A stretch of DNA of 64,000 nucleotides, taken from Bacteroidota bacterium. GTDB lineage: Bacteria; Bacteroidota; Bacteroidia; Palsa-948. The notes under the pieces are model-generated. The model ran no database searches. It was not told the DNA's origin and worked only from the letters and a program-made list of their open reading frames with translations. The position numbers were made by a program, and so were the translations under genes. Location: assembly GCA_016213405.1 (NCBI GenBank), contig JACRAM010000088.1, positions 1 to 64,000 on the forward strand. Direction: 5' to 3'. Positions 1 to 64,000 of this stretch are shown here, piece after piece; within the stretch, counting starts at the first letter, position 1, and every line of letters begins with the position of its first letter.

Positions 1-1
1 A

Positions 2-3000
2 GGAACCTGGGTACCGAATTACATTTGTTTCAATCTTTTTCAATCAAATTTATCCAGTATGGATAAAATTGTTTTTACTTTTCCAACAACTCCTTCACGG
101 AGAATGGCATTTGATGATTTTGCTTTATATAATATGAATGACTTTGTTAATGCAGGTGCAGATGTAACGCTTGCATGTAATGGGAATTGCACTACGTTAG
201 GCGGACCTTTTTGCGCTTCTGTTTTTAGCGGGAACTATTCTTGGGCGCCTTCTTCAGGGTTAAGCAATCCGAATATTACAAACCCAGTTGCTTGTCCAAC
301 TGTTACTACAACCTATACTTTAACATTTACTGACCCAACCGGAAGTTGCTCGGCAACTGATATGGTAACGGTTACGGTGCCACCTCTGTTAATTGCCAAT
401 GCCGGACCCAATCAAACTATTTGTTCAGGACAAAGCGCAACGCTTACGGCAAGCGGGGGAGTAGTATATTATTGGAATACCGGAGCAACAACTTCTATAA
501 TCATTGTTTCCCCTTCTTCAACAACTTCGTATTCTGTTCAAGTTGCAAATTCAAGCGGATGCACTGCAATCGCTTCGGTAACGGTAACCGTAAATCCAAA
601 CCCCGTTGCCAATGCCGGAGTTGACCAAACTATTTGCAGCAGTTCATGCGCTACATTAACTGCAACGGGCGGTGGAACATATTCGTGGTCTCCAACCGGA
701 CAAATTACTCCTTCAATAACTGTTTGCCCTACGGCAATTACTAACTATACAGTAACTGTAACGGGCGCGAATGGATGCACTGCAACTGACGCGGTAACGG
801 TATTTGTTGCTCCTCAGCCTGTTGCCTCCTTCACCTTCACCGCCAACGAGGATTGCATGGGCAGCCCATTTATTTTTACTAACACATCTATAAATGCAAC
901 CAGTTACCTCTGGGATTTTGGCGATGGAGCATCTTCTGCTGCCACTTCCCCCACTCACGTTTATTCTGCTCCAGGGCAATTTCAGGTTTTGCTTTATGCG
1001 TATAATTCTTTCGGGTGCTGTAGCGCTTATTCCGTTTTAATTTCCGTTACACCTTCTATAACTTCTCCGGCATATAATTCAACCTGCTGTTCTTTCACAT
1101 ATCCTTATACTTATGTAAATGCGCCTATAGGTTCTACTATTACTTATACTGGGGCAAGTTTTTCAGTAAAAGATGCAATGACCATTTCCAATAATTCTAC
1201 GGTTACTTTTAATAATTCTATTATCCAGTTTGGTCCTTGGGGCAAAGTGATTGTTGAGCCGGGAAGCACCCTAATACTTAACGGAACAAAATTTACCGGC
1301 TTGCAAACCTGCGGCACCATGTGGCAGGGGATTGAAGTATGGGGTAATCCCAACAAAACGCACTCTCCTGCCGATCAAGTATTTCAGGGGAAACTAATTA
1401 TCCGTACATATACTGTTACTAACACTCCGACAATAATTGAACGAGCCCATAATGCAGTTACAGTAGGAAAATACCCCGATAGATTTTTACCGACACAATG
1501 CAACCAGAGCACACCTAATAGTATTTGTATTAGAGGAGAGTATGATGTTTGTAAAAGCGGAGGAATACTTGATGCAGTTAGTTCAGGGAATCATATATTA
1601 TTCATAGATAACGCTCATACTATACGAGTTGCGCCTTACTCCTATTCTAATGTGAGCAGGGTTAATCGTTGTGATTTTTCCGGTACATTATTAAAAGACC
1701 CCGGATATAAAACAGGCATTGCTTATCAGTATCCCAACCTTGCAAACCCAAATTATGCTTACGCAAATCCTCAGGGAAGAACCTATCGCTTCGGTTACAT
1801 ACTTAAGGCGCGATGGACGACACAAACGACTTTTTCAAACAATACTTTTAACTTCCCTGCCGACATTGGCGCAGAAATAGGTATTGAAATCATCAACGGC
1901 AAATGCGTCATAGATGGAAACACTTTCCGAAACATGAACCGCGGCATCAGCGGAGTATACACTTCCCCTTCTCCGTTTTTGGCAAACAAAATAAAAAGCA
2001 ATATTTTTGTTAATTATGTTGCTCAATCTGCCAGTGCCGTAACTCCCAATCCTGTTTGCGGCATTTATCTGAGCGCTGCGCAGGGTGACAGGATATCAGA
2101 CAGAAATACTTTTGGAAATTTATTTGATGCCCTGTCACAAACCAACAATCCTATTGGAATTGTTATGTATAACTCTTCTTATTTCAAAATATTAGATAAT
2201 AATTTCAACAGAAATCAATTAGGAATTGGGGTGTTAAATTCTTCTGCGGGCGGTGGAGTGATACAGCGTTTTAATGACGTAGCTGGAAACGGCAATTGGT
2301 TTCAACGGAATAAAACCAGCATCTTTACTTTATTTGACAACAGCGCACTGAAGATAAAGTGCAACACCACAAATAATCCTGATCCTGTGGACTATCCTTT
2401 GGGTTCTATTAACTGGAATAACGGTTCCGGCTTCTTTACCAGCCCTTTGGCAAATCAGGGATTGCCTGTACCTTTAAGTTATATTGCCACATCCACTGCT
2501 GCACGAAAACTGCCGGCTGGAAACAGGTTTGATTATCCATTTAATGTAAACATCAACAAAGAAATCAAAAACAATTATTCTGTTGCTTATACTTATTATT
2601 CTCATCAGAGCGATCCTGAATATGTACCGTTCAACAGTGGAAATGTGGTGGTAAGCCAGCAGACCACTTCAACAGGACCCGTAACCTGCAATGCTGGTAT
2701 TCATATCCTGCAATGCTGCCCCACCGACCAATGCCTTAGTGAGACACCTCCTCCTAATTGTCCGCCACCACCTCAGCGCATTGGGGATATTGACCAGCAG
2801 ATTGCCTCTTTGCAAACTGAGTTTGACAGCGTGTTTGCCAATCTTGATAAAGGTCAAACTGCGCAATTGATTTCTGCAATAAACAGCAGCATGGATGCGG
2901 GGCAGTTGAAAAACATGCTCTTGGATAATTCCTTCCTGTCGGATGAAACGCTGCTTGCTTTTATTAACCGAACCATTTCCACGCCACCGGGAATTTTTAA

Positions 3001-3874
3001 GGATGTAATGATTCCTAACTCGCCTGTGTCGGATAATGTTTTGCCTGCCTTGCAGATAAAAATTAACTTGCTGCCTCCCGGCATTGCAGCGCAAATAAAA
3101 GCCGCGCAGTCAAGCAATGCTTACAGAACGCTTACGAACATAAGCCGTGAAATAAGCACCTTGAAGGTGGAAAGGCAGAGCGTAATAAACAGCGTGCTTT
3201 CTGTTTTGGTTGACAATGATTCAGCGCAGGCAATAAATTTATTGGAACAGGAAAATACTGTGGCTGCAGACCAGGCATTGCTTGGAACTTACATTGCTTT
3301 TGAAAACTTAAATGCAGCGCAAACAAAATTATCAGGCATAATTGCAAGCAATGCGGAAGATCAGGCATTTCTTGATTTGCAGGGAATGATTTTAAATCTC
3401 GGATTGCAAGGCAACAGCGTGTTTGAAATGGATTCCTCTCAAGAGCAATTAGTCCGCAGTATTGCCGCCATGCCCTCTTCCCTTGCACAGGCGAATGCCT
3501 GCAACCTGCTGTATTTGGTTTTCAACGAACATTGCCCCGACCCTCTGACCACTGTTTCAGCGCGTATGCAGCAAGATACTCCAACCCCCTTCCCTTCGGG
3601 AAGGGCTGGGGATGGGCTTGGTTTTCTTGGCGACAACATCCCCAACCCTTTCAACAACACAACCACCATTCCTTATACATTGCCAGATGGAATTGAAAAA
3701 GCATTCATCAATATATATGATATAACAGGCAAACTCATCAGCGCTTACGAAGTGAGCAGCATAAACAACAAGTTGACGATTTCTTCGGGAGATATGGAAA
3801 ATGGAGTGTATCTTTACAAATTAGAAAGCAACGGACAAACATTCGGAAGCAGGAAAATGATAATCATAAAATAA
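2..3874 (+). CDS. Large type IX-secreted protein with Ig/PKD-like and beta-helix regions, 5' partial
   Basis: The frame is open back to base 2 with no stop, so the gene begins upstream of the window and the first ATG at base 59 is internal. Counting from that ATG, two tandem Ig-like repeats (each with ANAG-DQTIC or similar, ending VTVTV) occupy about residues 110-250. A PKD domain with the signature WDFGDG follows at about 257-330. A region of short beta-strand turns resembling a right-handed parallel beta-helix runs from about 365 to 800. A helical region lies at about 930-1150. The last 80 residues (IPNPFNNTT, YDITGKL, GVYLYKL) form a type A C-terminal sorting domain of the type IX secretion system, so the product is probably secreted or cell-surface anchored. 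Its specific role is unknown. A palindromic repeat at 3585-3619 is read in frame as PTPFPSGRAGDGLG just before the sorting domain. Confidence 0.85.
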   Translation, partial: GTWVPNYICFNLFQSNLSSMDKIVFTFPTTPSRRMAFDDFALYNMNDFVNAGADVTLACNGNCTTLGGPFCASVFSGNYSWAPSSGLSNPNITNPVACPTVTTTYTLTFTDPTGSCSATDMVTVTVPPLLIANAGPNQTICSGQSATLTASGGVVYYWNTGATTSIIIVSPSSTTSYSVQVANSSGCTAIASVTVTVNPNPVANAGVDQTICSSSCATLTATGGGTYSWSPTGQITPSITVCPTAITNYTVTVTGANGCTATDAVTVFVAPQPVASFTFTANEDCMGSPFIFTNTSINATSYLWDFGDGASSAATSPTHVYSAPGQFQVLLYAYNSFGCCSAYSVLISVTPSITSPAYNSTCCSFTYPYTYVNAPIGSTITYTGASFSVKDAMTISNNSTVTFNNSIIQFGPWGKVIVEPGSTLILNGTKFTGLQTCGTMWQGIEVWGNPNKTHSPADQVFQGKLIIRTYTVTNTPTIIERAHNAVTVGKYPDRFLPTQCNQSTPNSICIRGEYDVCKSGGILDAVSSGNHILFIDNAHTIRVAPYSYSNVSRVNRCDFSGTLLKDPGYKTGIAYQYPNLANPNYAYANPQGRTYRFGYILKARWTTQTTFSNNTFNFPADIGAEIGIEIINGKCVIDGNTFRNMNRGISGVYTSPSPFLANKIKSNIFVNYVAQSASAVTPNPVCGIYLSAAQGDRISDRNTFGNLFDALSQTNNPIGIVMYNSSYFKILDNNFNRNQLGIGVLNSSAGGGVIQRFNDVAGNGNWFQRNKTSIFTLFDNSALKIKCNTTNNPDPVDYPLGSINWNNGSGFFTSPLANQGLPVPLSYIATSTAARKLPAGNRFDYPFNVNINKEIKNNYSVAYTYYSHQSDPEYVPFNSGNVVVSQQTTSTGPVTCNAGIHILQCCPTDQCLSETPPPNCPPPPQRIGDIDQQIASLQTEFDSVFANLDKGQTAQLISAINSSMDAGQLKNMLLDNSFLSDETLLAFINRTISTPPGIFKDVMIPNSPVSDNVLPALQIKINLLPPGIAAQIKAAQSSNAYRTLTNISREISTLKVERQSVINSVLSVLVDNDSAQAINLLEQENTVAADQALLGTYIAFENLNAAQTKLSGIIASNAEDQAFLDLQGMILNLGLQGNSVFEMDSSQEQLVRSIAAMPSSLAQANACNLLYLVFNEHCPDPLTTVSARMQQDTPTPFPSGRAGDGLGFLGDNIPNPFNNTTTIPYTLPDGIEKAFINIYDITGKLISAYEVSSINNKLTISSGDMENGVYLYKLESNGQTFGSRKMIIIK
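3585..3619 (-). repeat. Palindromic repeat family A, in-frame copy
   Basis: The element is a CCCTTCCC / GGGAAGGG stem with a TTC loop, followed by CTGGGGATGGGCT. On the minus strand it reads in the family orientation AGCCC...CCC-palindrome. It lies inside the coding frame of the preceding entry and separates the helical region from the sorting domain. Confidence 0.85.
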
Positions 3875-3882
3875 ATAGTCGA

Positions 3883-5292
3883 ATGAAAAAAATATTCATT
3901 GCTGTAGTTGTTATCTTCTCCCTTCCCTTGGGGAAGGGCGGGGATGGGCTCTTTGCCCAGCAATGGCACAAACTTGGCACCGGTGTGGCGTATGCAGGGG
4001 TGAGTGTTGAGTGTTTGAAAGAAATCAACGGGGATTTATATGTTGGCGGAGGATTTGCAACCCAGTATGGCGCAAAAGGCAATGGCATTGCAAAATATAA
4101 TTCATCCACAGAGGTTTGGGATTCTGTGGGGTGCGGACTGGGAGAAGTACTAAGCATAGAATCTTACAACGGAGAAATTTATGCAGGAGGAAGTTTTGCA
4201 TATTATCTTCAGCCGCCAACCTGCAACAATTGGCCACCCGATTCCAGTTCTGCAGGCCTCGCAAAATGGAATGGGTCTTATTGGGGTCCTGTAGATACTG
4301 CTATGTGGGGATCATCGCCTGATATGGGCATTATATATGCAATAAATTTCAAAAATGATTTATACATGGGTGGATCACTTTTCAGCGGCAGCTATATGAA
4401 TATGGCAAGGTACAATGGAAGCACATGGGATAATATGCTTGGTGGAATAGGAGGATTTGGGGTCTTGGCGATGACTGTATATAAAGGCGATTTGATTGTT
4501 GCAGGTTCATTCACGCAGGCAGGGCTGGGAGGCGGCAATTGGATGTCTGCTAATTATATTGCCCGCTGGGATGGCGTTAAATGGGATTCCTTAGGAAGCA
4601 ACGGTGTGAATAATCAGATAAGTTCATTAACCATAGATACAGTGAATGATGTACTATATGCAGGTGGAATTTTCACTATGGCTGGAGGAATTCCTGCAAA
4701 ACAGGTTGCAAAATGGGATGGTATTCAGTGGTCAGCGCTTCCGCCTTTACCCGCATGGTCTCTTGCAAATGTTCATGCTTTAAAAATGTTCAAGGGAAAA
4801 CTATATGCGTCAGTAACTGCTTTTCCATCGGACACAGCGTTATTATGTTTTGATGGAATTAATTGGCAAATAATATATGGACCAAGAGAAACTATAACTG
4901 CAATGGAGGTGTATAATGGCAACTTATATGTTGGAGGATCTTTTGATAAGATAGATACCACGGTTGTAAACTGCATTGCCTGCTATGGGGATAGTTGCCC
5001 GGGTACGCCTATTACTGTAACGATTGGAGTAAATAATTTGCAAACAAAAAGTTTGAAGTTTAAGGTTTATCCAAACCCTGCAAAAGGAGAAATAAATATT
5101 GAGGCAGAAGGAAAAGAAACTAAAAATTACATTACAAGAATATATAATTCAGTTGGAGTAAAAATTGTAGAGCAAAAATTTGTAAAACAAACAAAAATCT
5201 CCACTTCTGATTTTTCAAAGGGTATTTATCAGGTTCAGGTATGTGATAAGGATGGGAAGATTTGTTATACTGAGAAGATTGTTTTGGATTGA
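3883..5292 (+). CDS. Secreted beta-propeller-like protein with type IX sorting domain
   Basis: The 469-residue protein starts with a signal peptide (MKKIFIAVVVIF), and a family A repeat is translated as LPLGKGGDGL between the hydrophobic core and the likely cleavage site near FAQQ. The body has about six to seven repeats of the type NGDLYVGGGF...IAKYN...W, alternating GG(S/I)F and (A/R)W(D/N)G motifs about 50 residues apart. This resembles a beta-propeller of the kelch / WD40-like class. The last 80 residues (KVYPNPAKGEINIE, GIYQVQV) are a type IX C-terminal sorting domain. It starts 8 bases after the previous stop and may be co-transcribed with it. Substrate and function are unknown. Confidence 0.82.
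   Translation: MKKIFIAVVVIFSLPLGKGGDGLFAQQWHKLGTGVAYAGVSVECLKEINGDLYVGGGFATQYGAKGNGIAKYNSSTEVWDSVGCGLGEVLSIESYNGEIYAGGSFAYYLQPPTCNNWPPDSSSAGLAKWNGSYWGPVDTAMWGSSPDMGIIYAINFKNDLYMGGSLFSGSYMNMARYNGSTWDNMLGGIGGFGVLAMTVYKGDLIVAGSFTQAGLGGGNWMSANYIARWDGVKWDSLGSNGVNNQISSLTIDTVNDVLYAGGIFTMAGGIPAKQVAKWDGIQWSALPPLPAWSLANVHALKMFKGKLYASVTAFPSDTALLCFDGINWQIIYGPRETITAMEVYNGNLYVGGSFDKIDTTVVNCIACYGDSCPGTPITVTIGVNNLQTKSLKFKVYPNPAKGEINIEAEGKETKNYITRIYNSVGVKIVEQKFVKQTKISTSDFSKGIYQVQVCDKDGKICYTEKIVLD
3920..3950 (-). repeat. Palindromic repeat family A, in signal peptide coding region
   Basis: The stem CCCTTCCC...GGGAAGGG followed by CGGGGATGGGCT is nearly identical to the copy at 3585-3619 and has the same orientation relative to the gene. 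It is translated in frame within the signal peptide. Confidence 0.85.
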
Positions 5293-5385
5293 TAATGGCA
5301 TTTAACAACCACTTACTAAAAAAATCATACCACTTACTAATTTGTGGTTGCGCAGATAACATTTACTCATTACCTTTAGTGTACG

Positions 5386-6330
5386 ATGAAAAAACTTTTA
5401 CTCATCCCATTTGCCTTCTGCATTATTACTTCTTACTTGTTATCCCAGGGCGTTTGGACTCAGAAAGCAAACTTTGGAGGAACGGCAAGATCAGGTGCAG
5501 TTGGCTTTTCAATCGGAACTAAAGGCTACATTGGAACAGGAACAAATGCTAGTGGTTTGACCAAAGATTTTTGGGAGTGGGATCAAATCACAAACACATG
5601 GACACAAAAAATAAGTTTTGGCGGAACAGCAAGAGCAGGTGCTGTTGGCTTTTCAATCGGCACAAAAGGATATATTGGAACGGGAGTGGATGCTAATGGA
5701 ATGACAAATGATTTTTGGGAATGGGATCAGGCAACAAATATTTGGTTGCAGAAAACAAACTTTGGAGGGTCAACAAGAGATTATGCAGTTGGTTTTTCAA
5801 TCGGCACAAAAGGATATCTTGGAACGGGATATGATACTACTTGGGCTTCTTATAATTTGTCGAATGATTTTTGGGAATGGAACCAAACAACAAATATCTG
5901 GTTGCAGAAAACAAACTTTGGAGGGATAACAAGAGGAGGTGCTATTGGTTTTGCTATGGCTACAAAAGGATATATAGGAACAGGAGGGAATGGCAACGGA
6001 AATGACGATATGGACTTCTGGGAATATTGTGATACATGTTCTGGTGCGGGTGTAAAAGAAACCGATTTAGAAAATTTAATTTCTGTTTATCCTAATCCAT
6101 CAAACGGAAAATTCACTATTGAAACATTAGAAAACAAAAACTTTATTGCGCGTATTACAAACCCGCTCGGGCAAAAAGTGGCGGAGAAAAAGTTTGAGAA
6201 AAGAATCGAGGTGGATGTTTCTGGTTTCGGCAAGGGATTGTTTTTGGTGGAGGTGTGTAGCCCCACCCCTAACCCCTCCCCAAAGGAGAGGGGAACAGAG
6301 TGCCATACGGAAAAGGTGATGATTGAATAG
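5386..6330 (+). CDS. Secreted kelch-repeat protein with type IX sorting domain
   Basis: The 314-residue protein has a signal peptide (MKKLLLIPFAFCIITSYLLS). Four kelch-type repeats follow, each beginning QK-x-FGG-x-R-x-AVGFSIGTKGY(I/L)GTG and ending DFWEW(D/N)Q-T-W, at about residues 24-225. The copies are also very similar at DNA level over 5461-6000, which suggests recent duplication or gene conversion. A complete propeller usually needs five to seven blades, so this is a short member. The C-terminus (LISVYPNPSNGKFTIE) is a type IX sorting domain. A family A repeat interrupts that domain as CSPTPNPSPKERGTE shortly before the final KVMIE strand. Confidence 0.85.
   Translation: MKKLLLIPFAFCIITSYLLSQGVWTQKANFGGTARSGAVGFSIGTKGYIGTGTNASGLTKDFWEWDQITNTWTQKISFGGTARAGAVGFSIGTKGYIGTGVDANGMTNDFWEWDQATNIWLQKTNFGGSTRDYAVGFSIGTKGYLGTGYDTTWASYNLSNDFWEWNQTTNIWLQKTNFGGITRGGAIGFAMATKGYIGTGGNGNGNDDMDFWEYCDTCSGAGVKETDLENLISVYPNPSNGKFTIETLENKNFIARITNPLGQKVAEKKFEKRIEVDVSGFGKGLFLVEVCSPTPNPSPKERGTECHTEKVMIE
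6259..6294 (+). repeat. Palindromic repeat family A, inside a sorting domain
   Basis: This copy begins AGCCCCACCCC and contains an imperfect CCCCTCCCC / GGAGAGGGG stem. It is read in frame near the C-terminus of the kelch protein. Confidence 0.8.
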
Positions 6331-6370
6331 TTTTGCAGTCTACCTGAATTTGCTTTTCCCGATAATAGTA

Positions 6371-6378
6371 TACCTTCG
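6371..6378 (+). promoter_or_regulatory. Putative -7 promoter element for plsY
   Basis: TACCTTCG differs at one base from the Bacteroidota -7 consensus TAnnTTTG. A TTG at 6351-6353 lies 17 bases upstream, within the usual spacing for the -33 element. The plsY ATG follows at 6388, so a transcript would have a very short leader. Confidence 0.4.
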
Positions 6379-6387
6379 CGCTAACTT

Positions 6388-7041
6388 ATGCAGGTTCCCC
6401 TACATATTTTCATTTTACTTACCGCTTATTTATTCGGCTCGCTGCCCTCGGCAGTGTGGATAGGAAAAATCTTTTACGGCATTGATGTGCGCGAGCACGG
6501 AAGCGGTAACGCGGGCGCCACCAACGTGTTTCGGGTGATAGGAAAACGCGCGGCTGTTCCGGTTCTCATCTGCGATATTCTCAAAGGATGGATTGCCGTC
6601 AAACTCAGTTTCTTTGTGGCAGACATGGTGGGGAAAGAAGAGTTCATCTCCTTGCAGCTAACGCTTGGCGCGGCAGCCATCATCGGGCATATTTTTCCGG
6701 TGCTTGCAAGTTTCAAGGGGGGAAAAGGAGTGGCTACGCTGCTGGGAGTTACCCTTGCCATTCATCCTCTTTCCGCGGTGGTCGGAATTTTTGTGTTTGT
6801 ATTCATCCTTCTCGTTTCTCATTATGTTTCGCTGGGTTCTATTCTTGCGGGTTTGAGCTTTCCCGTTTCGCTCATGATTTTATTTCCTGCCTCCTCGCCC
6901 ACTCTTGTGTTGTTCTCGCTGCTCACTCCGGCAATCCTTCTTGTCACTCACCAGAAAAACATTGAGCGGCTTCTGAAAAAAGAAGAAGCAAAAATATATC
7001 TCTTCAGGAAAAAGAAAGAATCTGAAATGGCGGAAAAATAA
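6388..7041 (+). CDS. plsY: Glycerol-3-phosphate acyltransferase PlsY
   Basis: PlsY transfers the acyl group from acyl-phosphate to glycerol-3-phosphate, the first acylation in membrane phospholipid synthesis, at the inner membrane. The 217-residue protein is close to the usual family length and has about five hydrophobic segments. All three conserved loops are visible: GSLPSAVWIGK near residues 17-27, HGSGNAGATNVFRV(I/L)G near 37-52, and GHIFPV..KFKGGKGVAT-like sequence (ASFKGGKGVATLLG) near 108-126. The extra C-terminal tail is lysine-rich and cytoplasmic. It stands alone between a secreted protein gene and the SPOR protein gene. Confidence 0.96.
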   Translation: MQVPLHIFILLTAYLFGSLPSAVWIGKIFYGIDVREHGSGNAGATNVFRVIGKRAAVPVLICDILKGWIAVKLSFFVADMVGKEEFISLQLTLGAAAIIGHIFPVLASFKGGKGVATLLGVTLAIHPLSAVVGIFVFVFILLVSHYVSLGSILAGLSFPVSLMILFPASSPTLVLFSLLTPAILLVTHQKNIERLLKKEEAKIYLFRKKKESEMAEK

Positions 7042-7113
7042 TTTCCTCCCCTGCCCTCTTTGCCCTTCGATTCTTGTCCGCTTACCGTTATCAACAAATT
7101 CCTATTAAAAACC

Positions 7114-7121
7114 TAACTTTG
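7114..7121 (+). promoter_or_regulatory. Putative -7 promoter element for the SPOR-domain protein
   Basis: TAACTTTG is an exact match to the Bacteroidota -7 consensus TAnnTTTG. It lies 50 bases upstream of the ATG at 7172 in a 130-base intergenic stretch. No clear TTG -33 element was seen at standard spacing. Confidence 0.45.
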
Positions 7122-7171
7122 TGGTTTGTTTGTTGTTATGTAATTAACCTATTTTTAGCATCCATATAGTA

Positions 7172-10100
7172 ATGAATCGCAGGCTATTCCATATTGCGTA
7201 TTGGCTGTTTCTTTCCTCTTGTTTCTTGATTCATAGCGCTACGGCTTTTTCCCAGAATGTTTTCTCTTCCGAAGATGATTTAAAAAAGCAGGCGAACAAA
7301 CTTTTTGAAGAAGAAGATTTTACAAAAGCCTATCCCCTCTTCTCGCAGCTGCTGAGTTTGTATCCGAAGGACCCGCAGTATAATTACAAGTTCGGAGCCT
7401 GTTTGCTTTTTTCCAGCAACGATAAAGAGAAAGCGATTCCCTACATTGAGTACGCTGCAAAACGGCAGAAGCAGGGAGCGGACAAAGAAGTTTTTTTCTA
7501 TCTGGGCAAAGCGTATCATTTAAATTATCGTTTCGAAGATGCTATCAGGGCATACACCGCTTACAAGGGAATTGCTTCCGCTAAATCGCTGGACAAGTAC
7601 GATGTGAACAGGCAGATTGAAATGTGCGAAAACGGAAAGCGGCTTTTGAAAAACGTTACCGACCTATCCGTGCTGGAGAAAAAAGAAGTTCCTGAATCAG
7701 ATTTTTTCCGCTCCTACAATCTTACAGAGTTCAACGCAAAACTTATTCTTCGCCCCGATGATTTAAAGACCGCATTGGATAAAAAGAAAAAAGAAGACAA
7801 TGTAATGTATCTCGCTCCCGATCGGAATGAAATTTATTTTTCGGGTTATGGAGAAGATGGAAAAACGGGAAGAGATATATACATGGTGAAACGTTCGCCC
7901 GCTGGAGACTTGAGCAAACCCGTTCGCCTACCCGATGTCATCAACACAAAATACGATGAAGACTACGCCTTTCTTCATCCCAACGGAAGAACGCTTTACT
8001 TCTGCTCGAAGGGGCACAACTCCATGGGTGGTTATGATATTTTCAGAAGCGAGTGGAATAACAGCACGCAATCATGGGGCAAGCCCGTGAACATGGATTT
8101 TGCCATCAACACGCCTGATGACGATATACTTTTTGTTTCGGATGAAGAGGACAAGAGCGCGTATTTTTCTTCGCGCAGAGAAAGCGCGATGGGAATGATG
8201 ATGGTTTATAAAATCAAACTGGACCGCAAACCGCTTGACCTTGCCATCATCACCGGCACGCTTACAAAAAATACTGGAGATAAAATGCCGAAGGCAACCA
8301 TCACGGTTACAAAAATTCTGAAAGACGAGGTGGTGGGCGTGTTCAATACAAACACGGCAGACGGTTCTTACACGCTCAACCTTCCCAACGGAGGAAAATT
8401 TATGTTCACTGTGGAATCTGCCGGCTTCAAAAAATCATCTGAGCTGGTAGTTGTTCCTACCCAGCAGGAAATAAAACCGCTGAAACAGGAAATCGCTCTT
8501 ATGAATGAAGGTGGTCAGGACAAAGTCGTCATCAAAAATGAATTTGACGCGCAGGTTGACAGCGCTGATCTCGCCCTTGCGGTTCAGTATATAAAATCGA
8601 AAGCATCGCTGGAAGTAAGTCCTGCCGAGGAATTAATCACTTCAGTGGCTGTGGAGGAAACCACCTCAACCTCTCAACCTATCAATAACTCAACAACTTC
8701 TTCAGTAACGCCTGTTTCCAACAATGATATTATCGGAATTGCATACGATGATGCGAAGGTAACTCAGAAGGATGCCAACGAAGCAAGAAAAAATTCTGAT
8801 GCGGCACAGCAGCTTGCCAATCAGAAAAACCAAACATCGCTTCAGAAAAATAAAGAAGCCACTGAACTGGTGAACACTGCTGAGACGATGACCAACCAGG
8901 AAGAAAAAATGGCGCAGATTGACAAAGCAACTCAGCTGAGAAAAGAGGCTGATGCGCTTTCTAAAGAAGCTGCGCTGTCACTCACGCTATCCAATCAAAT
9001 GGATGAACAGGCAAGAGCCAAGCAGCAGCAAGCCGATGCAGAATTAAAATATGCCAAGGATCTGGATAACTCTATTAAATCCGGTGCAAGTGAAAAGAAA
9101 ATGAACGACCTTCTTGTTCAGAAAGAAAAATTGGATAAGAGAAGCGATAGTTTGAAAACTGCAACCTCTGTTTCTGCCGACCTGAACAAACAAGCGGATG
9201 ACAAGCAAACAGAAGCCAGCAAGTCCATGGCGAAATACATAGACATTCAGCAGGATGTGGAAGATTTGCAGAGCGAAGCAAAGCGCCTGCGAACCGAAGC
9301 GGAAAAAGCAAAAAATGACGGAGTAAAGCAAAATATGATTTCACAGGCAGAAGAAATGGAGAAAGAAGCAGAAACAAAAAAGAAAGAGGCAGATACATAT
9401 AACGCAAACGCAAAGCAATTGCAGTCGCAGGCGGATTCGCTCAAGAGCAATGCCACCTTCGCTTCTTCCGTAATGGAACAAATCGAAAGATCGTCTTCCG
9501 CAACAGAAACTGCATCAAACAATACTACTTCAAATACAACCGTTACTTCCACCTCGATTAGCGAAACGAAAACAGAATCAACTTCTTCAACTGCTGAACC
9601 TCCGGCAATACAATCTCCTTATGTGGATGTTTTTGTAAATGAAATGCACCAAGCTGAAAAGAAACAGAAAGAACTTGACAAAGAAGAAGCGCTTGCCGTG
9701 ATTTACCAGCAGTGGACTGATTCGCTTGACAACCAGATTGCAACGCTCAACAAACAACTTACATCCGCTGCAACTGAAGAGCATAAAAAACAGATTCAGT
9801 ATAAAATTTCTGAACTCACCTCCTCCGTTGAGGACAAGCGCCAAAAAGCAGCCGACAGCCGAAACAAAGTGGACAACCTGAAATTGCAGGAAGCCCTTGC
9901 CGCTGCATCAACCGTCACTCCTGAAACAACCACCGTTTCAACAAATACCGTTGCGGCAACCTCAACAGAAACCTCTTCCACCACTTCTGTTTCACCGGAA
10001 AATTTACAAGGCACTAACAACATAAACAATTATTACGATAGCAAGCTGAAGGAAAATGAAAAAGAAACAAATGAGTATACTAAGAAATCAAAAGAGCAGG

Positions 10101-12355
10101 AACTTTACACAGATTGGTCTTCTTCTCTTTATGATGAATCGCTGCGGTTGAAGAAAGACGGAAAAGGCGAGAAAGCATATAAAGCCGATATAGAGTCAAA
10201 AGAAAAGCAGGCAATTGCTATGCAAACTGCTGACAAGGTAACAGAAATAATAGCAGAGCATCCGGATTGGGTGGAAGAAGCGAAGACAAAGCAGCAGGAG
10301 GCAGCCACAGCAAGCACTCAAACAACAACGGTTAGTGAAACAACAACATCTGTGGTTCCTGAGACAAGCACGGTTTCTACAAATACATTTACTGCAACAA
10401 ATCCTGTTTCAACAGAAACCGTTTCAATTTCTACTACAGAAGCTACTGCATCTTCTACGACAACTGAATCTGCCAATCCACCCGTCAACAATTCAACTCT
10501 TTCAACTACTCCTCCTGAGTCGGTCAAAAATAAAGATGAATACACGCATTATGCTTCTTTAAAAAATGAATCGGACTGGGCAAAGAAAAATGCTGACAGG
10601 CAAAACCAGCAGGGAAATGAACTGCAGAAGGTGGCAGACGAACAGTACAAAGAATCTCAACGAGTTTCACAGCAGAGCGCCAGCACAACCGACCCGAATG
10701 AAAAACAAATACTCAAATCACAATCAGGAAGTTTAGAAAAACGCTCACTGAAAAATCAGGCAAAAGCAGATTCAATCAAAGTGCTTGCAAAAAATTCTGA
10801 AGCCGAAGCTAATTCTAAGCGCACAGAATCTGAATTATATCTGCAATCGCTTGACAAATCCGCCTATGAAGAAATCGCTTCGGTAACCGGATATAAACCA
10901 AGCACAGAAACTACCGCGTTAACCGCAACTACAGAAACTAAAACCGAATCTGCTAATCAGCCAACCAATACTTCATCAACTTCTTCCGTAACTCCGCGCG
11001 AATCAACCATGGTAGTTGCCTCCTACCCTGTAAAGACAGAAACGGTTTCTCCAACAACTGCAGAAACAACTTCTTCCGTTACTAAAACTGAATCAGCTAC
11101 TCAAACCGATAACACAACCAACACTTCCGGAAAAACAGAAATAATTCAACCAACTAATACCGAAACTACTACTGCATCGTCCTCAACAGCTAAAACCGAA
11201 TTCACTAATCCGCCCATCAATACTTCACCCGCCACTTCTTCTGAAATGTTGAAATATTATGACGCTCTGTTTGATAAAATAGAACTCACCGGGGCTACTT
11301 ACTCTTCTTCAAAACCAATTCCCGTAAATCCTCCAATGCCCGAAGGATTGGTTTTCAAAGTTCAGATTGGAGCGTTCAGAAATCCTATTCCGCAAAATCT
11401 TTTCAAAGGAATAAAACCCATCACAGCAGAAACAACTCCGCTGGGGTTGAAACGGTACACAGCCGGCTTATTCCAAAAATTTTCTACCGCTGCTGACGCG
11501 AAGAAGCAAGTAAATGAGTTGGGGTATCGCGATGCCTTTGTGGTTGCTTTCTTCAACGGAAAAAGAATTTCCATGAACGATGCGCTGGCGAAAGCAAAAG
11601 AAAACGGAGAAACAATTGACTTAGCCGTGCTAAACAGCAGTGCAACATCTGCTTCTTCCTCTGAATCTTCAACCAATATGGCTAACGCCACAGATGTAAA
11701 ATCAGTTAGCGGATTATTTTACGCAGTACAGATTGGAGTTTTCTCGAAGCCCACAACCTCCACCCAGCTTTACAACATTTCTCCCCTGAATTCTGAAAGA
11801 ACGGATAATGGATTAATTCGTTACACAACCGGCAGGTTTACGGATGAAATTAAAGCAGTGAAAGCAAAAAACAGTATTGCCGGAAAAGGAATAACAGATG
11901 CATTTGTAGTTGCTTATTACAATGGAAAAAGAATCAGCCTGGCTTCGGCAAAATCAATGATTGATTCACAGGGACAAGATGTGATTTCCAAAGACAAACA
12001 GGAATATTCTTTCGTTCCCTCCGATACAACCACTTCAGAAAAATCAGCAACCGCCCTGACCACTTCGTCAAACAAAGGAATTGTTTTCAAAGTGCAGGTA
12101 GGAGCATACAGGGAGAAAGTTCCGATTGAAGATGCAAACAAACTCCTGAATATCTCGAACAAAGGAATTAAAACTTTCAATGATGAAAACGGCTTGATGA
12201 TTTACACAGCGGGAGAATTTTTAGAATATGAATCGGCAAATAATCTTAAAATGCAGATTATTAATGAAGGATTGTCAGGCGCGTTTATCATTGCGTTTAA
12301 AGATGGAAAAAAGATGAGTGCTGCCGATGCGCTTGACCTGATAAAGAACAAATGA
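7172..12355 (+). CDS. Giant envelope protein: TPR, PD40, CarboxypepD_reg-like, coiled coil and three SPOR-like repeats
   Basis: The 1727-residue protein has a signal peptide ending near FSQN. TPR-like helices occupy about residues 30-140. PD40/WD40-like beta repeats (EIYFSGYGEDGKTGRDIY, TLYFCSKG) lie at about 205-350. A carboxypeptidase-regulatory-like beta-sandwich (GTLTKNTG...ATITV..ADGSYTLNLP) follows at about 357-440. About 900 residues of Lys/Glu/Ala-rich coiled coil broken by Ser/Thr-rich spacers follow. Three SPOR-like modules (VFKVQIGAF, FYAVQIGVF, VFKVQVGAY, each ending (A/I)FVVA(F/Y)-NGK(R/K)(I/M)S) sit near 1389-1470, 1512-1590 and 1638-1720. The TPR-PD40-CRD order resembles OmpA-family envelope proteins linked to type IX secretion and gliding, but SPOR modules replace the OmpA domain. 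It is probably periplasmic and bound to denuded peptidoglycan; that role is inferred from SPOR domains in general. Confidence 0.85.
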   Translation: MNRRLFHIAYWLFLSSCFLIHSATAFSQNVFSSEDDLKKQANKLFEEEDFTKAYPLFSQLLSLYPKDPQYNYKFGACLLFSSNDKEKAIPYIEYAAKRQKQGADKEVFFYLGKAYHLNYRFEDAIRAYTAYKGIASAKSLDKYDVNRQIEMCENGKRLLKNVTDLSVLEKKEVPESDFFRSYNLTEFNAKLILRPDDLKTALDKKKKEDNVMYLAPDRNEIYFSGYGEDGKTGRDIYMVKRSPAGDLSKPVRLPDVINTKYDEDYAFLHPNGRTLYFCSKGHNSMGGYDIFRSEWNNSTQSWGKPVNMDFAINTPDDDILFVSDEEDKSAYFSSRRESAMGMMMVYKIKLDRKPLDLAIITGTLTKNTGDKMPKATITVTKILKDEVVGVFNTNTADGSYTLNLPNGGKFMFTVESAGFKKSSELVVVPTQQEIKPLKQEIALMNEGGQDKVVIKNEFDAQVDSADLALAVQYIKSKASLEVSPAEELITSVAVEETTSTSQPINNSTTSSVTPVSNNDIIGIAYDDAKVTQKDANEARKNSDAAQQLANQKNQTSLQKNKEATELVNTAETMTNQEEKMAQIDKATQLRKEADALSKEAALSLTLSNQMDEQARAKQQQADAELKYAKDLDNSIKSGASEKKMNDLLVQKEKLDKRSDSLKTATSVSADLNKQADDKQTEASKSMAKYIDIQQDVEDLQSEAKRLRTEAEKAKNDGVKQNMISQAEEMEKEAETKKKEADTYNANAKQLQSQADSLKSNATFASSVMEQIERSSSATETASNNTTSNTTVTSTSISETKTESTSSTAEPPAIQSPYVDVFVNEMHQAEKKQKELDKEEALAVIYQQWTDSLDNQIATLNKQLTSAATEEHKKQIQYKISELTSSVEDKRQKAADSRNKVDNLKLQEALAAASTVTPETTTVSTNTVAATSTETSSTTSVSPENLQGTNNINNYYDSKLKENEKETNEYTKKSKEQELYTDWSSSLYDESLRLKKDGKGEKAYKADIESKEKQAIAMQTADKVTEIIAEHPDWVEEAKTKQQEAATASTQTTTVSETTTSVVPETSTVSTNTFTATNPVSTETVSISTTEATASSTTTESANPPVNNSTLSTTPPESVKNKDEYTHYASLKNESDWAKKNADRQNQQGNELQKVADEQYKESQRVSQQSASTTDPNEKQILKSQSGSLEKRSLKNQAKADSIKVLAKNSEAEANSKRTESELYLQSLDKSAYEEIASVTGYKPSTETTALTATTETKTESANQPTNTSSTSSVTPRESTMVVASYPVKTETVSPTTAETTSSVTKTESATQTDNTTNTSGKTEIIQPTNTETTTASSSTAKTEFTNPPINTSPATSSEMLKYYDALFDKIELTGATYSSSKPIPVNPPMPEGLVFKVQIGAFRNPIPQNLFKGIKPITAETTPLGLKRYTAGLFQKFSTAADAKKQVNELGYRDAFVVAFFNGKRISMNDALAKAKENGETIDLAVLNSSATSASSSESSTNMANATDVKSVSGLFYAVQIGVFSKPTTSTQLYNISPLNSERTDNGLIRYTTGRFTDEIKAVKAKNSIAGKGITDAFVVAYYNGKRISLASAKSMIDSQGQDVISKDKQEYSFVPSDTTTSEKSATALTTSSNKGIVFKVQVGAYREKVPIEDANKLLNISNKGIKTFNDENGLMIYTAGEFLEYESANNLKMQIINEGLSGAFIIAFKDGKKMSAADALDLIKNK

Positions 12356-12372
12356 TGTTTTCAGAAATTCAT

Positions 12373-12380
12373 TATCTTCG
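12373..12380 (+). promoter_or_regulatory. Putative -7 promoter element for clpS
   Basis: TATCTTCG is one base off the TAnnTTTG consensus and lies 22 bases upstream of the clpS ATG. The same TAnnTTCG form occurs before plsY. Confidence 0.35.
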
Positions 12381-12402
12381 TCTAAAGAAAAATCATCACT
12401 GA

Positions 12403-12672
12403 ATGAAAACAAAATTTCAACCCAAATCAGAAAATAAAGAACTGCTCATTGAGCAGTGCGACTTGGTTATCTATAATGACGATGTGAACACATTTGATTT
12501 TGTGATTGAAACGCTCATTGATGTCTGCAATCACGAACACCTTCAGGCGGTTCAGTGCGCGCATATTATTCATAATACCGGCAAGTGCGGAGTGAAACGC
12601 GGTTCGTTTGAAAAGCTCATGCCCAAATGCGAAGCGCTCATTGAAAAAGGATTGTCGGCAACCATTGAATAA
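12403..12672 (+). CDS. clpS: ATP-dependent Clp protease adaptor ClpS
   Basis: ClpS delivers N-degron substrates to the ClpA/ClpC unfoldase of the Clp protease in the cytoplasm. The 89-residue protein matches the family length. The core LVIYNDDVNTFDFVIETLI contains the conserved NDD-x-x-T-F substrate-pocket motif. HIIHNTGKCGVKRG matches the HxxGxxxV segment that contacts the Clp N-domain. It precedes an M48 protease gene on the same strand, with a family A repeat between them. Confidence 0.9.
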   Translation: MKTKFQPKSENKELLIEQCDLVIYNDDVNTFDFVIETLIDVCNHEHLQAVQCAHIIHNTGKCGVKRGSFEKLMPKCEALIEKGLSATIE

Positions 12673-12678
12673 AGTAGA

Positions 12679-12709
12679 AGCCCCACCTTGCCTCCCCGAA
12701 GGGGAGGAA
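12679..12709 (+). repeat. Palindromic repeat family A, intergenic
   Basis: AGCCCCACCTTG is followed by a CCTCCCC-GAA-GGGGAGG hairpin, between clpS and the M48 protease gene. It could act as a terminator-like hairpin for clpS, although no T-run follows. Confidence 0.85.
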
Positions 12710-12728
12710 ATAATTAGCAAACAGCAAA

Positions 12729-13580
12729 ATGAAAATAGCAAATAGCACAATGAAACAGTATTTCTCCTTCCCTTTGGGAAGGTCGGGATGGGCTCTTTTT
12801 CTTTTTGTATTTATTCTTTCCTGCACAAAAGTTCCGATTACTGGGCGCAGACAGATGAATTTGCTGGCAGAAGGCGACCTGATGAAAATGAGTCTGACCG
12901 AATACAATAAATTTCTTGGCACACATCCTCCAACTCCCGAAACTGATGCTAACGCACAACTTGTAAAAAAAGTTGGAAAGAATATTCAGGCGGCAGTGGA
13001 AAAATTCATGAACGCGAATAAGAAATATAAAAAAAGAATTGCCGGATACAACTGGCAATTTAATCTGGTGGAAGAAAAAACCGTAAACGCGTGGTGCATG
13101 CCCGGTGGAAAAGTGGTCGTTTACTCAGGGCTTCTTCCCGTTACACAAAATGAAACTGCCCTTGCAGTTGTGATGGGGCATGAAATCGCCCACGCCATTG
13201 CACGTCACGGAAATGAACGCATGAGCCAGCAGTTGGCTCTGCAGGTTGGTGCAGCTGCGGTATCGGTGGCTGTATCCAGCCAGTCTGCCGCATCACAAGA
13301 CATATTTAATAAATCCTATGGAGTTGCTTCAGGACTAGGTGCGCTGGCATATTCCCGCAAACATGAATCAGAAGCCGACAAACTCGGATTGGTTTTCATG
13401 GCAATGGCTGGTTATGACCCCCATGAGGCAGTTGCTTTTTGGGAACGAATGGCAAAAGCATCCAAGGGCGGAAGTATGGCAATTCTCAGCACGCATCCAA
13501 GCGATGAGAAAAGAATTGAAGACATAAAAAAGTTTCTGCCCAAAGCCATGAAATACTATCACCCTACTACACCACAATGA
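12729..13580 (+). CDS. M48-family metalloprotease, lipoprotein
   Basis: This is a zinc peptidase of the Oma1/BepA/LoiP type that acts in the periplasm, probably in envelope quality control. The zinc site is visible as HEIAHAIARHG (HExxH), and the third ligand motif as ESEADKLG about 60 residues later. The N-terminus ends in the lipobox LSC followed by TKVPITGRRQM, which is typical of Bacteroidota lipoproteins of this family. The ATG at 12750 (MKQYFSF) could equally be the start. Most of the signal peptide before the hydrophobic core is encoded by a family A repeat (FPLGRSGWAL). The stop overlaps the nfeD start by four bases, so translation is probably coupled. Confidence 0.92.
   Translation: MKIANSTMKQYFSFPLGRSGWALFLFVFILSCTKVPITGRRQMNLLAEGDLMKMSLTEYNKFLGTHPPTPETDANAQLVKKVGKNIQAAVEKFMNANKKYKKRIAGYNWQFNLVEEKTVNAWCMPGGKVVVYSGLLPVTQNETALAVVMGHEIAHAIARHGNERMSQQLALQVGAAAVSVAVSSQSAASQDIFNKSYGVASGLGALAYSRKHESEADKLGLVFMAMAGYDPHEAVAFWERMAKASKGGSMAILSTHPSDEKRIEDIKKFLPKAMKYYHPTTPQ
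12764..12794 (-). repeat. Palindromic repeat family A, in lipoprotein signal peptide
   Basis: CTTCCC-TTT-GGGAAG followed by GTCGGGATGGGCT is translated in frame in the signal peptide of the M48 protease. It lies about 55 bases from the oppositely oriented copy at 12679-12709. Confidence 0.85.
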
Positions 13581-14041
13581 GTTTGCTTTCCATCATCCTT
13601 CTCATTCTTATCGGACTTATTCTTCTGATACTTGAAATCTTATTCGTGCCCGGCATGGTGCTCGGATTCATTTCTGTTATACTGATGCTTGTCGGAATTA
13701 TTTTTTCTTTCAAAGATTACGGAACCACAACAGGAATAATTGTTCTCGCAGGAACAACTATCGCCTCAATCGCTTCTGTTTACTGGGCATTTCGTTCTCC
13801 CCTTTGGAAAAAACTACAGGTGCAATCCACGATGGAAGGAAAAGCAAACGTACTGGAAGAAGGCGCTGTAAAAATTGGCGATAACGGAAAAACAATTTCA
13901 CGCCTCAATCCGATGGGAAAAGTGCTGATTAATAATTTGCAAGTGGAAGTTCATGCTCAGGATAGCCTTATTGACCAAGATGAGGAAATAGAGGTTATTA
14001 AGATTCATGGAAATAAGATATGGGTCAAAATAAAATCTTAA
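13577..14041 (+). CDS. NfeD-like membrane protein
   Basis: The 154-residue protein has an N-terminal block of three to four transmembrane segments (about residues 1-75) and a C-terminal OB-fold region (about 85-154, with GKVLINNLQVEVHAQD). It matches the short NfeD form that accompanies flotillin-type proteins and is thought to support membrane microdomain proteins. It overlaps the M48 gene by four bases and lies 48 bases before floA, which is the expected partner. No protease domain is present, unlike long NfeD proteins. Confidence 0.85.
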   Translation: MSLLSIILLILIGLILLILEILFVPGMVLGFISVILMLVGIIFSFKDYGTTTGIIVLAGTTIASIASVYWAFRSPLWKKLQVQSTMEGKANVLEEGAVKIGDNGKTISRLNPMGKVLINNLQVEVHAQDSLIDQDEEIEVIKIHGNKIWVKIKS

Positions 14042-14051
14042 TATTGCTCTC

Positions 14052-14088
14052 CTAAATTTATAATTCATAATTTTTAATTTATAATTCC
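14052..14088 (+). repeat. AT-rich repeat family J (TAATTTATAATTC type)
   Basis: A short AT-rich inverted sequence (TTTATAATTCATAAT, TTTTTAATTTATAATT) fills most of the nfeD-floA gap. A related AT-rich element encodes the signal peptide of the S46 peptidase at 62753-62786. Confidence 0.5.
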
Positions 14089-14089
14089 C

Positions 14090-15079
14090 ATGGCACCCGA
14101 ACAAATTCTCGTTTACGCTCTCCTCGGATTAGGAGCGTTAATCTTCCTCTGGATATTTTTCAGAATACTACCTATCGGCTTGTGGGTAACTGCACAGCTT
14201 TCAGGAGTACGGATGTCATTGATACAACTCGCGCTGATGCGTTTCAGAAAAGTTCCTCCCGGAGTTATTACAAACGCGCTCATCAACGGGCACAAAGCAG
14301 GTCTCGTGCTTTCGCGCGACCAACTCGAAGCGCACTTCATGGCAGGCGGTCACGTGCAATCAGTGGTCAATGCGCTTATCTCAGCAGAGAAAGCAAACAT
14401 TCCGCTCAACTTCAAACTTGCCACGGCAATTGATTTGGCAGGACGTGATGTATTTGATGCAGTGCAGCTTTCTGTAAACCCGCGCGTGATTGACACGCCT
14501 CCGGTTTCTGCAGTGGCGAAAAACGGAATTCAATTAGTGGTGAAAGCAAGAGTGACGATAAGAACCAACATTAACCAATTGGTAGGCGGAGCTGGTGAAG
14601 AAACTATTCTTGCGCGCGTTGGAGAAGGAATTGTTACCACCATTGGCTCGGCTCACGATCATAAATCAGTTCTTGAAAATCCAGATACCATTTCAAAGAC
14701 AGTTTTGAAAAAAGGTTTGGATGCCGGAACAGCGTTTGAAATTCTTTCCATTGACATTGCCGACATTGATGTGGGAGAAAATATTGGCGCGAAACTTCAA
14801 ACCGAACAAGCAAGTGCCGATTTGAAAGTAGCGCAGGCAAAAGCCGAAGAGCGCAGAGCGATGGCTGTCGCCAGCGAGCAGGAGATGAAAGCAAAAGCAC
14901 AGGAAGCGCGCGCAAAAGTTATCGAAGCCGAAGCACAGATTCCTCTTGCTATGGCAGAATCTTTCCGCAGTGGAAACCTCGGCATTATGGATTATTACAA
15001 AATGCAGAACATCCAGGCAGATACTCAGATGCGCGAGTCCATCAGCAAACCATCTCAGAAAGACAAGCCGAAGGAATAA
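14090..15079 (+). CDS. floA: Flotillin-like protein FloA
   Basis: FloA is a membrane-associated scaffold of functional membrane microdomains. The 329-residue protein has one N-terminal hydrophobic hairpin (about residues 8-28). A PHB/SPFH-type domain follows (about 45-240), with [19 protein letters not shown] and [21 protein letters not shown], both highly characteristic of the FloA/YqfA family. The C-terminal region contains Ala/Glu-rich repeats ([20 protein letters not shown]) typical of flotillins. It forms a probable operon with nfeD upstream. A family B repeat begins at its stop codon. Confidence 0.95.
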
Positions 15080-15141
15080 AGATTAAGGATTGTGGATTAG
15101 GGAATTAAAATCCTAAATCGTAATTCCTAAATCCTGAATTG
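15079..15141 (+). repeat. Repeat family B (GGATTAAGGATT type), intergenic
   Basis: An imperfect inverted repeat of GATTAAGGATT and TAAATCCTGAATT units fills the space between floA and the tRNA gene. Closely related copies lie in frame inside paaD and the E1 dehydrogenase gene. Confidence 0.75.
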
Positions 15142-15151
15142 TAGTTGATAT

Positions 15152-15225
15152 GGCTCCGTAGTTCAATTGGATAGAACGTCTGACTACGGATCAGATGGTT
15201 GGGGGTTCAAATCCCTCCGGAGTCA
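15152..15225 (+). tRNA. tRNA-Arg (anticodon ACG)
   Basis: All four cloverleaf stems can be drawn. The acceptor GGCTCCG pairs with CGGAGTC, with one G-T pair. The D arm is GTTC-GAAC. The anticodon stem TCTGA/TCAGA encloses the loop CTACGGA with anticodon ACG. The T arm has the loop TTCAAAT. The discriminator base is A, and CCA is not encoded. The gene is 74 bases long. The heme A synthase frame is open across its 3' half. Confidence 0.95.
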
Positions 15226-16262
15226 CAAAAAAATCTTTTGCTACGAATTCTTCAACTTCTTACCGCCCGGTAATCATCTGGTTGCTCACCGGATGTTTCC
15301 TTATTTATGCAATGGTTGTCATTGGCGGAATCACACGCCTCACCGGTTCAGGATTATCCATAACAGAATGGAAAATTGTAACCGGAACATTTCCTCCTCT
15401 TTCCCAAGAAGCATGGCAAAAAGAGTTTGATGCTTACAAGCAAATTCCGCAGTACAAACTCATCAATTCTGATTTTCAGTTATCTGATTTCAAACAAATC
15501 TTTTTCTGGGAATATCTTCATCGTTTAATCGGAAGAATAATTGGAGTGGTTTTTCTCATTCCTTTCATCTGGTTCTGGATAAAGAAAAAACTCCCTGAAG
15601 GATTTATGAAAAAAGCATTAGTGCTTTTCGCATTGGGCGGATTACAGGGGTTTCTCGGATGGTTTATGGTGAAAAGCGGACTTTCTCAAAATGTTCATGT
15701 AAGTCATTATCGTCTGGCAATTCACTTAATCTCTGCCTTCACAGTTTTCGGATTTACATTTTGGTATGCATTGGATTTTATGTCCCCCTCTGGAGGGGGA
15801 AGCGAAGCAGGGGGAGGACTTAAAAAACTTTCTCTTATTCTTTTCTCAACGATAATTCTCCAGATTATTTACGGAGCATTTGTAGCAGGACTGAAAGCGG
15901 GCTACGGCTATCCAACTTGGCCAAAAATGGGAGATGAATGGTTCCCTTCTGACATCACCTCACTTGAACCGCTATGGAAAAACTTTTTTGAGGGAGTTGC
16001 AGGCGTACAATTTATTCACCGATACATCGCTTACGTTATAGTAATAATTGTGAGAATACTTTTCTATCGCTCAAGAAAATTAAATCTCACACAACAACAA
16101 AGAAAAATCATTAATGCCCTTGTAATAATTGTTCTTGCACAATTTATTTTGGGAGTAATAACATTACTTTACGGAGTTCCAATCATTATTGCCGTGCTTC
16201 ACCAGACAGGAGCTTTTTTTCTTTTTGCCACTAGTCTGCTTCTCATCCACAGAACGAAATAA
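15195..16262 (+). CDS. ctaA: Heme A synthase (COX15/CtaA family)
   Basis: This enzyme oxidises the C8 methyl of heme O to a formyl group, giving heme A for aa3-type cytochrome oxidase at the inner membrane. The sequence VVIGGITRLTGSGLSI-TEW, the histidine-bearing WEYLHRLIGRIIG, HVSHYRLAIHL and a late FIHRYIAYV segment give the expected eight-helix COX15 pattern. The start is uncertain. The only in-frame ATG (15195) lies inside tRNA-Arg, so MVGGSNPSGV is tRNA sequence. No ATG, GTG or TTG lies between the tRNA end and the first conserved residues (YRPVIIWL); the next are a TTG at 15279 and an ATG at 15312. A family A repeat is read as PSGGGSEAGGGLKK in a loop near residues 197-210. Confidence 0.9.
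   Translation: MVGGSNPSGVTKKSFATNSSTSYRPVIIWLLTGCFLIYAMVVIGGITRLTGSGLSITEWKIVTGTFPPLSQEAWQKEFDAYKQIPQYKLINSDFQLSDFKQIFFWEYLHRLIGRIIGVVFLIPFIWFWIKKKLPEGFMKKALVLFALGGLQGFLGWFMVKSGLSQNVHVSHYRLAIHLISAFTVFGFTFWYALDFMSPSGGGSEAGGGLKKLSLILFSTIILQIIYGAFVAGLKAGYGYPTWPKMGDEWFPSDITSLEPLWKNFFEGVAGVQFIHRYIAYVIVIIVRILFYRSRKLNLTQQQRKIINALVIIVLAQFILGVITLLYGVPIIIAVLHQTGAFFLFATSLLLIHRTK
15782..15819 (+). repeat. Palindromic repeat family A variant, in-frame in heme A synthase
   Basis: TCCCCCTCTGGAGGGGGA is followed by AGCGAAGCAGGGGGAGGA. It encodes a Gly/Ser-rich loop between two transmembrane helices. Confidence 0.75.
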
Positions 16263-16406
16263 AAGTCCATTCCTCTAACAGAGAAGGCAAGGACAATCGC
16301 TCCCTTTAGCGTGAGTACAGAAATTGAATCTTACAAATTATGCGCTAAATCATAGTTTAGGTTATTTACTCAACTGACTTTCGCAACATCAAAATAATTT
16401 CCTTGG

Positions 16407-17279
16407 ATGAAAAAATTTAAAATCATTGTTCTGGCGAAGCAAGTTCCCGATACAAGAAACGTGGGCAAAGACGCTATGAAAGCGGATGGAACTGTAAACA
16501 GAGCCGCATTGCCTGCCATCTTTAATCCGGAAGATTTGCACGCACTTGAACAGGCGCTCTCCATCAAGGATAAATTTCCAGGCAGCACAATTACTTTGCT
16601 CACGATGGGTCCTATCCGCGCGGTGGAAATTATTCGCGAAGGCTTTTACCGCGGAGCCGATGACGGAATTCTTCTTACAGACCGCGCTTTTGCCGGCTCT
16701 GATACGCTCGCTACTTCCTACGCGCTTGCCTGCACCATAAAAAAAATAAAAGAGTTTGATATTATTCTCTGCGGGCGACAAGCCATTGACGGTGACACAG
16801 CGCAAGTGGGACCTCAGGTTGCAGAAAAATTAGGCATTCCTCAAATCACGTATTCAGAAGAAATAATGTCTGCTTCATCAGAAAAAATTGTTGTGAAGCG
16901 AAGATTGGAGCGCGGTATTGAAATTGTTGAATGTTCTTTGCCCGTACTGATTACTGTGAATAGCTCAGCCCCCGTATGCAGACCGAGAAATGCAAAACTT
17001 CTGATGAAATACAAACACGCAAACACAATGAGCAAACGCCAGGAAAGCGTTGAAGATTATATGAGCGGAGGAAATGATTCATACCTCACAATAAAAGAAT
17101 GGAGCGTGAACGATATTGAATGTGACCGCGAGCAACTTGGAATTGGCGGCTCACCGACAAAAGTGAAAAAAGTTGACAACATTGTTTTTCAATCAAAAGA
17201 ATCAAAACGCATTGAAGATATGGATGAAGATATTAATGGATTGATGAAAGAACTAATCACAGCACATATTGTTGGATAA
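16407..17279 (+). CDS. etfB: Electron transfer flavoprotein subunit beta
   Basis: EtfB with EtfA carries electrons from acyl-CoA dehydrogenases to the quinone pool. The 290-residue protein begins KIIVLAKQVPDT, and the AMP-binding signature GRQAIDGDTAQVGPQVAEKLG is clear. It is longer than the roughly 250 residues of mitochondrial-type EtfB; the extra part is C-terminal. It is followed after 52 bases by etfA and then an acyl-CoA dehydrogenase gene, so the three probably form one functional unit. The 144-base stretch upstream holds no clear consensus promoter. Confidence 0.95.
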   Translation: MKKFKIIVLAKQVPDTRNVGKDAMKADGTVNRAALPAIFNPEDLHALEQALSIKDKFPGSTITLLTMGPIRAVEIIREGFYRGADDGILLTDRAFAGSDTLATSYALACTIKKIKEFDIILCGRQAIDGDTAQVGPQVAEKLGIPQITYSEEIMSASSEKIVVKRRLERGIEIVECSLPVLITVNSSAPVCRPRNAKLLMKYKHANTMSKRQESVEDYMSGGNDSYLTIKEWSVNDIECDREQLGIGGSPTKVKKVDNIVFQSKESKRIEDMDEDINGLMKELITAHIVG

Positions 17280-17331
17280 TAAAGACCACATCATTGTAAG
17301 AATTAATAAGTAGCTGCTAATATTATAAAAT

Positions 17332-18351
17332 ATGAATAACGTTTGTGTTTACTGCGAACTGGAAGAAGGAAAAATTTCTGAAGTAAGTTTTGAACTTCTC
17401 ACTAAAGGACGCAATCTTGCCGATCAATTGAAGTGTCAACTGGAAGCGCTTCTGATTGGTCATAATTTGGATGGTTTTGAAAAAGAAATTTTTCCTTACG
17501 GTGTGGATACACTTTACCTTGCTGATGATTCCCGTCTTGAGCCGTATTCTACTCTGCCTCACACAGAAATAACTGTCAGACTTTTCAGAGAACAAAAGCC
17601 ACAGATTGTGTTGATGGGAGCAACGTCTATCGGGCGAGATTTAGGTCCGCGTGTTTCCTCCGCACTCGGAAGCGGTCTCACTGCTGATTGCACTGAATTG
17701 GAGATTGGTGACCACGAAGAAAAAAAAGAAAAAAAAGTTTACAAAAATCTCCTCTATCAGATCCGTCCAGCTTTCGGAGGAAACATCATTGCGACCATCA
17801 TAAATCCAGATTGCCGTCCGCAAATGGCAACCGTTCGCGAAGGTGTGATGAAAAAAGAAATTTACAATCTCCGCCACACAGGAAAGATCGTTAAACTGGA
17901 TGTAAAAAAATATGTGGACGATGAATGTTTTATCGTAAAAATTCTTGAGCGGCACATTGAAAAATCAAAAGTCAATATTAAAAATTCATCCGTGATTGTT
18001 GCCGGTGGTTTTGGCGTTGGCTCCGCAGAAAACTTTAAGTTGCTTCATAACCTCGCTTCCATGCTTGGCGGAGAAGTGGGAGCTTCACGTGCGGCAGTGG
18101 ACGCAGGGTTTGCCGGACATGAACGGCAAATCGGACAAACAGGAATAACCGTTCGCCCGAAACTTTATGTCGCCTGCGGAATCTCGGGACAAATACAACA
18201 TCTTGCCGGCATGCAGGAATCCAGCATTATCATTTCCATTAACAACGATCCGAATGCTCCTATAAATAAAATTGCAAACTATGTGATTGCCGGGAAAGTC
18301 GAAACTGTAATTCCAAAAATGATCAGATACTATAAAGAAAATACAAAATAA
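17332..18351 (+). CDS. etfA: Electron transfer flavoprotein subunit alpha
   Basis: The 339-residue protein has an N-terminal alpha/beta domain and the FAD-binding C-terminal signature of EtfA. This includes RAAVDAGFAGHERQIGQTG, TVRPKLYVACGISGQIQHLAGM and NDPNAPINKIANYVI. It is the FAD-carrying partner of the upstream EtfB. Only 17 bases separate it from the acyl-CoA dehydrogenase gene. Confidence 0.96.
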   Translation: MNNVCVYCELEEGKISEVSFELLTKGRNLADQLKCQLEALLIGHNLDGFEKEIFPYGVDTLYLADDSRLEPYSTLPHTEITVRLFREQKPQIVLMGATSIGRDLGPRVSSALGSGLTADCTELEIGDHEEKKEKKVYKNLLYQIRPAFGGNIIATIINPDCRPQMATVREGVMKKEIYNLRHTGKIVKLDVKKYVDDECFIVKILERHIEKSKVNIKNSSVIVAGGFGVGSAENFKLLHNLASMLGGEVGASRAAVDAGFAGHERQIGQTGITVRPKLYVACGISGQIQHLAGMQESSIIISINNDPNAPINKIANYVIAGKVETVIPKMIRYYKENTK

Positions 18352-18368
18352 AACTAACGAATAGAAAA

Positions 18369-20075
18369 ATGCCAAACTTCTACACCGATAACGCTGACAT
18401 CAAATTTCACCTTGCACATCCGCTCATGCAGCGAATTGTCGCACTGAAAGAAAATAATTTCAAAGAGAAAGATGATTATGAATTTGCGCCTAAGGATTTT
18501 GAAGACGCGATGGACAGTTACAGCCAGATTCTTGAAATTATTGGAGAGATTTGCGGAGATATTATCGGTCCCAATGCAGAATCGGTTGACCACGATGGAC
18601 CTGTTTTGAAAAACGGAAGAGTTGAATATGCAAGAGGCACAACAGAAAATATTGAAGCCATCACCAAAGCAGGTTTGATGGGCATTGCTCTTCCCCGCAG
18701 ATTCGGTGGATTAAATTTTCCTATGATTCCTTATATCATGGCTGCCGATATTGTTTCACGAGCCGATGCAGGTTTTGTGAACATCTGGGGCTTGCAGGAT
18801 TGCGCGGAAACAATAAATGAATTTGGCTCTGAGGAACAGAAGCAGCGTTTCCTCACACGTGTTTGCAAAGGAGAAACAATGGCAATGGCGCTCACAGAAC
18901 CCGATGCCGGTTCTGATTTGCAGGCAGTGATGCTCAAAGCGCATTACGATGAACAAAAAAAATCATGGCTCTTGAATGGTGTGAAACGTTTCATCACCAA
19001 TGGCGATGGAGATATTTCTCTTGTGCTTGCCCGTTCGGAAGACAGAACACAGGATGCTCGCGGGTTATCCATGTTTATTTATGACAAGAACAGCGGGGGT
19101 GTTGCTGTAAGGCGAATAGAAAATAAATTGGGTATCAAAGGTTCTCCTACCTGCGAATTGGTTTTCAAAGATGCGCCTGCTGAAATCTGCGGAAACAGAA
19201 AATTCGGATTGATAAAATATGTGATGTCGCTGATGAATGGCGCTCGACTTGGAATTACTGCACAATCGGTGGGTCTGAGCGAAGCCGCTTACCGCGAAGC
19301 GCTCTCCTATGCAAAGAAAAGAATTCAGTTTGGCAAACCGATTATACAATTTCCTGCAGTGTATGAACTTCTTTCCCTGATGAAAGCAAAACTCACTGCT
19401 TCACGCTCTTTGCTTTACGAAACCGGACGCTTTGTAGATATTTACAAAACTCTCATTCATATTTCACAAGTGAGGGAATTAACCAAAGAAGAAAAAGATG
19501 AACTGAGAAAATATCAGAAGCTTGCCGACATTTTTACACCCCTTGCAAAAGGATTGACTTCAGAGTATTGTAACCAGATTGCGTATGACGCTTTGCAGAT
19601 TCATGGAGGTTCAGGTTTCATGAAAGATTATCCGATTGAACGGATTTACCGCGATGCGCGGATTACTTCCATATATGAAGGAACCACACAACTGCAGGTG
19701 GTGGCGGCAATTCGCGGAGTTACCGCAGGAGGATACCTTGCGCAGATTCAGGCATACGAAAAAGAACCCATCAAGCCGGAAACTGAATCGTATAGAAAAA
19801 TTTTAATTGAGATGACCGAAGAATACGAAGAATCAGAAAATAAAGTTGTTCTTACTGACAGCAATGAGTTCATAGATTTTCACGCACGCAGATTAGTTGA
19901 AATGGCAGGAAATATTATTATGGGTTATCTTTTGCTGGCAGATACGCAGCGCGATCACAACTACTGGAAAACACTTGAAGTATTTTTACGCATGGCTCGC
20001 TCACATAATAAATCCAACTCAATTCGTATTCTGCATTCTAACCTTAATGACATGGGAAAGTTTCGATATGAATAG
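18369..20075 (+). CDS. Acyl-CoA dehydrogenase, long form
   Basis: This FAD enzyme oxidises acyl-CoA to trans-2-enoyl-CoA and should pass electrons to the EtfBA encoded directly upstream. The FAD/substrate signature ALTEPDAGSDL is at about residue 176. The second family signature QIHGGSGFMKDYPIER-YRDARI is at about residues 415-437, and the catalytic-base region is SIYEGTTQLQ. At 568 residues it exceeds the usual 380. The extra C-terminal helical region (about 455-568) is common in larger bacterial acyl-CoA dehydrogenases. It may serve beta-oxidation of dicarboxylyl-CoA products of the phenylacetate pathway; that is inferred from context only. It converges on paaE with a 12-base gap. Confidence 0.93.
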   Translation: MPNFYTDNADIKFHLAHPLMQRIVALKENNFKEKDDYEFAPKDFEDAMDSYSQILEIIGEICGDIIGPNAESVDHDGPVLKNGRVEYARGTTENIEAITKAGLMGIALPRRFGGLNFPMIPYIMAADIVSRADAGFVNIWGLQDCAETINEFGSEEQKQRFLTRVCKGETMAMALTEPDAGSDLQAVMLKAHYDEQKKSWLLNGVKRFITNGDGDISLVLARSEDRTQDARGLSMFIYDKNSGGVAVRRIENKLGIKGSPTCELVFKDAPAEICGNRKFGLIKYVMSLMNGARLGITAQSVGLSEAAYREALSYAKKRIQFGKPIIQFPAVYELLSLMKAKLTASRSLLYETGRFVDIYKTLIHISQVRELTKEEKDELRKYQKLADIFTPLAKGLTSEYCNQIAYDALQIHGGSGFMKDYPIERIYRDARITSIYEGTTQLQVVAAIRGVTAGGYLAQIQAYEKEPIKPETESYRKILIEMTEEYEESENKVVLTDSNEFIDFHARRLVEMAGNIIMGYLLLADTQRDHNYWKTLEVFLRMARSHNKSNSIRILHSNLNDMGKFRYE

Positions 20076-20087
20076 TCTGTGTACGAC

Positions 20088-21152
20088 TTAAATATCGTAA
20101 TCCACCTTCACCACGGGCGTGAGCGGATGACTTTGACAGGTGAGAACGAATCCTTCGGCAACTTCAGAATCAGTGAGCGCGAAATTCTTGTTCATGTGAA
20201 CTTTCCCTTCCAGGATTTTTCCTCGGCACGTAGCGCACACAGCTCCTTTGCAGGCGAAAGGAGCGTCCACACCATTTTCAATCGCTGCGTCAAGAATTGA
20301 TTTTCCGTCAGATGAAAGCTTAAAAGTGGTTTCTATTCCGTATTGAGAAACAGTAACCTGAGATATTATTTTTTCCGAAGGAGAAATAACTTTATCAGGC
20401 GCGTCAACGGAGGAAGTAAAATACTCAATATGAATTCTTGCTTTGTCAATTTTCCTTTCTTCCAGCGTTTCGCGCACATTATCCATCATTGGTTTTGGAC
20501 CGCAGATAAAAAATTCATTGTCAGTTGACGGAATAATATGTTTATCAAAAAGAGCTTTTGCTTTTTCTTTGGAGATGATTCCTTTATAAAGTTCTTCAAC
20601 CTGTGTAGTGGGTTTGTCAAAAATATAATGCAACTTGAATCTAGAAGAATTTTTCTGCGCGAGTTCGTCTAATTGCTTTTTAAAAATAGTTGATTCTTCA
20701 TTCAGGTTTCCGTAAAATAAAATGAGAGAAGAATTTGGTTCGGCTTGAAGAACCGTTTTTATAATAGACAACATTGGAGTGATTCCGCTTCCGCCAGCAA
20801 ACAGAGAATATTTTTTTTTGTGTAAAGCATTCATCGGAGAATAAAAACCGCCCATCGGAGTCATCACTTCTATTTCATTTCCAACTTTCAGGTTATCGTT
20901 AACGAAGATTGAACCCTTTCCACCTTGCACTTTCTTCACAGCCACGCGCATTTCATTTTCAAGAGGAGAGCTGCAAACAGAATAACTTCTGCGGATTTCT
21001 TCTCCGGCAAGAAAAAGTTTCAGCGTGAGATATTGTCCCTGTATGAATTTATATTCTTCTTTCAAAGAAGCCGGAACGTCAAACGCAACAGAAACACAGT
21101 CTGCGGTTTCCTTTCGGATATCTGATACTTTAAGTTTGTGAAATTTTGTCAT
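20088..21152 (-). CDS. paaE: Phenylacetyl-CoA epoxidase reductase subunit PaaE
   Basis: PaaE passes electrons from NAD(P)H through FAD and a plant-type [2Fe-2S] cluster to the di-iron epoxidase PaaABC(D). The 354-residue protein has the FAD motif RSYSVCSSP (near residue 55), the nucleotide-binding GGSGITPMLSIIKTVL and CGPKPMM. The C-terminal ferredoxin domain has FACKGAVCATC and a final LTCQSHP cysteine. The architecture, with the [2Fe-2S] domain last, is that of PaaE/PaaK. It lies 7.5 kb from paaABCD and on the opposite strand, directly downstream of the hydrogenase-4-like cluster. Confidence 0.9.
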   Translation of the reverse strand: MTKFHKLKVSDIRKETADCVSVAFDVPASLKEEYKFIQGQYLTLKLFLAGEEIRRSYSVCSSPLENEMRVAVKKVQGGKGSIFVNDNLKVGNEIEVMTPMGGFYSPMNALHKKKYSLFAGGSGITPMLSIIKTVLQAEPNSSLILFYGNLNEESTIFKKQLDELAQKNSSRFKLHYIFDKPTTQVEELYKGIISKEKAKALFDKHIIPSTDNEFFICGPKPMMDNVRETLEERKIDKARIHIEYFTSSVDAPDKVISPSEKIISQVTVSQYGIETTFKLSSDGKSILDAAIENGVDAPFACKGAVCATCRGKILEGKVHMNKNFALTDSEVAEGFVLTCQSHPLTPVVKVDYDI

Positions 21153-21168
21153 TGATTTTTATAAAGGA

Positions 21169-21176
21169 CAAAAATA
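21169..21176 (-). promoter_or_regulatory. Putative -7 promoter element for paaE
   Basis: Read on the minus strand this is TATTTTTG, which matches TAnnTTTG. It lies in the 34-base gap between the hydrogenase-4-like small subunit gene and paaE, so paaE could have its own promoter. Confidence 0.35.
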
Positions 21177-21186
21177 AAACTTTAAT

Positions 21187-21939
21187 TCACTTCCTTTTTC
21201 TAATCAATTCTAATACTCCGTTAATAAAGGTGAGAGGGTGTATTGGATTTCCCGGAATGTACAAATCAATTTTGTATTGGGTTAAAAAAATTCTGTTCAA
21301 TGCAGGGCTGTCTGCAAAAACTCCTCCGCTGATAGCGTCAGTTCCTGCTAGAATAATTATTTTAGGTTCAGGAGTAGCGTCATAACAAATCTGCAATGGT
21401 TCCGCCATATTTTCTGAGATAGGACCAGTAATTACAATTCCATCTGCATGGCGGGGCGAAGCGACAAACTCGATTCCGAATCTTCCCATATCAAAGTTCA
21501 CATTACTGCAGGCGTTGAGTTCTAATTCACAACTATTATCTCCACCGGCTGACACTTGCCGTAACTTGAGCGAACCACTGAAATATTTTGAGATTTCTTT
21601 TCGTATTAAATCAGGATTCAGAATGATATTTTTTTCTTCTCCTTCTTTTACAATTAATCCATCGCGAAAGTTCGTTGAAAGTTTGTAATCTTTTGTAAAT
21701 TTTATTTTGTCAGGAAAAGCAAAAGCACATTCCCCACAGAAAGTGCATTTTCCCAAATCAATGCTCACAGGATTTTTTGCGATAGAATTTGTAGGGCATA
21801 AATCAACTAATTTATCATCATCAACCTTTTCATTGCTGATTACAGGTCTGCCACGAAAAATTCCCGGAACTTCTGCTGTAGTTATATCGGGAATGAATTG
21901 TTTTCCTTGATGAATGAGTATTTTAAAATTATCAAGCAT
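21187..21939 (-). CDS. Degenerate HyfH-HyfI fusion: ferredoxin domain plus NuoB/hydrogenase small-subunit-like domain
   Basis: The C-terminal half (about residues 125-250) matches the hydrogenase-4 / NuoB-like small subunit, with FVASPRHADGIVITGP, ATPEPKIIILAGT and YKIDLYIPG. Its [4Fe-4S] ligands are mostly lost. The CxxC becomes D134-N-S-C137, the third cysteine is D201 (AGTDA) and the fourth is N231 (IPGNP). The N-terminal half is a HyfH/NuoI-like ferredoxin domain. It keeps C48 (LCP) and C65/C68/C71 (CTFCGEC), enough for one cluster, but lacks the other four ligands. The gene is last in a six-gene set with the order of hyfBCEFG-I. It most likely belongs to an energy-converting hydrogenase-related (Ehr) complex rather than a true hydrogenase. 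Confidence 0.82.
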   Translation of the reverse strand: MLDNFKILIHQGKQFIPDITTAEVPGIFRGRPVISNEKVDDDKLVDLCPTNSIAKNPVSIDLGKCTFCGECAFAFPDKIKFTKDYKLSTNFRDGLIVKEGEEKNIILNPDLIRKEISKYFSGSLKLRQVSAGGDNSCELELNACSNVNFDMGRFGIEFVASPRHADGIVITGPISENMAEPLQICYDATPEPKIIILAGTDAISGGVFADSPALNRIFLTQYKIDLYIPGNPIHPLTFINGVLELIRKRK

Positions 21940-21951
21940 AGTTTTTCATTA

Positions 21952-23448
21952 TTACAAATCGTGCCCGCAGTAACTCAAATTAAAACTTTTATTAACAACA
22001 GGAAAATCTGAAATTTCGTTATTGCGTACTGCTAATGCGAGCGCCAGCCAATTGTGAAATGACGGATCTTTAATTTTGTAATGCACCAGTTCTCCTTTTT
22101 CATCCGTAACTGCACAATGGCAGATTTCTCCTCTCCATCCTTCCACTAATGAAATTGCAAATGAATTTAGTGAAGGCGAAGACAAATTCTTTCTCTCCTT
22201 ATTTTCTTCGGGAATATTTTTTAGTAATTTTTTGATATACCCGATGGACTGCTTAATTTCTTCCTCGCGAATTTGTACGCGTGAATAAACATCTCCGTGA
22301 TTTTTTATAACCGGCTGGTGATTCAATGAAGAATAAAAATCGTGAGGATGGGTAGAACGAATATCTCTCACAATGGCACTCATCTTCGCTGACATTCCAA
22401 CTGTTCCAATGGAAGATGCCTGTTGATGTGTAACAGCACCTGTTCGTTCAAAGCGGGCTAAAACAGTTGAAAGTGAAAAGGACTCTTCGCACATCTCTAT
22501 AAAATCTCTTTCAAACTCATCAAAAAGTTTGTAAAGCTTATCATTTAATTTTTTGCTGAACGGAAAATTATTTCTACCCGGACGAATCAATCCTTTAGCA
22601 AGGCGGTTTCCACACCAAATCTGGAAATAATTTATCACAGGAGTACGTAATCTTCCAAAGACAACACTGCCGAGTTGGTAAGCGATATCGGTGCAAAGCG
22701 CACTCAAATCCCCAGTGTGAATAGCAATTCTTTCCAACTCAAGTGCAAGCGTACGAGTGAACTGCAAATCTTTATCTGCACTGAAATTGCAGAGAGATTC
22801 CCATAGATTTACGAAGGCAGTTGTATGCCCAGCAACTGTATCGCCAGAGATGTTTTCTGCAAGAGTTACACGCTGCAAAAGTTTCTTATTCTCAAGGAAA
22901 AGATTCTCAATTCCTCTATGCTGAAATCCTAATTGAATTTCCAGATGAAGAATTTGCTCCCCATTACAGATGAAACGGAAATGTCCCGGTTCAATCACCC
23001 CTGCATGGATGGGACCAACTCCTACTTCATGCAATTCTTCGCTGTCAATTTTATAAAATGGATAATTTGAAATAGTGTTTTCTTTATTGGTTCTGTCAAA
23101 AGAAAAACGAACTGGTTTAAGCCATGTATGATTTAAATATTTTATTCCAAAGTTTTCATGCATTTCTCTTTCAAATTTTTCAAAAGCAAAGTGATGATGA
23201 GTGAATGAAAGCAGTGTCTCATTCATATTTATATGAGATGAAGAAACATAAATACTTCCATCGTTATCATTCGCAATACAACAAATCAACTTTATTTTCC
23301 CATCGGAATGAAATCCATAGTAGTTCACACAATGATTTTGAGATTCTTTCAAGAGGGAAGTATTGTGCTCTAAAAATATTTCATACTCCAGAACCGGTAT
23401 GGATGCCAGCGGAATGCACTGATTATTTTTGATATCAATATAATTCAT
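21952..23448 (-). CDS. HyfG-like (NuoCD-type) large subunit lacking [NiFe] cysteines
   Basis: The 498-residue protein has a NuoC-like N-terminal domain (about 1-115) and a NuoD/hydrogenase large-subunit domain (about 135-498). Conserved family features remain: VGVGPIHAGVIEPGHFRF, LGFQHRGIE and SVEGWRGE-like SLVEGWRGEICHC. The cysteine pairs that hold [NiFe] are absent. The N-terminal CxxC position reads ISGDTVAGH (about 200-208), and the C-terminal DPCxxC reads DPSFHNW (461-467). It therefore cannot bind a classical [NiFe] centre. That loss is the hallmark of Ehr-type complexes. The start overlaps the upstream gene's stop by one base. Confidence 0.85.
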   Translation of the reverse strand: MNYIDIKNNQCIPLASIPVLEYEIFLEHNTSLLKESQNHCVNYYGFHSDGKIKLICCIANDNDGSIYVSSSHINMNETLLSFTHHHFAFEKFEREMHENFGIKYLNHTWLKPVRFSFDRTNKENTISNYPFYKIDSEELHEVGVGPIHAGVIEPGHFRFICNGEQILHLEIQLGFQHRGIENLFLENKKLLQRVTLAENISGDTVAGHTTAFVNLWESLCNFSADKDLQFTRTLALELERIAIHTGDLSALCTDIAYQLGSVVFGRLRTPVINYFQIWCGNRLAKGLIRPGRNNFPFSKKLNDKLYKLFDEFERDFIEMCEESFSLSTVLARFERTGAVTHQQASSIGTVGMSAKMSAIVRDIRSTHPHDFYSSLNHQPVIKNHGDVYSRVQIREEEIKQSIGYIKKLLKNIPEENKERKNLSSPSLNSFAISLVEGWRGEICHCAVTDEKGELVHYKIKDPSFHNWLALALAVRNNEISDFPVVNKSFNLSYCGHDL

Positions 23449-24872
23449 TACGGCAGATTTATTATTGCTTCATTGATTAATTCCATCATCTGAACAGGCG
23501 GATTAAATCCCAGATAGATTACCAGTCCCATCAAAATGAATTGAGAAAATGATTCATATCCATTTATTTTTTCTATGCCTTCTTCCATAAAATCTTTTGC
23601 AGGAGTGAACAGGAGTTTGAAAATATTTTTTCCGAATGCCCAGATAATGACTACCAGTAAAATTAAAATCAATATCAAAACAAACACATAATGTCCTTCA
23701 AACAAGGAACGAAAAATCAAAAACTCACTCACAAAAAGTCCAGATGGCGGCATGGCAGTGGAGCAAATAAATCCAAGCAGCAGAACCATCGCACCGGAAA
23801 AATTGTGCTTGAAATAATTTCCAGTATCATAAATATTTTTGCTTTTGTAAATTCTGTAAACCTGTCCGATCTGGAAAAACATTCCCGACTTAGCAAACGA
23901 ATGTAATACAGTGTGAAGAATTGCCGCATAATAACCGATTCCTCCCGCTGCGAGTCCGAGCATCACGATTCCCAAATGTTCAACGCTGGAGTACGCGAGC
24001 ATTCGTTTTATATTTTTTACCTTGAGCATGTAAACTGCTGCGACAAAAACTGAAAGTGTACCTGAAATGATAAGAATATTACTTGCCCATGCGTGAAGAG
24101 ATGTGTGCACAATCACTTCGTAAAAACGGAATATACCTATGAAACCAACATTCATCAGTGCGCTGGAAAAAAGTGCACCTGCGGGGGAAGGAACTTTGTC
24201 TTTCGCGTCAATGCCTGCGTTATACATCGGTACAAGCCCCGCCTTGACAGTGAATCCCGTGAAAGCAAAAATAAATGCGAGCCGCATCCAAAATTCATTG
24301 AGTGATGCAGCGTGTGCCATCAGTGATGCAAAGGATAAATCGGTAGTGCCGCTTTGCCGCAGTGCAATACTTAGAAAAAGTATGCCGATAAAAACCAGCG
24401 TGATACTAATTGAACAAACAAAAATATATTTCCATGTTCCCTCGAGCGAGCGAATGTTTCTGCGGTGATATACCAACGCAGACGCAGACAGTGTAGTAAG
24501 TTCGATGAACACCCACGTAACCGCTATGTGAGAAGAAAGATACGCAGCGCTCATAGCCATGATTAAAATTATCATCGCGGAAAAATAAATTGCACGCTGT
24601 CTCGGGATTTCTATGTGCTTTGTGAAATAAATATAGCTATGATAAATCGCTGGAATGCTGATGATGTTCAGTGTGACGAGAAGAATGATGGACAAGGCAT
24701 CCGTCCTGAATAATCCTAACTCCTCATGATTGAGATGGGTGTAGGCAAAAACCGTAAGTGCGCATTGAAGAATAAGAAACAGCGCAAGCAAAAAATAATT
24801 TACTCCACGATGCCGGTTGAAAAAAATTATTCCACTTAGAACACCCGATGTAATTAAATATGCCGTTATCAT
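23448..24872 (-). CDS. HyfF-like proton-translocating membrane subunit (NuoN/NuoM-like)
   Basis: The 474-residue, strongly hydrophobic protein has about 13-14 transmembrane helices of the Mrp-antiporter / complex I type. The helix-5 glutamate is kept in TWVFIELTTLSA, and the helix-7 lysine in FTVKAGLVPMYNA. SVEHLGIVMLGLAAGG and HSFAKSGMFFQIGQVY are further family signatures. Among hydrogenase-4 subunits it fits HyfF by position and sequence style. It is tightly packed in the operon, one base after the next upstream gene. Confidence 0.85.
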   Translation of the reverse strand: MITAYLITSGVLSGIIFFNRHRGVNYFLLALFLILQCALTVFAYTHLNHEELGLFRTDALSIILLVTLNIISIPAIYHSYIYFTKHIEIPRQRAIYFSAMIILIMAMSAAYLSSHIAVTWVFIELTTLSASALVYHRRNIRSLEGTWKYIFVCSISITLVFIGILFLSIALRQSGTTDLSFASLMAHAASLNEFWMRLAFIFAFTGFTVKAGLVPMYNAGIDAKDKVPSPAGALFSSALMNVGFIGIFRFYEVIVHTSLHAWASNILIISGTLSVFVAAVYMLKVKNIKRMLAYSSVEHLGIVMLGLAAGGIGYYAAILHTVLHSFAKSGMFFQIGQVYRIYKSKNIYDTGNYFKHNFSGAMVLLLGFICSTAMPPSGLFVSEFLIFRSLFEGHYVFVLILILILLVVIIWAFGKNIFKLLFTPAKDFMEEGIEKINGYESFSQFILMGLVIYLGFNPPVQMMELINEAIINLP

Positions 24873-24873
24873 A

Positions 24874-25503
24874 TTAATCTCGCAGCGCTTTTAATTGTTC
24901 AACATCCACATCTTTTATTACATCTCCGATTTTATTCACAAAAATCCCAAGAAGGAGAATGCTCACAAAAATATCGAGCAGAATTCCAGTATTCACCAGC
25001 ATAGGCATTTCGCTTCCCACAGCGAGTGATAGAATGAACACACCGTTTTCTAAAACAAGATATCCCATCACGTGCGTTATAATTTTTCTGCGCGTAACAA
25101 TAATGTAAAGTCCCGTAAACAATGTTGAGAGCGCTACAACAAAAAATATTTTATTGATACTATTTCCCTCAATAGCAGAAGAAAGAATGTACGAAAGCAC
25201 AATAATGCCTGTAATGATTATCAGGGAGAAAAAATTATGAAGATATGGTTCTGCTTCACGAGTGATTCTATTTCGCTTCATGATATAATTCAAAAACCAG
25301 GGAACGGCAATAGCTTTAAAAATGATTGTCTCAAGCAGGATGAAAATTAAATTAACAATGTTGATTTCAATTAGGTTGATAAACGCTATTCCGAAAAGTA
25401 GAATTCCCTGAAAGGCGAGTATTTTCACATAAGTAGATAATCGTTTTAAAATACCTATATAGGGAAGCGTAATGATGAAAGTTATAAGTAAAACATTTGT
25501 CAT
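24874..25503 (-). CDS. HyfE-like membrane subunit (NuoK-like)
   Basis: The 209-residue protein has about six transmembrane helices and resembles HyfE, whose C-terminal half is NuoK-like. GYLVLENGVFILSLAVG keeps the membrane-embedded glutamate typical of NuoK. LLETIIFKAIAVPWFLN carries another buried charged pair. One base separates it from the HyfF-like gene, and one base from the HyfC-like gene upstream. Confidence 0.8.
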   Translation of the reverse strand: MTNVLLITFIITLPYIGILKRLSTYVKILAFQGILLFGIAFINLIEINIVNLIFILLETIIFKAIAVPWFLNYIMKRNRITREAEPYLHNFFSLIIITGIIVLSYILSSAIEGNSINKIFFVVALSTLFTGLYIIVTRRKIITHVMGYLVLENGVFILSLAVGSEMPMLVNTGILLDIFVSILLLGIFVNKIGDVIKDVDVEQLKALRD

Positions 25504-25504
25504 T

Positions 25505-26410
25505 TCATATGAGATTATTTTTTATTAACAGAATCCCAATAAAAATCAGAAGTGCTACAGACGACAACGTAAAAATGAACTGCGGATTATGATTCATTCT
25601 GAAACGAGCCATGAATGATTCTATCAGGCCGATAATAACAGCGAAAAATAGTTGCACAGCAATAAATATTATTATGTCAACATAAACCGAAAGACCTCCG
25701 AAGAAAAAGTTTGCGATGAGCGCCCCGTACATTGCAAATTTTAAATTGCCCGTATAAAAAATCAATCCAAGATCAAATCCGCTGTTGTCGAGAATCATCA
25801 CTTCGTGAATCATGGTGAGTTCAAGATGTGTTTTCGGGTCATCCACGGGCATTCGGCTGTTTTCAATCATCGCGAACATTACCAGCAGGTAAGCCGCCAG
25901 CGCACCGATTGCATAAGAGATGTATGAACCGAAATGAAGTGAAGCAAAGAAATCGCTGAAAGAAGTATGTCCCGTCATCAGCGCAAAACAACCGATGAGA
26001 ATGAAAAATGCCGGCTCCGCGAGCATGGAATACAATGCCTCGCGGCTAGCTCCCATTCCTGAAAAACTGCTACCGGTGTCGAGAGAAGAAATTATCATGA
26101 AAAATTTTCCTAAGGCGAGAACATAAGCGAAAAATAAAAAGTCGCCATCAAAAGAAATAATGCCTTTGTGACTGCCGAAAGGAATCACAAGAATTGCAGA
26201 GAGAACTGAAGCAAAATAAATGCTGGGAGCGATTTGAAAAATAATGCTGGAAGTTTTGCTATACACAGCTCCTTTTTTCCATAACCTGAAAATATCTTTC
26301 ATCGGCTGGAAAATTCCCGGACCTTTTCTGCCCGAAACAATGCTTTTGGTTCGGATGATGATTCCTGAAAAAATCAAACTGACAAAAAGTATCATTACAA
26401 AACAAATCAT
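25505..26410 (-). CDS. HyfC-like membrane subunit (NuoH-like)
   Basis: The 301-residue protein has about eight transmembrane segments. It carries the group 4 hydrogenase NuoH-like signature SRMPVDDPKTHLELTMIHE followed by MILDNSG, with its acidic residues intact. GRKGPGIFQPMKDIFRLWKK matches the N-terminal amphipathic segment. In complex I this subunit links the peripheral arm to the antiporter-like subunits. It starts four bases after the HyfB-like stop. Confidence 0.88.
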   Translation of the reverse strand: MICFVMILFVSLIFSGIIIRTKSIVSGRKGPGIFQPMKDIFRLWKKGAVYSKTSSIIFQIAPSIYFASVLSAILVIPFGSHKGIISFDGDFLFFAYVLALGKFFMIISSLDTGSSFSGMGASREALYSMLAEPAFFILIGCFALMTGHTSFSDFFASLHFGSYISYAIGALAAYLLVMFAMIENSRMPVDDPKTHLELTMIHEVMILDNSGFDLGLIFYTGNLKFAMYGALIANFFFGGLSVYVDIIIFIAVQLFFAVIIGLIESFMARFRMNHNPQFIFTLSSVALLIFIGILLIKNNLI

Positions 26411-26414
26411 ATCA

Positions 26415-28448
26415 CTAGTTTTTTAAGAATGACAATAATGAATTAAATGCATCTGAAATGAAAGGGAAAAAAATCACAAGCAAAATAAAAATTACTCCGT
26501 ACAAAATATAATGTTGTGCATTTCCGCTCTGAAGAAAAGAAAATCTTTCAAGAAATTTTTTCAGCAAAAAGATAATTCTGTCAATAAATTTTTCTTCCAG
26601 TTTATCCTGAGGATGCGTTTCGTAAGAAGCAGTATGCGGAAAAATTCCTACCACTTCCGTTTCCTTTTTATGAAGCGATATAATCGGCTTAACTAATTTT
26701 CTGTAAGAACGGATAAACGAATTTGCCGTGTATTGCATTTTACCAGCATCTCCCACATAGCCGCAACCCCAGGTAGGTGAAATAGTTTGCCGTTTGTTCA
26801 GAGTGATTCTGCTTCTTAAAAAGAAAATTAAGCCGCAGAGTAGTATAAATCCTGCTGAACAGATTCCTACAATGGTCATTATGTTTAGAGTGCCGGGAAA
26901 AATATCAGATTCAATCGGTGAATTTATTTTCGCAGTGAACATCATTACAGGCGCAGAAAGCAATCGCACAAAAAATTTTGGATAAATTCCTATTGCTAAA
27001 ATCAATGCCAACACCATATACATAGGAATAAGTTTTCCGGTTGAAGCTTCCTGTGGTTCGTGATTAAGTGGGTGGCGGGGAGTTCCGAGAAAAACTATTC
27101 CAAATGCTTTTGTGAAACATAAAACTGCCAACCCACCAATAAGAACTAATCCAAGAATGGAAAAAATCATTGATAAAATTGAAACGGAATAATTTCCAGC
27201 GAGCCCTTTGAACAATCCCGAGTATATTAAAAATTCAGAAATGAAACCGTTGAAGGGCGGAAGCCCGCAGATAGAAAGCGCAGCTACTAAAAATAAAATC
27301 GATGTATGAGGCATTCGTTTGATAAGTCCACCCAATTGTTCCACATTCATTGTGTGTGTGGCTTGATAAACATTTCCAGCACTGTAAAATAAAAGTGATT
27401 TGAAGAGAGAATGATTCAGCACGTGAAGCAATCCTCCTGCAAATCCGAGAGAGGCGAGCAAATGATTTCCCGTTCCAACACCAATACATCCAAGCCCGAT
27501 TCCTATTCCGATGATACCAATATTCTCAATGCTGTGATAAGCCAGCAATTTTTTCAAATTGTGCTGAATGATGGCAAGTATCACTCCGTAAATTCCTGAA
27601 ATCACCGAGATGAAAAGAATGAAATATCCCACTACAGTATAATCAGTGTGAATGAGAAAAAGCATTCTCAAAATCCCGTAGATGCCGATTTTGATAATGA
27701 TGCCTGACATCACGCCCGAAATATGCGAAGGAGCAGCGGGATGCGCATACGGAAGCCAGGTGTGAAACGGAACAAATCCTGCCTTGAATGCAAACCCGAT
27801 GAAGAAACATAAAAATAAAATTATTCCAACCAACGTAGGTTTCTCCAATGAAAAACTTGTGATGGAAGAAAAATCATACGAGTTAGTTTGTGAAGCCACC
27901 CAGATAAATGCGATGGTGAGAAAAAAAACTCCGATGTGTGACTGAATGAGAAAATTAATTCCAGCTTTGAGCGTTTGTTTTTTTGTATGTTCAAAAATTA
28001 TCAACACAAAAGAAGCAAGTGTCATGATTTCCCATATGAGGAGAAACATTAAACTATTTTGAACACAGCAAACAGACAAAAGCGAAACGTGCATCAGTAT
28101 GTATGAAATCCAATGCAGAGAAGTATTTGCCTTTTGTTCTTCATACGGTTTCATATAGAAAATTCCGTAGAGAGCGCCAGTGATAGCAGTGAAATTGATA
28201 AGGAGAATAAACCATGCGGAGAGCGCGTCAATGCTGATATGAATGTTTCCGAAAAAATAACTACTCTGAAAGTCAGCTTCTATCGAATAGCTACTCAAAA
28301 CAACCACAGCTTCATATGAAGATAAAATAGCAATCAGTAAAACAATTAAAAAGTTGACAATGGATTTTAGTTTGGGAAGAGAAAAAGGAACGATGATTAT
28401 TCCTACAATAGAAATTAAAATCGTTGCAAGAAGAATCCTCTCATTCAT
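26415..28448 (-). CDS. HyfB-like proton-translocating membrane subunit (NuoL-like)
   Basis: The 677-residue protein is the first gene of the cluster. It has about 14 antiporter-type helices plus a C-terminal extension. Functional residues of proton-channel subunits are visible: the helix-5 glutamate in LLIWEIMTLASFVL, lysines in GFAFKAGFVPFHTWLPYAHPA and SGIIIKIGIYG, and histidines in HVLNHSLFKSLLFYSAG. SWTWGCGY-like TISPTWGCGYVGDAGKMQYT near residue 560 is the C-terminal signature of HyfB proteins. Ion translocation should therefore be possible in the membrane arm. Confidence 0.88.
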   Translation of the reverse strand: MNERILLATILISIVGIIIVPFSLPKLKSIVNFLIVLLIAILSSYEAVVVLSSYSIEADFQSSYFFGNIHISIDALSAWFILLINFTAITGALYGIFYMKPYEEQKANTSLHWISYILMHVSLLSVCCVQNSLMFLLIWEIMTLASFVLIIFEHTKKQTLKAGINFLIQSHIGVFFLTIAFIWVASQTNSYDFSSITSFSLEKPTLVGIILFLCFFIGFAFKAGFVPFHTWLPYAHPAAPSHISGVMSGIIIKIGIYGILRMLFLIHTDYTVVGYFILFISVISGIYGVILAIIQHNLKKLLAYHSIENIGIIGIGIGLGCIGVGTGNHLLASLGFAGGLLHVLNHSLFKSLLFYSAGNVYQATHTMNVEQLGGLIKRMPHTSILFLVAALSICGLPPFNGFISEFLIYSGLFKGLAGNYSVSILSMIFSILGLVLIGGLAVLCFTKAFGIVFLGTPRHPLNHEPQEASTGKLIPMYMVLALILAIGIYPKFFVRLLSAPVMMFTAKINSPIESDIFPGTLNIMTIVGICSAGFILLCGLIFFLRSRITLNKRQTISPTWGCGYVGDAGKMQYTANSFIRSYRKLVKPIISLHKKETEVVGIFPHTASYETHPQDKLEEKFIDRIIFLLKKFLERFSFLQSGNAQHYILYGVIFILLVIFFPFISDAFNSLLSFLKN

Positions 28449-28500
28449 ACGCTCTTGTCAAATTATTTTTTTATACTGACCGCAATTCTCAAAACAATTT

Positions 28501-28508
28501 CAAAAGTA
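28501..28508 (-). promoter_or_regulatory. Putative -7 promoter element for the hydrogenase-4-like operon
   Basis: On the minus strand the site reads TACTTTTG, an exact match to TAnnTTTG. It is 52 bases upstream of the HyfB-like start, in the 181-base divergent region shared with paaA. Confidence 0.4.
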
Positions 28509-28598
28509 ACAAAAAGTAAAAGGGTTTATCAGGAAATTTCAACAAATATTAGCCATTCCTTTTCATTATCTAACCAAATCATTTTACAATTTTCTTCC

Positions 28599-28606
28599 TA
28601 TCTTTA
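28599..28606 (+). promoter_or_regulatory. Putative -7 promoter element for paaABCD
   Basis: TATCTTTA matches seven of eight positions of TAnnTTTG (last base A). If it is used, transcription starts after the ATG at 28606, which favours the ATG at 28630 as the paaA start. Confidence 0.35.
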
Positions 28607-28629
28607 TGTTCGCATTAAAATTATTAAAA

Positions 28630-29568
28630 ATGGACGCTTCACAATTTGAAAATAATTTCGAAAGCAAACTTTCGCGCAATGAAAACATTGAGCCCAAGGA
28701 TTGGATGCCTGAGATTTACCGCAAGCACCTCATCCGTCAGGTTTCCCAGCATGCTCATTCTGAAATTGTGGGCATGTTACCCGAAGGAAACTGGATTACG
28801 CGTGCTCCGAGTTTGCGTGCAAAAATGGTTCTCACTGCAAAAGTTCAGGATGAAGGAGGACACGGATTGTATCTGTACACAGCTGCTGAGTCGCTAAATA
28901 TTTCCCGCGAAGAACTTCTTAATCAACTTCACACGGGCAAAGCAAAATATTCTTCCATCTTTAATTATCCTACTTTATCGTGGGCAGATATTGGCGCAAT
29001 CGGATGGTTGGTGGATGGCGCTGCGATTATGAATCAGGTGATGTTACAAAGAACTTCTTACGGCCCGTATGCGCGGGCTATGGTTCGCATTTGCAAGGAA
29101 GAAAGTTTTCATCAGCGACAGGGATATGAAATTATGTGCAAGCTTTCTGCAGGAACAAAAGAGCAAAAAGAAATGGCGCAGGATGCAGTTAACCGTTTCT
29201 GGTGGCCTACGCTGATGATGTTTGGCCCGCCCGATGCTGAGTCATCTAATTCTGAAAATGCAATCAAGTGGAAAATAAAACGCGAGAGCAACGATCAGTT
29301 ACGGCAGCGTTTCGTGAATCAAACTGTTCCACAGGCGGATATTATCGGATTGAAAATTCCTGACAAAAATTTAAAATGGAATGATACAAAACAAGGGTAT
29401 GATTTCTCTGAACCCGACTGGAAAGAATTTCAGAATGTGATTCACGGAAACGGTCCCTGCAATAAAGAAAGATTAGGCGCACGCGTACAAGCCCACGAAA
29501 ACGGAAGATGGGTTCGTGAAGCAGCTATGGCGTTTGCAGAAAAGAAAAAACAAAAAGTAGCAGCGTAA
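28630..29568 (+). CDS. paaA: Phenylacetyl-CoA 1,2-epoxidase catalytic subunit PaaA
   Basis: PaaA is the di-iron oxygenase subunit that epoxidises the aromatic ring of phenylacetyl-CoA. The 312-residue protein has the four-helix ferritin-like core. Iron ligands are visible in [14 protein letters not shown] and in [35 protein letters not shown] and [16 protein letters not shown] are strongly conserved in PaaA. An upstream ATG at 28606 adds eight residues but overlaps the putative promoter, so [10 protein letters not shown] is taken as the start. It is first in the order paaABCD. Confidence 0.95.
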
Positions 29569-29592
29569 GAAAATTCAAAAGTCAAAAGAAAA

Positions 29593-29889
29593 ATGGCAAA
29601 TACAAAAGACAGCCAAGGACAACTTTGGGAGGTTTTCGTGCAAAAAAAACCAGGACTCCCCTATGTTCACTGCGGAAACCTTCACGCATTCGACAAGGAA
29701 ATGGCTTTGCAAAATGCACGCGATGTATATACGCGCAGAAGCGAAGGCACTGCTATATGGGTTGTTCCCTCTTCAGCAATTGTTGCAAGTTCTCCAGAAG
29801 ATATCGGTCCTTTCTTTGAACCTGCAAATGATAAAGTGTTTCGCCATCCTACTTTTTATAAACTGCCGGAAGAAATTAAACATATGTAA
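29593..29889 (+). CDS. paaB: Phenylacetyl-CoA epoxidase structural subunit PaaB
   Basis: PaaB is a small subunit needed for assembly of the epoxidase. The 98-residue length and the motifs LWEVFVQKKPG, VHCGNLHAFDKEMALQNARDVYTRR and GTAIWVVPSSAI match the family. It starts 24 bases after paaA. A hairpin-forming repeat of about 60 bases separates it from paaC. Confidence 0.94.
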   Translation: MANTKDSQGQLWEVFVQKKPGLPYVHCGNLHAFDKEMALQNARDVYTRRSEGTAIWVVPSSAIVASSPEDIGPFFEPANDKVFRHPTFYKLPEEIKHM

Positions 29890-29893
29890 TGTG

Positions 29894-29953
29894 TTTGTCA
29901 TGTTGAGCGAAGCGAAACATCTATAGATTCTTCACTTCGTTCAGAATGACAAA
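29894..29953. repeat. Inverted repeat family F (TTTGTCATTCTGA type) between paaB and paaC
   Basis: TTTGTCATGTTGAGCGAAG and its imperfect reverse complement ending CAGAATGACAAA form a long hairpin within the paa operon. The in-frame ATG at 29946 lies inside it. A half copy occurs at 62878-62906. This is a widespread Bacteroidota repeat type. Confidence 0.75.
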
Positions 29954-29963
29954 AGAAAAGAAC

Positions 29964-30722
29964 ATGACAACACAAGAAGCACTTTTCAATTATTTACTAA
30001 GACTTGGAGACACAAGTTTGATTCTCGCCCAACGCAATGCTGAATGGTGCGGGCACGGTCCGTTTCTTGAAGAAGATTTAGCGCTTACAAATATTTCCCT
30101 TGACTTGCTCGGGCAGGCAAATTCAATTCTGCTTTACGCAGGAACAGTGGAATGCAAAGGAAGAAGCGAAGATGATCTGGCGTTTCATCGCACAGAAAGA
30201 GAATATTACAATACGCTCTTGACTGAACAGTCGAACGGAGATTATGCAAAAACAATTCTCCGTCAGTTTTTGTGTGATGCATTTGATTTTTATTTTTATT
30301 CTGAACTGGTAAAAAGCAAGGATGAAACACTTTCTGCAATTGCTGCTAAGTCAATAAAAGAAATCACCTATCACTTACGCCACACCTCTTCATGGGTTGA
30401 ACGATTAGGTGATGGCACGGAAGAAAGCCACACACGAATGCAAAACGCGCTTGATGAACTCTGGAGATTCACCGGGGAAATGTTTGAGATGAATGAAGTG
30501 GATTCTGTTTTGATTAAAGAAGGAATCGCAGTTGATTTGAAATCCGTTCAGCCAAAATGGGAAAGCAAAGTGAAAGAAATTCTGGAGCGTGCTACGTTGA
30601 AAATACCTGCGAATGCTTTTATGCAGAGAGGAAGTCGTGATGCAAAACATACGGAGCATTTAGGTTTCATTCTTGCTGAGATGCAATCGTTGCCTCGGTC
30701 ACTTCCTGATGCAAAATGGTAA
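29964..30722 (+). CDS. paaC: Phenylacetyl-CoA epoxidase structural subunit PaaC
   Basis: PaaC is the ferritin-like partner of PaaA in the epoxidase core. The 252-residue protein starts MTTQEALFNYLLRLGDTSLILAQRNAEWCGHGP, which is typical of PaaC, and ITYHLRHTSSWVERLGDGTEESH is conserved. The reading frame extends to an ATG at 29946, but those bases belong to a repeat. The ATG at 29964 follows a purine-rich stretch and gives the expected N-terminus. Confidence 0.93.
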   Translation: MTTQEALFNYLLRLGDTSLILAQRNAEWCGHGPFLEEDLALTNISLDLLGQANSILLYAGTVECKGRSEDDLAFHRTEREYYNTLLTEQSNGDYAKTILRQFLCDAFDFYFYSELVKSKDETLSAIAAKSIKEITYHLRHTSSWVERLGDGTEESHTRMQNALDELWRFTGEMFEMNEVDSVLIKEGIAVDLKSVQPKWESKVKEILERATLKIPANAFMQRGSRDAKHTEHLGFILAEMQSLPRSLPDAKW

Positions 30723-30723
30723 T

Positions 30724-30757
30724 AGCCCCCTCCTAACCTCCCCCATTGGGGGAGGAA
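30724..30757 (+). repeat. Palindromic repeat family A between paaC and paaD
   Basis: AGCCCCCTCCTAACC is followed by the hairpin CTCCCCC-ATT-GGGGGAG, immediately after the paaC stop. It fills the 39-base gap before paaD. Confidence 0.88.
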
Positions 30758-30761
30758 TTAT

Positions 30762-31280
30762 ATGAAAACACAAAAAGAAATACTTGTAATTCTCTCCGAA
30801 ATTCCTGATCCGGAAATTCCCGTAATCAATATTAAAGAACTAGGAGTTCTTCGTGATGTGATTGTGAATGGAAATGAAGTAGAGATTATCATCACTCCAA
30901 CGTACTCAGGTTGTCCTGCGATGAAGCAGATTCAAGATGACATTATTTCTGCTATGAAAAAGAACGGAATTGAAAACACGAAAGTAAAAATGGTTTATCA
31001 TCCGGCTTGGACTACCGATTGGATTACTGATGAAGCAAAAGAGAAACTTAAAAAATATGGCATTGCTCCTCCAGAAAAATGCATTAAGGATTTAGGATTA
31101 AGGAATAAGGATTTTTCAATCCCAAATCCCAAATCCTTAATCCTTAATAGGAGTATTGCCTGTCCTCAGTGCGGCTCTGAGAATACTGAAATGGTTTCAC
31201 AGTTCGGTTCAACGGCTTGCAAAGCTCTTTATAAATGTTTGGATTGCAAAGAGTCGTTTGATTATTTCAAGTGCCACTGA
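30762..31280 (+). CDS. paaD: Phenylacetyl-CoA epoxidase maturation/iron-sulfur subunit PaaD, with repeat-derived linker
   Basis: PaaD has an N-terminal MIP18/DUF59 domain (about residues 1-105, with IPDPEIPVINIKELGVLRDV and TPTYSGCPAM). It also has a C-terminal four-cysteine zinc-ribbon-like tail (CPQCGSENTEMVSQFGSTACKA and CLDCKESF). It is thought to help assemble the epoxidase metal centre. Residues of about 108-130 (KDLGLRNKDFSIPNPKSL) are the translation of a family B repeat at 31085-31150, inserted in frame between the two domains. The protein (172 residues) is slightly longer than usual for this reason. Confidence 0.93.
   Translation: MKTQKEILVILSEIPDPEIPVINIKELGVLRDVIVNGNEVEIIITPTYSGCPAMKQIQDDIISAMKKNGIENTKVKMVYHPAWTTDWITDEAKEKLKKYGIAPPEKCIKDLGLRNKDFSIPNPKSLILNRSIACPQCGSENTEMVSQFGSTACKALYKCLDCKESFDYFKCH
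31085..31150. repeat. Repeat family B, in frame in paaD
   Basis: An inverted repeat of TTAGGATTAAGGAATAAGGA and AAATCCTTAATCCTTAAT lies between the MIP18 domain and the cysteine motif of PaaD. It is closely related to the copies at 15079-15141 and 37741-37804. Confidence 0.85.
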
Positions 31281-31312
31281 GAGAAAGGCAGCGAACAGTA
31301 AACAGAGGGCAA

Positions 31313-32011
31313 TCAAACTCGAACGCCAATTACTAACACATCGTCAACCTGCTCCATATTTCCTTTCCAGTTATTAAATATTTCAACGAGGATTTTCTTC
31401 TGCTCTTCCATAGGGAGATTATGATGTTCAAGTAGTTTTTCCTCCAGTTGTTTATACTTGAACTTTTTTCCTTTCGGACCGCCAAACTGATCGGCAAAGC
31501 CATCAGTGAAAGAGTAAACCACATCGCCTTTCTGTAAATTAATTGTCTGAAGAGAAAACGATGTATGAGTATCTCCATATTTTCCAACAGGCATCTTATC
31601 AGACTTATATTCCTCTAATTCGCCATTGCGGACAATCCACAGCGGGTTGTTTGCAGCCGCCATATGCAATTGCATATTTTCAAAATCATAAGCGCAAAGC
31701 ACACAGTCCATTCCATCTTTCGCTTCTTCATCGCTGCCCTCCGGATTAAGAGAAGCTATGATAGAGTTTCGCATGTCATTCAGAATTTCATGCGGCAGAG
31801 AAATATTTTTTTCAAGAATGGCTTCATTGAGCGATGAAACACCCAGCATGCTCATGAACGCTCCGGGAACACCATGCCCAGTGCAATCTGCCGCGCAGAG
31901 ATAGAATAATTCATTTTTACTGGTGATGTTTTTATGCGCGAGAGCATAATAAAAATCTCCGCTCACAATGTCCTTTGGTTTGTAAAGGATGAAAAAGTTT
32001 TGGGTTTCCAT
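31313..32011 (-). CDS. SpoIIE/PP2C-type phosphatase domain, probably split from the upstream TPR protein
   Basis: The 232-residue protein is almost only a PPM-type (SpoIIE-like) phosphatase domain. FILYKPKDIVSGDFYYA, CAADCTGHGVPGAFMSMLG and SFTDGFADQFGG carry the metal-binding aspartates and glycines. In Bacteroidota this domain is normally the C-terminus of a TPR-transmembrane-coiled-coil protein. The gene just upstream encodes exactly those parts, in the same frame, separated by a TAA and 24 bases. It may act as a separate polypeptide by re-initiation, or the pair may be a broken gene. Targets are unknown. Confidence 0.85.
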   Translation of the reverse strand: METQNFFILYKPKDIVSGDFYYALAHKNITSKNELFYLCAADCTGHGVPGAFMSMLGVSSLNEAILEKNISLPHEILNDMRNSIIASLNPEGSDEEAKDGMDCVLCAYDFENMQLHMAAANNPLWIVRNGELEEYKSDKMPVGKYGDTHTSFSLQTINLQKGDVVYSFTDGFADQFGGPKGKKFKYKQLEEKLLEHHNLPMEEQKKILVEIFNNWKGNMEQVDDVLVIGVRV

Positions 32012-32035
32012 GATATTAAATTTAGTATGAATGTA

Positions 32036-33511
32036 TTATTTTTTCATTAACCGCTTAAAGGTTTTATCAATATATTTTTCCTTCGGCAATATTGCATCCT
32101 GAATGCGCTTGGCATAGCGGATGCTGGCAAGTATTTCATTTTGTTTTTCTTCCACCATTTGCTTTTGCTGTTCGATTAGTTGTTTCTGCTTTTGCGTGAT
32201 GCGCAAGGCGCGATAAATAAAACCTGCGAACACAACCGTAAACAGTAAACCGCAAACCGTAAACCAAAGGATTATCTTTTGCTTTTTACTTTCTGCTTCT
32301 GCTACGGCTGCTTGTTTATCACTCTCTGCTTTTGCCGCTGCTTCTTTCTTCTCAAACTCGTAGTTCATTTCGGTGCGGGTTTGTTTTTTGGTGTTTTCAT
32401 CATTGGCAATGCTGTCGCGCGCGGCTATGTATTTTTTGTAATGCTCCAGCGCAAGTTTATGCCTGCCTGTGGTATCGTAGAGTTGGGAGAGATATAATTC
32501 AAAATCTTTTATATTATCCAACGCTCCTATGCTGTCGCAGAGCGCAAGCGAATGGTTAAGGTATTTCTCCGCTTCTACGAATATTCCTATTTGGGTATAA
32601 AGCACACCGATGTTGCCGAGAGTATTTGCCTTCAATTCTTTGTATCCGAGTTCTTCCGACATTTTCAGAGCCCTGAAATAATAATCCAACGCTTTTGGAT
32701 AATCGCCTTGTTCATCATAGACAAGTCCGATGTTGCCGAGGCGTATTGCCATTCCTCTTTTATTCCCCAGTTCTTCCGACATTTTCAGAGCCCTGAAATA
32801 ATAGTCAAGGGCTTTGTTGCTTAACTCCAATCTATGAGAGTGGTCAGGGGTGTGTTCTGCTTGTCCAGCATAGACGAGCCCGATGTTGCCGAGTTGAATT
32901 GTAATTCCGTTTTTATTTCCTAACTCTTCACGTATTTTCAGCGACCTGAAATAATGGTCTAATGCTTTGGGATAATCGGATTGTGCAGCATAGACATTTC
33001 CGATGTTGCCGAGCCAAATTGCAATTAAGTTTTTATTTCCAAGTTCTTCCGCCATTTTCAATGCCCTGAAATAATAATCGAGGGCTTTGGGATAATCTCC
33101 TTTATCCCCATAGACAATTCCGATGTTGCCGAGGGTTTTTGCAATACCGTTTTTATCATTCAGTTCTTCATTTATTTTCAAAGCATCTAAATAATACTTC
33201 AATGCTTCGGGGTAATTACCTTTGTCTGAATTATATCCACCTATGTTTCGTAATGCATTTGCTTTTCCTTTTTCCCATTTTATTTTTTCTGCAAGTGTAA
33301 GCGCTTGTGATAATAAGATAATGGAAGTATCGGGGTTGCTGCTTTTCAGTTCCCATCCAAGGGCGTTGAGGTGGTTTACTTTGTTGGTGTCAAGCCCCCC
33401 TCTGTTCCCCCGAAGGGGGGAAGCGTTATCTTTTTTTACTAAGAGTAAAAGGGAATCAATCTTGCTTTGCTGAGCGGAGCAGTAAACAGTAGACAGATAA
33501 ACAGTAAACAA
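32036..33511 (-). CDS. TPR sensor protein with transmembrane and signalling coiled-coil, lacking its phosphatase domain
   Basis: About seven tetratricopeptide repeats (YPKALDYYFRALKM-EELGNK...LGNIGLVY) span residues of about 85-330. They are followed by a helical stretch, one transmembrane helix near 415-435, and a coiled coil ending RYAKRIQDAILPKEKYIDKTF. That end normally runs into a PP2C domain; here a TAA intervenes. The only in-frame start is TTG at 33511, directly after a TGA. The alternative frame carries a better signal peptide (MNSFGFLLRLKG, WLLIVYCLSVYCLLL), so a frameshift at the 5' end is likely. The TM helix (WFTVCGLLFTV), the N-terminal signal region and NASPLRGNRGGL are all repeat-encoded. 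Treat as possibly decaying. Confidence 0.75.
   Translation of the reverse strand: MFTVYLSTVYCSAQQSKIDSLLLLVKKDNASPLRGNRGGLDTNKVNHLNALGWELKSSNPDTSIILLSQALTLAEKIKWEKGKANALRNIGGYNSDKGNYPEALKYYLDALKINEELNDKNGIAKTLGNIGIVYGDKGDYPKALDYYFRALKMAEELGNKNLIAIWLGNIGNVYAAQSDYPKALDHYFRSLKIREELGNKNGITIQLGNIGLVYAGQAEHTPDHSHRLELSNKALDYYFRALKMSEELGNKRGMAIRLGNIGLVYDEQGDYPKALDYYFRALKMSEELGYKELKANTLGNIGVLYTQIGIFVEAEKYLNHSLALCDSIGALDNIKDFELYLSQLYDTTGRHKLALEHYKKYIAARDSIANDENTKKQTRTEMNYEFEKKEAAAKAESDKQAAVAEAESKKQKIILWFTVCGLLFTVVFAGFIYRALRITQKQKQLIEQQKQMVEEKQNEILASIRYAKRIQDAILPKEKYIDKTFKRLMKK
32234..32266. repeat. Repeat family E (AAACAGTAAAC type) encoding a transmembrane helix
   Basis: Tandem-like AACCGTAAACAGTAAACC and CGCAAACCGTAAACC are read on the minus strand as WFTVCGLLFTV in the transmembrane segment of the TPR protein. 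Related units lie at 33476-33518. Confidence 0.75.
33393..33422 (+). repeat. Palindromic repeat family A, in frame in TPR protein
   Basis: AGCCCCCCTCTG is followed by the hairpin TTCCCCC-GAA-GGGGGGAA. On the minus strand it is translated as ASPLRGNRGGL near residue 30. Confidence 0.85.
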
Positions 33512-33518
33512 TCAACAG
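33476..33518. repeat. Repeat family E at the 5' end of the TPR gene
   Basis: Units CAGTAAACAGTAGACAG and ATAAACAGTAAACAATC are read on the minus strand as a hydrophobic signal-peptide-like sequence in either of two frames. Confidence 0.7.
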
Positions 33519-33537
33519 CCAAAATTGTCTGCTGCCT

Positions 33538-33648
33538 TTCAACCTTAGTAGAAAACCGAAACTATTCATTTTATCAAACCTTATTACCTTCTTTAATAAG
33601 GTAAGAAGGTTGCAGGCAGGCGTGGCGTTCTTTTCTACTAAGGTTGAA
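33538..33648. mobile_element. MITE-like element with perfect 18-bp terminal inverted repeats
   Basis: The 111-base unit is bounded by TTCAACCTTAGTAGAAAA (33538-33555) and its exact reverse complement (33631-33648). A nested stem CCTTATTA / TAATAAGG lies inside. No coding capacity is evident. It sits upstream of the TPR gene, where the conserved N-terminus is disrupted, so it may have contributed to that damage. No target-site duplication could be recognised with confidence. Confidence 0.65.
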
Positions 33649-33671
33649 TACATCGGCTAATGGTCTTTATT

Positions 33672-34067
33672 ATTGCCGTTACGAATTCTATTGTTTCCGT
33701 TAAAAACTATATTGCTTCCATCCAGACCGGTATTTCTTCCATCCGAGCCGGTATTGCTGCCGTTCCAAAGCATATTCCTCACTTTCTGCATTATATTGCT
33801 AACTTCCTGTACCTTGTTGCCTGCGTTCTGTACCTCGTTGCCTGCGTTCTGTATCTCGTTGCCTGCGTTCTGTACCTTCTTGCATGCGTTCTATACCTCG
33901 TTGCCTGCGTTCTGTATCTCGTTGCCTGCGTTCTGTACCTTCTTGCATGCGTTCTATACCTCGTTGCCTGCGTTCTGTATCTCGTTGCCTGCGTTACGGT
34001 ACAGATTGCTTCCATTTAGGTACAGGTTGCTCTCATCCCGTTACAGGATGCTGCCTTCCCGTTTCAT
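33672..34067. repeat. 21-bp minisatellite, 19 units, with 63-bp higher-order period
   Basis: The 396-base block divides into 19 consecutive units of 21 bases (the first has 18). Eight central units (33816-33983, GTTGCCTGCGTTCTGTACCTC type) are nearly identical and repeat as a three-unit cycle. Outer units are diverged. On the minus strand one frame of the distal units reads as heptapeptides of the type xxx(N/D)G(S/N)N (NTGSDGRNTGLDGSN), which looks like former coding sequence. The expanded central units contain TAG in that frame. Long plus-strand frames are open only because 21 is a multiple of three. This block and the MITE-like element account for the 588-base stretch without a gene at 33512-34099. 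Confidence 0.85.
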
Positions 34068-34078
34068 AAAACATTGAA

Positions 34079-34110
34079 TTAGTCATCAGTCATTAGTCAT
34101 TAGTCATTGG
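34079..34110 (-). repeat. Repeat family L (TAGTCATTAGTCAT type) at a gene end
   Basis: Tandem AGTCATCAGTCATTAGTCAT units cover the stop codon of the next gene. Its last codons (PTND and stop) are read from the repeat. Confidence 0.7.
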
Positions 34111-34672
34111 TTGGCGGCATCTTTTCATCTGTTTGCTGCTTTATGGCGAGCATTTCCTTCATTCTGTCTGCTGTTATGCTCTCCCAGAGTTCAGTGGTGA
34201 TTTGCGCGAGTTGATATTGCTCCATTGTTTTCTTTACTGAGGTGGATGGATTGCCATGATTGTGTTTCACGTATTCAGTAATCACGCACACTTCTTGTGT
34301 GCAGTAGTTGCCTAGTATGGTAAGAATAAAGGCAACTCCTTCTGCAATTTCGGGAGCGGCAATGTAATAGTTCTCATAATGCTTATAGAGGAAGTTACCT
34401 TTCACATCTATTTTTGGCGGCTGTGTAAATTCCGCTACATGCTCGAGTGGATTGCTTTTCTCTCTGCGCCCTCTGAGCCACAAGGCATAACAGTGCTTAT
34501 CTCTCAGTTTGCTGAGAATCTTCATCATGGCGGGATGAATAATTTCATCGAGCGATTTTTTGAAAGAAGCAATAAACGTGTTTTGCACGCGCCACACTTT
34601 GCGCTGCGCTTCGTCTTTTTTTTCTTGCTGCTCCTTCTGGGAGTTAAAGAAGTTGTCTAATTCGTTTGGCAT
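34100..34672 (-). CDS. Hypothetical protein, 190 residues
   Basis: No family is recognised. The N-terminus is charged and probably coiled (FFNSQKEQQEKKDEAQRK). The middle (about 35-130) has a mixed fold with several aromatic residues (YKHYENYYIAAPEIAEGVAFIL), and the C-terminus is helical. There is no signal peptide or transmembrane segment, so it should be cytoplasmic. It is the last of three consecutive minus-strand genes of unknown function (34100-36550) spaced by 162 and 15 bases. Its final residues come from a repeat, so the original C-terminus may have been different. Confidence 0.75.
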   Translation of the reverse strand: MPNELDNFFNSQKEQQEKKDEAQRKVWRVQNTFIASFKKSLDEIIHPAMMKILSKLRDKHCYALWLRGRREKSNPLEHVAEFTQPPKIDVKGNFLYKHYENYYIAAPEIAEGVAFILTILGNYCTQEVCVITEYVKHNHGNPSTSVKKTMEQYQLAQITTELWESITADRMKEMLAIKQQTDEKMPPTND

Positions 34673-34834
34673 GGTGAAGTGAAGTTGGTTGCTCCGTCCC
34701 TAAAGACAACCGTAGGTTGCGACCAAAGGTCAGGAGTTTGGTTTATGTTTGTTTTATTTTTCATTTGCTGTTTGCCTTTCACCCTTTTGGGTTTCCGTCC
34801 CTATGGGAAGGGCTGGGGCATTTGTCTTTTAGCA
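34673..34834. repeat. Intergenic repeats between two hypothetical genes
   Basis: The 162-base gap holds two small palindromes, AACCGTAGGTT and GACCAAAGGTC (about 34705-34735). It also holds a partial family A copy at 34797-34820 (GTCCCTATGGGAAGGGCTGG). No gene was seen. Confidence 0.55.
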
Positions 34835-35350
34835 TCAGTTAATCAAACTCTCGTATAGCGCGAGTATTTCATCAAAACGGTTTTTGCAGTTATCAATGCG
34901 CTGGCGCACGGTGCTGAATTTCTCTTGCAGGGGTTTTAATTTATCTTCCAGTTGGCAGGTGAGTTTTTCTGACGCTTCTTTATTATTCTTCTGGCGGGAA
35001 AGATTTAATAAGTCCTTTTCAAGTGTGCGCCCGAAATTATAAATATCCTCCATCATGGGTTTGCTCTCATAGATGAGTTCTTTGAACAGGGGCAGATGTT
35101 CTTTTGTTTTCTCAGCCATAGCATCCAATACGTTCCATCTTTTTTCCAGTTCTGCTTTAGGCACAAGGTTTTCTTTTTTCAGTTCAAGGTATTGGTTGTT
35201 CATGGCAATGAACTTAGGAAAATAGGGTTCGCTGCGCTCGCAATACTCATGAATTTCTGTTTCCATATCTTGCGTATCGTTATGCATTTTTTCATAGGCG
35301 TATCCTACTTTATTAATTCTTTTTTCAACGGATGGATTAAAATTGGACAT
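34835..35350 (-). CDS. Hypothetical coiled-coil protein, 171 residues
   Basis: The protein is almost entirely alpha-helical by composition (Glu, Lys, Leu-rich, for example EKRWNVLDAMAEKTKEHL and KLTCQLEDKLKPLQEKF) and has no signal peptide. No conserved motif is recognised. It lies 15 bases downstream of the 394-residue unknown gene on the same strand, so the two are probably co-transcribed and may interact. Confidence 0.75.
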   Translation of the reverse strand: MSNFNPSVEKRINKVGYAYEKMHNDTQDMETEIHEYCERSEPYFPKFIAMNNQYLELKKENLVPKAELEKRWNVLDAMAEKTKEHLPLFKELIYESKPMMEDIYNFGRTLEKDLLNLSRQKNNKEASEKLTCQLEDKLKPLQEKFSTVRQRIDNCKNRFDEILALYESLIN

Positions 35351-35365
35351 GGGTTTGTGATTGAT

Positions 35366-36550
35366 TTAAAAGTTTAAGTTTCTTGGCTCTGCGTTAAGTT
35401 CTCTGCCGTGAAGGATATTCTCCATCCATATCCCGCGGGTGCTGTCTTTTGACGGATGCGGCTCCGCTTCCATATCTTCGGTGATGAAGCCGAGTTCCGT
35501 CTTTTGCAGATATTCTTCATGCGCGCGGGGCAGCAGTTCGGCTATCACATCGGCATCGTAGCGTTTGGCGGTTTCTAAAATCGCCTCGCGCCAATCCATC
35601 CCGAAGGAAATGGTTATTTCTTTTTCGGCATTGAGCAGGGTTTCTATTGCCTCTTTCAACTCGTCATCGTCATCAATATATTTTCTTCCTTTATGATGAT
35701 AGGCGTTGTAGCAGTTGCGAACGTGCCGCGCTTCAAACTGCGAAATAAATTCTTCTAACGTTTCGCCATGAGAGCGGAGAGAGGGTTTTTTTTCATCCTC
35801 GCTTTTTGCCGCTTCGCGCTCTTTCGATTTTTCCATACCGGGTTTGTGATGAAGGTTAAGATAAAAGTCCTCTTTCTCTCCGCGGATGTTGGGCAGGGTA
35901 AGAAGGATGCCCATTCCTGTTCTTGAATTATGAAAGTCATACCACTCGGGCATGTAAAAAGTATCTTCGTCCTGCTGATATTCTTCTTTGATGTTTTCGT
36001 AATCCTGCCATTGCGTATCTAAAAATCCACCAAACCATTCATCCATCTCCACATTATTGCTGTGCAGATACTGTATGTAGATTTCCACTTCCTCCATAGT
36101 TACCGCAGGCAGAAAGGGGCAGTTATGAATATGATGCTCCCAATAATCAAAGTCATAACAGATTTCTACTCCATCAAGTTTAATTTGCTCTGCCCGCCAT
36201 TTGCACTGAAGGTCGAAAAGTTTTTTCTGCTGAATTTCAAAGAAGCAATGTTCCGCCTTGGTATAATAATGGAGTTTGTGTTTCTCGTCCCGCTCAAACA
36301 TCCACGAGCCATGCTCAAGCCATCTTATTTTGTCTGCGGGATAATCCCCGATAAAATCTTCCACACTGCGGGAATTAAATTTTTCGAAGAAGGGTTTGTA
36401 ACGCGGATTGGTGCGAAGGTCGGCTTCAATTTCTAATTTCATTTTCGCTTCCTCCTTCTCTTTCTGCTTCTCTTTTTCCAATTCTTCCTTATATCTCTTT
36501 TCTATACGGCTTTCTTCTTCGCTGGGTTCGGGTTTGTTTTCTTCTGACAT
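35366..36550 (-). CDS. Hypothetical protein, 394 residues
   Basis: No family is recognised. The first 45 residues are highly charged (EKRYKEELEKEKQKEKEEAK). A central region of about 60-250 is rich in aromatic and acidic residues (YDFDYWEHHIHNCPF, EWFGGFLDTQWQDYENIKEEY). About 265-310 includes ARHVRNCYNAYHHKG. The C-terminal part is helical. The protein is soluble by appearance. It is the first gene of the three-gene unknown set and is preceded by a 135-base AT-rich repeat region that separates it from the E1 dehydrogenase gene. Confidence 0.75.
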   Translation of the reverse strand: MSEENKPEPSEEESRIEKRYKEELEKEKQKEKEEAKMKLEIEADLRTNPRYKPFFEKFNSRSVEDFIGDYPADKIRWLEHGSWMFERDEKHKLHYYTKAEHCFFEIQQKKLFDLQCKWRAEQIKLDGVEICYDFDYWEHHIHNCPFLPAVTMEEVEIYIQYLHSNNVEMDEWFGGFLDTQWQDYENIKEEYQQDEDTFYMPEWYDFHNSRTGMGILLTLPNIRGEKEDFYLNLHHKPGMEKSKEREAAKSEDEKKPSLRSHGETLEEFISQFEARHVRNCYNAYHHKGRKYIDDDDELKEAIETLLNAEKEITISFGMDWREAILETAKRYDADVIAELLPRAHEEYLQKTELGFITEDMEAEPHPSKDSTRGIWMENILHGRELNAEPRNLNF

Positions 36551-36559
36551 GGTAATAAA

Positions 36560-36700
36560 GCGTAATGCTACTATACTAATGCGTACTAATGAAACGAATA
36601 ATACAAATGAATACTAATAATCATTCGTATATTAGTATGATTAGTTTCATTAGTATTCATTTGTATATTGGCATTATATTATTCATTAGTAATTCAACAA
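36560..36700. repeat. AT-rich inverted repeat family H (ATTAGTATTCATTTGTATATT type)
   Basis: Units such as CATTAGTATTCATTTGTATA and their reverse complements (ACAAATGAATACTAATAATC) form a long imperfect hairpin between two minus-strand genes. The repeat covers the stop codon of the E1 dehydrogenase gene. The region otherwise shows no gene. Confidence 0.7.
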
Positions 36701-38938
36701 CTCCTCCATCACCTTCGCCACTTTATCTGCATTGGGAAGCATCGTGGCTTCAAGAGTTGAGTTCAGCGGAATGGCGGGAAGATTTTCTGAACCGATAACA
36801 CGCACGGGAGCATCCATGTATTCAAAACATTTTTCTGAAATCAATCCCGCCAGCGCCTGTGCGAAAGAATTAGGAACGGGTTCTTCCGTCACCACCAAAC
36901 AGCGCGAATGTTTTTTCACCGATTCAAAAACAGTTTTTTCATCCAGCGGAACAAGCGTGCGCAAATCTATAATCTCAACTCTGTTTGGAAATTTTTTAGA
37001 AGCGTTCTTCGCCCAATAAACTCCCATGCCGTAGGTAATCACAGTAAGAGTCACTTGCTTCTGGCTGCTGGCTGCTGGCGGTTTGCCAGTTGCCAGTTGC
37101 CAGTTGCCAGTCGCTTCTTGAACAACACGTGCTTTACCAAACGGAATAATATAGTCTTCGGAAGGTTCTACCGTCTTCGCATCTTCCGTTCCTTTTATTT
37201 TGCTCCAGTAAAGTCCTTTGTGTTCGAGAATCACGCAGGGGTTGGGGTCGTAGTAAGCAGATTTGATAAGCCCTTTCAAATCAGCGCCCGTGGATGGATA
37301 CGCAACTTTTATTCCGCGGATGTTTGTAACAATACTTTCCACCGATGAAGAATGATACGGACCACCGCTTCCATACGCGCCAACCGGAACACGGAGAATC
37401 ATGCTCACAGGATATTTTCCGTTGGTGAGATAGCACGAGCGAGCAACTTCTGTGAACAATTGATTTAATCCGGGCCAGATATAATCTGCGAACTGAACTT
37501 CAACGATTGGTTTTAAACCAACTGCACTCATTCCAACAGTGCTTCCGACAATAAACGCTTCTTGTATCGGAGTATTGAAAACCCGTTCATCACCAAATTT
37601 TTGTGCCAGTGTTGCCGCTTCGCGGAAAACTCCGCCCAATCTTTTTCCTACATCTTGCCCGTAGAGCAAACACTCTTTGTGCTTCTCCATCAACTCGCGA
37701 ATGGCGAAGAGCGCGCAGTCAACCATCACGACTTTTGATTCAGGATTTGGGATTAAGGAATTAGGATTTGAAATCCCTAATCCTAAATCCTTATTCCTTA
37801 ATTCTTTTTTCGGTTCACGTTCTCCTTTTTCTTCGGTGATGGGAGTGGGCGCAAAATCATGCGTGAATAAATCTTCAGGTCGGGGGTCTTCTGCAGTCTT
37901 TGCTTGCTCATAATCTTCTTCTACTCTCTTCTTTGCGCGTTCTTCAATCTCATTTAACTCATCTTTATCAAATCCAATCACAATCAATTTATTTCTGAAT
38001 CTCGGGAACGGATCACGCTTTTGTTGTTCTTCCAAATCTTCCCTGTACCATTCCTTGCGAACGCCTGATGTGTGATGGTTGAGCAAAGGAACTTTCGCGT
38101 GAATCAAAAACGGTCTGCGCTCTTTGCGGATGATTTCAATGACTTCTTTTATTGTTTCATAACATCTGAAAAAATCTGTCCCGTCAATGCTTCGTGTTTC
38201 CAAACCGTGAAACCCCAGCGCAAACTCACGGGCATCCTGCGCACGGATTTCTTTTGAGTGCGCGGAAATATCCCAATCATTATCCTGCACAAAATAAAGT
38301 ATCGGCAATTTTTTCAACACCGCCATCTGAAATGCTTCTGATACTTCTCCTTCGGTGATGGAGCCATCGCCCAACGAACAAACCACTACTGGTTTCTGGC
38401 TGCTGGTTTCTGGCTGCTGGCTAGCTGCAAGTTGCAAGTCGCCAGAAGCATCATCTTGCATTACTTTTTCTATATATTGAATCCCCATAGCTACACCGGT
38501 CGTGGGAATTGCCTGCATTCCCGTTGCGGAAGACTGATGTGGAATTTTTGGCATGTCATCTCGCTTCAAACTCGGATGAGAATAATAAGTTCTTCCTCCG
38601 GAAAACGGATCATCGCGTTTTGCCATTAACTGTAACATCAATTCGTAAGGAGTCATTCCAATTGCAAGAAGAATGGAATCATCGCGGTAGTAAGCCGAAA
38701 GCCAATCCTGCGGTTTGAGCTGTAATCCTAATGCAAGCTGAACCGCTTCGTGCCCGCGTGAAGTGGCGTGAACATATTTGGAAGTAAATTGGGAATTCTT
38801 CTCGTAAATCTCAGTCATACTCTTTGCCGTGCACATCAATTCAAACGCACGAAGAAGTATTTCCTCAGGAATACCTGCCCGTTCCGCAGGCGGGTCAGAA
38901 GAAATTTTTCTTTTATTATTTGTTTGAGATTCCGGCAT
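36686..38938 (-). CDS. 2-oxo acid dehydrogenase E1, alpha-beta fusion (branched-chain type)
   Basis: This TPP enzyme is the decarboxylating E1 of a branched-chain-type 2-oxo acid dehydrogenase complex. The alpha half (about residues 20-370) has the TPP/Mg motif CSLGDGSITEGEVSEAFQMA with a downstream DNDWDIS. The beta half (about 405-750) has YGQDVGKRLGGVFREA, NTPIQEAFIVGSTVGMSAVG and VPVGAYGSGGPYHSSSVES. Alpha-beta fusion is usual in Bacteroidota. Three repeats are inserted in frame: family C near residues 163-182 (DLQLAASQQPETSSQK) and 609-626 (NWQLATGKPPAASSQK), and family B in the alpha-beta linker near 379-401 (NKDLGLGISNPNSLIPN). All fall in probable surface loops. Co-located E2 and E3 are not seen. 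Confidence 0.93.
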   Translation of the reverse strand: MPESQTNNKRKISSDPPAERAGIPEEILLRAFELMCTAKSMTEIYEKNSQFTSKYVHATSRGHEAVQLALGLQLKPQDWLSAYYRDDSILLAIGMTPYELMLQLMAKRDDPFSGGRTYYSHPSLKRDDMPKIPHQSSATGMQAIPTTGVAMGIQYIEKVMQDDASGDLQLAASQQPETSSQKPVVVCSLGDGSITEGEVSEAFQMAVLKKLPILYFVQDNDWDISAHSKEIRAQDAREFALGFHGLETRSIDGTDFFRCYETIKEVIEIIRKERRPFLIHAKVPLLNHHTSGVRKEWYREDLEEQQKRDPFPRFRNKLIVIGFDKDELNEIEERAKKRVEEDYEQAKTAEDPRPEDLFTHDFAPTPITEEKGEREPKKELRNKDLGLGISNPNSLIPNPESKVVMVDCALFAIRELMEKHKECLLYGQDVGKRLGGVFREAATLAQKFGDERVFNTPIQEAFIVGSTVGMSAVGLKPIVEVQFADYIWPGLNQLFTEVARSCYLTNGKYPVSMILRVPVGAYGSGGPYHSSSVESIVTNIRGIKVAYPSTGADLKGLIKSAYYDPNPCVILEHKGLYWSKIKGTEDAKTVEPSEDYIIPFGKARVVQEATGNWQLATGKPPAASSQKQVTLTVITYGMGVYWAKNASKKFPNRVEIIDLRTLVPLDEKTVFESVKKHSRCLVVTEEPVPNSFAQALAGLISEKCFEYMDAPVRVIGSENLPAIPLNSTLEATMLPNADKVAKVMEELLNY
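37060..37113 (-). repeat. Repeat family C (GGCAACTGGCAACTGG type), in frame in E1 beta
   Basis: GCTGCTGGCTGCTGG and three GCCAGTT units are translated on the minus strand as GNWQLATGKPPAASSQK. Confidence 0.8.
37741..37804. repeat. Repeat family B, in frame in the E1 alpha-beta linker
   Basis: GGGATTAAGGAATTAGGATT and AATCCTAAATCCTTATTCC form an inverted repeat. It is translated on the minus strand as LRNKDLGLGISNPNSLIPN. Confidence 0.85.
38391..38448 (-). repeat. Repeat family C, in frame in E1 alpha
   Basis: GGTTTCTGGCTGCTGG repeats and GCAAGTTGCAAGTCGCC are translated as GDLQLAASQQPETSSQK beside the TPP motif. Confidence 0.8.
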
Positions 38939-39004
38939 GATGAACAGAGCGTAAAAATAATCTTTCCCGCATAAATCTATCTATCTAAAAGAGAAATAAA
39001 TTTC

Positions 39005-39012
39005 TATTTTTG
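39005..39012 (+). promoter_or_regulatory. Putative -7 promoter element for the DPP III gene
   Basis: TATTTTTG is an exact match to TAnnTTTG, 29 bases before the ATG at 39042. No TTG at -33 spacing was found. Confidence 0.45.
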
Positions 39013-39041
39013 CCGACCACTAAAATCTCTAATTACACTTT

Positions 39042-41126
39042 ATGAAACTCATTCAACTCTTTGCTCTCATTACAGCCATCGTTTCATTATCTTCCTGCGG
39101 AAATAACGGGGAGAAAAAATCTTCCGAAGGAACAAATAAAGATTCTGTTGCTGTTGTTCCTGACACTTTTAAATATCAAACCGACCAGTTTGCTGATATA
39201 CGTGTTTTGAGATATAAAATTCCGGGCTTTGAAGAGTTATCACCCAAACAAAAAGAACTTCTTTATTATCTGACAGAAGCTGCTCTTGCAGGGAAAGATA
39301 TTATCTGGGATCAGAATTATAAATACAACCTCACGGTGAGAAAAACTTTGGAGACCATTGTTTCTTCTTACAAAGGCGATAAAAATACTGACGACTGGAA
39401 AAAATTTATGGTGTATGCCAAGCGCGTGTGGTTCTCCAACGGAATTCATCATCACTATGCCAGCAACAAAATTCTTCCGGAAATTTCTGCAGACTATTTT
39501 TCAGATTTAGTTAAGAATTCAGATGCCTCGGCTCTTCCCGTGAATCAAGGGGAGAATGTAGATGCATTCATTAAGCGCATCACTCCTATCATCTTCGACC
39601 CGAAAGTTGCCCCTAAAAGAGTAAACCTCGATTCGAAAATGGATTTGGTTTCGTCTTCCGCTACTAATTTCTATGAAGGTGTGAATGAGAAAGAGGTGAC
39701 TGCTTTCTACAAAGCAATGAACAAGCCCGATGATAAAACTCCTGTTTCTTACGGGCTGAATTCAAAAGTGGTGAAAGAAAACGGAAAGCTGGTGGAAAAA
39801 GTCTGGAAGGTTGGCGGAATGTATTCGGCTGCGCTGGAAAAAATTGTTTACTGGCTGGAAAAAGCAAGTGTCGTTGCTGAAAATGGCGCGCAGAAAAAAG
39901 CGCTCGACCTTCTGATTGAATATTACAAAACCGGAGACCTGAAAAAGTTTGATGAATACAGTATTGCATGGGTAGCTGATACTGAATCTGCCATTGATGT
40001 GGTGAACGGATACATTGAAGTGTATGGCGATCCTCTGGGAAGAAAAGGAAGTTACGAGTCAACCGTTTCAGTGAAAGACATGGAAGCGAGCAAGCGCATT
40101 GCTGCCATTGGCGGTCAGGCGCAATGGTTTGAAGATAATTCTACTCTCATGCCGGATCATAAAAAGAAGAACGTGAAAGGAATTTCAGCAAAGGTGATTA
40201 CAGTTGTTCAGGAAACGGGTGATGCCGCTCCCACTACTCCCATCGGAATTAATCTTCCGAATGCCAACTGGATTCGCCAGGAGCACGGATCAAAATCTGT
40301 CAGCCTGGGAAATATTGTTTACGCTTATGAAAAAGCAAAATCTCCAGGACTCATCAACGAGTTTTATATTAAAGAAGACATGAACAAGCGTGTGAAAGAG
40401 TTTGGCGCTCTTGCCGGGGCACTTCACACGGATATGCACGAAGTGATCGGTCACGCATCAGGACAAATTAATCCCGGAGTTGGCGATCCAAGTGAAACAT
40501 TGAAAAACTATGCGAATGCACTGGAAGAAGGAAGAGCCGACTTAGTTGCCCTCTATTATATTTTAGATAATAAGCTAATTGACATTGGCGTGATGCCTTC
40601 GCTGGAATGCGGAAAAGCTGAATACGATAATTACATCACCAACGGCTTGATGGTGCAACTCGCCCGCCTGAAACCGGGAGAGCAGATTGAAGAAGCTCAT
40701 ATGCGCAATCGCCAGATGATTGCCGGATGGGCATATGAAAAAGGGAAAAAAGATAACGTGATCGAACGCAAGAAAACTGATGACGGCAGAACTTATTTTG
40801 TAATTAATGATTATGATAAGCTTCGCACGCTCTTTGGAGAACTTTTAAAAGAAGTTCAGCGCGTGAAATCAGAAGGTGATTATGAAGCAGGAAAAAATCT
40901 TATTGAAAATTACGGAGTGAAAGTTGACGAAGAGTTGCATAAAGAAGTTTTAGATAGATACAATAAAGTCGGAATCGCTCCATACGCAGGATTCATTCAG
41001 CCGAAATTAGTCCCTGTGATGGAGGGAGATAAAATTGTGGATGTGAAAGTTGAATATCCTTCTGACTTTGTGGAACAGATGCTGGAGTTTGGAAAGAAAT
41101 ATGCGCTTCTGCCGACAGTGAATTAA
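39042..41126 (+). CDS. Dipeptidyl-peptidase III (M49 family) lipoprotein
   Basis: DPP III is a zinc peptidase that removes dipeptides from peptide N-termini. The 694-residue protein has the M49 zinc motif HEVIGH (HExxxH) near residue 466 and the second motif EEGRADLVAL near residue 502. The N-terminus is a lipoprotein signal (LITAIVSLSSC then GNNGEKKSS), so it should be periplasmic or surface-anchored. It is monocistronic and converges on the enoyl-CoA hydratase gene, with two family A hairpins in the gap. Confidence 0.93.
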   Translation: MKLIQLFALITAIVSLSSCGNNGEKKSSEGTNKDSVAVVPDTFKYQTDQFADIRVLRYKIPGFEELSPKQKELLYYLTEAALAGKDIIWDQNYKYNLTVRKTLETIVSSYKGDKNTDDWKKFMVYAKRVWFSNGIHHHYASNKILPEISADYFSDLVKNSDASALPVNQGENVDAFIKRITPIIFDPKVAPKRVNLDSKMDLVSSSATNFYEGVNEKEVTAFYKAMNKPDDKTPVSYGLNSKVVKENGKLVEKVWKVGGMYSAALEKIVYWLEKASVVAENGAQKKALDLLIEYYKTGDLKKFDEYSIAWVADTESAIDVVNGYIEVYGDPLGRKGSYESTVSVKDMEASKRIAAIGGQAQWFEDNSTLMPDHKKKNVKGISAKVITVVQETGDAAPTTPIGINLPNANWIRQEHGSKSVSLGNIVYAYEKAKSPGLINEFYIKEDMNKRVKEFGALAGALHTDMHEVIGHASGQINPGVGDPSETLKNYANALEEGRADLVALYYILDNKLIDIGVMPSLECGKAEYDNYITNGLMVQLARLKPGEQIEEAHMRNRQMIAGWAYEKGKKDNVIERKKTDDGRTYFVINDYDKLRTLFGELLKEVQRVKSEGDYEAGKNLIENYGVKVDEELHKEVLDRYNKVGIAPYAGFIQPKLVPVMEGDKIVDVKVEYPSDFVEQMLEFGKKYALLPTVN

Positions 41127-41133
41127 TAACCGA

Positions 41134-41226
41134 AGCTCATCCTAAATCCTTCCCGAAGGGAAGGACTTTATAATTTATTTTATGGAAATAGTTTCCCCTC
41201 CCTTCGGGAGGGGTCAGGGGTGGGCT
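41134..41226. repeat. Two opposed family A palindromes between convergent genes
   Basis: Copy one (41134-41167) contains CCTTCCC-GAA-GGGAAGG. Copy two (41195-41226, opposite orientation) contains CCCCTCCC-TTC-GGGAGGGG followed by TCAGGGGTGGGCT. The second supplies the stop codon (TGA at 41214-41216) and the last residues AHP of the minus-strand hydratase gene. Together they could serve as a two-way terminator; no long T-run is present. Confidence 0.8.
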
Positions 41227-41975
41227 CTGAATTTTTCAATATACTTCTTTGTGAAATCGGAAAGAACAAGTCTTCCGCTCATTTCAGCGCGTTCCATGAG
41301 AAGTGTATCCCAGTTTTCCGTTCCTTCCCACATAACTTTTTTCAATTGCGTCATTGCCTCTGAACTGCTTTGCGAAAGTTTCTCAGCAAGCGATTGAACT
41401 GCTTTATCTAATTCTTCAATGGAAGGAAAAATATCAGCGTACAAACCTTTTTCACGAGCCCATTCAGCGGTTTTCCATTCAGTGGGGTTTATTGTCAACG
41501 CAGCGAATGCAGCAGTTCCTACTTTTCTTTCCACAGCAGGACCCACTACAAACGGACCAATCCCCAAAGCAAGTTCGCTCAGGCGGACAGAAGCGTCTTT
41601 TATTGCCAGCGTATAATCGCCAGCGGAAGCAAGTCCAACACCACCGCCAACAGTTTTTCCATGCACGCGTACTATCACAAACTTCGGAGCTTTACGAAGT
41701 GCGTTAATGACTAAAGAAAATCCTGAGAAGAATTTTTTTCCTTCTTCAAAATTTTTAATTTCAATTAACTCGTCAAACGAAGCACCTCCGCAAAATGCTT
41801 TTTCACCTTCGCTTTTCAGAATAATAACTTTCGCTTCCGAATTATTTCCGGCAGAAGTAATTTCGTCTGCTAATTTTCTAAGAATTGTTCCCGGTAAAGA
41901 ATTGCTTTGAGGATGAAAAAATGTGACAGTGGCAATTCCGTTCTTGATTGATGACTCTACTTTTCCATTTTTCAT
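41214..41975 (-). CDS. Enoyl-CoA hydratase/isomerase family protein, probably phenylacetate pathway
   Basis: The 253-residue crotonase-fold protein has KAFCGGASFDEL (first oxyanion-hole segment) and VRVHGKTVGGGVGLASAGDYTLA (second). A catalytic glutamate candidate lies in VRLSELALGIGPF. It could act as PaaG (ring isomerisation to oxepin-CoA) or PaaF (hydration), but sequence alone does not tell which. It lies near paaZ in the same orientation, which favours a phenylacetate role. The last three residues and the stop are encoded by a family A repeat. Confidence 0.85.
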   Translation of the reverse strand: MKNGKVESSIKNGIATVTFFHPQSNSLPGTILRKLADEITSAGNNSEAKVIILKSEGEKAFCGGASFDELIEIKNFEEGKKFFSGFSLVINALRKAPKFVIVRVHGKTVGGGVGLASAGDYTLAIKDASVRLSELALGIGPFVVGPAVERKVGTAAFAALTINPTEWKTAEWAREKGLYADIFPSIEELDKAVQSLAEKLSQSSSEAMTQLKKVMWEGTENWDTLLMERAEMSGRLVLSDFTKKYIEKFRAHP

Positions 41976-41984
41976 GTTAATACA

Positions 41985-42460
41985 TTTTACCGCAGAGAAC
42001 GCGGAGGTTTACGCAGAGAACCACAGAGTTAATATTTATTTACTACTCTTCTGATTCCATCAGTTAATTTCAGAACGTTAAAATTAATCAATAGCCCGAC
42101 TTTACAGTTCGCTAATTTGAGATAGGTTAAAATTTGTGCAAGGTGAATATCATTCAGCGCCTCTATGGATTTTACTTCAACAATTACTTTTTTGTTTGCA
42201 GATAAATCTGCACGATAACCACATTCCAATTTCACTTCTTCATAAATTAGCGGTAGAGGTCTTTGTCTTTCAATCTCCAAGGGAGTTTTGCATAACTCAT
42301 AATACAAACACTCTTCATATGCTGACTCTAACAAACCAGAACCAAGTGCCTTGTGAACTTTAATTGCACATCCAATAATTATTTCCGTTATTTCGTTTTC
42401 AGTCATTGTATTTCTCAGCGATTCTCTGCGTGTAGTTTTCTCTGTGTTCTCTGCGTTTAA
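41985..42460. mobile_element. GxxExxY cassette 1 bounded by inverted repeats
   Basis: The left arm (41985-42032) contains ACCGCAGAGAACGCGGAGG and ACGCAGAGAACCACAGAG. The right arm (42411-42460) is its imperfect reverse complement (CTCTGTGTTCTCTGCGTTTA). The gene between them ends with its stop codon inside the left arm. A gene-less pair of the same arms lies at 43157-43262. Confidence 0.7.
42029..42406 (-). CDS. GxxExxY protein, PD-(D/E)XK nuclease-like
   Basis: The 125-residue protein has the family signature GLLESAYEECL (GxxExxY). It also has a PD-(D/E)XK-like core: YRADLSANKKVIVEVKS gives Asp, then Glu-x-Lys. It ends in ILTYLKLANCKVGLLINFN, which is typical of the family. Its biochemical function is not established. 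The gene occupies the whole interval between two inverted CGCAGAGAAC repeat arms, and a second family member in this window (fused to paaI) has a comparable arrangement with different arms. Confidence 0.9.
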   Translation of the reverse strand: MTENEITEIIIGCAIKVHKALGSGLLESAYEECLYYELCKTPLEIERQRPLPLIYEEVKLECGYRADLSANKKVIVEVKSIEALNDIHLAQILTYLKLANCKVGLLINFNVLKLTDGIRRVVNKY

Positions 42461-42519
42461 ATGTTGTTTTTGCTAAGGATTAAAAATAATAATTAATACC
42501 TTAGTGCAAATTTCAAATC

Positions 42520-43152
42520 ATGAGTAAGAAAGTCAATTGGGAAGAAGCAGTACAGCCCCTAATAAAAAAATACAAAGGGAAAAAACATCCGCTTGATTAT
42601 AAAAATCTTTATCAGCTTGTTGTGATGGTGATTCTTTCTGCGCAGGATTCTGACAAGCACATCAATCAGGTAGCTATTCCTTTCTTTGAAGCATTCCCTG
42701 ACATGCCCTCACTCGCTAAAGCCGATGAGCAAATGCTTTTCAAATACATCAGCAAGGTTCGTAACTTCGGCAACAAAACAAAATGGTTAATGACACTGGC
42801 GAAAACTCTGAAAGAAGACAAAAATATTCCGCTTACAATGGATGAATTGACTGCGCTAACTGGAATTGGAAGAAAATCCGCCAATGTAATCATGCGCGAA
42901 TCAGGAAAGAAAGCTGAAGGTGTGATTGTGGATTTGCATGTAGTTCGCGTTGCACCGCGTTTGGGGATTGCTACAGGAACTGACCCGAAGAAAATTGAAA
43001 AGCAAATCATGGAAGCCATTCCTCAAAAAGACTGGGGAGTTGGAATGGATATTTCTTTTTTAGGAAGAGAGATTTGCAGACCAACAAATCCGAAGTGCAA
43101 TGAGTGCGTGATGAATAAAGTTTGTGCGTATTACAAAACTCAAAAAATATAA
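42520..43152 (+). CDS. nth: Endonuclease III (DNA glycosylase/AP lyase)
   Basis: This enzyme removes oxidised pyrimidines and cleaves the abasic site. The 210-residue protein has the helix-hairpin-helix LTALTGIGRKSANVIM with the catalytic lysine. The catalytic aspartate is in VDLHVVRVAPRLG. The C-terminal [4Fe-4S] loop is C-x6-C-x2-C-x5-C (ICRPTNPKCNECVMNKVC). It is flanked on both sides by CGCAGAGAAC repeat arms. Confidence 0.94.
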   Translation: MSKKVNWEEAVQPLIKKYKGKKHPLDYKNLYQLVVMVILSAQDSDKHINQVAIPFFEAFPDMPSLAKADEQMLFKYISKVRNFGNKTKWLMTLAKTLKEDKNIPLTMDELTALTGIGRKSANVIMRESGKKAEGVIVDLHVVRVAPRLGIATGTDPKKIEKQIMEAIPQKDWGVGMDISFLGREICRPTNPKCNECVMNKVCAYYKTQKI

Positions 43153-43156
43153 TTCT

Positions 43157-43262
43157 TGTATTTCTCTGCGACTCTCAGCGTCATCTTTCTCTGTGAACTC
43201 AGCGGTTAAAATTTTTACCGCAGAGAACGCTGAGGTTTTTCGCAGAGAGGCGCTGAGTTTGC
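43157..43262. repeat. Gene-less pair of CGCAGAGAAC arms
   Basis: CTCTGCGACTCTCAGCG and CTCTGTGAACTCAGCGG (to about 43209) are followed by the facing arm CCGCAGAGAACGCTGAGG and TCGCAGAGAGGCGCTGAG (43214-43262). The order of the two arm orientations is the reverse of that in the GxxExxY cassette at 41985-42460. No gene is present. Confidence 0.7.
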
Positions 43263-43273
43263 GTAAGCCCTAA

Positions 43274-45400
43274 TTAATCCTGAATTTTCTTTTTCACCAT
43301 GGTAAGAATCGTTGCGATGCCGACAGTATCTCCCATGGAAACATCCACTTCATATTTTTTTCTTATTTCCTCGGCACTTGCGTCATAAATATCTACCACC
43401 CATTTCACTATTCCTGTTTTCACTTCTTCTCCGTCTGCAGCTTTCAAAGGTTTATCGTTTGCAATTTTCTCCTTGCAAGTAAAACGAACACCAATGGTCA
43501 TTCCGGGATAAATCGGTTTGGTGAATCTGCACTCATCAATTCCGTAATTCAAAAGCACAGGTCCTTTTGGCGGGTCAACAAATAAGCCGGCAGCCCGTGA
43601 TAAAATAAAATATCCGTGAGCAACGGTGCGCTTGAAAATTGTTCCTTCCAGTGAGTCGGGTTCCATGTGCGCGTAAAATTTGTCTCCACTCAGTTCAGCA
43701 AAGTTGATAATGTCATCTTCAGATACAGTGTGTGTTTTTGTAATATGCGTTTCACCAATCTGCAGTTCCTCAAAATATTTTCTGAAGGGGTGAGTATCCG
43801 TGAGAATATATTTTCCGCCAATCTGATATTGGTTTGTAATATTTGTAATCGTTGTTGGCGAACCTTGAATGGCCGTGCGCTGCAAATAATGGAACACTCC
43901 GCGCTTACCTCCCATCTCTTCTCCTCCACCCGCTCTGCCGGGGCCTCCATGCACTAGCATCGGCATCGGTGATCCATGACCTGTGCTTTCTTTGGCGCAG
44001 TCGTTGTTGAGAATTAAAATTCTTCCATGCATGCTTGCTGCTCCTAAAACATATTGTTTCGCAATTTTATCATCGGCAGTAATAATTGAACTCACGAGTG
44101 ATCCTTTCCCCATTTTAGCCAGTTCAATTGCATCTTCAATATTTTTATACGGCATGATGGTAGAAACGGGTCCAAACGCCTCAATGTTGTGACAATCGGT
44201 ATTCTTAAACGGATTTTCATTCAGAAAAATAATCGGAGGCATAAAAGCTCCTTTGCTTTTATCAGCGCCTTTCACTTCAAATTTTTCAAAATCTCCAATG
44301 ATAATTTTTTGTGATTTAGAAAGCAACTCCACTTTCTCTTTTACTTCTTTCAGTTGTGATTGCCCTGCAAGAGAGCCCATGCGCACCCCTTCCACATTCG
44401 GATCGCCAATGATATTGGATGCCAATCTTTTTCCGAGAGCAGTACGAACTTCTTCAATCCTGTTTTCAGGCACAATAATTCTGCGCACGGCTGTACATTT
44501 TTGCCCGGCTTTGGTGGTGATCTCTCTTACAACTTCTTTGATGAAAATATCAAACTCGGGTTTATCAGGCGAAACATCTGTTCCAAGAACGCAGCAATTC
44601 AAAGAATCCGCCTCCATATTGAACGGAACTGCTTCTTCCAGTAAACGCGGATGTGCCTTCAGCATTTTCCCGGTGGATGCAGAACCCGTGAATGTTACAA
44701 TATCCTGGTTGATCACATGATCTAAAATTCCATTCGCGCTTCCGCAGATAAGCTGCAATGCGCCTTCCGGTAAAATTCCGGATGCAATGATCTCTTTCAC
44801 AACTGCTTCCGTAAGAAATGAAGTGATCGTTGCAGGTTTTACAATGGCAGGAACTCCCGCGAACCAATTCACCGCCACTTTCTCCAGCATTCCCCACACC
44901 GGGAAATTAAATGCATTGATATGAATGGCAACGCCTTCTTTCGGCACACAGATGTGATGACCGATGAACGTATTCTGCTTTGAAAGTCTTGCCACATCAC
45001 CTTCCACACAAAAAGATTCATTGGGAAATTGCCTGCGGAGAGAAGCGTATGAAAATAAATTACCGATTCCGCCTTCAATATCCACCCAGGAATCCGCTTT
45101 GGTCGCGCCAGTCGCCCAGGAAATTTTATAGAACTGATCTTTCTTGCTTTGCAAATGAATCGCTAGCTCTTTCAGCATTCGTCCCCTCTCATGAAAGGTC
45201 ATCTTGCGAAGCTTCGATCCTCCGACCGTTCGCGCATACTCACACATCTTGGCAAAATCCAATCCTTTGCTGGATGCTGATGCAAAAGCATCACCTGTGA
45301 TCGCATTGTACAGCGTTTGCCCTTCGCCTTCTCCGGATATCCATTTGCCAAGAGCGAAGTTTTCTAATTTACGTAAGGAAATCTTTGTGGCTGTGGTCAT
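43274..45400 (-). CDS. paaZ: Bifunctional oxepin-CoA hydrolase / 3-oxo-5,6-dehydrosuberyl-CoA semialdehyde dehydrogenase PaaZ
   Basis: PaaZ opens the oxepin-CoA ring and oxidises the resulting aldehyde. The 708-residue length matches the fused form. The N-terminal aldehyde dehydrogenase domain (about 1-525) has the catalytic cysteine in TKAGQKCTAVRRIIVP, and VTFTGSASTGKML for NADP binding. The C-terminal MaoC-like hydratase domain (about 545-690) has FAELSGDKFYAHMEPDSL with Asp and His, and VAHGYFILSRAAGLFV. Both halves look intact. The gene is separated from the epoxidase genes by more than 12 kb. Confidence 0.95.
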   Translation of the reverse strand: MTTATKISLRKLENFALGKWISGEGEGQTLYNAITGDAFASASSKGLDFAKMCEYARTVGGSKLRKMTFHERGRMLKELAIHLQSKKDQFYKISWATGATKADSWVDIEGGIGNLFSYASLRRQFPNESFCVEGDVARLSKQNTFIGHHICVPKEGVAIHINAFNFPVWGMLEKVAVNWFAGVPAIVKPATITSFLTEAVVKEIIASGILPEGALQLICGSANGILDHVINQDIVTFTGSASTGKMLKAHPRLLEEAVPFNMEADSLNCCVLGTDVSPDKPEFDIFIKEVVREITTKAGQKCTAVRRIIVPENRIEEVRTALGKRLASNIIGDPNVEGVRMGSLAGQSQLKEVKEKVELLSKSQKIIIGDFEKFEVKGADKSKGAFMPPIIFLNENPFKNTDCHNIEAFGPVSTIMPYKNIEDAIELAKMGKGSLVSSIITADDKIAKQYVLGAASMHGRILILNNDCAKESTGHGSPMPMLVHGGPGRAGGGEEMGGKRGVFHYLQRTAIQGSPTTITNITNQYQIGGKYILTDTHPFRKYFEELQIGETHITKTHTVSEDDIINFAELSGDKFYAHMEPDSLEGTIFKRTVAHGYFILSRAAGLFVDPPKGPVLLNYGIDECRFTKPIYPGMTIGVRFTCKEKIANDKPLKAADGEEVKTGIVKWVVDIYDASAEEIRKKYEVDVSMGDTVGIATILTMVKKKIQD

Positions 45401-45427
45401 GGGAGAATTTATATGAATAAAAATAAC

Positions 45428-45435
45428 AAAAATAC
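45428..45435 (-). promoter_or_regulatory. Putative -7 promoter element for paaZ
   Basis: On the minus strand the site reads TATTTTTG, an exact match to TAnnTTTG, 27 bases upstream of the paaZ start. Confidence 0.45.
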
Positions 45436-45494
45436 AAGGATAAGAATCGAATAATATTTATTTACTTAGCAAAAAAAATGTTAGCTCTGCATAC

Positions 45495-45875
45495 ATGAAT
45501 TCCTTTTTAAAATATAATTTACTATCACTCCTTTGGGCGATTTTGATATTGGTCTTATGCCTGATGCCGGGCAAAGACCTTCCGAGTCTTACAATTTTTG
45601 AATATGATAAAATAGTTCACTTCCTGATTTATCTTCTTCTGGCAATCATGATGTATTACGGATGGAGGAAACAAAACTCATTCTTATCGCTTCATAAAAA
45701 CACTCTGATTAAAATTCTTCTCATAACCACCATCTATGGATTTGCGGTAGAAATAATGCAGGAACTATTTACTGCTGACAGACACTTTGATATTTTTGAC
45801 GCGTTGGCAAATTCTGTTGGTGCGGTTGCAGGAAGTTTACTCTGCTTATCTTTAAAGCAAAAACTGTCCTTATAA
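45495..45875 (+). CDS. VanZ-like family membrane protein
   Basis: The 126-residue protein has four predicted transmembrane helices. The VanZ-like features are LCLMPGKDLP after helix 1, YDKIVHFLIYLLLAIMMYYGW, the acidic FAVEIMQELF, and DIFDALANSVGAVAGSLL. Family members are found near envelope genes, but a function is not established. It is a lone plus-strand gene between two minus-strand blocks. Confidence 0.85.
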   Translation: MNSFLKYNLLSLLWAILILVLCLMPGKDLPSLTIFEYDKIVHFLIYLLLAIMMYYGWRKQNSFLSLHKNTLIKILLITTIYGFAVEIMQELFTADRHFDIFDALANSVGAVAGSLLCLSLKQKLSL

Positions 45876-45891
45876 AAAGCGGTAATATATT

Positions 45892-46350
45892 TCAGAACAC
45901 TTCCGGATATCCAATATTAATAAAAGCGTTTTCGAGTTTATGTTTGTGCCCCATTTCCATGTTCGCAAGATTTTCTAACGCTTCTCTTTCAACATTGTTA
46001 ACTGCGTTGGCTGCAAATGCTCTATATAATTCAGCAGCCTGCAATTCTTTTTTCATAGCAATAGTAATGGCTTCGGCTGGCTTCATACTAAGGGAGAGCG
46101 AAGGCAAATCCTGCGTTTCCGTTATTTTATAATCAATGTGCAGTGTTTTAAATATTTCACCCAACACTTTATTTTCTCTGTACATCTCCAATAAATTGGC
46201 GTGCCCGTTTTCGTCTTCCGCTAATTCCTGAAAGAGTTGTTTCACTCCGGGATTTGTAACTTTTTCTGCAGCGGCTTTATAAAAAGCATATGCTTCATGT
46301 TCTTGCGCAATGGCAAAATCAATCAGTTTGTCGATATTATTTTCTCCCAT
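45892..46350 (-). CDS. Rubrerythrin-like ferritin-superfamily protein
   Basis: The 152-residue protein consists of a four-helix di-iron bundle. Ligand motifs are spaced as in rubrerythrins: AQEHEAYAFYKAAAEK near residue 15, ELAEDENGHANLL near 43-55, MKKELQAAELYRAF near 98-110, and NMEMGHKHKLE near 130. No rubredoxin domain is attached. It could protect the oxygen-sensitive formate dehydrogenase from peroxide; this is inferred from its place 44 bases downstream of that gene on the same strand. Confidence 0.85.
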   Translation of the reverse strand: MGENNIDKLIDFAIAQEHEAYAFYKAAAEKVTNPGVKQLFQELAEDENGHANLLEMYRENKVLGEIFKTLHIDYKITETQDLPSLSLSMKPAEAITIAMKKELQAAELYRAFAANAVNNVEREALENLANMEMGHKHKLENAFINIGYPEVF

Positions 46351-46394
46351 TTTTAAAATTTTAAGTTTATTGTATAATTATTTGCCTTTTCGTT

Positions 46395-49130
46395 TTAAGG
46401 TCGCGCCTGTCTGAATCCGCGTTCTATAACCTTCTCCACTTCACTTACCTTTTCAATTTTAATTGCGCAAGCTTTGTATTCAGGAGTTTCTGTAACGTCA
46501 TCATAAGCATCAATTGTTAAAACGTTCGCATGGGCTTCGTGAAAATGAAATGCACACCAGGTAACTCCTTCCGGTGAACGATCTGTCACCCAGGCTTTCA
46601 GCGTTATCGTGCCACGTCTGCTGGTTGCTTTGACCATATCGCCCGTTTTTACATTCATTCTTTTTGCATCAACCGGGCTGATCTCAAGCAATTCTTCCGG
46701 AAAAATATTTTCCAGGCCGATTGAATTTCGTGTTTGTGTTCCGGTATGATAATGCCACAATCTTCTTCCTGTTGTAAGAATGAATGGATATTCTTTATCA
46801 GGCAATTCGGCCTGCGCACGATAATCTGTATGTGAGAACAAACCTTTTCCACGGGTGAATTTCCCATTCAAATGTAATATCGGAGTGCCGGGATGCTGTA
46901 CGGTCGGGCATGGCCATTGAAGCCCGATGTGTTGTATGCGTTCGTAAGTAATTCCTCCCATTATTGTTCCGCTTCTTCTCATGTCTTCCCACGTTGCTTC
47001 TGAAGAAGTAAATTTCAAATCAAATCCAAAACGTTTTCCCAATTCCTGCATTATCCACCAGGTTGGTCTTGCTTCACCCGGAACTTCTACAGCTTTGCGC
47101 AGAAACTGAACTCGCCTGTCGAGATTTGAATAAGTACCTTCATCTTCACTGAAACAAACATCCGGCAGAATCACATCCGCATACTCGGTGGTCATGTTGG
47201 GAAAAATATCAACCACCACCAGGAATTCCAATGCTTTAATTTCTTTAATGGTTTTCGCCATATTGGGTTCTGTCTGAACCGTATTATCGCCCACGCAAAA
47301 CAAAATTTTTGTTTCTCCCGTAGTTGCTTTGTGCAACATGGTCGGGAGTTTGTATCCTTCTGTGCGGGAGAGACCGGTTACTCCCCAGTCTTTTTCCATT
47401 TTCTCAATTATCTTTTCATTGGTAACCGGCTGATAATTGTGATACACATTTGGTAAAGCTCCCATGTCGCAGGCGCCTTGCACATTGTTCTGTCCTCGTA
47501 ATGGATTGACCCCGCAGCCCCGTTTGCCTAAATGGCCTAGTATCATTTGCAAATTAGCAATTGTCTTTACGTTGTCGGTTCCGGTTGTATGTTCAGTGAT
47601 ACCCAAACAATAAATAATACTTACTTTTTTTGCCTCGCCCAGCATTTTCGCGACCTGCTTCATTTGTTCTACCGGCACTCCTGAAAGCTCCGATGCTTTT
47701 TCAACAGGATAATCCCGGATCCATTTTTTTATGTCTTCAGGATTCTCGGTATTATTTTTCATGAACTCCTCATCCTGCCAGCCATTTTTCAGAATTTCAT
47801 TCATGAGACCATTCATAAACGGGACATCCGTACCTACTTTTATCTGAACATACAAATCGGACCAATGGGCAATATCAACTCTGCGGGGATCACATACAAT
47901 TAGTTTCGAACCATTTTGTGCTGCACGTTTTACATAGTAAGAAACCACAGGGTGAGCTTCGGTCATATTTGAACCGATCACAAAAATCAAATCTGTTTCC
48001 AGGATTTCATCTATAGAATTGGTAGCAGCACCGCTGCCGAAAGCATGGGCAAGTCCGGCTACGGTTGGAGCATGACAGGTTCTGGCGCAATGATCGACAT
48101 TATTGGTTTTAATTACTGCTCTTGTAAATTTCTGAACAGCATAATTATTTTCATTGGTGATTCTTCCTGAACCAAGCGCAGAGAAAACGGAAGGCCCATG
48201 TTTGTCAACAGTGGTTTTTATTCTTTTTGCAATAAGATCAAGTGCTTCATCCCATGTTGCGCGTTCGTGCTTGCCATTCCTTTTGATCATGGGATATTGC
48301 AATCTGTTTTTACTTGCAGGAAATTCAAAACCATAACGACCTTTCACGCATAACATTCCGTTGTTGGGCCATACCTCACGCCCTGTAACACGCACCACTC
48401 TATTTTTTGCACGATCCACATGCAGAGTCAGTTGGCAACCGACACCGCAGTACGGGCAAGTGGTATCCACCATTTCAAATTCTGAAGAGCGACCTTTGCC
48501 ACGGGATTTTTTATCAGTCAATGCGCCTGTAGGACAAAGCTGCACGCACTCACCGCATTGTACGCAGGTAGATTCGCCCATCGGGATATCATCATCACAC
48601 ATGATCGTAGTTTCCAAACCACGAAACCCGAAACCGAGCACTTCATTTACCACAGAATGATTGCAGGCGGCAACACATCTTCCACACAAAATACATTTAT
48701 CATAATCAATCACAATAAATTCAGAGCTCTCGTCTTTTCTTCCTGTCGGATGATCCGTAAAAGAAGTTTTTTCAATTCCTAAATGATAACAGGCATCCTG
48801 CAATTCGCAGGTGCCGCTTCTTTCGCAGGCAAGACAATTGTGATAACCGGAAGCAAGCATCAGATCAACCACCATGCGCTGAGATTCCTTTACCTCTTTG
48901 CTTTCGCTTGAAATATTCATACCCTCCCGAACCTTGAGATTACAGGAAGTTTGAAAGCCCCGCATTCCTTCAACAGAAACAACACACGCCCTGCATTTTG
49001 CGGCTTGTCCTGTTTTTACATGATAGCACAAAGTAGGAATATAGATGCCGTTTCTTTTAGCGACATCAAGAACCGTTTCGTTTTCTTGCGCGCCATAGGA
49101 TTTATTATTTATGATTATCTGCATGGGCAT
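46395..49130 (-). CDS. NAD-linked formate dehydrogenase, catalytic alpha subunit (molybdenum or tungsten)
   Basis: The 911-residue protein oxidises formate (or reduces CO2) at a bis-pterin Mo/W site. The NuoG-like N-terminus has a [2Fe-2S] site (C35, C46, C49, C63), the His/Cys cluster HNCLACERSGTC (H97, C99, C102, C108) and two ferredoxin clusters (C146-C156, C189-C199). The catalytic domain has CPYCGVGC (C225, C228, C232, C261). The active site reads CARTCHAPTVAGL, with cysteine C352 followed by His, so this is a Cys and not a selenocysteine enzyme. It shares one base with the upstream NuoF-like gene and is co-encoded with fdhD and fhs. It is cytoplasmic, with no Tat signal. Confidence 0.93.
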   Translation of the reverse strand: MPMQIIINNKSYGAQENETVLDVAKRNGIYIPTLCYHVKTGQAAKCRACVVSVEGMRGFQTSCNLKVREGMNISSESKEVKESQRMVVDLMLASGYHNCLACERSGTCELQDACYHLGIEKTSFTDHPTGRKDESSEFIVIDYDKCILCGRCVAACNHSVVNEVLGFGFRGLETTIMCDDDIPMGESTCVQCGECVQLCPTGALTDKKSRGKGRSSEFEMVDTTCPYCGVGCQLTLHVDRAKNRVVRVTGREVWPNNGMLCVKGRYGFEFPASKNRLQYPMIKRNGKHERATWDEALDLIAKRIKTTVDKHGPSVFSALGSGRITNENNYAVQKFTRAVIKTNNVDHCARTCHAPTVAGLAHAFGSGAATNSIDEILETDLIFVIGSNMTEAHPVVSYYVKRAAQNGSKLIVCDPRRVDIAHWSDLYVQIKVGTDVPFMNGLMNEILKNGWQDEEFMKNNTENPEDIKKWIRDYPVEKASELSGVPVEQMKQVAKMLGEAKKVSIIYCLGITEHTTGTDNVKTIANLQMILGHLGKRGCGVNPLRGQNNVQGACDMGALPNVYHNYQPVTNEKIIEKMEKDWGVTGLSRTEGYKLPTMLHKATTGETKILFCVGDNTVQTEPNMAKTIKEIKALEFLVVVDIFPNMTTEYADVILPDVCFSEDEGTYSNLDRRVQFLRKAVEVPGEARPTWWIMQELGKRFGFDLKFTSSEATWEDMRRSGTIMGGITYERIQHIGLQWPCPTVQHPGTPILHLNGKFTRGKGLFSHTDYRAQAELPDKEYPFILTTGRRLWHYHTGTQTRNSIGLENIFPEELLEISPVDAKRMNVKTGDMVKATSRRGTITLKAWVTDRSPEGVTWCAFHFHEAHANVLTIDAYDDVTETPEYKACAIKIEKVSEVEKVIERGFRQARP

Positions 49131-50992
49131 TAATATTTAACGATCGCATCAAATTTGCAAGTACTCAAACACAATCCGCAACGAATACATTCTGCTTCGT
49201 CAATGGTATGATGCAGCTTCTTTTCACCATGGATGGCATTCACAGGGCATACCTTTTTACACGCCTGACAACCGTTGCAAACATCCAGGATTTCAAAAAC
49301 GATAAGTTCTTTGCATACAGCAGTTCTGCATTTTTTATCACGGATGTGTTCTATATATTCTTCTCTGAAATGTCGAAGAGTACTTAAGACGGGATTAGGA
49401 GCTGTTTGTCCGAGTCCGCATAAGGATGCGTTCGTAACGGTTTTAGCTAGAACCTCCAGCTCATCAATATCTTTCATTTCACCTTTGCCTTCACAAATCC
49501 TGTCAACAATTTGCTTCATGCGCGCTGTTCCTTCTCGGCAGGGAACACATTTACCGCAGGATTCATCCTGTACAAATTCAAGAAAGAAACGCGCAACATC
49601 CACCATGCAACTGCTTTCGTCCATCACGATCAACCCACCGCTGCCCATGATAGCTCCCAACTTATTCAACGCTTCGTAATCCAAGGGAACATCCAGGTGC
49701 TCGACAGGAATACATCCTCCCGATGGTCCGCCAATTTGAGCTGCTTTATATTTTTTTCCGGTAGATATTCCACCCCCAATGTCATACACAACTTTTCGCA
49801 AAGGAGTACCGACAGGAACTTCTACAAGTCCGGAAATTTTTACCGGTCCGGCAAGCGCAAATATTTTTGTGCCTTTACTTTTTTCGGTACCTTTTTCTGC
49901 ATAATGCGCTCCGCCTTCGTTGATCAGAAGCGGAATATTGGAAAACGTCTCTACATTATTTAATACTGTAGGCTTGTTCCACAATCCTTTCTCAGCAGGA
50001 AAAGGAGGGCGATGGCGTGGTTCTCCGCGATTTCCTTCAATGGAAGTGATAATGGCCGTTTCCTCTCCGCAAACAAAAGCGCCGGAACCCTTCCGGATCT
50101 CGAGATCAAAATTAAATCCTGTACCTAAAATATTTTTTCCGAGAAGTCCAAAAGTTCTTGCCTGATCTATTGCAATTTGTAATCGCTCCACAGCAAGCGG
50201 GTATTCTGCCCGCACATAAACATAACCTTGAGAGCTTCCAATTGCATAAGCTCCTATGATCATTCCTTCGATGATGCTGTGAGGGTCACCTTCGAGGATA
50301 CTGCGATCCATAAACGCACCCGGATCTCCTTCATCGGCATTGCAGAGAATATATTTTGTATCGTCTTTGCTTTTTCTTGCAAAGCCCCATTTTGTTCCTG
50401 TAGGAAATCCCGCTCCACCACGACCGCGAAGACCTGAAATTGTAACTTCCTGTACAACTTGTTCACCCGTCATTGCTGTTAATACCTTGCTCAATGCCCG
50501 GTAACCGCCAACAGCAATGTAATCAGCAATTTTTGTCGGATCAATCTTTCCGCAATTCCTCAGAACCTGTTTATCCTGATTTTTAAAAAATGGTAATTCA
50601 GATCTTTTGGAAACTTTCTTTTCTTCTACCGTATGTAAAAGACTCTCAACTACGTTTCCGCCAATCAAATGTTTTTCAACTATATCTTTCACATCCTGAA
50701 CACGAACTTTCTGGTAAAATGTATCATCCTTTTCGATTACAACTACTGGACCAACAGCACAAGGTCCGAGACAACCGGTTTCAATAATATTCAGTTTTTC
50801 ATTTAATCCCTTTTTTGCCAACTGAGAAACAAAAGCGTCTTTCACTTTCTTTGACCCCGAAGCAATGCAACCACCACCAGCACAAACAAAAACCTTCGCA
50901 GAATTATATTCCTTGCTTTTAACAAGGACATTGCGCAATGCCTGTAATTCGGCATGACTCATCACAAAACGCATATGTTTATTTACATCCAT
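49130..50992 (-). CDS. Formate dehydrogenase NADH-binding beta subunit (NuoF/HydB-like)
   Basis: The 620-residue protein has a thioredoxin-like [2Fe-2S] N-terminus (C37, C42, C74, C78). The NuoF core has the NADH/FMN motifs GLRGRGGAGFPTGTKWGFA and CNADEGDPGAFMDRSI, and the [4Fe-4S] motif SCGKCVPCREG. A C-terminal two-cluster ferredoxin domain follows (CNGCQACKKVCP and CIRCGLCLSTC). This four-part layout is seen in HydB/HndC-type subunits, some of which bifurcate electrons between NAD and ferredoxin. Here it should pass electrons between formate dehydrogenase and NAD(H). Bifurcation is possible but not shown. Confidence 0.92.
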   Translation of the reverse strand: MDVNKHMRFVMSHAELQALRNVLVKSKEYNSAKVFVCAGGGCIASGSKKVKDAFVSQLAKKGLNEKLNIIETGCLGPCAVGPVVVIEKDDTFYQKVRVQDVKDIVEKHLIGGNVVESLLHTVEEKKVSKRSELPFFKNQDKQVLRNCGKIDPTKIADYIAVGGYRALSKVLTAMTGEQVVQEVTISGLRGRGGAGFPTGTKWGFARKSKDDTKYILCNADEGDPGAFMDRSILEGDPHSIIEGMIIGAYAIGSSQGYVYVRAEYPLAVERLQIAIDQARTFGLLGKNILGTGFNFDLEIRKGSGAFVCGEETAIITSIEGNRGEPRHRPPFPAEKGLWNKPTVLNNVETFSNIPLLINEGGAHYAEKGTEKSKGTKIFALAGPVKISGLVEVPVGTPLRKVVYDIGGGISTGKKYKAAQIGGPSGGCIPVEHLDVPLDYEALNKLGAIMGSGGLIVMDESSCMVDVARFFLEFVQDESCGKCVPCREGTARMKQIVDRICEGKGEMKDIDELEVLAKTVTNASLCGLGQTAPNPVLSTLRHFREEYIEHIRDKKCRTAVCKELIVFEILDVCNGCQACKKVCPVNAIHGEKKLHHTIDEAECIRCGLCLSTCKFDAIVKY

Positions 50993-51519
50993 TATGTTTC
51001 CTCCTCCTGATTTACTTCTTTGTTCTTTTTGTAAGCACCTAATATTTTCTTTACACCCGAAGGCTTTACAAATTGATGCACGTCATCATTCACCATGATG
51101 ATGGGAGCTAATCCGCAGGCACCAAAGCAGCGGCCTACATCCAGCGTGAAAAGTTTATCGGGAGTAGTTTCGCCAATCTCAATGTTTAATTGCTGTTTGA
51201 GTGCTGTAACTATTTCATTTGCGCCTTGTACATAACAGGCCGTTCCGAGACAAACACGGATTAAATATTTGCCGCGGGGTTTAAGAGAGAAGAAAGAATA
51301 AAAAGTAATAACACCGTATACTTTATGCAACGGTTCGTTCAGAATTTCTGAAATCTTAAGAATGGCTTCCTGAGGAATATATCCAAACAAGCTTTGAGTT
51401 GCCTGAAGTACAGGAATCAATGCACCAGGTTTTGTTTTGAAGGATGATATAATCTCTACTAATCTTTCAAGCAAAACAGCTTCATCATCACCGCAGGAGC
51501 ATTTTTCAACTTTTGCCAT
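50992..51519 (-). CDS. Formate dehydrogenase gamma subunit (NuoE/HndA-like)
   Basis: The 175-residue protein has the thioredoxin-like [2Fe-2S] motifs of NuoE, VCLGTACYVQGANEIV and DVGRCFGACGLAP. The helical N-terminus includes IPVLQATQSLFGYIPQEAI. It completes the alpha-beta-gamma set of a soluble NAD-dependent formate dehydrogenase. Its stop overlaps the next start by one base, and its start lies 14 bases inside the end of fdhD. Confidence 0.93.
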   Translation of the reverse strand: MAKVEKCSCGDDEAVLLERLVEIISSFKTKPGALIPVLQATQSLFGYIPQEAILKISEILNEPLHKVYGVITFYSFFSLKPRGKYLIRVCLGTACYVQGANEIVTALKQQLNIEIGETTPDKLFTLDVGRCFGACGLAPIIMVNDDVHQFVKPSGVKKILGAYKKNKEVNQEEET

Positions 51520-52363
51520 CTGAAATTAATCTGTGTTGATTAAATTCCTTTTCATGGTCAGATTGGAATTCTATATTATCTATCCGACTATATGCAGTAA
51601 ATTTATTATCCCTGCAAAAAGCCATCAGCGTAATTCCCAGTTGCTCAGCCAAATCAACAGCCAGTGATGATGGTGCAGAAACAGCAGACAGAAACGGAAT
51701 ATCCGCGGAAAAACATTTTGTCACTATTTCATACGATATTCTTCCGCTGACGGTCATGCAGCGTGCTTTTCGTAATTTTTTCTCAAGTATCAAACAACCG
51801 ATTGCTTTATCCACTGCATTGTGTCTGCCAATATCTTCCTGAATGGCGAGCAATTCTCCTTCAAGTGTAAATACTGCGCATCCATGCGAACCACCCGATG
51901 CTTTGAATGTATTTTGATTTGAATTCATTTGCTCAAACATTTTATCTACTGTTTCAGGTTTGAGTTTTTCAGTTTGAATAATTTTTTGTTCCTGCCCGGC
52001 AATCTCATCCAAATCGGTTTTACCGCAAATTCCGCAGGAAGAAACCGACATGATATTTCGCACCGATTCAAATCCTTTTCCAATCTTATCTAGAGGAATT
52101 ACAACATCTATCCATTTAATAAAACCCGAATTATTTTTTTCTTTTATAGAAATAACAGGATTGAATTGTAAATCTGTATATACATTTTCAGAAAATAAAA
52201 GTCCGCGCACTAATTCTTCCTCGCTTCCGGGAGTCCGCATGGTAATGGTATAGGGTGAACCATTAATTGTAATTTTCAGCAATTCTTCTACCGCAAGTGC
52301 GTCTTCTACAGGAAGAAATTTCCCTTTACAAAATTTTCTGCCTTTATAGAGTGCGGTGCTCAT
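51506..52363 (-). CDS. fdhD: Formate dehydrogenase sulfurtransferase FdhD
   Basis: FdhD carries sulfur from the cysteine desulfurase to the Mo/W-pterin cofactor, which formate dehydrogenase needs for activity. The 285-residue protein has the loop SVSSCGICGKTDL with the paired active cysteines. ASGGSHGCAVFTLEGELLAIQEDIGRHNAVDK and SGRISYEIVTKCF are FdhD signatures. It lies one base from fhs and overlaps the gamma subunit gene. Confidence 0.95.
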   Translation of the reverse strand: MSTALYKGRKFCKGKFLPVEDALAVEELLKITINGSPYTITMRTPGSEEELVRGLLFSENVYTDLQFNPVISIKEKNNSGFIKWIDVVIPLDKIGKGFESVRNIMSVSSCGICGKTDLDEIAGQEQKIIQTEKLKPETVDKMFEQMNSNQNTFKASGGSHGCAVFTLEGELLAIQEDIGRHNAVDKAIGCLILEKKLRKARCMTVSGRISYEIVTKCFSADIPFLSAVSAPSSLAVDLAEQLGITLMAFCRDNKFTAYSRIDNIEFQSDHEKEFNQHRLISDGKS

Positions 52364-52364
52364 T

Positions 52365-54044
52365 CTAGGATAGTCCTGTTATTTTTCCATTCTTGTCAAT
52401 GTCCATTCCTTCAGAAGCAGGTGTTCCAGGCAAACCGGGCATGCGCATCATGTCGCCAAGGATTGGAACCACAAATCCCGCACCGGCCGCAAATTCAAAT
52501 TCACGAACTGTAATAATGAATCCTCTTGGTCTTCCGAATTTACTTTCATCGTCTGAAAGTGATTTCTGTGTTTTTGCTATACACACCGGAAGCCCGTCAA
52601 GTCCAAGTTCTTTTATTTTTTTCAAACCACTTTTTGCCAAACCGGAATATTCAACAGCACTTGCTCCGTAAATCTCTTTTGCAATGATTTCAATTTTCTT
52701 TTCCATCGGAAGATTCAGCTCGTAGAGGGGTTTATAATTTGTTTTTCCGGATTCGGCTTCCTCCACGACAGCTTTTGCCAGATCTTTCATTCCATCGCCA
52801 CCCATTTCAAATCCCTTTGCAACAATTGCTTTTATTCCAAGTGCAGAACATTTTTCCTGAATGAATTTCAATTCCTCAAAAGAATCAGTTGGAAAATGAT
52901 TCAATGCCACAATTGGATTGAATCCGAATTTTTTCAGGTTCTCTATATGCTTCTCAAGATTTTCAAAACCTTTCTGAACTTTTTCCAGTGATGCTTTATT
53001 GTATTCATCTTTTTTAGCTCCTCCGTGGTGACGCAATGCCCGTATGGTTGCCACCAGCACCACCGCATCGGGTTTCAATCCGGCATGACGGCATTTTATA
53101 TCAAAGAATTTTTCAGCACCAAGGTCAGCACCGAATCCAGCTTCGGTAATTACATAATCAGAAAGCGACAATCCCATTTTAGTTGCAACAATGGTGTTTG
53201 CCCCTTGAGCAATGTTCGCAAAAGGTCCGCCATGAATGATGGCAGGATTTCCTTCAAGAGTTTGCACCAAGTTGGGTTTTATCGCATCTTTCATCAGCAG
53301 CGCCATTGCACCCTGAGCATTAAGATCTCTTGCGTAAACTGGTTTTTTATCATATGTATATCCTACAAAAATATTTCCCAGGTTAGTTTTCAGTTCTTCC
53401 AGGTTCTGGCTCATAATAAGTATTGCCATCACTTCAGAAGCCGGGGTGATATTGAATCCATCTTCGCGCGGCACTCCGTTTCCGGTTCCACCAAGCCCGA
53501 TGATAATTTTTCGGAGTGAACGGTCATTCATATCCATTACACGTTTCCAGACAATCGTGCGCGGATCAATATTTAAACTGCGTGTCTTATTCTGAATATT
53601 ATTATCAATCAAAGCTGCAAGAAGATTATTCGCCTTTTCTACTGCAGAGAAATCACCTGTAAAATGTAAATTGATGTCTTCCATCGGAATTACCTGAGAG
53701 TAACCACCTCCGGCAGCGCCACCTTTAATTCCAAATACGGGTCCTAAAGAAGGTTCTCGTAAAACGACTGTTGCCTTTATTCCGATCTTATTTAATCCTT
53801 CTGTTAATCCGATAGAAGTAGTTGTTTTTCCTTCACCTGCAGGAGTTGGTGTAATTGCAGTAACCAATATCAACTTGTGTTGCTTAACTTTTGTCTCGCT
53901 AATTAAATGAAGAGGAAGTTTGGCTTTGTATTTTCCATAATGTTCAAGTTCATCTATATTGATTCCAAGTTTTCCTGCGATTTCGTTGATGTGCCTGATT
54001 TTTGCGCTTTGTGCAATTTCAAGATCAGAAGGGAACGCTGCCAT
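52365..54044 (-). CDS. fhs: Formate-tetrahydrofolate ligase
   Basis: Fhs makes 10-formyl-tetrahydrofolate from formate, ATP and tetrahydrofolate. The 559-residue length is standard. The P-loop TPTPAGEGKTTTSIGLTEGL is near residue 65. GGAAGGGYSQVIPMEDINLH, VALNHFPTDS and FGADLGAEKFFDIKCR are family signatures. It is the first gene of the formate operon, which links CO2/formate conversion to the folate one-carbon pool. Confidence 0.97.
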   Translation of the reverse strand: MAAFPSDLEIAQSAKIRHINEIAGKLGINIDELEHYGKYKAKLPLHLISETKVKQHKLILVTAITPTPAGEGKTTTSIGLTEGLNKIGIKATVVLREPSLGPVFGIKGGAAGGGYSQVIPMEDINLHFTGDFSAVEKANNLLAALIDNNIQNKTRSLNIDPRTIVWKRVMDMNDRSLRKIIIGLGGTGNGVPREDGFNITPASEVMAILIMSQNLEELKTNLGNIFVGYTYDKKPVYARDLNAQGAMALLMKDAIKPNLVQTLEGNPAIIHGGPFANIAQGANTIVATKMGLSLSDYVITEAGFGADLGAEKFFDIKCRHAGLKPDAVVLVATIRALRHHGGAKKDEYNKASLEKVQKGFENLEKHIENLKKFGFNPIVALNHFPTDSFEELKFIQEKCSALGIKAIVAKGFEMGGDGMKDLAKAVVEEAESGKTNYKPLYELNLPMEKKIEIIAKEIYGASAVEYSGLAKSGLKKIKELGLDGLPVCIAKTQKSLSDDESKFGRPRGFIITVREFEFAAGAGFVVPILGDMMRMPGLPGTPASEGMDIDKNGKITGLS

Positions 54045-54277
54045 AAGAGTTAGTTTTAATTTTTTCAGGTTTCCTCTCAGAAAAATCTCAGAGTATGTTT
54101 CCTGTCACACAAAAAAATGCAGAATAATGCATAATAAATATGTCGCAAATCATAGAATCAGTAAATAAGAAGTAAGGAAAGTAGAAATTTCTATAAAAAA
54201 CTATTTTGCAATAGACTCAAGAACGCGAAGTGTATTGGAAAAATTTTTGATAAAGGAAATCTTGTCATGCATAAAAA
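54045..54277. other. Intergenic region upstream of fhs
   Basis: This 233-base AT-rich stretch separates two minus-strand genes. It should contain the fhs promoter, but no exact CAAAnnTA (minus-strand TAnnTTTG) was found. A small inverted pair, TCTCAGA / TCTGAGA-like, lies at about 54075-54095. No gene was seen. Confidence 0.4.
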
Positions 54278-55423
54278 TTATTGCTTAATGATCTTCTGAA
54301 CAGAAAATCCTTTTTCGGTTTCTGCTTTCAGAAAGTAAATTCCGCTGGGCTTTTCGTTCAAATCAATTTGAAAATTTGAAGATTGGTTAATTTGAAAATT
54401 AACAGCCGAATAAATTTTTTCTCCATAAACATTATAGATTTCAATGTCTTTCATTTTCAAATCTTCAAATTGACTCATTGATAAATTGAATACTCTGCTT
54501 GTTGGATTTGGGTAAACCGCTACCTGATTATTGAGAACCACTGACTCATTTACGGCATTTACCCCGCATTGCAAACTGTGGTTGCGGAAAAAATTCCATA
54601 TCTCCCCGCTTGCTTTAATATCCTGATTTGTATTTCCTAAACTAGGAACAGGAAAAGCGCCAGGCCAGGTGTGTCCGCCATTAATTATTTTGAAGAAAAT
54701 CACTTCGGAAGAATTTTGTCCTGGACTGTAAACATATTTTGTCACGGTACATCCATCGGTTGAATTTATGTCCGGAATATTTGTAATCACAGGAGTTTGC
54801 GGACAACCGTCTTTTCCTACCCATATTTTAATTGTTGAATCCACTGAAGCATATCCGAGCGCACCATTGTAATTCACCACAGCATCAGCGGTTCCGTGAA
54901 AATATATTAGCGGGACAGGGCAATTGTTTTGGCAAAATAATCTCGTGCTGTCTGACATTAATCCAGAGACAGGTGCAATGGCAGCAATTCTATTTTGCAG
55001 TTCGCAAGCGAGTCGGAAACTCATAAATCCCCCATTGGAAAGTCCGCAAGAATAAATTTTTGTTGAATCAATACTGAAATTTTTCTCCATCGTATCAATC
55101 ATCGTTGAAAGAAATCCCACATCATCAATAGTTGGATTAGTTCCAAAACCAGCGTTCCAAGCATTGTTTACTCCATCAGGATACACAACAATAAATTTTC
55201 CTGTGTCGGCTACGACATTCATTTGAGAATACGTTTGCTGTTGAGAAGCAGTACTCGTGTAGCCGTGCATATTTATCACGAGTGGATATTTATTACTTGC
55301 GTTGTAGCCGGCAGGAAGATGAACGATGTAATCACGTACAATACTCTGATAAGTAAAACTATAAGTCTGCGTGAAAGATTTCAGCGAGAAAAGCAGACTG
55401 ATGAATAGAAAATATTTTTTCAT
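54278..55423 (-). CDS. Secreted polyhydroxybutyrate-depolymerase / feruloyl-esterase-type hydrolase with type IX sorting domain
   Basis: The 381-residue alpha/beta hydrolase has a signal peptide (MKKYFLFISLLFSLKSFTQ). The nucleophile elbow is CGLSNGGFMS, a probable acid lies in HGTADAVVNYNG, and the catalytic histidine in INGGHTWPG. These match the LpqC / PHB-depolymerase esterase family (about residues 25-275). The C-terminus (VAVYPNPTSRVFNLS, GIYFLKAE) is a type IX sorting domain. The natural substrate is unknown. Its start overlaps the stop of paaY by four bases, so it is translationally coupled to the paa genes. A phenolic ester substrate feeding aromatic catabolism is possible but speculative. 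Confidence 0.87.
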   Translation of the reverse strand: MKKYFLFISLLFSLKSFTQTYSFTYQSIVRDYIVHLPAGYNASNKYPLVINMHGYTSTASQQQTYSQMNVVADTGKFIVVYPDGVNNAWNAGFGTNPTIDDVGFLSTMIDTMEKNFSIDSTKIYSCGLSNGGFMSFRLACELQNRIAAIAPVSGLMSDSTRLFCQNNCPVPLIYFHGTADAVVNYNGALGYASVDSTIKIWVGKDGCPQTPVITNIPDINSTDGCTVTKYVYSPGQNSSEVIFFKIINGGHTWPGAFPVPSLGNTNQDIKASGEIWNFFRNHSLQCGVNAVNESVVLNNQVAVYPNPTSRVFNLSMSQFEDLKMKDIEIYNVYGEKIYSAVNFQINQSSNFQIDLNEKPSGIYFLKAETEKGFSVQKIIKQ

Positions 55424-56013
55424 GATTTTGTTTTTTTCCAGGTTGAAAAATTATTTTTTTGAATTTTTGATTTCTTAGAGATTTCTCTTAGTGGTTTACA
55501 TTCTTTCATAGTATTGAAATACACAGCAGGAAGATTCTGGTAGATAGAGGTTCCTTTTGTTTTCCATTCGAGCATTTTGTCTGTAACATCTTTAATAATC
55601 TTTGCGGGATTTCCAACCACCACTTTACGCTCTGGTATTATCATTCCTTCCGGAACCAACGTAAGCGCACCAATTACTGAATTATTTCCAACTACCGCAT
55701 TGTCCATAATTACTGCGTTCATACCCACTAAAACATTTTTTCCAATTGTTGCGCTGTGAATAATTGCTCCATGCCCGATGTGAGCGCCTTTTTTTAACCT
55801 GACAGTGATTCCCGGAAACATATGAATGATACAGTTTTCCTGAACATTGCAACCATCTTCGATAATAATTTTTCCGAAATCTCCGCGAATGGCAGCACCT
55901 GAACCGATAAAAACATTTTTACCGATAATCACATTTCCAGTCACGGAAGCAAGCCGGTGAATGAAAGATGTTTCGTGAATGACGGGTTTGTATCCTTTGA
56001 ATTCGTAGATCAT
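55420..56013 (-). CDS. paaY: PaaY-type gamma-carbonic-anhydrase-fold thioesterase
   Basis: The 197-residue left-handed beta-helix protein has hexapeptide repeats (VTGNVIIGKNVFIGSGAAIRGDFG, AHIGHGAIIHSATIGKNVLVGM) with metal-binding histidines. PaaY is a thioesterase that rescues stalled CoA intermediates of the phenylacetate pathway. Sequence alone does not separate it from other gamma-carbonic-anhydrase-like proteins, but its overlap with paaJ supports the call. Confidence 0.88.
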   Translation of the reverse strand: MIYEFKGYKPVIHETSFIHRLASVTGNVIIGKNVFIGSGAAIRGDFGKIIIEDGCNVQENCIIHMFPGITVRLKKGAHIGHGAIIHSATIGKNVLVGMNAVIMDNAVVGNNSVIGALTLVPEGMIIPERKVVVGNPAKIIKDVTDKMLEWKTKGTSIYQNLPAVYFNTMKECKPLREISKKSKIQKNNFSTWKKTKS

Positions 56014-57215
56014 GCTTTCTCAATCACAACGGCAAATCCTTGTCCAACGCCAATACATAAAGTGACGAGCGCGTATTTTTTATTCTGCTCCTGCAATTCA
56101 ACCGCTGCTGAATTCAGAATTCTTGCTCCGCTCATTCCGAGAGGATGACCAAGTGCAAGCGCGCCACCATTCGGATTTATTCTTGGATCATTATCAGCCA
56201 ATCCAAACGAACGTGTGCAAGCAAGCGACTGTGCGGCAAATGCTTCATTAAGTTCAATAATGTCCATATCGCTTATTTTCAATCCTGCTTTTTTCAGCGC
56301 ACGATTGCTCGCTTCCACAGGACCGATTCCCATAATGCGTGGCTCCACACCAATAACTCCGGATGAAACAATTCTTGCCCTAGGTTTCAGATTATATTTT
56401 TTTATTGCCTCTTCTGAAGCAAGAAGAATTGCACAGGCACCATCATTAAGCCCTGAAGAATTTCCGGCAGTCACCGAACCGTCTTTTCTGAAAGAAGGTT
56501 TCAGTTTGGAGAGAATTTCCATAGAAGTATCCGGCTTTATGAATTCATCCGTGTCAAAAATTTTCGGATCACCTTTCCTTTGGGGAATTTCAACTCCAAC
56601 AATTTCCTTTTTTAATCTCCCATTCTTTTGAGCGGCTGTTGCTTTCTGCTGGCTCCACAAGGCAAACTTATCCTGATCTTCTCTTGCAATTTTATCACGG
56701 TCCATCAAATTTTCAGCGGTCTCCCCCATTCCATCTATGCCGTACATTTCTTTCATCTTCGGATTAATAAATCTCCATCCGAAACTTGAATCAAACATCT
56801 GTGCGTCTCTTCCAAAAGCTGTAGAAGTTTTTGAAATCACCCAGGGACCACGTGTCATGTTCTCTACTCCACCGGCAATCATTAAGTCAGCGTCACCAAC
56901 CATAATCGCTCTTGCTGCGGAAATACTTGCAGACAAACCCGAAGCGCATAAACGATTTACGGTTTCGCCCGGAACAGAATATGGAAGTCCGGCAAGAAGC
57001 AAACTCATTCTCGCAACATTGCGATTGTCTTCTCCTGCCTGATTCGCACAGCCGAGAATAACATCTCCGATTTCTGTCGGATCAACAGAAGAATTTCTTT
57101 TCATCAGTTCTTTCAGAACGATTGCAGCCATGTCATCGGTACGAACAACTGATAATGTTCCTCCGAAATTTCCGATTGGAGTTCTGATTCCGTCTATTAT
57201 ATATGCTGATTTCAT
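56010..57215 (-). CDS. paaJ: 3-oxoadipyl-CoA/3-oxo-5,6-dehydrosuberyl-CoA thiolase PaaJ
   Basis: PaaJ cleaves 3-oxoacyl-CoA intermediates to acetyl-CoA, finishing phenylacetate breakdown. The 401-residue protein has the nucleophile C90 in NRLCASGLSA, the histidine in NPNGGALALGHPLGMSG and the second cysteine in TLCIGVGQG. RGPWVISKTSTAFGRDAQMFDSS-like sequence is typical of PcaF/PaaJ rather than biosynthetic thiolases. It overlaps paaY by four bases. Confidence 0.93.
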   Translation of the reverse strand: MKSAYIIDGIRTPIGNFGGTLSVVRTDDMAAIVLKELMKRNSSVDPTEIGDVILGCANQAGEDNRNVARMSLLLAGLPYSVPGETVNRLCASGLSASISAARAIMVGDADLMIAGGVENMTRGPWVISKTSTAFGRDAQMFDSSFGWRFINPKMKEMYGIDGMGETAENLMDRDKIAREDQDKFALWSQQKATAAQKNGRLKKEIVGVEIPQRKGDPKIFDTDEFIKPDTSMEILSKLKPSFRKDGSVTAGNSSGLNDGACAILLASEEAIKKYNLKPRARIVSSGVIGVEPRIMGIGPVEASNRALKKAGLKISDMDIIELNEAFAAQSLACTRSFGLADNDPRINPNGGALALGHPLGMSGARILNSAAVELQEQNKKYALVTLCIGVGQGFAVVIEKA

Positions 57216-57216
57216 A

Positions 57217-57714
57217 GGTACAGATAACAGATTTATTGCAGATTTACAGATTATACCAATTCAAAATTCACTACTCGTTTTATTTTCACTTGGTTATTTG
57301 AAAAATTAATAAGTAATGCCAATTTTAGCTTTGAAACTTTTAAATAATTCAATACCTGATCGAAATGGGCTTTTGAAAATTGACCCAATGCTTTAAGTTC
57401 AAGAATTATTTTTTCATCTAATAAAAAATCCAAATAGTTCTTTCCTATTGTTTCATCATACATTTTAACAGGGTAATAAACATTTTCAGAAAACTTCATC
57501 TGATTCTTTTCTATCAATGACTTTAATGCCCGATGATAAACAATTTCCTTTTGTCCACCACCAATTTGATTAAAGACCTCATAAGCCAATCCTATAATTT
57601 TATATGTTAAGTCGGAATATAAAAACTCTTTAGATCCAGAATCTGATCTTGTTACAATTACATCCTGCTGCATTTCTTCTTCTCTGTAAATCTGTGTCGA
57701 TCTGTTATCTGAAC
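57217..57714. mobile_element. GxxExxY cassette 2 bounded by inverted repeats
   Basis: The left arm (57217-57252) reads GGTACAGATAACAGATTT then GCAGATTTACAGATT. The right arm (57682-57714), reverse complemented, reads GGTTCAGATAACAGATC then CAGATTTACAGA. The inserted unit of about 500 bases carries only the GxxExxY gene. The stop codon (57251-57253) lies at the inner edge of the left arm, just as in cassette 1, although the arm sequences of the two cassettes are unrelated. Confidence 0.7.
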
Positions 57715-58135
57715 CCTCTGGGAACCATTCTTTGCTTGTGCGGTAAACTGTTCCTTTGAAGAAGGCAACGTTTTCTTTTTTTTGATTTTTTATTTCAATA
57801 AGATACGTTCCTGTTTTATTTGTGAGTGAAAGTTCTTTCGCTTCGCATGTTATAATATCGTCTTCTTTTACAGCCACAGGAAATGAAATGGAACAATCCA
57901 GCGCAACACATAGTCTTCCTTGTGCATTGGAAGCAAAAGCCAGTGCGCTATCTGCAAAAGAAAAACAAATCCCTCCATGTGCGCTTCCCATACCATTAAG
58001 CATTTCTTTTCTGATTTTCATTCGCAGAATACAATGCCCCTGCTCGATCAGCACGCGTTCAATGCCGAGCCACTGACTGAACCAGTCGATGTCGTACATA
58101 TTATCGACAATTTTTTTTGCTAACTCTTTACTCAT
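57251..58135 (-). CDS. paaI: PaaI thioesterase fused to a GxxExxY nuclease-like domain
   Basis: Residues 1-140 are a complete hot-dog-fold PaaI acyl-CoA thioesterase, with GMGSAHGGICFSFADSALAFAS carrying the catalytic aspartate. Residues of about 142-158 (SDNRSTQIYREEEMQQ) are the translated right arm of an inverted-repeat cassette. The rest is a GxxExxY domain with GGGQKEIVYHRAL and a PD-(D/E)XK-like core (KNYLDFLLDEKIILELKA). An internal ATG at 57671-57673 could start the GxxExxY protein on its own. The natural reading is that the cassette landed at the 3' end of paaI and removed its stop. Overlaps with ogt upstream, and its place just before paaJ, keep the paa context. Confidence 0.88.
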   Translation of the reverse strand: MSKELAKKIVDNMYDIDWFSQWLGIERVLIEQGHCILRMKIRKEMLNGMGSAHGGICFSFADSALAFASNAQGRLCVALDCSISFPVAVKEDDIITCEAKELSLTNKTGTYLIEIKNQKKENVAFFKGTVYRTSKEWFPEGSDNRSTQIYREEEMQQDVIVTRSDSGSKEFLYSDLTYKIIGLAYEVFNQIGGGQKEIVYHRALKSLIEKNQMKFSENVYYPVKMYDETIGKNYLDFLLDEKIILELKALGQFSKAHFDQVLNYLKVSKLKLALLINFSNNQVKIKRVVNFELV

Positions 58136-58617
58136 ACAAATAATTCCTTTTGAATTAATACACCTTCAAATTCCAACAACCATTTCTTTTTATCCAGTCC
58201 ACCTTCATAACCAATTAAATCGCCATTAGAGCCGATTACACGATGGCAGGGAACAATAATTGAAAAAGGATTTCTCCCGTTTGCTGTTCCTGCTGCGCGT
58301 ATGCATTTTTTATCGCCTAATCTTATCGCGAGTTGCAAATACGAAATTGTTTTTCCGAAAGGAATGTTCAGCAGTTCTTTCCAGACTCTTTTCTGAAAAT
58401 CGGTTCCGTGCATATCAAGTGAAACAGAAAAGGTTTTTCTTTCTTTAATAAAATATTCGTGAATCTGGCGAGCGCATGCAGAAGTATGTTCATTATTCTT
58501 TGCCCTGCCTGAACGCTTCTTTATAAACGGGACTGCAATAACTCCTTTATCATTCGCTATAATCTCAAGAAGTCCAACAGGTGATTCGTAATATGTTTTA
58601 TAGATAGCTTTTTCCAT
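58132..58617 (-). CDS. ogt: Methylated-DNA-[protein]-cysteine S-methyltransferase
   Basis: This suicide repair protein removes O6-alkyl groups from guanine. The 161-residue protein has the active-site motif IVPCHRVIGSNG followed by LIGYEGGLDKKKWLLEFE. The helix-turn-helix segment KRVWKELLNIPFGKTISY lies before it. It resembles Ogt rather than Ada, since no N-terminal Ada domain is present. It overlaps paaI by four bases. Confidence 0.95.
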   Translation of the reverse strand: MEKAIYKTYYESPVGLLEIIANDKGVIAVPFIKKRSGRAKNNEHTSACARQIHEYFIKERKTFSVSLDMHGTDFQKRVWKELLNIPFGKTISYLQLAIRLGDKKCIRAAGTANGRNPFSIIVPCHRVIGSNGDLIGYEGGLDKKKWLLEFEGVLIQKELFV

Positions 58618-58639
58618 TGCTCAAATGTAGCAATTACAA

Positions 58640-59908
58640 TTATTCCTTTTCGGAAAGAATAATAAAACGAAAATCGAAAGGATTCAGATTGTGTTTCAGT
58701 TCATCAAAGAAATTCTTTCCATATTTCAAATAGAAAGGAATAAAATTATCATGGCGCTCTTGCAATTCTTCTTTAAAAATTTCTGTTTCGGATTTCTGCT
58801 CATTATCTATGTGAACAAAATTGCGTGGCATTAAAACGGGAAAAAATATTTTATGATGATCAAACATTGCTTTGTACTCCAGCCAGTAAGAAATCTCAGC
58901 GGGACCGCCAACATAAGCAAGGTTGGGGAGAATTTTTTGCTGATACAAAGAGCGTGTAACTACATTAGGACTGAACCGCTCAGCTTCTTCCACAAGCTTC
59001 TTTTTCCACTCCTCTGGTTCAGACTGAACTCTTGCGGCATCAATCCACCCCCGAAATTTTTTTGAAAGAAGGAAAAAATTTATTTCCTTCGGAATTACCT
59101 GAGCTTCATATCCATTGTTTTTAAGTTGCGCAATTGTTTCATTAACGAAATTAAAGTTGGTGTGGTTGAATATATCATCACTAATAATTTCCTTGAACTC
59201 ATTTTTCAAACGCTTATAGTCCGCATCCAGAATAACCAAACCGTATTTTCCAAAAAGTTCGTGCACCAAATATCTTGTTGCAGAGGCGTAATCCGAATGA
59301 TTCACATACGCATTTTCAAATAAGCTAATCAGCTCAGTTGCATGTTCCGAATCACCCAAAACTAATTTCAGCTCGGAAATTGTTTCAGCAATTCCTGCTG
59401 TGGAAAATTTTCCGACAGCTCCGCCCGATTTTCTTTTCCATTCAATCTTTTTACCAAAAAGATTTATGTGATTTACTTCCGCAAAATCGTGGTCTTCTCC
59501 ATTCATCCAGAACAGAGGAATAAAATTATTTGCAGGATATTTTTTCTTTAACTCCTCAGCAAGATTGAGTGTAGAAATAATTTTATAAATGAAATATAGC
59601 GGACCGGTGAAGAGGCATAATTGATGTCCGGTGCAAACAGTGAAAGAATTTTCATCTAAAAGCTGGTTGATGGTTGATGGTTGATGGTTAATGGAAGCAT
59701 ACTGTTCTTGCAAAACCTCCACCAACAACTTGCGCTTGAACTTTTTAGAAGAAATATCTTTTATTGCTTGAGAAAAAGAATCTACTGAAGGAGAATAATT
59801 ATAAAATGAATTTAGTTTCTTGTCTTGGTTAACATAATCAAGAAACAGTTTTGAGAATTGACCTGTCTTTTCTAATGATATGTGATGGGAATGCATTTTA
59901 GAAAACAA
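58640..59908 (-). CDS. bshC: Putative cysteine ligase BshC (bacillithiol synthesis), shortened
   Basis: BshC adds cysteine to GlcN-malate in the last step of bacillithiol synthesis. The 422-residue protein matches the family at both ends: ISLEKTGQFSKLFLDY, VCTGHQLCLFTGPLYFIYKI, FWMNGEDHDFAEVNH and VGGPAEISYWLEYK. The end is LQERHDNFIPFYLKYG and NPFDFRF. The usual length is about 530. The missing portion is internal: VLMPRNFVHID runs almost straight into EELQERHDNF near residue 368-380, so the roughly 110-residue C-terminal coiled coil seems deleted. A repeat at 59664-59694 is read as NHQPSTINQLL. The ATG at 59896 (MHSHHISLEK) may be the true start. Confidence 0.88.
   Translation of the reverse strand: MFSKMHSHHISLEKTGQFSKLFLDYVNQDKKLNSFYNYSPSVDSFSQAIKDISSKKFKRKLLVEVLQEQYASINHQPSTINQLLDENSFTVCTGHQLCLFTGPLYFIYKIISTLNLAEELKKKYPANNFIPLFWMNGEDHDFAEVNHINLFGKKIEWKRKSGGAVGKFSTAGIAETISELKLVLGDSEHATELISLFENAYVNHSDYASATRYLVHELFGKYGLVILDADYKRLKNEFKEIISDDIFNHTNFNFVNETIAQLKNNGYEAQVIPKEINFFLLSKKFRGWIDAARVQSEPEEWKKKLVEEAERFSPNVVTRSLYQQKILPNLAYVGGPAEISYWLEYKAMFDHHKIFFPVLMPRNFVHIDNEQKSETEIFKEELQERHDNFIPFYLKYGKNFFDELKHNLNPFDFRFIILSEKE
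59664..59694 (-). repeat. Repeat family D (CATCAACCATCAACC type), in frame in bshC
   Basis: Three GGTTGAT units and a variant are read on the minus strand as NHQPSTINQ in a loop near residues 72-82 of BshC. Confidence 0.75.
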
Positions 59909-59976
59909 CCGTTAATGCCACGAAGATAGACATAGAAGGAACATCAAATAGCCAAAAAATTCATAGGTTCGCCTAT

Positions 59977-60540
59977 ATGAAATATAATCCTGCTATACAT
60001 AATCGCAAATCGTTCCGTCTGAAAGGATATGATTATTCGCAGGAAGGATTGTATTTCATTACGATTTGCATTAAAGACCGCGAATGTTTGTTTGGTCGAA
60101 TTGTAGGGACATCGCATGCGATGTCCAATAAAAAAATGGTTTTATCCGAAATAGGAAAAATTGCTGATGAATATTGGTTGGCAATTCCGAAACATTTTCC
60201 GAATGTTGTTTTACACGAACATATAATAATGCCAAATCATATTCACGGGATTATTGAAATATCGTTTGTCCCCGTTGTTGTAGGGACACGACATGTCGTG
60301 TCCCTACCAGAACCAACGCAACGGCAATTTTCAAAACCCATTGCGGGTTCTATTTCGGTAATGGTGCAACAATATAAATCATCGGTGACGCGGTGGTGCA
60401 ATAAAAACGATGTAAAACATTTTGAATGGCAATCGCGATTTCATGAACACATTATCCGAAACCAAAAATCATTTGAACGGATTTCAAATTACATTGCGAA
60501 CAATCCGGAAAATTGGGAAAAGGATGATTTCAATTCATGA
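59977..60540 (+). CDS. REP-associated tyrosine transposase (TnpA-REP, Y1 family)
   Basis: The 187-residue protein is a single-strand HUH-type transposase/endonuclease of the IS200/IS605-related REP class. The HUH-region motif is HIIMPNHIHGII, the catalytic tyrosine is in SVMVQQYKSSVTRW, and the C-terminal signature is WQSRFHEHIIRNQKSFERISNYIANNPENW. Two perfect palindromes are part of the coding frame (GTSHAMSNKK and VVVGTRHVVSLPE), and a third lies downstream. Such enzymes are thought to mobilise REP-like hairpins. No flanking IS ends were recognised, so it is probably a domesticated single-copy type. Confidence 0.92.
   Translation: MKYNPAIHNRKSFRLKGYDYSQEGLYFITICIKDRECLFGRIVGTSHAMSNKKMVLSEIGKIADEYWLAIPKHFPNVVLHEHIIMPNHIHGIIEISFVPVVVGTRHVVSLPEPTQRQFSKPIAGSISVMVQQYKSSVTRWCNKNDVKHFEWQSRFHEHIIRNQKSFERISNYIANNPENWEKDDFNS
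60107..60126. repeat. Perfect 20-bp palindrome inside the transposase gene
   Basis: GGACATCGCATGCGATGTCC is its own reverse complement and is preceded by GTAG. It encodes GTSHAMSN in the transposase. Confidence 0.85.
60280..60307. repeat. Perfect 28-bp palindrome inside the transposase gene
   Basis: The half-site is GTAGGGACACGACA, and the second half is its exact reverse complement. It encodes VGTRHVVSLP. It shares the GGGACA / TGTCCC ends with the neighbouring palindromes. Confidence 0.85.
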
Positions 60541-60674
60541 TTTGCGCGAGGGATAGAAGCGGAAATCCTCCGCACATAATTTATGTGCGGAGATTGAAGC
60601 GGATAGCCCGACAGCGCGCCTCGCGGTGACGCGCCCAAAATGTACGGACATGATATATCATGTCCCAACGATTA
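60541..60674. repeat. Composite hairpin region downstream of the transposase
   Basis: The region holds family M sequence (GCGCGAGGGATAGAAGCGG, GATTGAAGCGGATAGCCCGA). Within it is a perfect 25-base hairpin at about 60568-60592 with arms CTCCGCACATAA. A third REP-like palindrome, GGACATGATATATCATGTCC, lies at 60646-60665. A related family M segment lies on the other side of the S46 gene at 62822-62870. No gene was seen. Confidence 0.75.
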
Positions 60675-62807
60675 TCATTTCACAATCTTCATTTCATTAA
60701 TAAGATTTGTGGCGCCAGCAAATTTATCTATCACAAACAGCGCATAACGCACATCCAGAACAATACTTCTGCCCTGTGTGTCATCGTAAATGATGTCATT
60801 GGCGGTGCCTTCCCAGTTGCGGTCAAAATTTATTCCGATGAGATTTCCGTTAGCGTCAATCAGCGGACTGCCGGAATTTCCTCCAGTAGTATGCTGTGCC
60901 GAAAGAAACCCAACATGCAACTTGCCATCCTTATCCGCGTATTGCCCAAAGTTCTTTTTCTCGTACAACTCTTTCAGTTTCTTCGGCACAATAAATTCTT
61001 CATTCGTTGAATCTTCTTTTTCCATGATTCCATCCAGCGTGGTAAAATATTTAAGCGTGACTCCATCCTTTCCTTCGTAACCGCCTATCTTTCCATAGGA
61101 AACTCTCAACGTGCTGTTGGCGTCCGGATAATATTTTTTCTCGGGCATTACCACTTTGAGCGCATACATGTAATCTCTCTGCAGGCGATTTACTTTGTCC
61201 TGTAACTTAGTATACTCTGGCTGAATTTTCTTTTCAAAAAAATCTGCGTATGCACTTTGGGCAATATCCCAAACAGGGTCTATTACATAAGGCGGAATGC
61301 TTAAATATGAATTGACTTTTTCTTGAGAAACAAAATTTGATTTTTTGAAAACATAATTGGCATATTTTTCAAAATTGCCTTTATATTTTTTTTCAATTAA
61401 TCGGAAAAAGTCGGGTTGCATAGATTTATCAATGTTCTCGTAGTACATTTTCAGCATTGCTACAAATAATTTTTTGTCTGTCTCTACATTATAATCCTTA
61501 TAAAAACCTGCAACCCCTTTCTTAAGGTTTTCTATTTTTTTATTTCTTTCCTCGACAGAAGATGTATTTCTTGCAGAAACAAACCCATTCGCATACTTTA
61601 TAATCTCCACTGCATTCACGGTCTCTGAAAAATAATCCACCACCTTTTGATAAGGAGTAAGTTGAGCGTAAGCACTTTTGAAATCAGCGAGAAGATTTCC
61701 ATACTTATTATTCCAGTCTGTATTTTTCGAAACTCTGTCCTGAAAAGTTTTTTCGATTTCCTGCTTCACTTTAATTCCATCCGCAAGTTCCAGCCCGTGA
61801 ATTTCTCCTGACCACTTCTTATGATAGTTGCTCACGCCTGCGTACTTGGAAGCATATTTAATTCTCACTGCTGTGCTTTTCTTCATGTCCACATCCCACA
61901 CCGCCAAACGCTCTGTGCGTACTTTCACGCGTATCGGGTCGGAAACTTTTTGAATCAGTTCAACAGCAGGTGAAGGAAGATATTCCGTTGTGCGTCCGGG
62001 AAAACCAAACACCATCGCGAAATCATTTATCTCTTCTCCCTTCAGCGAGATCGGAAAAAAATATTTCGGCTTGTACGGCACATTGTCCGCAGAATATTCC
62101 GCAGGGTTGTTGTCTTTGTCTGCATATACGCGGAACAAAGAAAAATCTCCCGTGTGGCGTGGCCAAATCCAATTGTCAGTGTCACCGCCAAACTTTCCGA
62201 TGGATTCAGGCGGAGCGCCCACCATGCGAACATCTTTGAAAGTTTCCATCACGAATAAATAAAATTCATTTCCGTAGTAGAACTGTTTCACTTTCGCATT
62301 GTAATGAGTTTCTTGTGTGGATTCTGTTTCTATCTTTTTGCTGCGCGCTGTGATGATGGAGTCGCGTTTTGTTTCGCTGATATCGCCCGAAATGCCATCC
62401 AGAATTTTCGCAGTCACATCTTCAATGCGGATAATAAAAGTCACCGTCAGTCCTGGACAAGTCAGTTCATCTTTTTTATTCATCGCCCAGAAACCGTTCG
62501 TCAGGTAATCGTGCTCCACCGAACTGTGCGACTGAATCTGGCTGTAACCGCAGTGGTGGTTCGTAATGAGCAACCCCTCGCCCGAAATCATTTCGCCCGT
62601 GCACCCTCCGCCAAATTGCAGAACGCCATCCTTCAAACTCGATTTATTGATATTGTAAATCTCATCCGCAGAAAGTTTGCAGCCCATCTTCTGCATATCC
62701 GCTTCGTTCAGCGCCTTGAGCAGAGACGGAATCCACATGCCTTCTTCGGCACGAATTAAAAATGAGAAATTAAAAATTAAAAATGCAATGGAAAATATTT
62801 TTTTCAT
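60675..62807 (-). CDS. S46-family dipeptidyl-peptidase, DPP11-like
   Basis: S46 peptidases are periplasmic exopeptidases that release dipeptides in Bacteroidota. The 710-residue protein has the trypsin-like triad: H85 in NHHCGYSQIQSHSS, D221 in WPRHTGDFSLFR and S645 in TTGGNSGSPL. The residue 18 positions after the serine is Arg (R663 in INFDRNWEG). In the family this position is Arg in DPP11 (prefers Asp/Glu at P1) and Gly in DPP7 (hydrophobic P1), so acidic preference is predicted. The signal peptide core IFNFSFLIRA is encoded by an AT-rich repeat (62753-62786). Confidence 0.93.
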   Translation of the reverse strand: MKKIFSIAFLIFNFSFLIRAEEGMWIPSLLKALNEADMQKMGCKLSADEIYNINKSSLKDGVLQFGGGCTGEMISGEGLLITNHHCGYSQIQSHSSVEHDYLTNGFWAMNKKDELTCPGLTVTFIIRIEDVTAKILDGISGDISETKRDSIITARSKKIETESTQETHYNAKVKQFYYGNEFYLFVMETFKDVRMVGAPPESIGKFGGDTDNWIWPRHTGDFSLFRVYADKDNNPAEYSADNVPYKPKYFFPISLKGEEINDFAMVFGFPGRTTEYLPSPAVELIQKVSDPIRVKVRTERLAVWDVDMKKSTAVRIKYASKYAGVSNYHKKWSGEIHGLELADGIKVKQEIEKTFQDRVSKNTDWNNKYGNLLADFKSAYAQLTPYQKVVDYFSETVNAVEIIKYANGFVSARNTSSVEERNKKIENLKKGVAGFYKDYNVETDKKLFVAMLKMYYENIDKSMQPDFFRLIEKKYKGNFEKYANYVFKKSNFVSQEKVNSYLSIPPYVIDPVWDIAQSAYADFFEKKIQPEYTKLQDKVNRLQRDYMYALKVVMPEKKYYPDANSTLRVSYGKIGGYEGKDGVTLKYFTTLDGIMEKEDSTNEEFIVPKKLKELYEKKNFGQYADKDGKLHVGFLSAQHTTGGNSGSPLIDANGNLIGINFDRNWEGTANDIIYDDTQGRSIVLDVRYALFVIDKFAGATNLINEMKIVK
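62753..62786. repeat. AT-rich repeat family J encoding a signal peptide core
   Basis: GAATTAAAAATGAGAAATT followed by AAAAATTAAAAATG is read on the minus strand as AFLIFNFSFLIRA at the N-terminus of the S46 peptidase. Confidence 0.65.
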
Positions 62808-62942
62808 AGGTTTTATTTTTTGTTTGGGCGCGCCCTTCGCTTCACTCAGGTCACGCTTTCCGTTTCAATCTTTGGCGTTTGTCATTCTGAACGAAGTGAA
62901 GAATCTACTCGCCAAAGGATTTCCACTTCAATCGTTCGCGCA
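62808..62942. repeat. Repeats between rimO and the S46 peptidase gene
   Basis: The 135-base gap holds a family M segment (GGGCGCGCCCTTCGCTTC to TTTCAATCTT, about 62822-62870) and a half copy of family F (TTTGTCATTCTGAACGAAG, 62878-62906). No promoter or gene was recognised. Confidence 0.65.
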
Positions 62943-64000
62943 CTATACAAGTTCTCCATACAAATCATATTCCTTCGCGCTGGTGATTTTCACATTCGCA
63001 AAATCTCCAATGCGCACATAATTCTTTTTTGCATCCACAAGAATGGTGTTATCCACATCAGGTGAATCAAACTCTGTTCTGCCGATGAAATAGTTTCCTT
63101 CCTTTTTATCAAACAACACTTTGAAAGTTTTGCCGATCATCTTCTTGTTTAGCTCGGCAGATATCTTCTGCTGAACTTTCATCACCGCATCGGCACGCCT
63201 TTGCTTTTCTTTTTGCGGTACATCATCCTTCAGCGAGAAAGCATACGTGTCATCCTCGTGCGAGTAAGTGAAAATTCCCAAGCGTTCAAACTTCGATTCC
63301 TTTATCCACTCCAGCATTTCCTCGTGGTCTTGTTTTGTTTCTCCTGGATAACCAGCAATCAGCGTAGTGCGTATCGCTATTCCGGGAACGCGCTTGCGAA
63401 TAGTTTCCACCAGCTCAATTGTTTTCTCCTTCGTAATTCCTCTGCGCATTGACTTCAACATATTATCTGAAATGTGCTGCAGCGGAATGTCGAGATAGTT
63501 GCAAATATTTTTCTTCTCTCGCATCACATCCAAAACTTCTAACGGAAACCCGCTCGGGTATGCATAGTGCAAACGAATCCAATCCAGCCCGTTCACAACG
63601 GAAAGTTTTTCGAGCAGTTCAGCAAGATTTCTTTTCTTGTAAATATCCAAACCGTAGTAAGTCAAATCCTGTGCGATGAGAATAATTTCTTTCGTCCCGT
63701 TCTTAACCAGATTTTTTGTCTCCTCAATAATCCGTTCCATCGGAATCGAAACATGTTTGCCCCGCATTATCGGAATCGCACAGAAAGAGCAAGGTCTGTC
63801 GCATCCTTCAGAAATTTTTAAGTACGCATAATGAGAAGGCGTTGTGAACAATCGTTCGCCAATCAGTTCGTGCTTGTAATCTGCTTTTAAAGTTTTGAGA
63901 AGTCGCGGTAAATCTTTCGTGCCGAACCAGGCATCGACATCAACAATTTCTTTTTGCAAATCGTCCTTGTAGCGTTCGCTCAGGCAACCGGTCACATACA
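62943..64000 (-). CDS. rimO: Ribosomal protein S12 methylthiotransferase RimO, 5' partial
   Basis: RimO is a radical-SAM enzyme that methylthiolates an aspartate of ribosomal protein S12. The radical-SAM motif is CDRPCSFC (CxxxCxxC) in KISEGCDRPCSFCAIPIMRG, the RimO form. IDWIRLHYAYPSGFPLEVL-like and LDIPLQHISDNMLKSMRRG are family signatures. The C-terminal TRAM domain follows at about the last 70 residues (GKTFKVLFDK, VDNTILVDAK). The frame is open to the window edge (GTG at 63993-63995 is internal, reading YVTGCLSERYKDD), so the N-terminal MTTase cluster lies beyond. Confidence 0.95.
   Translation of the reverse strand, partial: YVTGCLSERYKDDLQKEIVDVDAWFGTKDLPRLLKTLKADYKHELIGERLFTTPSHYAYLKISEGCDRPCSFCAIPIMRGKHVSIPMERIIEETKNLVKNGTKEIILIAQDLTYYGLDIYKKRNLAELLEKLSVVNGLDWIRLHYAYPSGFPLEVLDVMREKKNICNYLDIPLQHISDNMLKSMRRGITKEKTIELVETIRKRVPGIAIRTTLIAGYPGETKQDHEEMLEWIKESKFERLGIFTYSHEDDTYAFSLKDDVPQKEKQRRADAVMKVQQKISAELNKKMIGKTFKVLFDKKEGNYFIGRTEFDSPDVDNTILVDAKKNYVRIGDFANVKITSAKEYDLYGELV

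Follow-up and report, generated by a model that had tools for sequence, protein, structure and literature searches.

Energy-converting hydrogenase-related (Ehr) complexes, and their lack of the ligands of the [NiFe] site, are already known. The reaction that they carry out is an open question in the recent literature (PMC10284858, PMC12342949). All of the proposals for Ehr function that we found assume an electron-transfer arm, and none does without it. The window analysed here, a stretch of 64,000 nucleotides from a Bacteroidota bacterium, encodes a variant of this family, whose function is unsolved.

Six contiguous and tightly packed ORFs on the minus strand (positions 21187-28448 in the ORF listing of the window) form a hydrogenase-4-like operon, and every subunit was identified by Pfam and NCBIfam profiles. 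The genes, all on that strand, encode a hyfB-like antiporter subunit (677 aa, 26415..28448; NCBIfam HyfB, E 1e-152), a hyfC/NuoH-like membrane subunit (301 aa, 25505..26410; Pfam NADHdh, 2e-36), a hyfE/NuoK-like membrane subunit (209 aa, 24874..25503; NCBIfam HyfE, 2.5e-18), a hyfF-like antiporter subunit (474 aa, 23448..24872; NCBIfam HyfF, 6e-65), the Ehr large subunit (498 aa, 21952..23448; Pfam Complex1_49kDa, 5e-31), and the Ehr small subunit (250 aa, 21187..21939; Pfam Oxidored_q6, 3e-19, and TIGR01971 NuoI, 1e-5). The large subunit consists of a NuoC-like N-terminus and a NuoD/HyfG-like domain. In the small subunit, an N-terminal half-ferredoxin (NuoI/HyfH-like) is fused to a NuoB/HyfI-like domain. 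An earlier sequence-only reading had described a six-gene set in the order hyfB-C-E-F-G-I. All six ORFs lie where it placed them, the profiles agree and the order stands, but the fusion in gene I had been overlooked; with it, the order becomes B-C-E-F-G-(H+I).

By sequence and by fold, the large subunit matches HycE of formate hydrogenlyase (FHL; 7z0s_E) best among PDB entries. In fold comparison of the small subunit, MbhJ (6cfw_J) ranks first and HycG (7z0t/7z0s) next, and sequence comparison returns the same relatives. The solved relatives of the window complex are FHL, Mbh and complex I.

The window complex has its subunit plan, ion-path residues and an E-P-G-H loop in common with E. coli Hyc/Hyf (group 4a [NiFe] hydrogenase). 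Unlike Hyc/Hyf, it lacks the [NiFe] ligands, the ligands of the proximal [4Fe-4S] cluster (“N2” in complex I), a separate HyfH, the D subunit and, in the operon, the HycH/HycI maturation genes. Complex I (Nuo) has a homologous arm (NuoB, C/D and I) and homologous membrane subunits, but the window operon has neither its NADH module nor its tandem-Cys N2 and encodes Gly in place of the Q-site Tyr; no NuoE, NuoF or NuoG gene lies beside it. Mrp Na+/H+ antiporters, in which the same antiporter subunits form a complex without redox function, provide a model for the possible mode of the window complex, which differs in having NuoH-, NuoC/D- and NuoB-like subunits and falls outside the Mrp family. 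The MrpA-G gene set is absent, and the operon comprises B, C, E, F, G and I only. Ehr relatives that keep N2 have the large and small subunits in the same order as the window, and the Variovorax operon matches the entire order B-C-E-F-G-I. These relatives also share the NuoI-NuoB fusion, the absent [NiFe] cysteines and a C-terminal NKSF(N/D)LSYxGxDL signature. They retain all four proximal cysteines and the checked ferredoxin cysteines; in the window clade, the proximal positions read D,C,D,N and a single ferredoxin cluster is left.

Both ligand motifs of group 4 [NiFe] hydrogenases (RxCGxCxxxH and DPCxxCxxR/H) are absent from the large subunit. In an alignment with HyfG and Azospirillum lipoferum FHL, all four [NiFe] cysteines are replaced (S201, T204, S492 and G495). 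At the first CxxC site, S201-G-D203-T204 (22837..22848, minus strand) replaces C-G-I-C, and HyfG RVCGICxxxH corresponds to NISGDTVAGH, in agreement with the sequence-only reading. That reading took DPSFHNW as the counterpart of the second CxxC. The alignment instead pairs HyfG SLDPCYSCTDR with SFNLSYCGHDL at the extreme C-terminus, where S492-Y-C-G495 (21964..21975, minus strand) replaces C-Y-S-C; the broader claim that the large subunit lacks the [NiFe] cysteines survives this misassignment. The subunit ends at the SFNLSYCGHDL motif and has no cleavable C-terminal extension, another difference from Hyc/Hyf. A search of the rest of the large subunit for intact metal ligands found none: other Ehrs have A or S in place of C494, the lone cysteine near the C-terminal site. 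Within the former [NiFe] cavity, a polar set (E198, G202, D203, H208, N486, K487, Y493 and D497) never varies.

In a tree that includes group 4 hydrogenases, NuoD and Ehrs, the large subunit falls inside the Ehr clade with 100/100 support, and HyfG, A. lipoferum FHL and NuoD lie outside it. With both [NiFe] CxxC motifs absent, this tree placement, and Mrp/Hyf-like antiporter and NuoH-like subunits in the operon, the window complex belongs to the known Ehr family. A profile search of the window’s genome found no PF00374 hydrogenase. Judged by its absent [NiFe] ligands, the complex is not a hydrogenase, as had been concluded before.

The small subunit has additionally lost three of the four cysteines of its proximal [4Fe-4S] (N2) site, which are replaced by D134, D201 and N231. 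Alignment to MbhJ, HycG, HyfI and Ehr cousins places D134-N-S-C137 at the former CxxC (21529..21540), D201 at the third ligand, where GTDAISGG replaces GACxxSGG (21337..21339), and N231 at the fourth, where PGNPIHP replaces PGCPPHP (21247..21249; all minus strand). Among 95 aligned N2-less rows, which include duplicates because two collections were searched and some contigs were counted twice, D134 and D201 are each present in 95/95 and N231 in 94/95 (Y once). Position 137 in these rows is C in 90/95 and N or S in 5/95. Three conserved positions and a drifting fourth are not the pattern expected of a [4Fe-4S] cluster. As 95 aligned sequences, drawn from many assemblies, have these same residues, errors in assembly or sequencing do not explain the ligand sites.

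Ten Ehr cousins from the same phylum (L003-L011, L111) all have C,C,C,C at the proximal ligands. The proximal site is thus present in these cousins and in Rhizobium-type Ehrs and absent from the window Ehr; as far as we checked, no published criterion makes it a defining Ehr feature. The sequence-only reading discussed only the [NiFe] loss, which is real, and missed the accompanying loss of the proximal cluster and of one ferredoxin cluster. N2 loss in an Ehr is apparently new to the literature, as the part of the key Ehr literature covered by our search contains no report of it.

The vacated site could hold a mononuclear metal (e.g. Ca2+, Zn2+ or Fe2+), structural or catalytic, at D134, C/N/S137, D201 and N231. 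Such a site is suggested by the three specific O/N-donor residues that have become all but fixed where the ligands used to be, and by an acidic residue at ligands 2 and 3 in two other lineages. We consider it quite improbable, however: position 137 varies, ligand 4 is Ala in Mycobacterium branderi and Ser in Allomeiothermus silvanus, the predicted model has low confidence at residues 136-145, and the polar residues are perhaps just hydrogen-bonding fillers of an empty pocket.

In 2[4Fe-4S] ferredoxins, one cluster (N6b in complex I) is held jointly by the CP cysteine of the first motif and the CxxCxxC of the second. The alignment reveals a single complete [4Fe-4S] site of this kind in the small subunit, formed by C48 (CP), C65, C68 and C71 (21727..21798, minus strand). 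These four cysteines are invariant in 105/105 aligned small-subunit rows, N2-less and N2-keeping. Ligands of the second ferredoxin cluster are missing across the window clade, and two relatives retain only its CP cysteine. The redox wire would thus be interrupted to either side of the only cluster left. Since the missing ligands would isolate that cluster, the canonical route from donor through an Fe-S chain to the cavity is predicted to be unable to work.

A redox pump could still operate by a shortened route, in which a soluble donor passes electrons to the single N6b-type cluster and from there to a quinone or another acceptor that sits inside the empty N2/[NiFe] cavity or close to it. This possibility draws support from the invariance of C48, C65, C68 and C71 in every sequence and from that of the cavity and acidic coupling residues. 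The window’s genome also has two separate nuo gene sets (two complex I operons) and hence presumably a quinone chain. Relay distances in FHL are below 14 Å (PMC9474812), and complex I and FHL geometry implies that, without N2, the distance from cluster to cavity would lie beyond normal tunnelling. Moreover, no donor gene is conserved nearby in the best 80 of 322 loci, and Rhizobium-type Ehrs lack the fused ferredoxin cluster, so the route would not be general to the family. We regard it as possible but rather unlikely.

Ion-path conservation was assessed across ~65 relatives. Subunit B has invariant E140, K222, K253, H346 and E405 (64 sequences), identical to those of HyfB, and subunit F has invariant E124, K210, K289, H320, K328 and E383, of which E124, K210, H320, K328 and E383 are identical to HyfF. 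Acidic residues of subunit C are likewise invariant (E124, E132, E183, D190, E197, E203, D208 and E264), the first six and E264 being identical to HyfC. In subunit E, E152 (LENG) and E58 are invariant. The motifs quoted earlier, among them the buried Glu/Lys ones of the membrane subunits, are present, and the ion-path Glu, Lys and His residues do not vary. Species pairs within the N2-less clade have a pN of 0.08-0.13 versus a pS of 0.63-0.88, which rules out a pseudogene, and a Jukes-Cantor dN/dS of ~0.05-0.07 where computable. The membrane ion-translocating machinery and the residues that couple the cavity to the membrane are under strong purifying selection.

The Geobacter Ehr was assumed to be non-functional in one paper (PMC13194489), and a stepwise loss of redox centres is what a vestigial hydrogenase relic might display. 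Given the purifying selection, this assumption does not fit the window clade. Full-length genes, essentially invariant ion-path residues in ~65 genomes and the fixation of the replacement residues themselves at the ligand sites further argue against a relic, which we find scarcely credible.

Scanning the GTDB species collection, we identified 322 relatives. The best 80 of these 322 are nearly all from Bacteroidota (several orders), with one record titled Marinimicrobia, and include the cultured carriers Niastella vici, Flavihumibacter profundi and Chryseolinea serpens. The D/x/D/N signature is present in all small-subunit rows recovered from this set but one, which has Y last. Of the 395 genomes sampled in the window’s class, 15 gave a strong match, and 14 of these 15 are N2-less. 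Most loci include a seventh gene, an extra antiporter-like subunit of ~670 aa upstream of B, for a total of three antiporter-like subunits; the plain order antiporter-B-C-E-F-G-I occurs in 41 of the best 80 loci. The window’s genus lacks the extra gene. No neighbouring gene, electron donors included, is conserved among the best 80 of 322 relatives, with other families found in at most 9/80 neighbourhoods.

A formate dehydrogenase (FDH)-Ehr complex has been proposed for the Ehrs of Riflemargulisbacteria and Saganbacteria (PMC6349859), and the sequence-only reading had linked the window operon to formate or phenylacetate. A respiratory complex of either type is suggested by the gene neighbourhood. 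An NAD-type FDH operon (FdhA-NuoF-NuoE-FdhD, 46395-52363) lies 18 kb from the Ehr operon, and phenylacetate genes outside the complex flank it on both sides: paaE on the same strand (20088..21152, minus; TIGR02160, 3e-119), which adjoins the operon only within the window’s genus, and the divergent paaABCD (28606..31280, plus; profile matches and neighbourhood comparison). FDH matches are present in 7/15 Ehr-positive versus 7/28 Ehr-negative genomes, and PaaA in 10/15 versus 23/28. Co-occurrence with Ehr is weak, and the phenylacetate genes are not associated with it. Because FDH is absent from 8/15 and PaaA from 5/15 Ehr-bearing genomes, the FDH and phenylacetate genes are not obligate partners of the window Ehr, and the link drawn earlier is not supported. 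Conserved neighbours are likewise missing from the best 80 of 322 loci, and FDH could not feed the cavity without N2. An FDH-Ehr or phenylacetate-linked respiratory complex is very unlikely here.

Several observations place the loss of N2 in a wider pattern among Ehrs. First, the Bacteroidota N2-less clade is monophyletic (98/95) in a tree from which the ligand columns were removed; its sister is the N2-keeping L003, and the surrounding cousins likewise keep N2. Second, N2 is also lost in the plasmid-borne Ehrs of A. silvanus (proximal ligands T,D,E,S) and M. branderi (N,D,D,A), and the one ferredoxin cluster that each of them keeps is precisely that of the window clade. On the tree, three changes are needed to explain the loss of N2, and an AU test in which the N2-less rows were forced together rejects a single origin (p = 0.00076). 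“At least two” losses is a safer count than “three”, as A. silvanus and M. branderi are each represented by a single sequence on a long branch. These two Ehrs appear to have lost N2 independently of the Bacteroidota clade. Outgroup Ehrs from other phyla were drawn from plasmid records, and the Caballeronia locus (L177) yielded no usable pair of large and small subunits.

Finally, N2 is kept and the ferredoxin domain absent in the Ehrs of Rhizobium, Azospirillum, Methylovirgula, Burkholderia/Paraburkholderia, Cupriavidus, Methylocalor and Rhodococcus (the Cupriavidus and Paraburkholderia small subunits were read from ORFs). The small subunit of the Rhizobium type is only ~170-180 aa. As N2-less Ehrs lack the one centre and Rhizobium-type Ehrs the ferredoxin domain, no redox centre is common to all sampled Ehrs. 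They do have in common the fold and the membrane module, together with a polar cavity marked by a signature of its own: SGD close to the site of the first CxxC, and NKSF..SYxGxD at the end. M. branderi deviates from this signature.

The loss of an active-site-adjacent cluster in several phyla, in genes that stay under purifying selection, speaks against electron flow to the cavity as the function for which these complexes are retained. From the residues lost and kept, the peripheral arm probably no longer wires electrons, and the complex is probably an ion-gradient-driven translocator. That a complex of this kind needs another drive, or works as a channel or antiporter, had been suggested from the [NiFe] loss; that argument was incomplete, and it is strengthened by the loss of the proximal and one ferredoxin cluster, which makes the question more pressing than for ordinary Ehrs. 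We tentatively propose, as an idea with slightly less than an even chance of being correct, that N2-less Ehrs are secondary, ion-gradient-driven translocators. H+ (and/or Na+) would pass through the HyfB/HyfF half-channels with ion gradients as the drive, and the peripheral arm would gate this movement. The single [4Fe-4S] cluster would be structural or redox-sensing and stand outside any catalytic chain. Such a complex would work like an Mrp antiporter without being one.

It is conceivable, and we hold this with similar caution, that N2-less Ehrs are a complex I-superfamily machine that translocates ions without electron transfer through its peripheral arm, the conformational drive coming from a source other than electrons. 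The Ehr family would then have given up redox chemistry repeatedly and retained the coupling cavity and the pump. If this is true, the conformational drive of the superfamily can be powered by something besides electrons, and N2-less Ehrs would be a naturally occurring control, “uncoupled from redox”, for how coupling works in complex I.

Some features of the complex point away from a translocator. The four cysteines of the remaining cluster never vary, and it is possible that an electron donor is encoded elsewhere in the genome. The acidic coupling residues of subunit C and the polar set of the cavity are conserved beyond what a plain antiporter needs, and a cavity ligand or unconventional chemistry may be important.

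Several positions in the large subunit are fixed in the mainly Bacteroidota group of energy-converting hydrogenase-related (Ehr) complexes that lack N2, the proximal [4Fe-4S] cluster of the small subunit. Q258, Q276, W278, N281 and R289 (residues 258-289, window 22582-22677, minus strand) are invariant in this clade and variable among its Ehr cousins that retain the proximal-cluster cysteines. These residues possibly face the vacated cluster site. Rhizobium-type Ehrs (L170, L171, L178, L180 and L181, with L171 representing R. johnstonii 3841 pRL11) retain N2 and have no fused ferredoxin domain.

Most relatives (L023-L101) encode an additional antiporter-like protein of ~670 amino acids upstream of the hyfB-like gene. 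Counting this protein, most relatives have three antiporter-like subunits, as complex I does. The window's genus has lost this extra subunit. We also identified two further complex I-type gene sets (NuoD, NuoL/M/N-like) in the window's genome, on contigs C9, C20 and C125. Ehr is thus not the sole complex I-like machine there.

The Ehr operon is flanked by phenylacetate degradation genes, with paaE (20088-21152, minus strand) on one side and paaABCD (28606-31280, plus strand) on the other; paaZ lies at 43274-45400 (minus strand). Two further species from this genus likewise have paaE next to the Ehr operon; elsewhere it is not adjacent. Convergent with paaE are the genes at 16407-20075 (plus strand), which encode the beta and alpha subunits of ETF and an acyl-CoA dehydrogenase that is extended at its C-terminus (PF12186). 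An NAD-type formate dehydrogenase operon encoding FdhA (911 amino acids), NuoF-like, NuoE-like and FdhD proteins, followed by formate--tetrahydrofolate ligase, occupies 46395-54044 (minus strand).

Follow-up and report, generated by a model that had tools for sequence, protein, structure and literature searches.

How does a small subunit of the complex I superfamily stay conserved once the ligands of its N2 cluster have gone, and what could a complex built around such a subunit still do? The question is raised by a minus-strand gene in a 64,000-nucleotide stretch of Bacteroidota DNA (the window), which encodes a ferredoxin-like domain (HyfH/NuoI-like, with one cluster; residues 1 to 110) fused to a NuoB/HyfI domain (residues 111 to 250; Pfam Oxidored_q6, E 3e-19). 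The codons of the ligand positions, read on the DNA, lie as follows.

21187..21939, minus strand: fused small subunit (HI), 250 aa, ferredoxin domain plus NuoB/HyfI-like domain
21796..21798, minus strand: C48, retained N6b-type [4Fe-4S] ligand; Cys in 151/151 fused proteins
21745..21747, minus strand: C65, ligand of the retained cluster; Cys in 151/151
21736..21738, minus strand: C68, ligand of the retained cluster; Cys in 151/151
21727..21729, minus strand: C71, ligand of the retained cluster; Cys in 151/151
21538..21540, minus strand: D134, first N2 ligand position (Cys in relatives); D in 87/87 homologues
21529..21531, minus strand: C137, the sole cysteine left at an N2 position; A, N, or V in 6/87
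21337..21339, minus strand: D201, third N2 ligand position; D in 87/87
21247..21249, minus strand: N231, fourth N2 ligand position; N in 86/87

These codons agree exactly with the earlier note, which had placed D134, C137, D201, and N231 at the four N2 positions and had named C48, C65, C68, and C71 as the only ligands left in the ferredoxin domain. The contexts of the N2 positions were SAGGDNSCELEL, GTDAISGG, and IPGNPIHP in this protein versus SAGGCNGCELEL, GACAISGG, and IPGCPPHP in proteins of the Cys type; they are unambiguous, and misalignment of the N2 positions was ruled out on this ground. Sequencing or assembly error was also ruled out, since the substitutions occur in many independent assemblies, including those of isolates. 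The solved structures closest to the small subunit were MbhJ (6cfw), HycG (7z0s), and PSST/NuoB of complex I. In the AlphaFold2 model of the small subunit (mean pLDDT, 89), residues 110 to 249 matched Escherichia coli HycG (7z0s) with a Z score of 15.1 and an rmsd of 2.5 over 139 residues. Other NuoB proteins, 2 in the same genome and 25 from relatives, had cysteines at positions 137, 201, and 231, and the fourth cysteine of these 27 proteins was that of an adjacent CC motif.

Which of the two clusters remains in the ferredoxin domain was assessed by comparison with complex I. In two-cluster ferredoxins, the last cysteine of motif I pairs with the CxxCxxC of motif II. Variants of NDUFS8 affect Cys153, Gly154, Ala159, and Val162, and Ala159 adjoins mature Cys126, a ligand of N6a (PMC9783039). 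For the motif CIYCGFCQEACP to fit that numbering, Cys126 must be the fourth cysteine of motif II, which makes the retained quartet that of N6b; N6a, considered as a candidate for the retained cluster, was dropped on the same numbering. The N6a/N6b residue table of PMC8357420 seems to agree. By homology, then, the retained cluster is of the N6b type, the neighbor of N2, and both N6a and N2 are gone. The distances from N6b to N2 and from N2 to the quinone site in complex I are each about 10 to 12 angstroms, and the usual limit of electron tunneling is 14 angstroms. With N2 missing, the chamber should exceed that limit and so lie out of tunneling range of N6b, as judged from the complex I distances.

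We compared 151 fused proteins among the homologues collected on genome contigs and in whole Bacteroidota genomes. The ferredoxin quartet was cysteine in every one of them, which upholds the earlier view that the loss was clean and not random decay, the retained ligands forming a complete quartet. The N2 quartet was D-x-D-N in 87 Bacteroidota homologues (D134 and D201 in all 87, N231 in 86) and all-Cys in the 64 others (62 complete proteins plus 2 fragments with Cys wherever readable); no intermediate quartets were seen among the 151 proteins. C137 was kept in 81 of the 87 and was otherwise Ala (3), Asn (2), or Val (1). It was the least conserved of the four positions, and by these counts the replacement residues D134, D201, and N231 are more conserved than the leftover cysteine. 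The only small-subunit sites fixed differently between the groups were 134, 136 (Gly to Ser), 201, and 231, with position 72 at 93%. Synonymous variation was present at the ligand codons (GAT/GAC, with 46 GAT and 38 GAC at position 134, and AAT/AAC). The median dN/dS (Nei-Gojobori) was about 0.05 for the NuoB domain and 0.16 for the ferredoxin domain, and the six subunits of the complex had values of 0.04 to 0.10, figures that are approximate because the sequence pairs used have a dS of about 1. As judged from these ratios, the NuoB domain is under strong purifying selection despite the loss of the N2 ligands. The low ratio and the synonymous changes at the substituted codons themselves are in line with the selection proposed earlier. 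Decay would have been indicated by substitutions in this genome only with raised dN/dS; what we found was 87 homologues from many Bacteroidota families with a single origin.

In two trees, the D-x-D-N proteins grouped together as a single clade (support, 100/99) nested among all-Cys proteins, and on these trees the replacement arose once in Bacteroidota. The fusion of the ferredoxin and NuoB domains predates the loss of the N2 ligands in the tree. Loci of the clade were labeled Chitinophagaceae, Flavobacteriaceae, Bacteroidales, Sphingobacteriaceae, Saprospiraceae, and Fulvivirgaceae, and isolates with the N2-less complex include Niastella vici, Flavihumibacter profundi, and Chryseolinea serpens. 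Occurrence was patchy, at 3 of 7 genomes of the window's genus and 5 of 40 genomes of the first sample (the window's genome included). The clade lacked the N6a ligands throughout. Of 52 all-Cys relatives, 16 (L037, L144, and L198 among them) had lost these ligands in separate events but kept N6b and N2. One contig labeled Candidatus Marinimicrobia (L078) carried a D-type complex nested among Bacteroidota, the result of either a binning error or transfer.

Six genes lie close together on the minus strand in the hydrogenase-4-like order B-C-E-F-G-HI, which is conserved in the homologues, and the small-subunit gene comes last. Upstream of HI, the window holds the following features.

21952..23448, minus strand: large subunit, HyfG/NuoCD-like (EhrL), without [NiFe] cysteines
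22969..23034, minus strand: beta1-beta2 chamber loop of the large subunit; 18/22 positions conserved in both groups
23448..24872, minus strand: HyfF, antiporter-like subunit
24874..25503, minus strand: HyfE/NuoK-like membrane subunit
25505..26410, minus strand: HyfC/NuoH-like membrane anchor subunit
26415..28448, minus strand: HyfB, antiporter-like subunit

Relatives of the large subunit include HycE, MbhL, and, in complex I, the 49-kDa subunit. Both [NiFe] cysteine motifs (CxxC) are missing from it (ENISGDTVAGH at L1 and SFNLSYCGHDL at the C terminus), and the paired [NiFe] cysteines were absent from the large subunit in all relatives examined, in three groups. Searches of this genome (95% complete; controls positive) gave no match for HypD or for a classical [NiFe] large subunit. 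The features that define group 4 [NiFe] hydrogenases (Hyc/Hyf/Ech/Mbh) are thus lacking, the four [NiFe] cysteines and hypD being absent. Ehr is defined as a group-4-hydrogenase-like complex whose large subunit is without both [NiFe] CxxC motifs, its function is termed unknown or merely suspected, and the N2 ligands, which most relatives have, are not part of the definition (PMC4378227, PMC10284858, PMC6349859). Since the locus has this gene set and no [NiFe] cysteines, the six-subunit complex is, by its sequences, an Ehr (energy-converting-hydrogenase-related) complex and not a hydrogenase. The earlier suggestion that HyfH and HyfI functions are joined in one chain holds (fused, 250 aa), but the Hyf name does not. 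The founding paper on Ehr is that of Marreiros et al. from 2013. In the open literature searched on Ehr or on loss of the NuoB cluster, that founding paper lying outside it, no description of an N2-less Ehr was found; the family is known and the N2-less variant, conserved in a large clade and met again in two other phyla, is apparently new, its priority not being certain because of that scope.

The Ehr complexes of Geobacter sulfurreducens (GSU0739-45), Sulfobacillus, and Nitrospira have the same subunit set with antiporter-like subunits and no [NiFe] cysteines; unlike in those, the small subunit here carries a fused ferredoxin domain, and its N2 and N6a ligands are gone. Formate hydrogenlyase and hydrogenase-4 (Hyc, Hyf; 7z0s) have the same fold and subunits and gave both the best structural match for the NuoB domain and the best large-subunit sequence match, whereas here there are no [NiFe] or N2 ligands and no adjacent formate dehydrogenase gene, and the HycF and HycG functions are in one chain. 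Homologous NuoB, NuoCD, NuoH, NuoK, and antiporter-like subunits are shared with complex I, but the operon has no NuoEFG homologue, N2 and N6a are missing, and the quinone-site His and Tyr are not conserved in the alignment. Another complex I relative that lacks [NiFe] is the sulfane sulfur reductase MBS (6u8y), whose proximal [4Fe-4S] cluster also has changed ligands, being bound by only three cysteines (PMC7684303); MBS keeps the cluster and uses it catalytically, whereas at most one cysteine remains here. Mrp antiporters have antiporter-like membrane subunits in common with this complex and need no electron relay, but MrpA-G lacks the NuoB/NuoCD arm, which here is present and strongly conserved.

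Conservation extended to the chamber and the membrane arm. The N2-less and N2-bearing groups were alike at 18 of 22 positions of the beta1-beta2 loop of the large subunit and at 14 of 21 positions of its C terminus; K285 and K382 were nearly fixed in the N2-less group, and the N2-bearing group has Arg and Leu. Apart from the lost [NiFe] site, the large subunit showed no recognizable cofactor-binding motif. Conserved transmembrane Glu and Lys residues, as expected of an ion-translocating complex, were found in the antiporter-like subunits: the membrane motifs WE, KAGF, IIK, and SEF were conserved in HyfB, and HyfF had its membrane Glu and Lys conserved but Asn for the usual Lys of TM8. Most pump residues were retained across the four membrane subunits (HyfB, HyfC, HyfE, and HyfF), and HyfC kept its acidic loop. 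Most D-type relatives (for example, L045, L049, L064, L068, and L117) have an additional HyfB/NuoL-like gene (about 670 aa, 43 to 50% identical) upstream of hyfB, which is missing at this place in the window's genus.

We also compared plasmid-borne Ehr small subunits from other phyla. All four N2 cysteines were kept in those of Variovorax, Caballeronia, Burkholderia, Azospirillum, Rhizobium, and Methylocalor. The N2 positions were T/D/E/S in Allomeiothermus silvanus and N/D/D/A in Mycobacterium branderi (one sequence each); in both, the N6a ligands were gone, the N6b quartet was kept, and two acidic residues stood at N2 positions. A single clade of all N2-less proteins was rejected (AU test, P = 2.7e-6), with long branches as a caveat, so N2 was lost at least three times on that tree. 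In Azospirillum, Rhizobium, and Methylocalor (L216, L217, and L218), the small subunit was short and NuoB-like with the N2 cysteines and without a fused ferredoxin domain. The DNA examined around it held no ferredoxin gene either, and this may be a further case of a truncated relay. On the Variovorax plasmid (L213), two Ehr-like clusters lay about 3 kb apart, one of them with a fused small subunit.

As the alignments stand, the N2 relay is abandoned under selection, with the arm, the chamber loops, and the membrane part retained, and the conserved complex probably works without the usual electron wire. The reading that we favor, which we hold to be evenly poised between right and wrong, is an ion-translocating or gated complex not driven through N2, in which carboxylates replace the cluster and N6b is structural or sensory. 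The relay into the chamber between the small subunit, the large subunit, and HyfC would have been removed with N6a and N2, N6b being kept. An all-Cys [4Fe-4S]2+ site has a net charge of -2, which the two aspartates could mimic (an argument from charge, not from coordinates); standing in for both the charge and the packing of the cluster, they would preserve the fold and the position of the coupling loops. The membrane arm would still move or exchange ions, driven or gated by a ligand or proton that binds in the conserved chamber instead of by electrons through N2, and the lone N6b cluster may be structural or a redox sensor. This reading is favored by the all-or-none N2 quartets, the single origin, the low dN/dS, the missing [NiFe] cysteines, the largely kept pump residues, and the shared chamber loop, and also by the separate N2 losses in A. 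silvanus and M. branderi, each with two carboxylates. Against it, conserved coupling loops would also fit a redox-active chamber with a diffusible donor, HyfF has Asn for the TM8 Lys, N6b might still carry electrons by an unforeseen route, and both convergent cases are single sequences. A bolder version, for which we have only tentative confidence and which we regard as doubtful, is a complex-I-superfamily machine without electron input, in which N2 was swapped repeatedly, in different phyla, for two charge-mimicking carboxylates and ion movement was coupled to a non-redox chamber event.

Three serious rivals to the favored reading were weighed. Another metal might have replaced N2, with D134, D201, and N231 (usually plus C137) binding mononuclear Fe, Mn, Zn, or Ca, so that a relay from N6b through the metal to the chamber, or a structural metal, persists. 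Three strictly conserved O/N ligands stand where one cluster had three cysteines, and C137 is kept in 81 of 87 homologues; however, T/D/E/S and N/D/D/A share two acidic residues only and no common ligand set, C137 is replaceable by Ala or Val, and a site of hard ligands would be a poor low-potential electron relay, which leaves this rival unlikely. Alternatively, the chamber could be redox active and receive electrons straight from a diffusible carrier (quinol, flavin, or a small molecule) and not from ferredoxin via Fe-S clusters. The chamber loops kept as in N2-bearing relatives, and the absence of [NiFe] ligands from Ehr in every group examined, are consistent with such a donor, but the large subunit has no recognized cofactor-binding motif beyond the lost [NiFe] site and no conserved oxidoreductase gene is adjacent; we consider it quite unlikely. 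Mrp relatives function without any soluble arm, and the two antiporter-like subunits here have conserved charged residues, so the complex could be a cation/proton antiporter like Mrp with the soluble arm as an assembly scaffold only and the chamber functionless. A scaffold should drift more, however, and the large subunit and NuoB domain are strongly constrained, chamber loops included, which makes this third rival distinctly improbable.

Fe-S clusters with one Asp ligand are known. An Asp/Asn-ligated [4Fe-4S] or other Fe-S cluster still held at the N2 site could also be likened to the three-cysteine proximal cluster of MBS (PMC7684303), but with at most one cysteine left, and none at the N2 positions in 6 of 87 homologues, we judge it very improbable. 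Simple decay of an unused subunit, to which the loss of three of four N2 ligands might point, was rejected as next to impossible given near-invariant replacements in 87 homologues, one origin, a dN/dS of 0.05, and a conserved operon.

Ehr is found in several phyla, and the N2-less lineage is a natural knock-out of its electron relay. Because N2 has been discarded in a conserved Ehr lineage, models in which ferredoxin feeds quinone or another acceptor via N2 cannot hold for that lineage. Work on complex I gains an evolved relative whose coupling loops and pump arm are open to study in the absence of N2 redox chemistry. Since isolates carry the N2-less complex, electron-free operation of the superfamily is directly testable.

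No dedicated electron-donor gene and no conserved oxidoreductase gene was found near the operon: no flanking family occurred in more than 4 of 70 loci, and paaE adjoined the operon only in the window's genus. In the window, the operon lies between paaE (20088-21152, minus strand) and paaABCD (28606-31280, plus strand), an arrangement also found in L135 (same genus) and partly in L050 and not elsewhere. On the plus strand at 16407-20075, genes for EtfB, EtfA, and an acyl-CoA dehydrogenase follow one another, a set like that of clostridial acryloyl-CoA reductase.

Follow-up and report, generated by a model that had tools for sequence, protein, structure and literature searches.

A PaaI–GxxExxY gene fusion as one instance of an apparently undescribed class of inverted-arm cassettes in the Bacteroidota

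Background

How did a PaaI-type thioesterase come to share one reading frame with a GxxExxY protein, and is the DNA that links them particular to this locus? The question is raised by contig C88 of a 3.65-Mb draft Bacteroidota genome (G000; 127 contigs), from which a stretch of 64,000 nucleotides, here termed the window, was analysed. A preliminary description had read the locus as a snapshot of a mobile unit creating a gene fusion. The PaaI fusion exemplifies a by-product that recurs within a widespread class of cassettes, and it is this class, rather than the fusion, that is the real finding. The class is apparently undescribed, phylum-wide and embedded in operons. The protein family is annotated without a function, and no description of the arm architecture was found in the papers searched on GxxExxY, TIGR04256, PDDEXK_3 and the arm sequences.

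Anatomy of the fused open reading frame

The fused frame belongs to a minus-strand operon that also includes an ogt-type gene, which was used for the species tree, and a thiolase gene (Table 1). Profile searches place PF03061 (4HBT) over residues 49-122 and PF13366 (PDDEXK_3) over residues 175-288 of the fused product (E 7e-29; 101 bits against a cut-off of 22), bearing out the in-frame joining of two domains that had been proposed. The product belongs to the TIGR04256/PF13366 family by profile score (TIGR04256, 105.9 bits; cut-off 35) and by the invariant GxxExxY, D and ExK residues, while it scores slightly below the cut-off of the PaaI equivalog model (105; cut-off 119). The catalytic-type residues of the GxxExxY domain (GxxExxY, D, ExK and Q) are intact.

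The GxxExxY gene is carried on a unit of 499 bp (57217-57715), close to the 500 bases first estimated, between inverted arms composed of CAGAT words. The left arm (57217-57250) reads GGTACAGATAACAGATTTATTGCAGATTTACAGA and directly adjoins the GxxExxY stop codon, while the right arm (57683-57715), read on the minus strand, is GGTTCAGATAACAGATCGACACAGATTTACAGA and is translated as G-SDNRSTQIYREEE; as had been suggested, this arm is the linker of the fused frame (GSDNRSTQIYREEE). Scored against all swapped partners, the two arms rank first as a pair; together with the recurrence of the arm pattern and the transcript fold described below, this speaks against a chance arrangement. The proposal that an internal ATG could yield the GxxExxY protein alone holds at the sequence level, in that the ATG at 57671-57673 opens a complete GxxExxY frame.

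Table 1. Coordinates of the fused frame, its cassette and other features of the window
Feature	Position	Strand	Basis and remarks
Fused ORF PaaI-linker-GxxExxY	57251..58135	-	294 aa; ORF call
PaaI-type hotdog thioesterase portion	57713..58135	-	141 aa up to the arm; profiles
GxxExxY gene from internal ATG	57251..57673	-	TIGR04256 / PF13366 PDDEXK_3 profiles; invariant residues
Left inverted arm	57217..57250	+	Four CAGAT words, spacing 7, 11 and 8 nt
Right inverted arm and leader	57674..57715	-	Arm 57683-57715 and 9-nt purine-rich leader; linker GSDNRSTQIYREEE
Thiolase (acetyl-CoA acyltransferase) gene	56010..57215	-	ATG 1 nt past left arm; flanks empty site
ogt-type methyltransferase gene	58132..58617	-	Upstream, same direction; conserved neighbour
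Second GxxExxY cassette of the window	41990..42460	-	Arms of CGCAGAG words; orthologues at the same site in G001 and G004
RAYT-like ORF	59977-60540		NCBIfam E 5e-11, below cut-off; without CAGAT arms

The paaI junction in related genomes

Comparison of the paaI end in six congeners revealed three further states of the site. The junction is empty in G001 and G003 (WFPENK* TAA TT ATG, the ATG being that of the thiolase gene), so that uninterrupted paaI, lacking the unit, does occur in close relatives; G002 and G005 carry gene-less palindromes (CTCTGTG words and a GTCATTGCGAG REP, respectively), and G004 and G006 a separate GxxExxY gene. The empty state (L087, L088 and L093) and gene-less palindromes (L091 and L092) recur in more distant Bacteroidia. 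Among 20 further genomes of the class, a GxxExxY gene occupies the junction in G128 and G086 and is fused to paaI in G072, a member of another family, whose 289-aa product likewise runs through the arm. Family- and order-level PaaI searches returned the same seven genomes and none further. Outside the genus, GxxExxY genes occur at about three of the 12 intact paaI junctions, against 0.3-0.6% expected under an even spread over gene junctions; the expectation depends on assumed per-genome counts of cassettes and of junctions, and the comparison still contains phylogenetic dependence.

Set against the empty sites of G001 and G003, the unit stands in place of the paaI stop codon, as had been claimed. 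No target duplication can be seen in this comparison, although the junction itself has changed as well: about 11 nt, the ancestral codons N-K-stop and the following TT, are missing at the filled G000 site. The tail of PaaI is encoded by the arm at all six filled junctions, where the residues following KxW read FSD-DTNNE* (G004), FPS-DTNSE* (G006), FPK-GADNE* (G086), EAE-NTNNESIQINKTN... (G128), DVTNSESLRINE-M (G072) and FPE-GSDNRSTQIYREEE-M (G000). In the unfused G004, G006 and G086 junctions the PaaI stop lies inside the arm (GAA TAG or GAA TAA), within the spacer that follows word two, whereas the same codon position in the fused junctions is AGA TCG or GAA TCG, with no stop; whether fusion or separation results thus depends on the arm sequence. 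In G128, PaaI reads through the arm, yet a stop precedes the GxxExxY gene. The PaaI fusion is therefore, on comparison of the junctions, a by-product of the arm sequence and not a special adaptation. The snapshot reading stands insofar as the unit is absent from close relatives and its arm forms the linker, and mobility over evolutionary time is strongly indicated, but the fusion is not a one-off event.

That the six GxxExxY genes of the junction arose only once was rejected (AU p 9e-7), as was a single clade for the three of this genus (AU p 7e-4), which implies that the paaI junction has been re-used or that cassettes have been exchanged at one edge. The edge is identical in most of the filled junctions, so that cassettes may have been exchanged at one ancient site. 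Another gene junction, shared by G000 and G006 (L014 and L042), holds GxxExxY genes of two protein clades with different arm words and looks as if its cassettes had been exchanged.

Fusions through the arm extend to other enzymes. In-frame read-through of an arm has produced a Dxr-GxxExxY protein of 606 aa in G006 and an LpxD-GxxExxY protein of 498 aa in G003, and the Dxr and LpxD parts are complete enzymes by NCBIfam. At the G006 locus L072, the arm between Dxr and GxxExxY is amplified into a tandem protein repeat linker (DANAAKKDELMPTTQT). A further, N-terminal fusion, of GxxExxY to RecQ, is conserved in three genomes of the genus g28 (L197, L198 and L199).

Inverted arms across the Bacteroidota

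TIGR04256 was present in 29 of 61 genomes of the phylum and in none of 14 control genomes. A survey of 132 GxxExxY loci in about 35 Bacteroidota genomes showed that most of the genes lie between inverted arrays of the 5-mer word C-N-R-A-K, with about four words per array, mostly spaced 8-10 nt apart. Every one of the 11 PF13366 genes of G000 lies between inverted arms, and the arms of each gene repeat a word of their own. The median local score of own arms was 44 at 47 loci of the genus, against 26 for swapped pairs, and 44 against 24 at 86 further loci from TIGR04256-bearing genomes of the phylum. Identity between the two arms varied with word position (C.84, N.58, R.89, A.94, K.92; spacer.67), while control words were flat, with no position pattern. 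The N position, at.58 against.67 for the spacer, is thus as free as spacer, and the other four bases of the word are held, a pattern that fits word recognition better than it fits the maintenance of a perfect stem. The CNRAK word was derived from the same data later used for its test, an objection that weighs least on the unconstrained N position and on the clade comparison given below.

Four word classes can be distinguished (CNAAG, CNGAG, CNGAT and CNAAT), mostly with one class per cassette (within-cassette homogeneity.75 against a null of.46). On the protein tree the class changes 16 times, compared with 43.5 times when shuffled (minimum 37) and 38.2 times when shuffled within genomes (minimum 29), and outside this genus 13 times against 24.1. 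Word class therefore follows the protein tree and not the genome, and all four classes are found within one genome. Across families, the share of pairs with the same class is.67 at amino-acid identities of at least 60% and.10 at 20-29%. The same CNAAG arms occur on a GC-rich viral contig (L293), and arms with CNGAG words on a Bacteroides finegoldii plasmid (L292). On a Sphingomonas plasmid (L289), a GxxExxY gene lies between fabD and fabG, with only a CGCGAAG arm remaining upstream; the right arm was not found.

The GxxExxY protein

Residues invariant in A1 include GxxExxY, D70, E80-x-K82 and Q94. A three-sequence AlphaFold model (pLDDT 76) has the helix and strand order of the PD-(D/E)XK fold, and its leading structural matches are mostly to that superfamily (4ic1, Z 7.8; BglII, 7.3; the archaeal Hjc, 6.6), with SSO0001 (Cas4 type), EcoRV and a tRNA-splicing endonuclease among the others; all Z scores are middling, below 8. 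Judged by the core fold of the model and its D...(D/E)xK residues, GxxExxY is a predicted member of the PD-(D/E)XK superfamily. No solved structure related to it by sequence was found, and Rfam gave no match. GxxExxY was absent from 50,697 phage records, while viral contigs yielded none by two protein scans and one (L293) by DNA pattern; a phage origin is consequently not favoured.

Genomic position, selection and gene-less palindromes

Seventy-nine of 101 cassettes are flanked by two co-directional genes and lie in sense with them, and two are antisense in such a pair (p 3e-21). The stop codon of the upstream gene falls inside the arm in 36 of 85 cases. Between same-site orthologues dN/dS is.01-.08 wherever dS is unsaturated, the second cassette of the window giving 0.01-0.04 against its counterparts in G001 and G004. 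These values indicate that the GxxExxY protein is kept by strong purifying selection and, together with the sense position in operons, suggest that it is probably expressed by read-through. Same-site orthologues persist past synonymous saturation, which suggests that movement of the cassettes is rare.

G000 contains 34 copies of the arm pattern GTACAGATAACNGAT, against none for reversed-pattern controls. CAGAT-type ends number 46 in G002 and two to 11 in other genomes, and mostly belong to 82-bp palindromes that enclose a GGCTGTTT loop and are scattered over unrelated sites; about 20 such gene-less copies, with the same ends as the cassette, are present in each of G000 and G002. The left arm of the window unit matches the dispersed palindromes at 91-95%. 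No GxxExxY cassette with these ends was found in G002 beside its 46 palindrome ends, which argues against strict pairing of enzyme and repeat within one genome, and a simple correlation between palindrome copies and matching cassettes failed on this genome. The orthologous site of one gene-less palindrome, in G003, lacks the palindrome and holds a different insert, with no clean footprint. CAGAT palindromes frequently lie inside larger palindromes that wrap them (TATTCCGAATAAGAAACAGTA...TAATCGGAATA; gataaattagtacattctacaagtg...), and these wrappers constitute a distinct family of repeats.

Origin of the cassettes and comparison with known systems

Each cassette comprises a putative PD-(D/E)XK nuclease gene, apparently promoterless, flanked on either side by an inverted array of about four CNRAK words. 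Its product, probably acting as a multimer, may recognise the words of its own arms in double-stranded DNA or in an extruded form (hairpin or cruciform). Such recognition would let the segment bounded by the arms, and likewise gene-less palindromes that share its ends, move into tight junctions between genes, where read-through would express the cassette. At the junction of paaI and the thiolase gene, insertion would have replaced the paaI stop by an arm; read in the frame of paaI, this arm contains no stop codon (AGA TCG, not GAA TAG/TAA) and would be translated as a linker into GxxExxY. That the unit at 57217-57715 is a copy of such a long-lived mobile class, with word-array recognition, spread and fusion by arm read-through, is given about an even chance. 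It is suggested by the existence of empty sites, the different cassettes at one site (L014/L042 and the paaI junction), the gene-less palindromes with shared ends, the pairing of own arms, the coupling of word to clade, the sense orientation in operons, the purifying selection and the PD-(D/E)XK fold matches; against it, no transposition and no target duplication were seen, G002 has the repeats but no cassette with those ends, same-site orthologues are long-lasting, and the CNRAK word was tested on the data that defined it. More tentatively, and with somewhat less than an even chance, GxxExxY cassettes may form a distinct type of prokaryotic mobile unit, characterised by an iterated, clade-specific 5-mer word code that a PD-(D/E)XK nuclease reads in the inverted arms, sense homing into operon junctions and repeated arm-linker chimaeras.

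Alternatively, the cassettes may act in RNA, as intervening sequences whose arm stem in the operon mRNA is cut by RNase III or GxxExxY, so that the cassette is excised or separated from the neighbouring messages as in 23S rRNA, the DNA having spread by another route. The predicted transcript fold of the window unit (z -3.5), in which the arms pair around the ORF in both the minimum-energy and centroid structures, and the sense-only orientation in operons speak for such a role. So does the likeness to 23S rRNA intervening sequences, which have a patchy presence and a small ORF within a complementary terminal stem, that of Coxiella having a 28-bp stem, RNase III excision and GACAGAT-type heptamer repeats (PMC4990558); four-helix genes of this kind (23S_rRNA_IVP, PF05635) sit in analogous arms in the same genomes. 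However, a stem would favour complementarity of the N base and the spacers, which is not kept, and the Dxr, LpxD and PaaI fusions require an uncut message. From 23S rRNA intervening sequences the cassettes differ in their protein and in lying between, or fused to, protein genes (here paaI and the thiolase gene) and not in rRNA, with constraint on word bases instead of full stem pairing. The RNA-level explanation is considered unlikely. PF05635 genes outnumber GxxExxY genes (80 in seven genomes, 23 of them in G000), and their arms (L217-L246; 11 loci parsed) use other words (GTTCAAGG, GGTAATT and TTACAGG).

Strong purifying selection, long persistence at the same site and word-protein coupling would also be expected of a nuclease that benefits its host in repair, defence or autoregulation, the arms being operator sites and the cassette seldom moving. 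This leaves the dispersed gene-less palindromes, the many paralogues per genome and the patchy site occupancy unexplained, and PADLOC and PHROGs gave no convincing match, the defence side offering only a weak Cas4 hit (E about 0.01), so that a host role of this kind seems rather improbable. The palindromes could instead be REPINs, inverted REP doublets (PMC3116915), moved by a RAYT transposase with GxxExxY as passenger, and a RAYT-like ORF does lie 2 kb away; it scores 42.6 bits against a cut-off of 80 and lacks such arms, however, and a shared trans-acting RAYT does not predict that word class follows GxxExxY clade, not genome, making this quite improbable. Least probable, and very much so, is an assembly or base-call artefact in a metagenome-derived genome: the draft state of G000 and the repetitive element invite the suspicion, but arm, gene and both flanks match unfused relatives codon by codon, and independent in-frame arm fusions occur in G072 (PaaI), G006 (Dxr) and G003 (LpxD).

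Among known systems, the cassettes would by analogy work most like REPIN-RAYT, with an unrelated nuclease and without being a member. Both combine short, inverted palindromic units, hairpin-capable doublets with many non-coding copies in extragenic locations, and one enzyme lineage per repeat type in long co-evolution. The REPIN-RAYT enzyme is a HUH/Y1 transposase, whereas no cognate Y1/HUH transposase lies beside the present repeats and the gene in the loop is PDDEXK_3, PD-(D/E)XK-like; iterated CNRAK-word arms, many paralogous cassettes per genome and sense orientation in operons also set the cassettes apart. As in MITEs, gene-less derivatives share their ends with gene-bearing copies, but there is no transposase of a known type and no target duplication was seen.

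Significance

GxxExxY genes are common in the Bacteroidota (29 of the 61 sampled genomes), and no function is known for them; the rule that describes their arms offers a concrete, testable substrate for their product and ties these genes to the unexplained short palindromes of the same genomes. Should the nuclease read the word code, the cassettes would represent a second, unrelated solution to the problem solved by REPIN-RAYT and would provide a natural set of nuclease/target pairs. Read-through of the arms may further show how mobile DNA can, by simple means, append domains to essential enzymes, such as Dxr and LpxD, without abolishing them.
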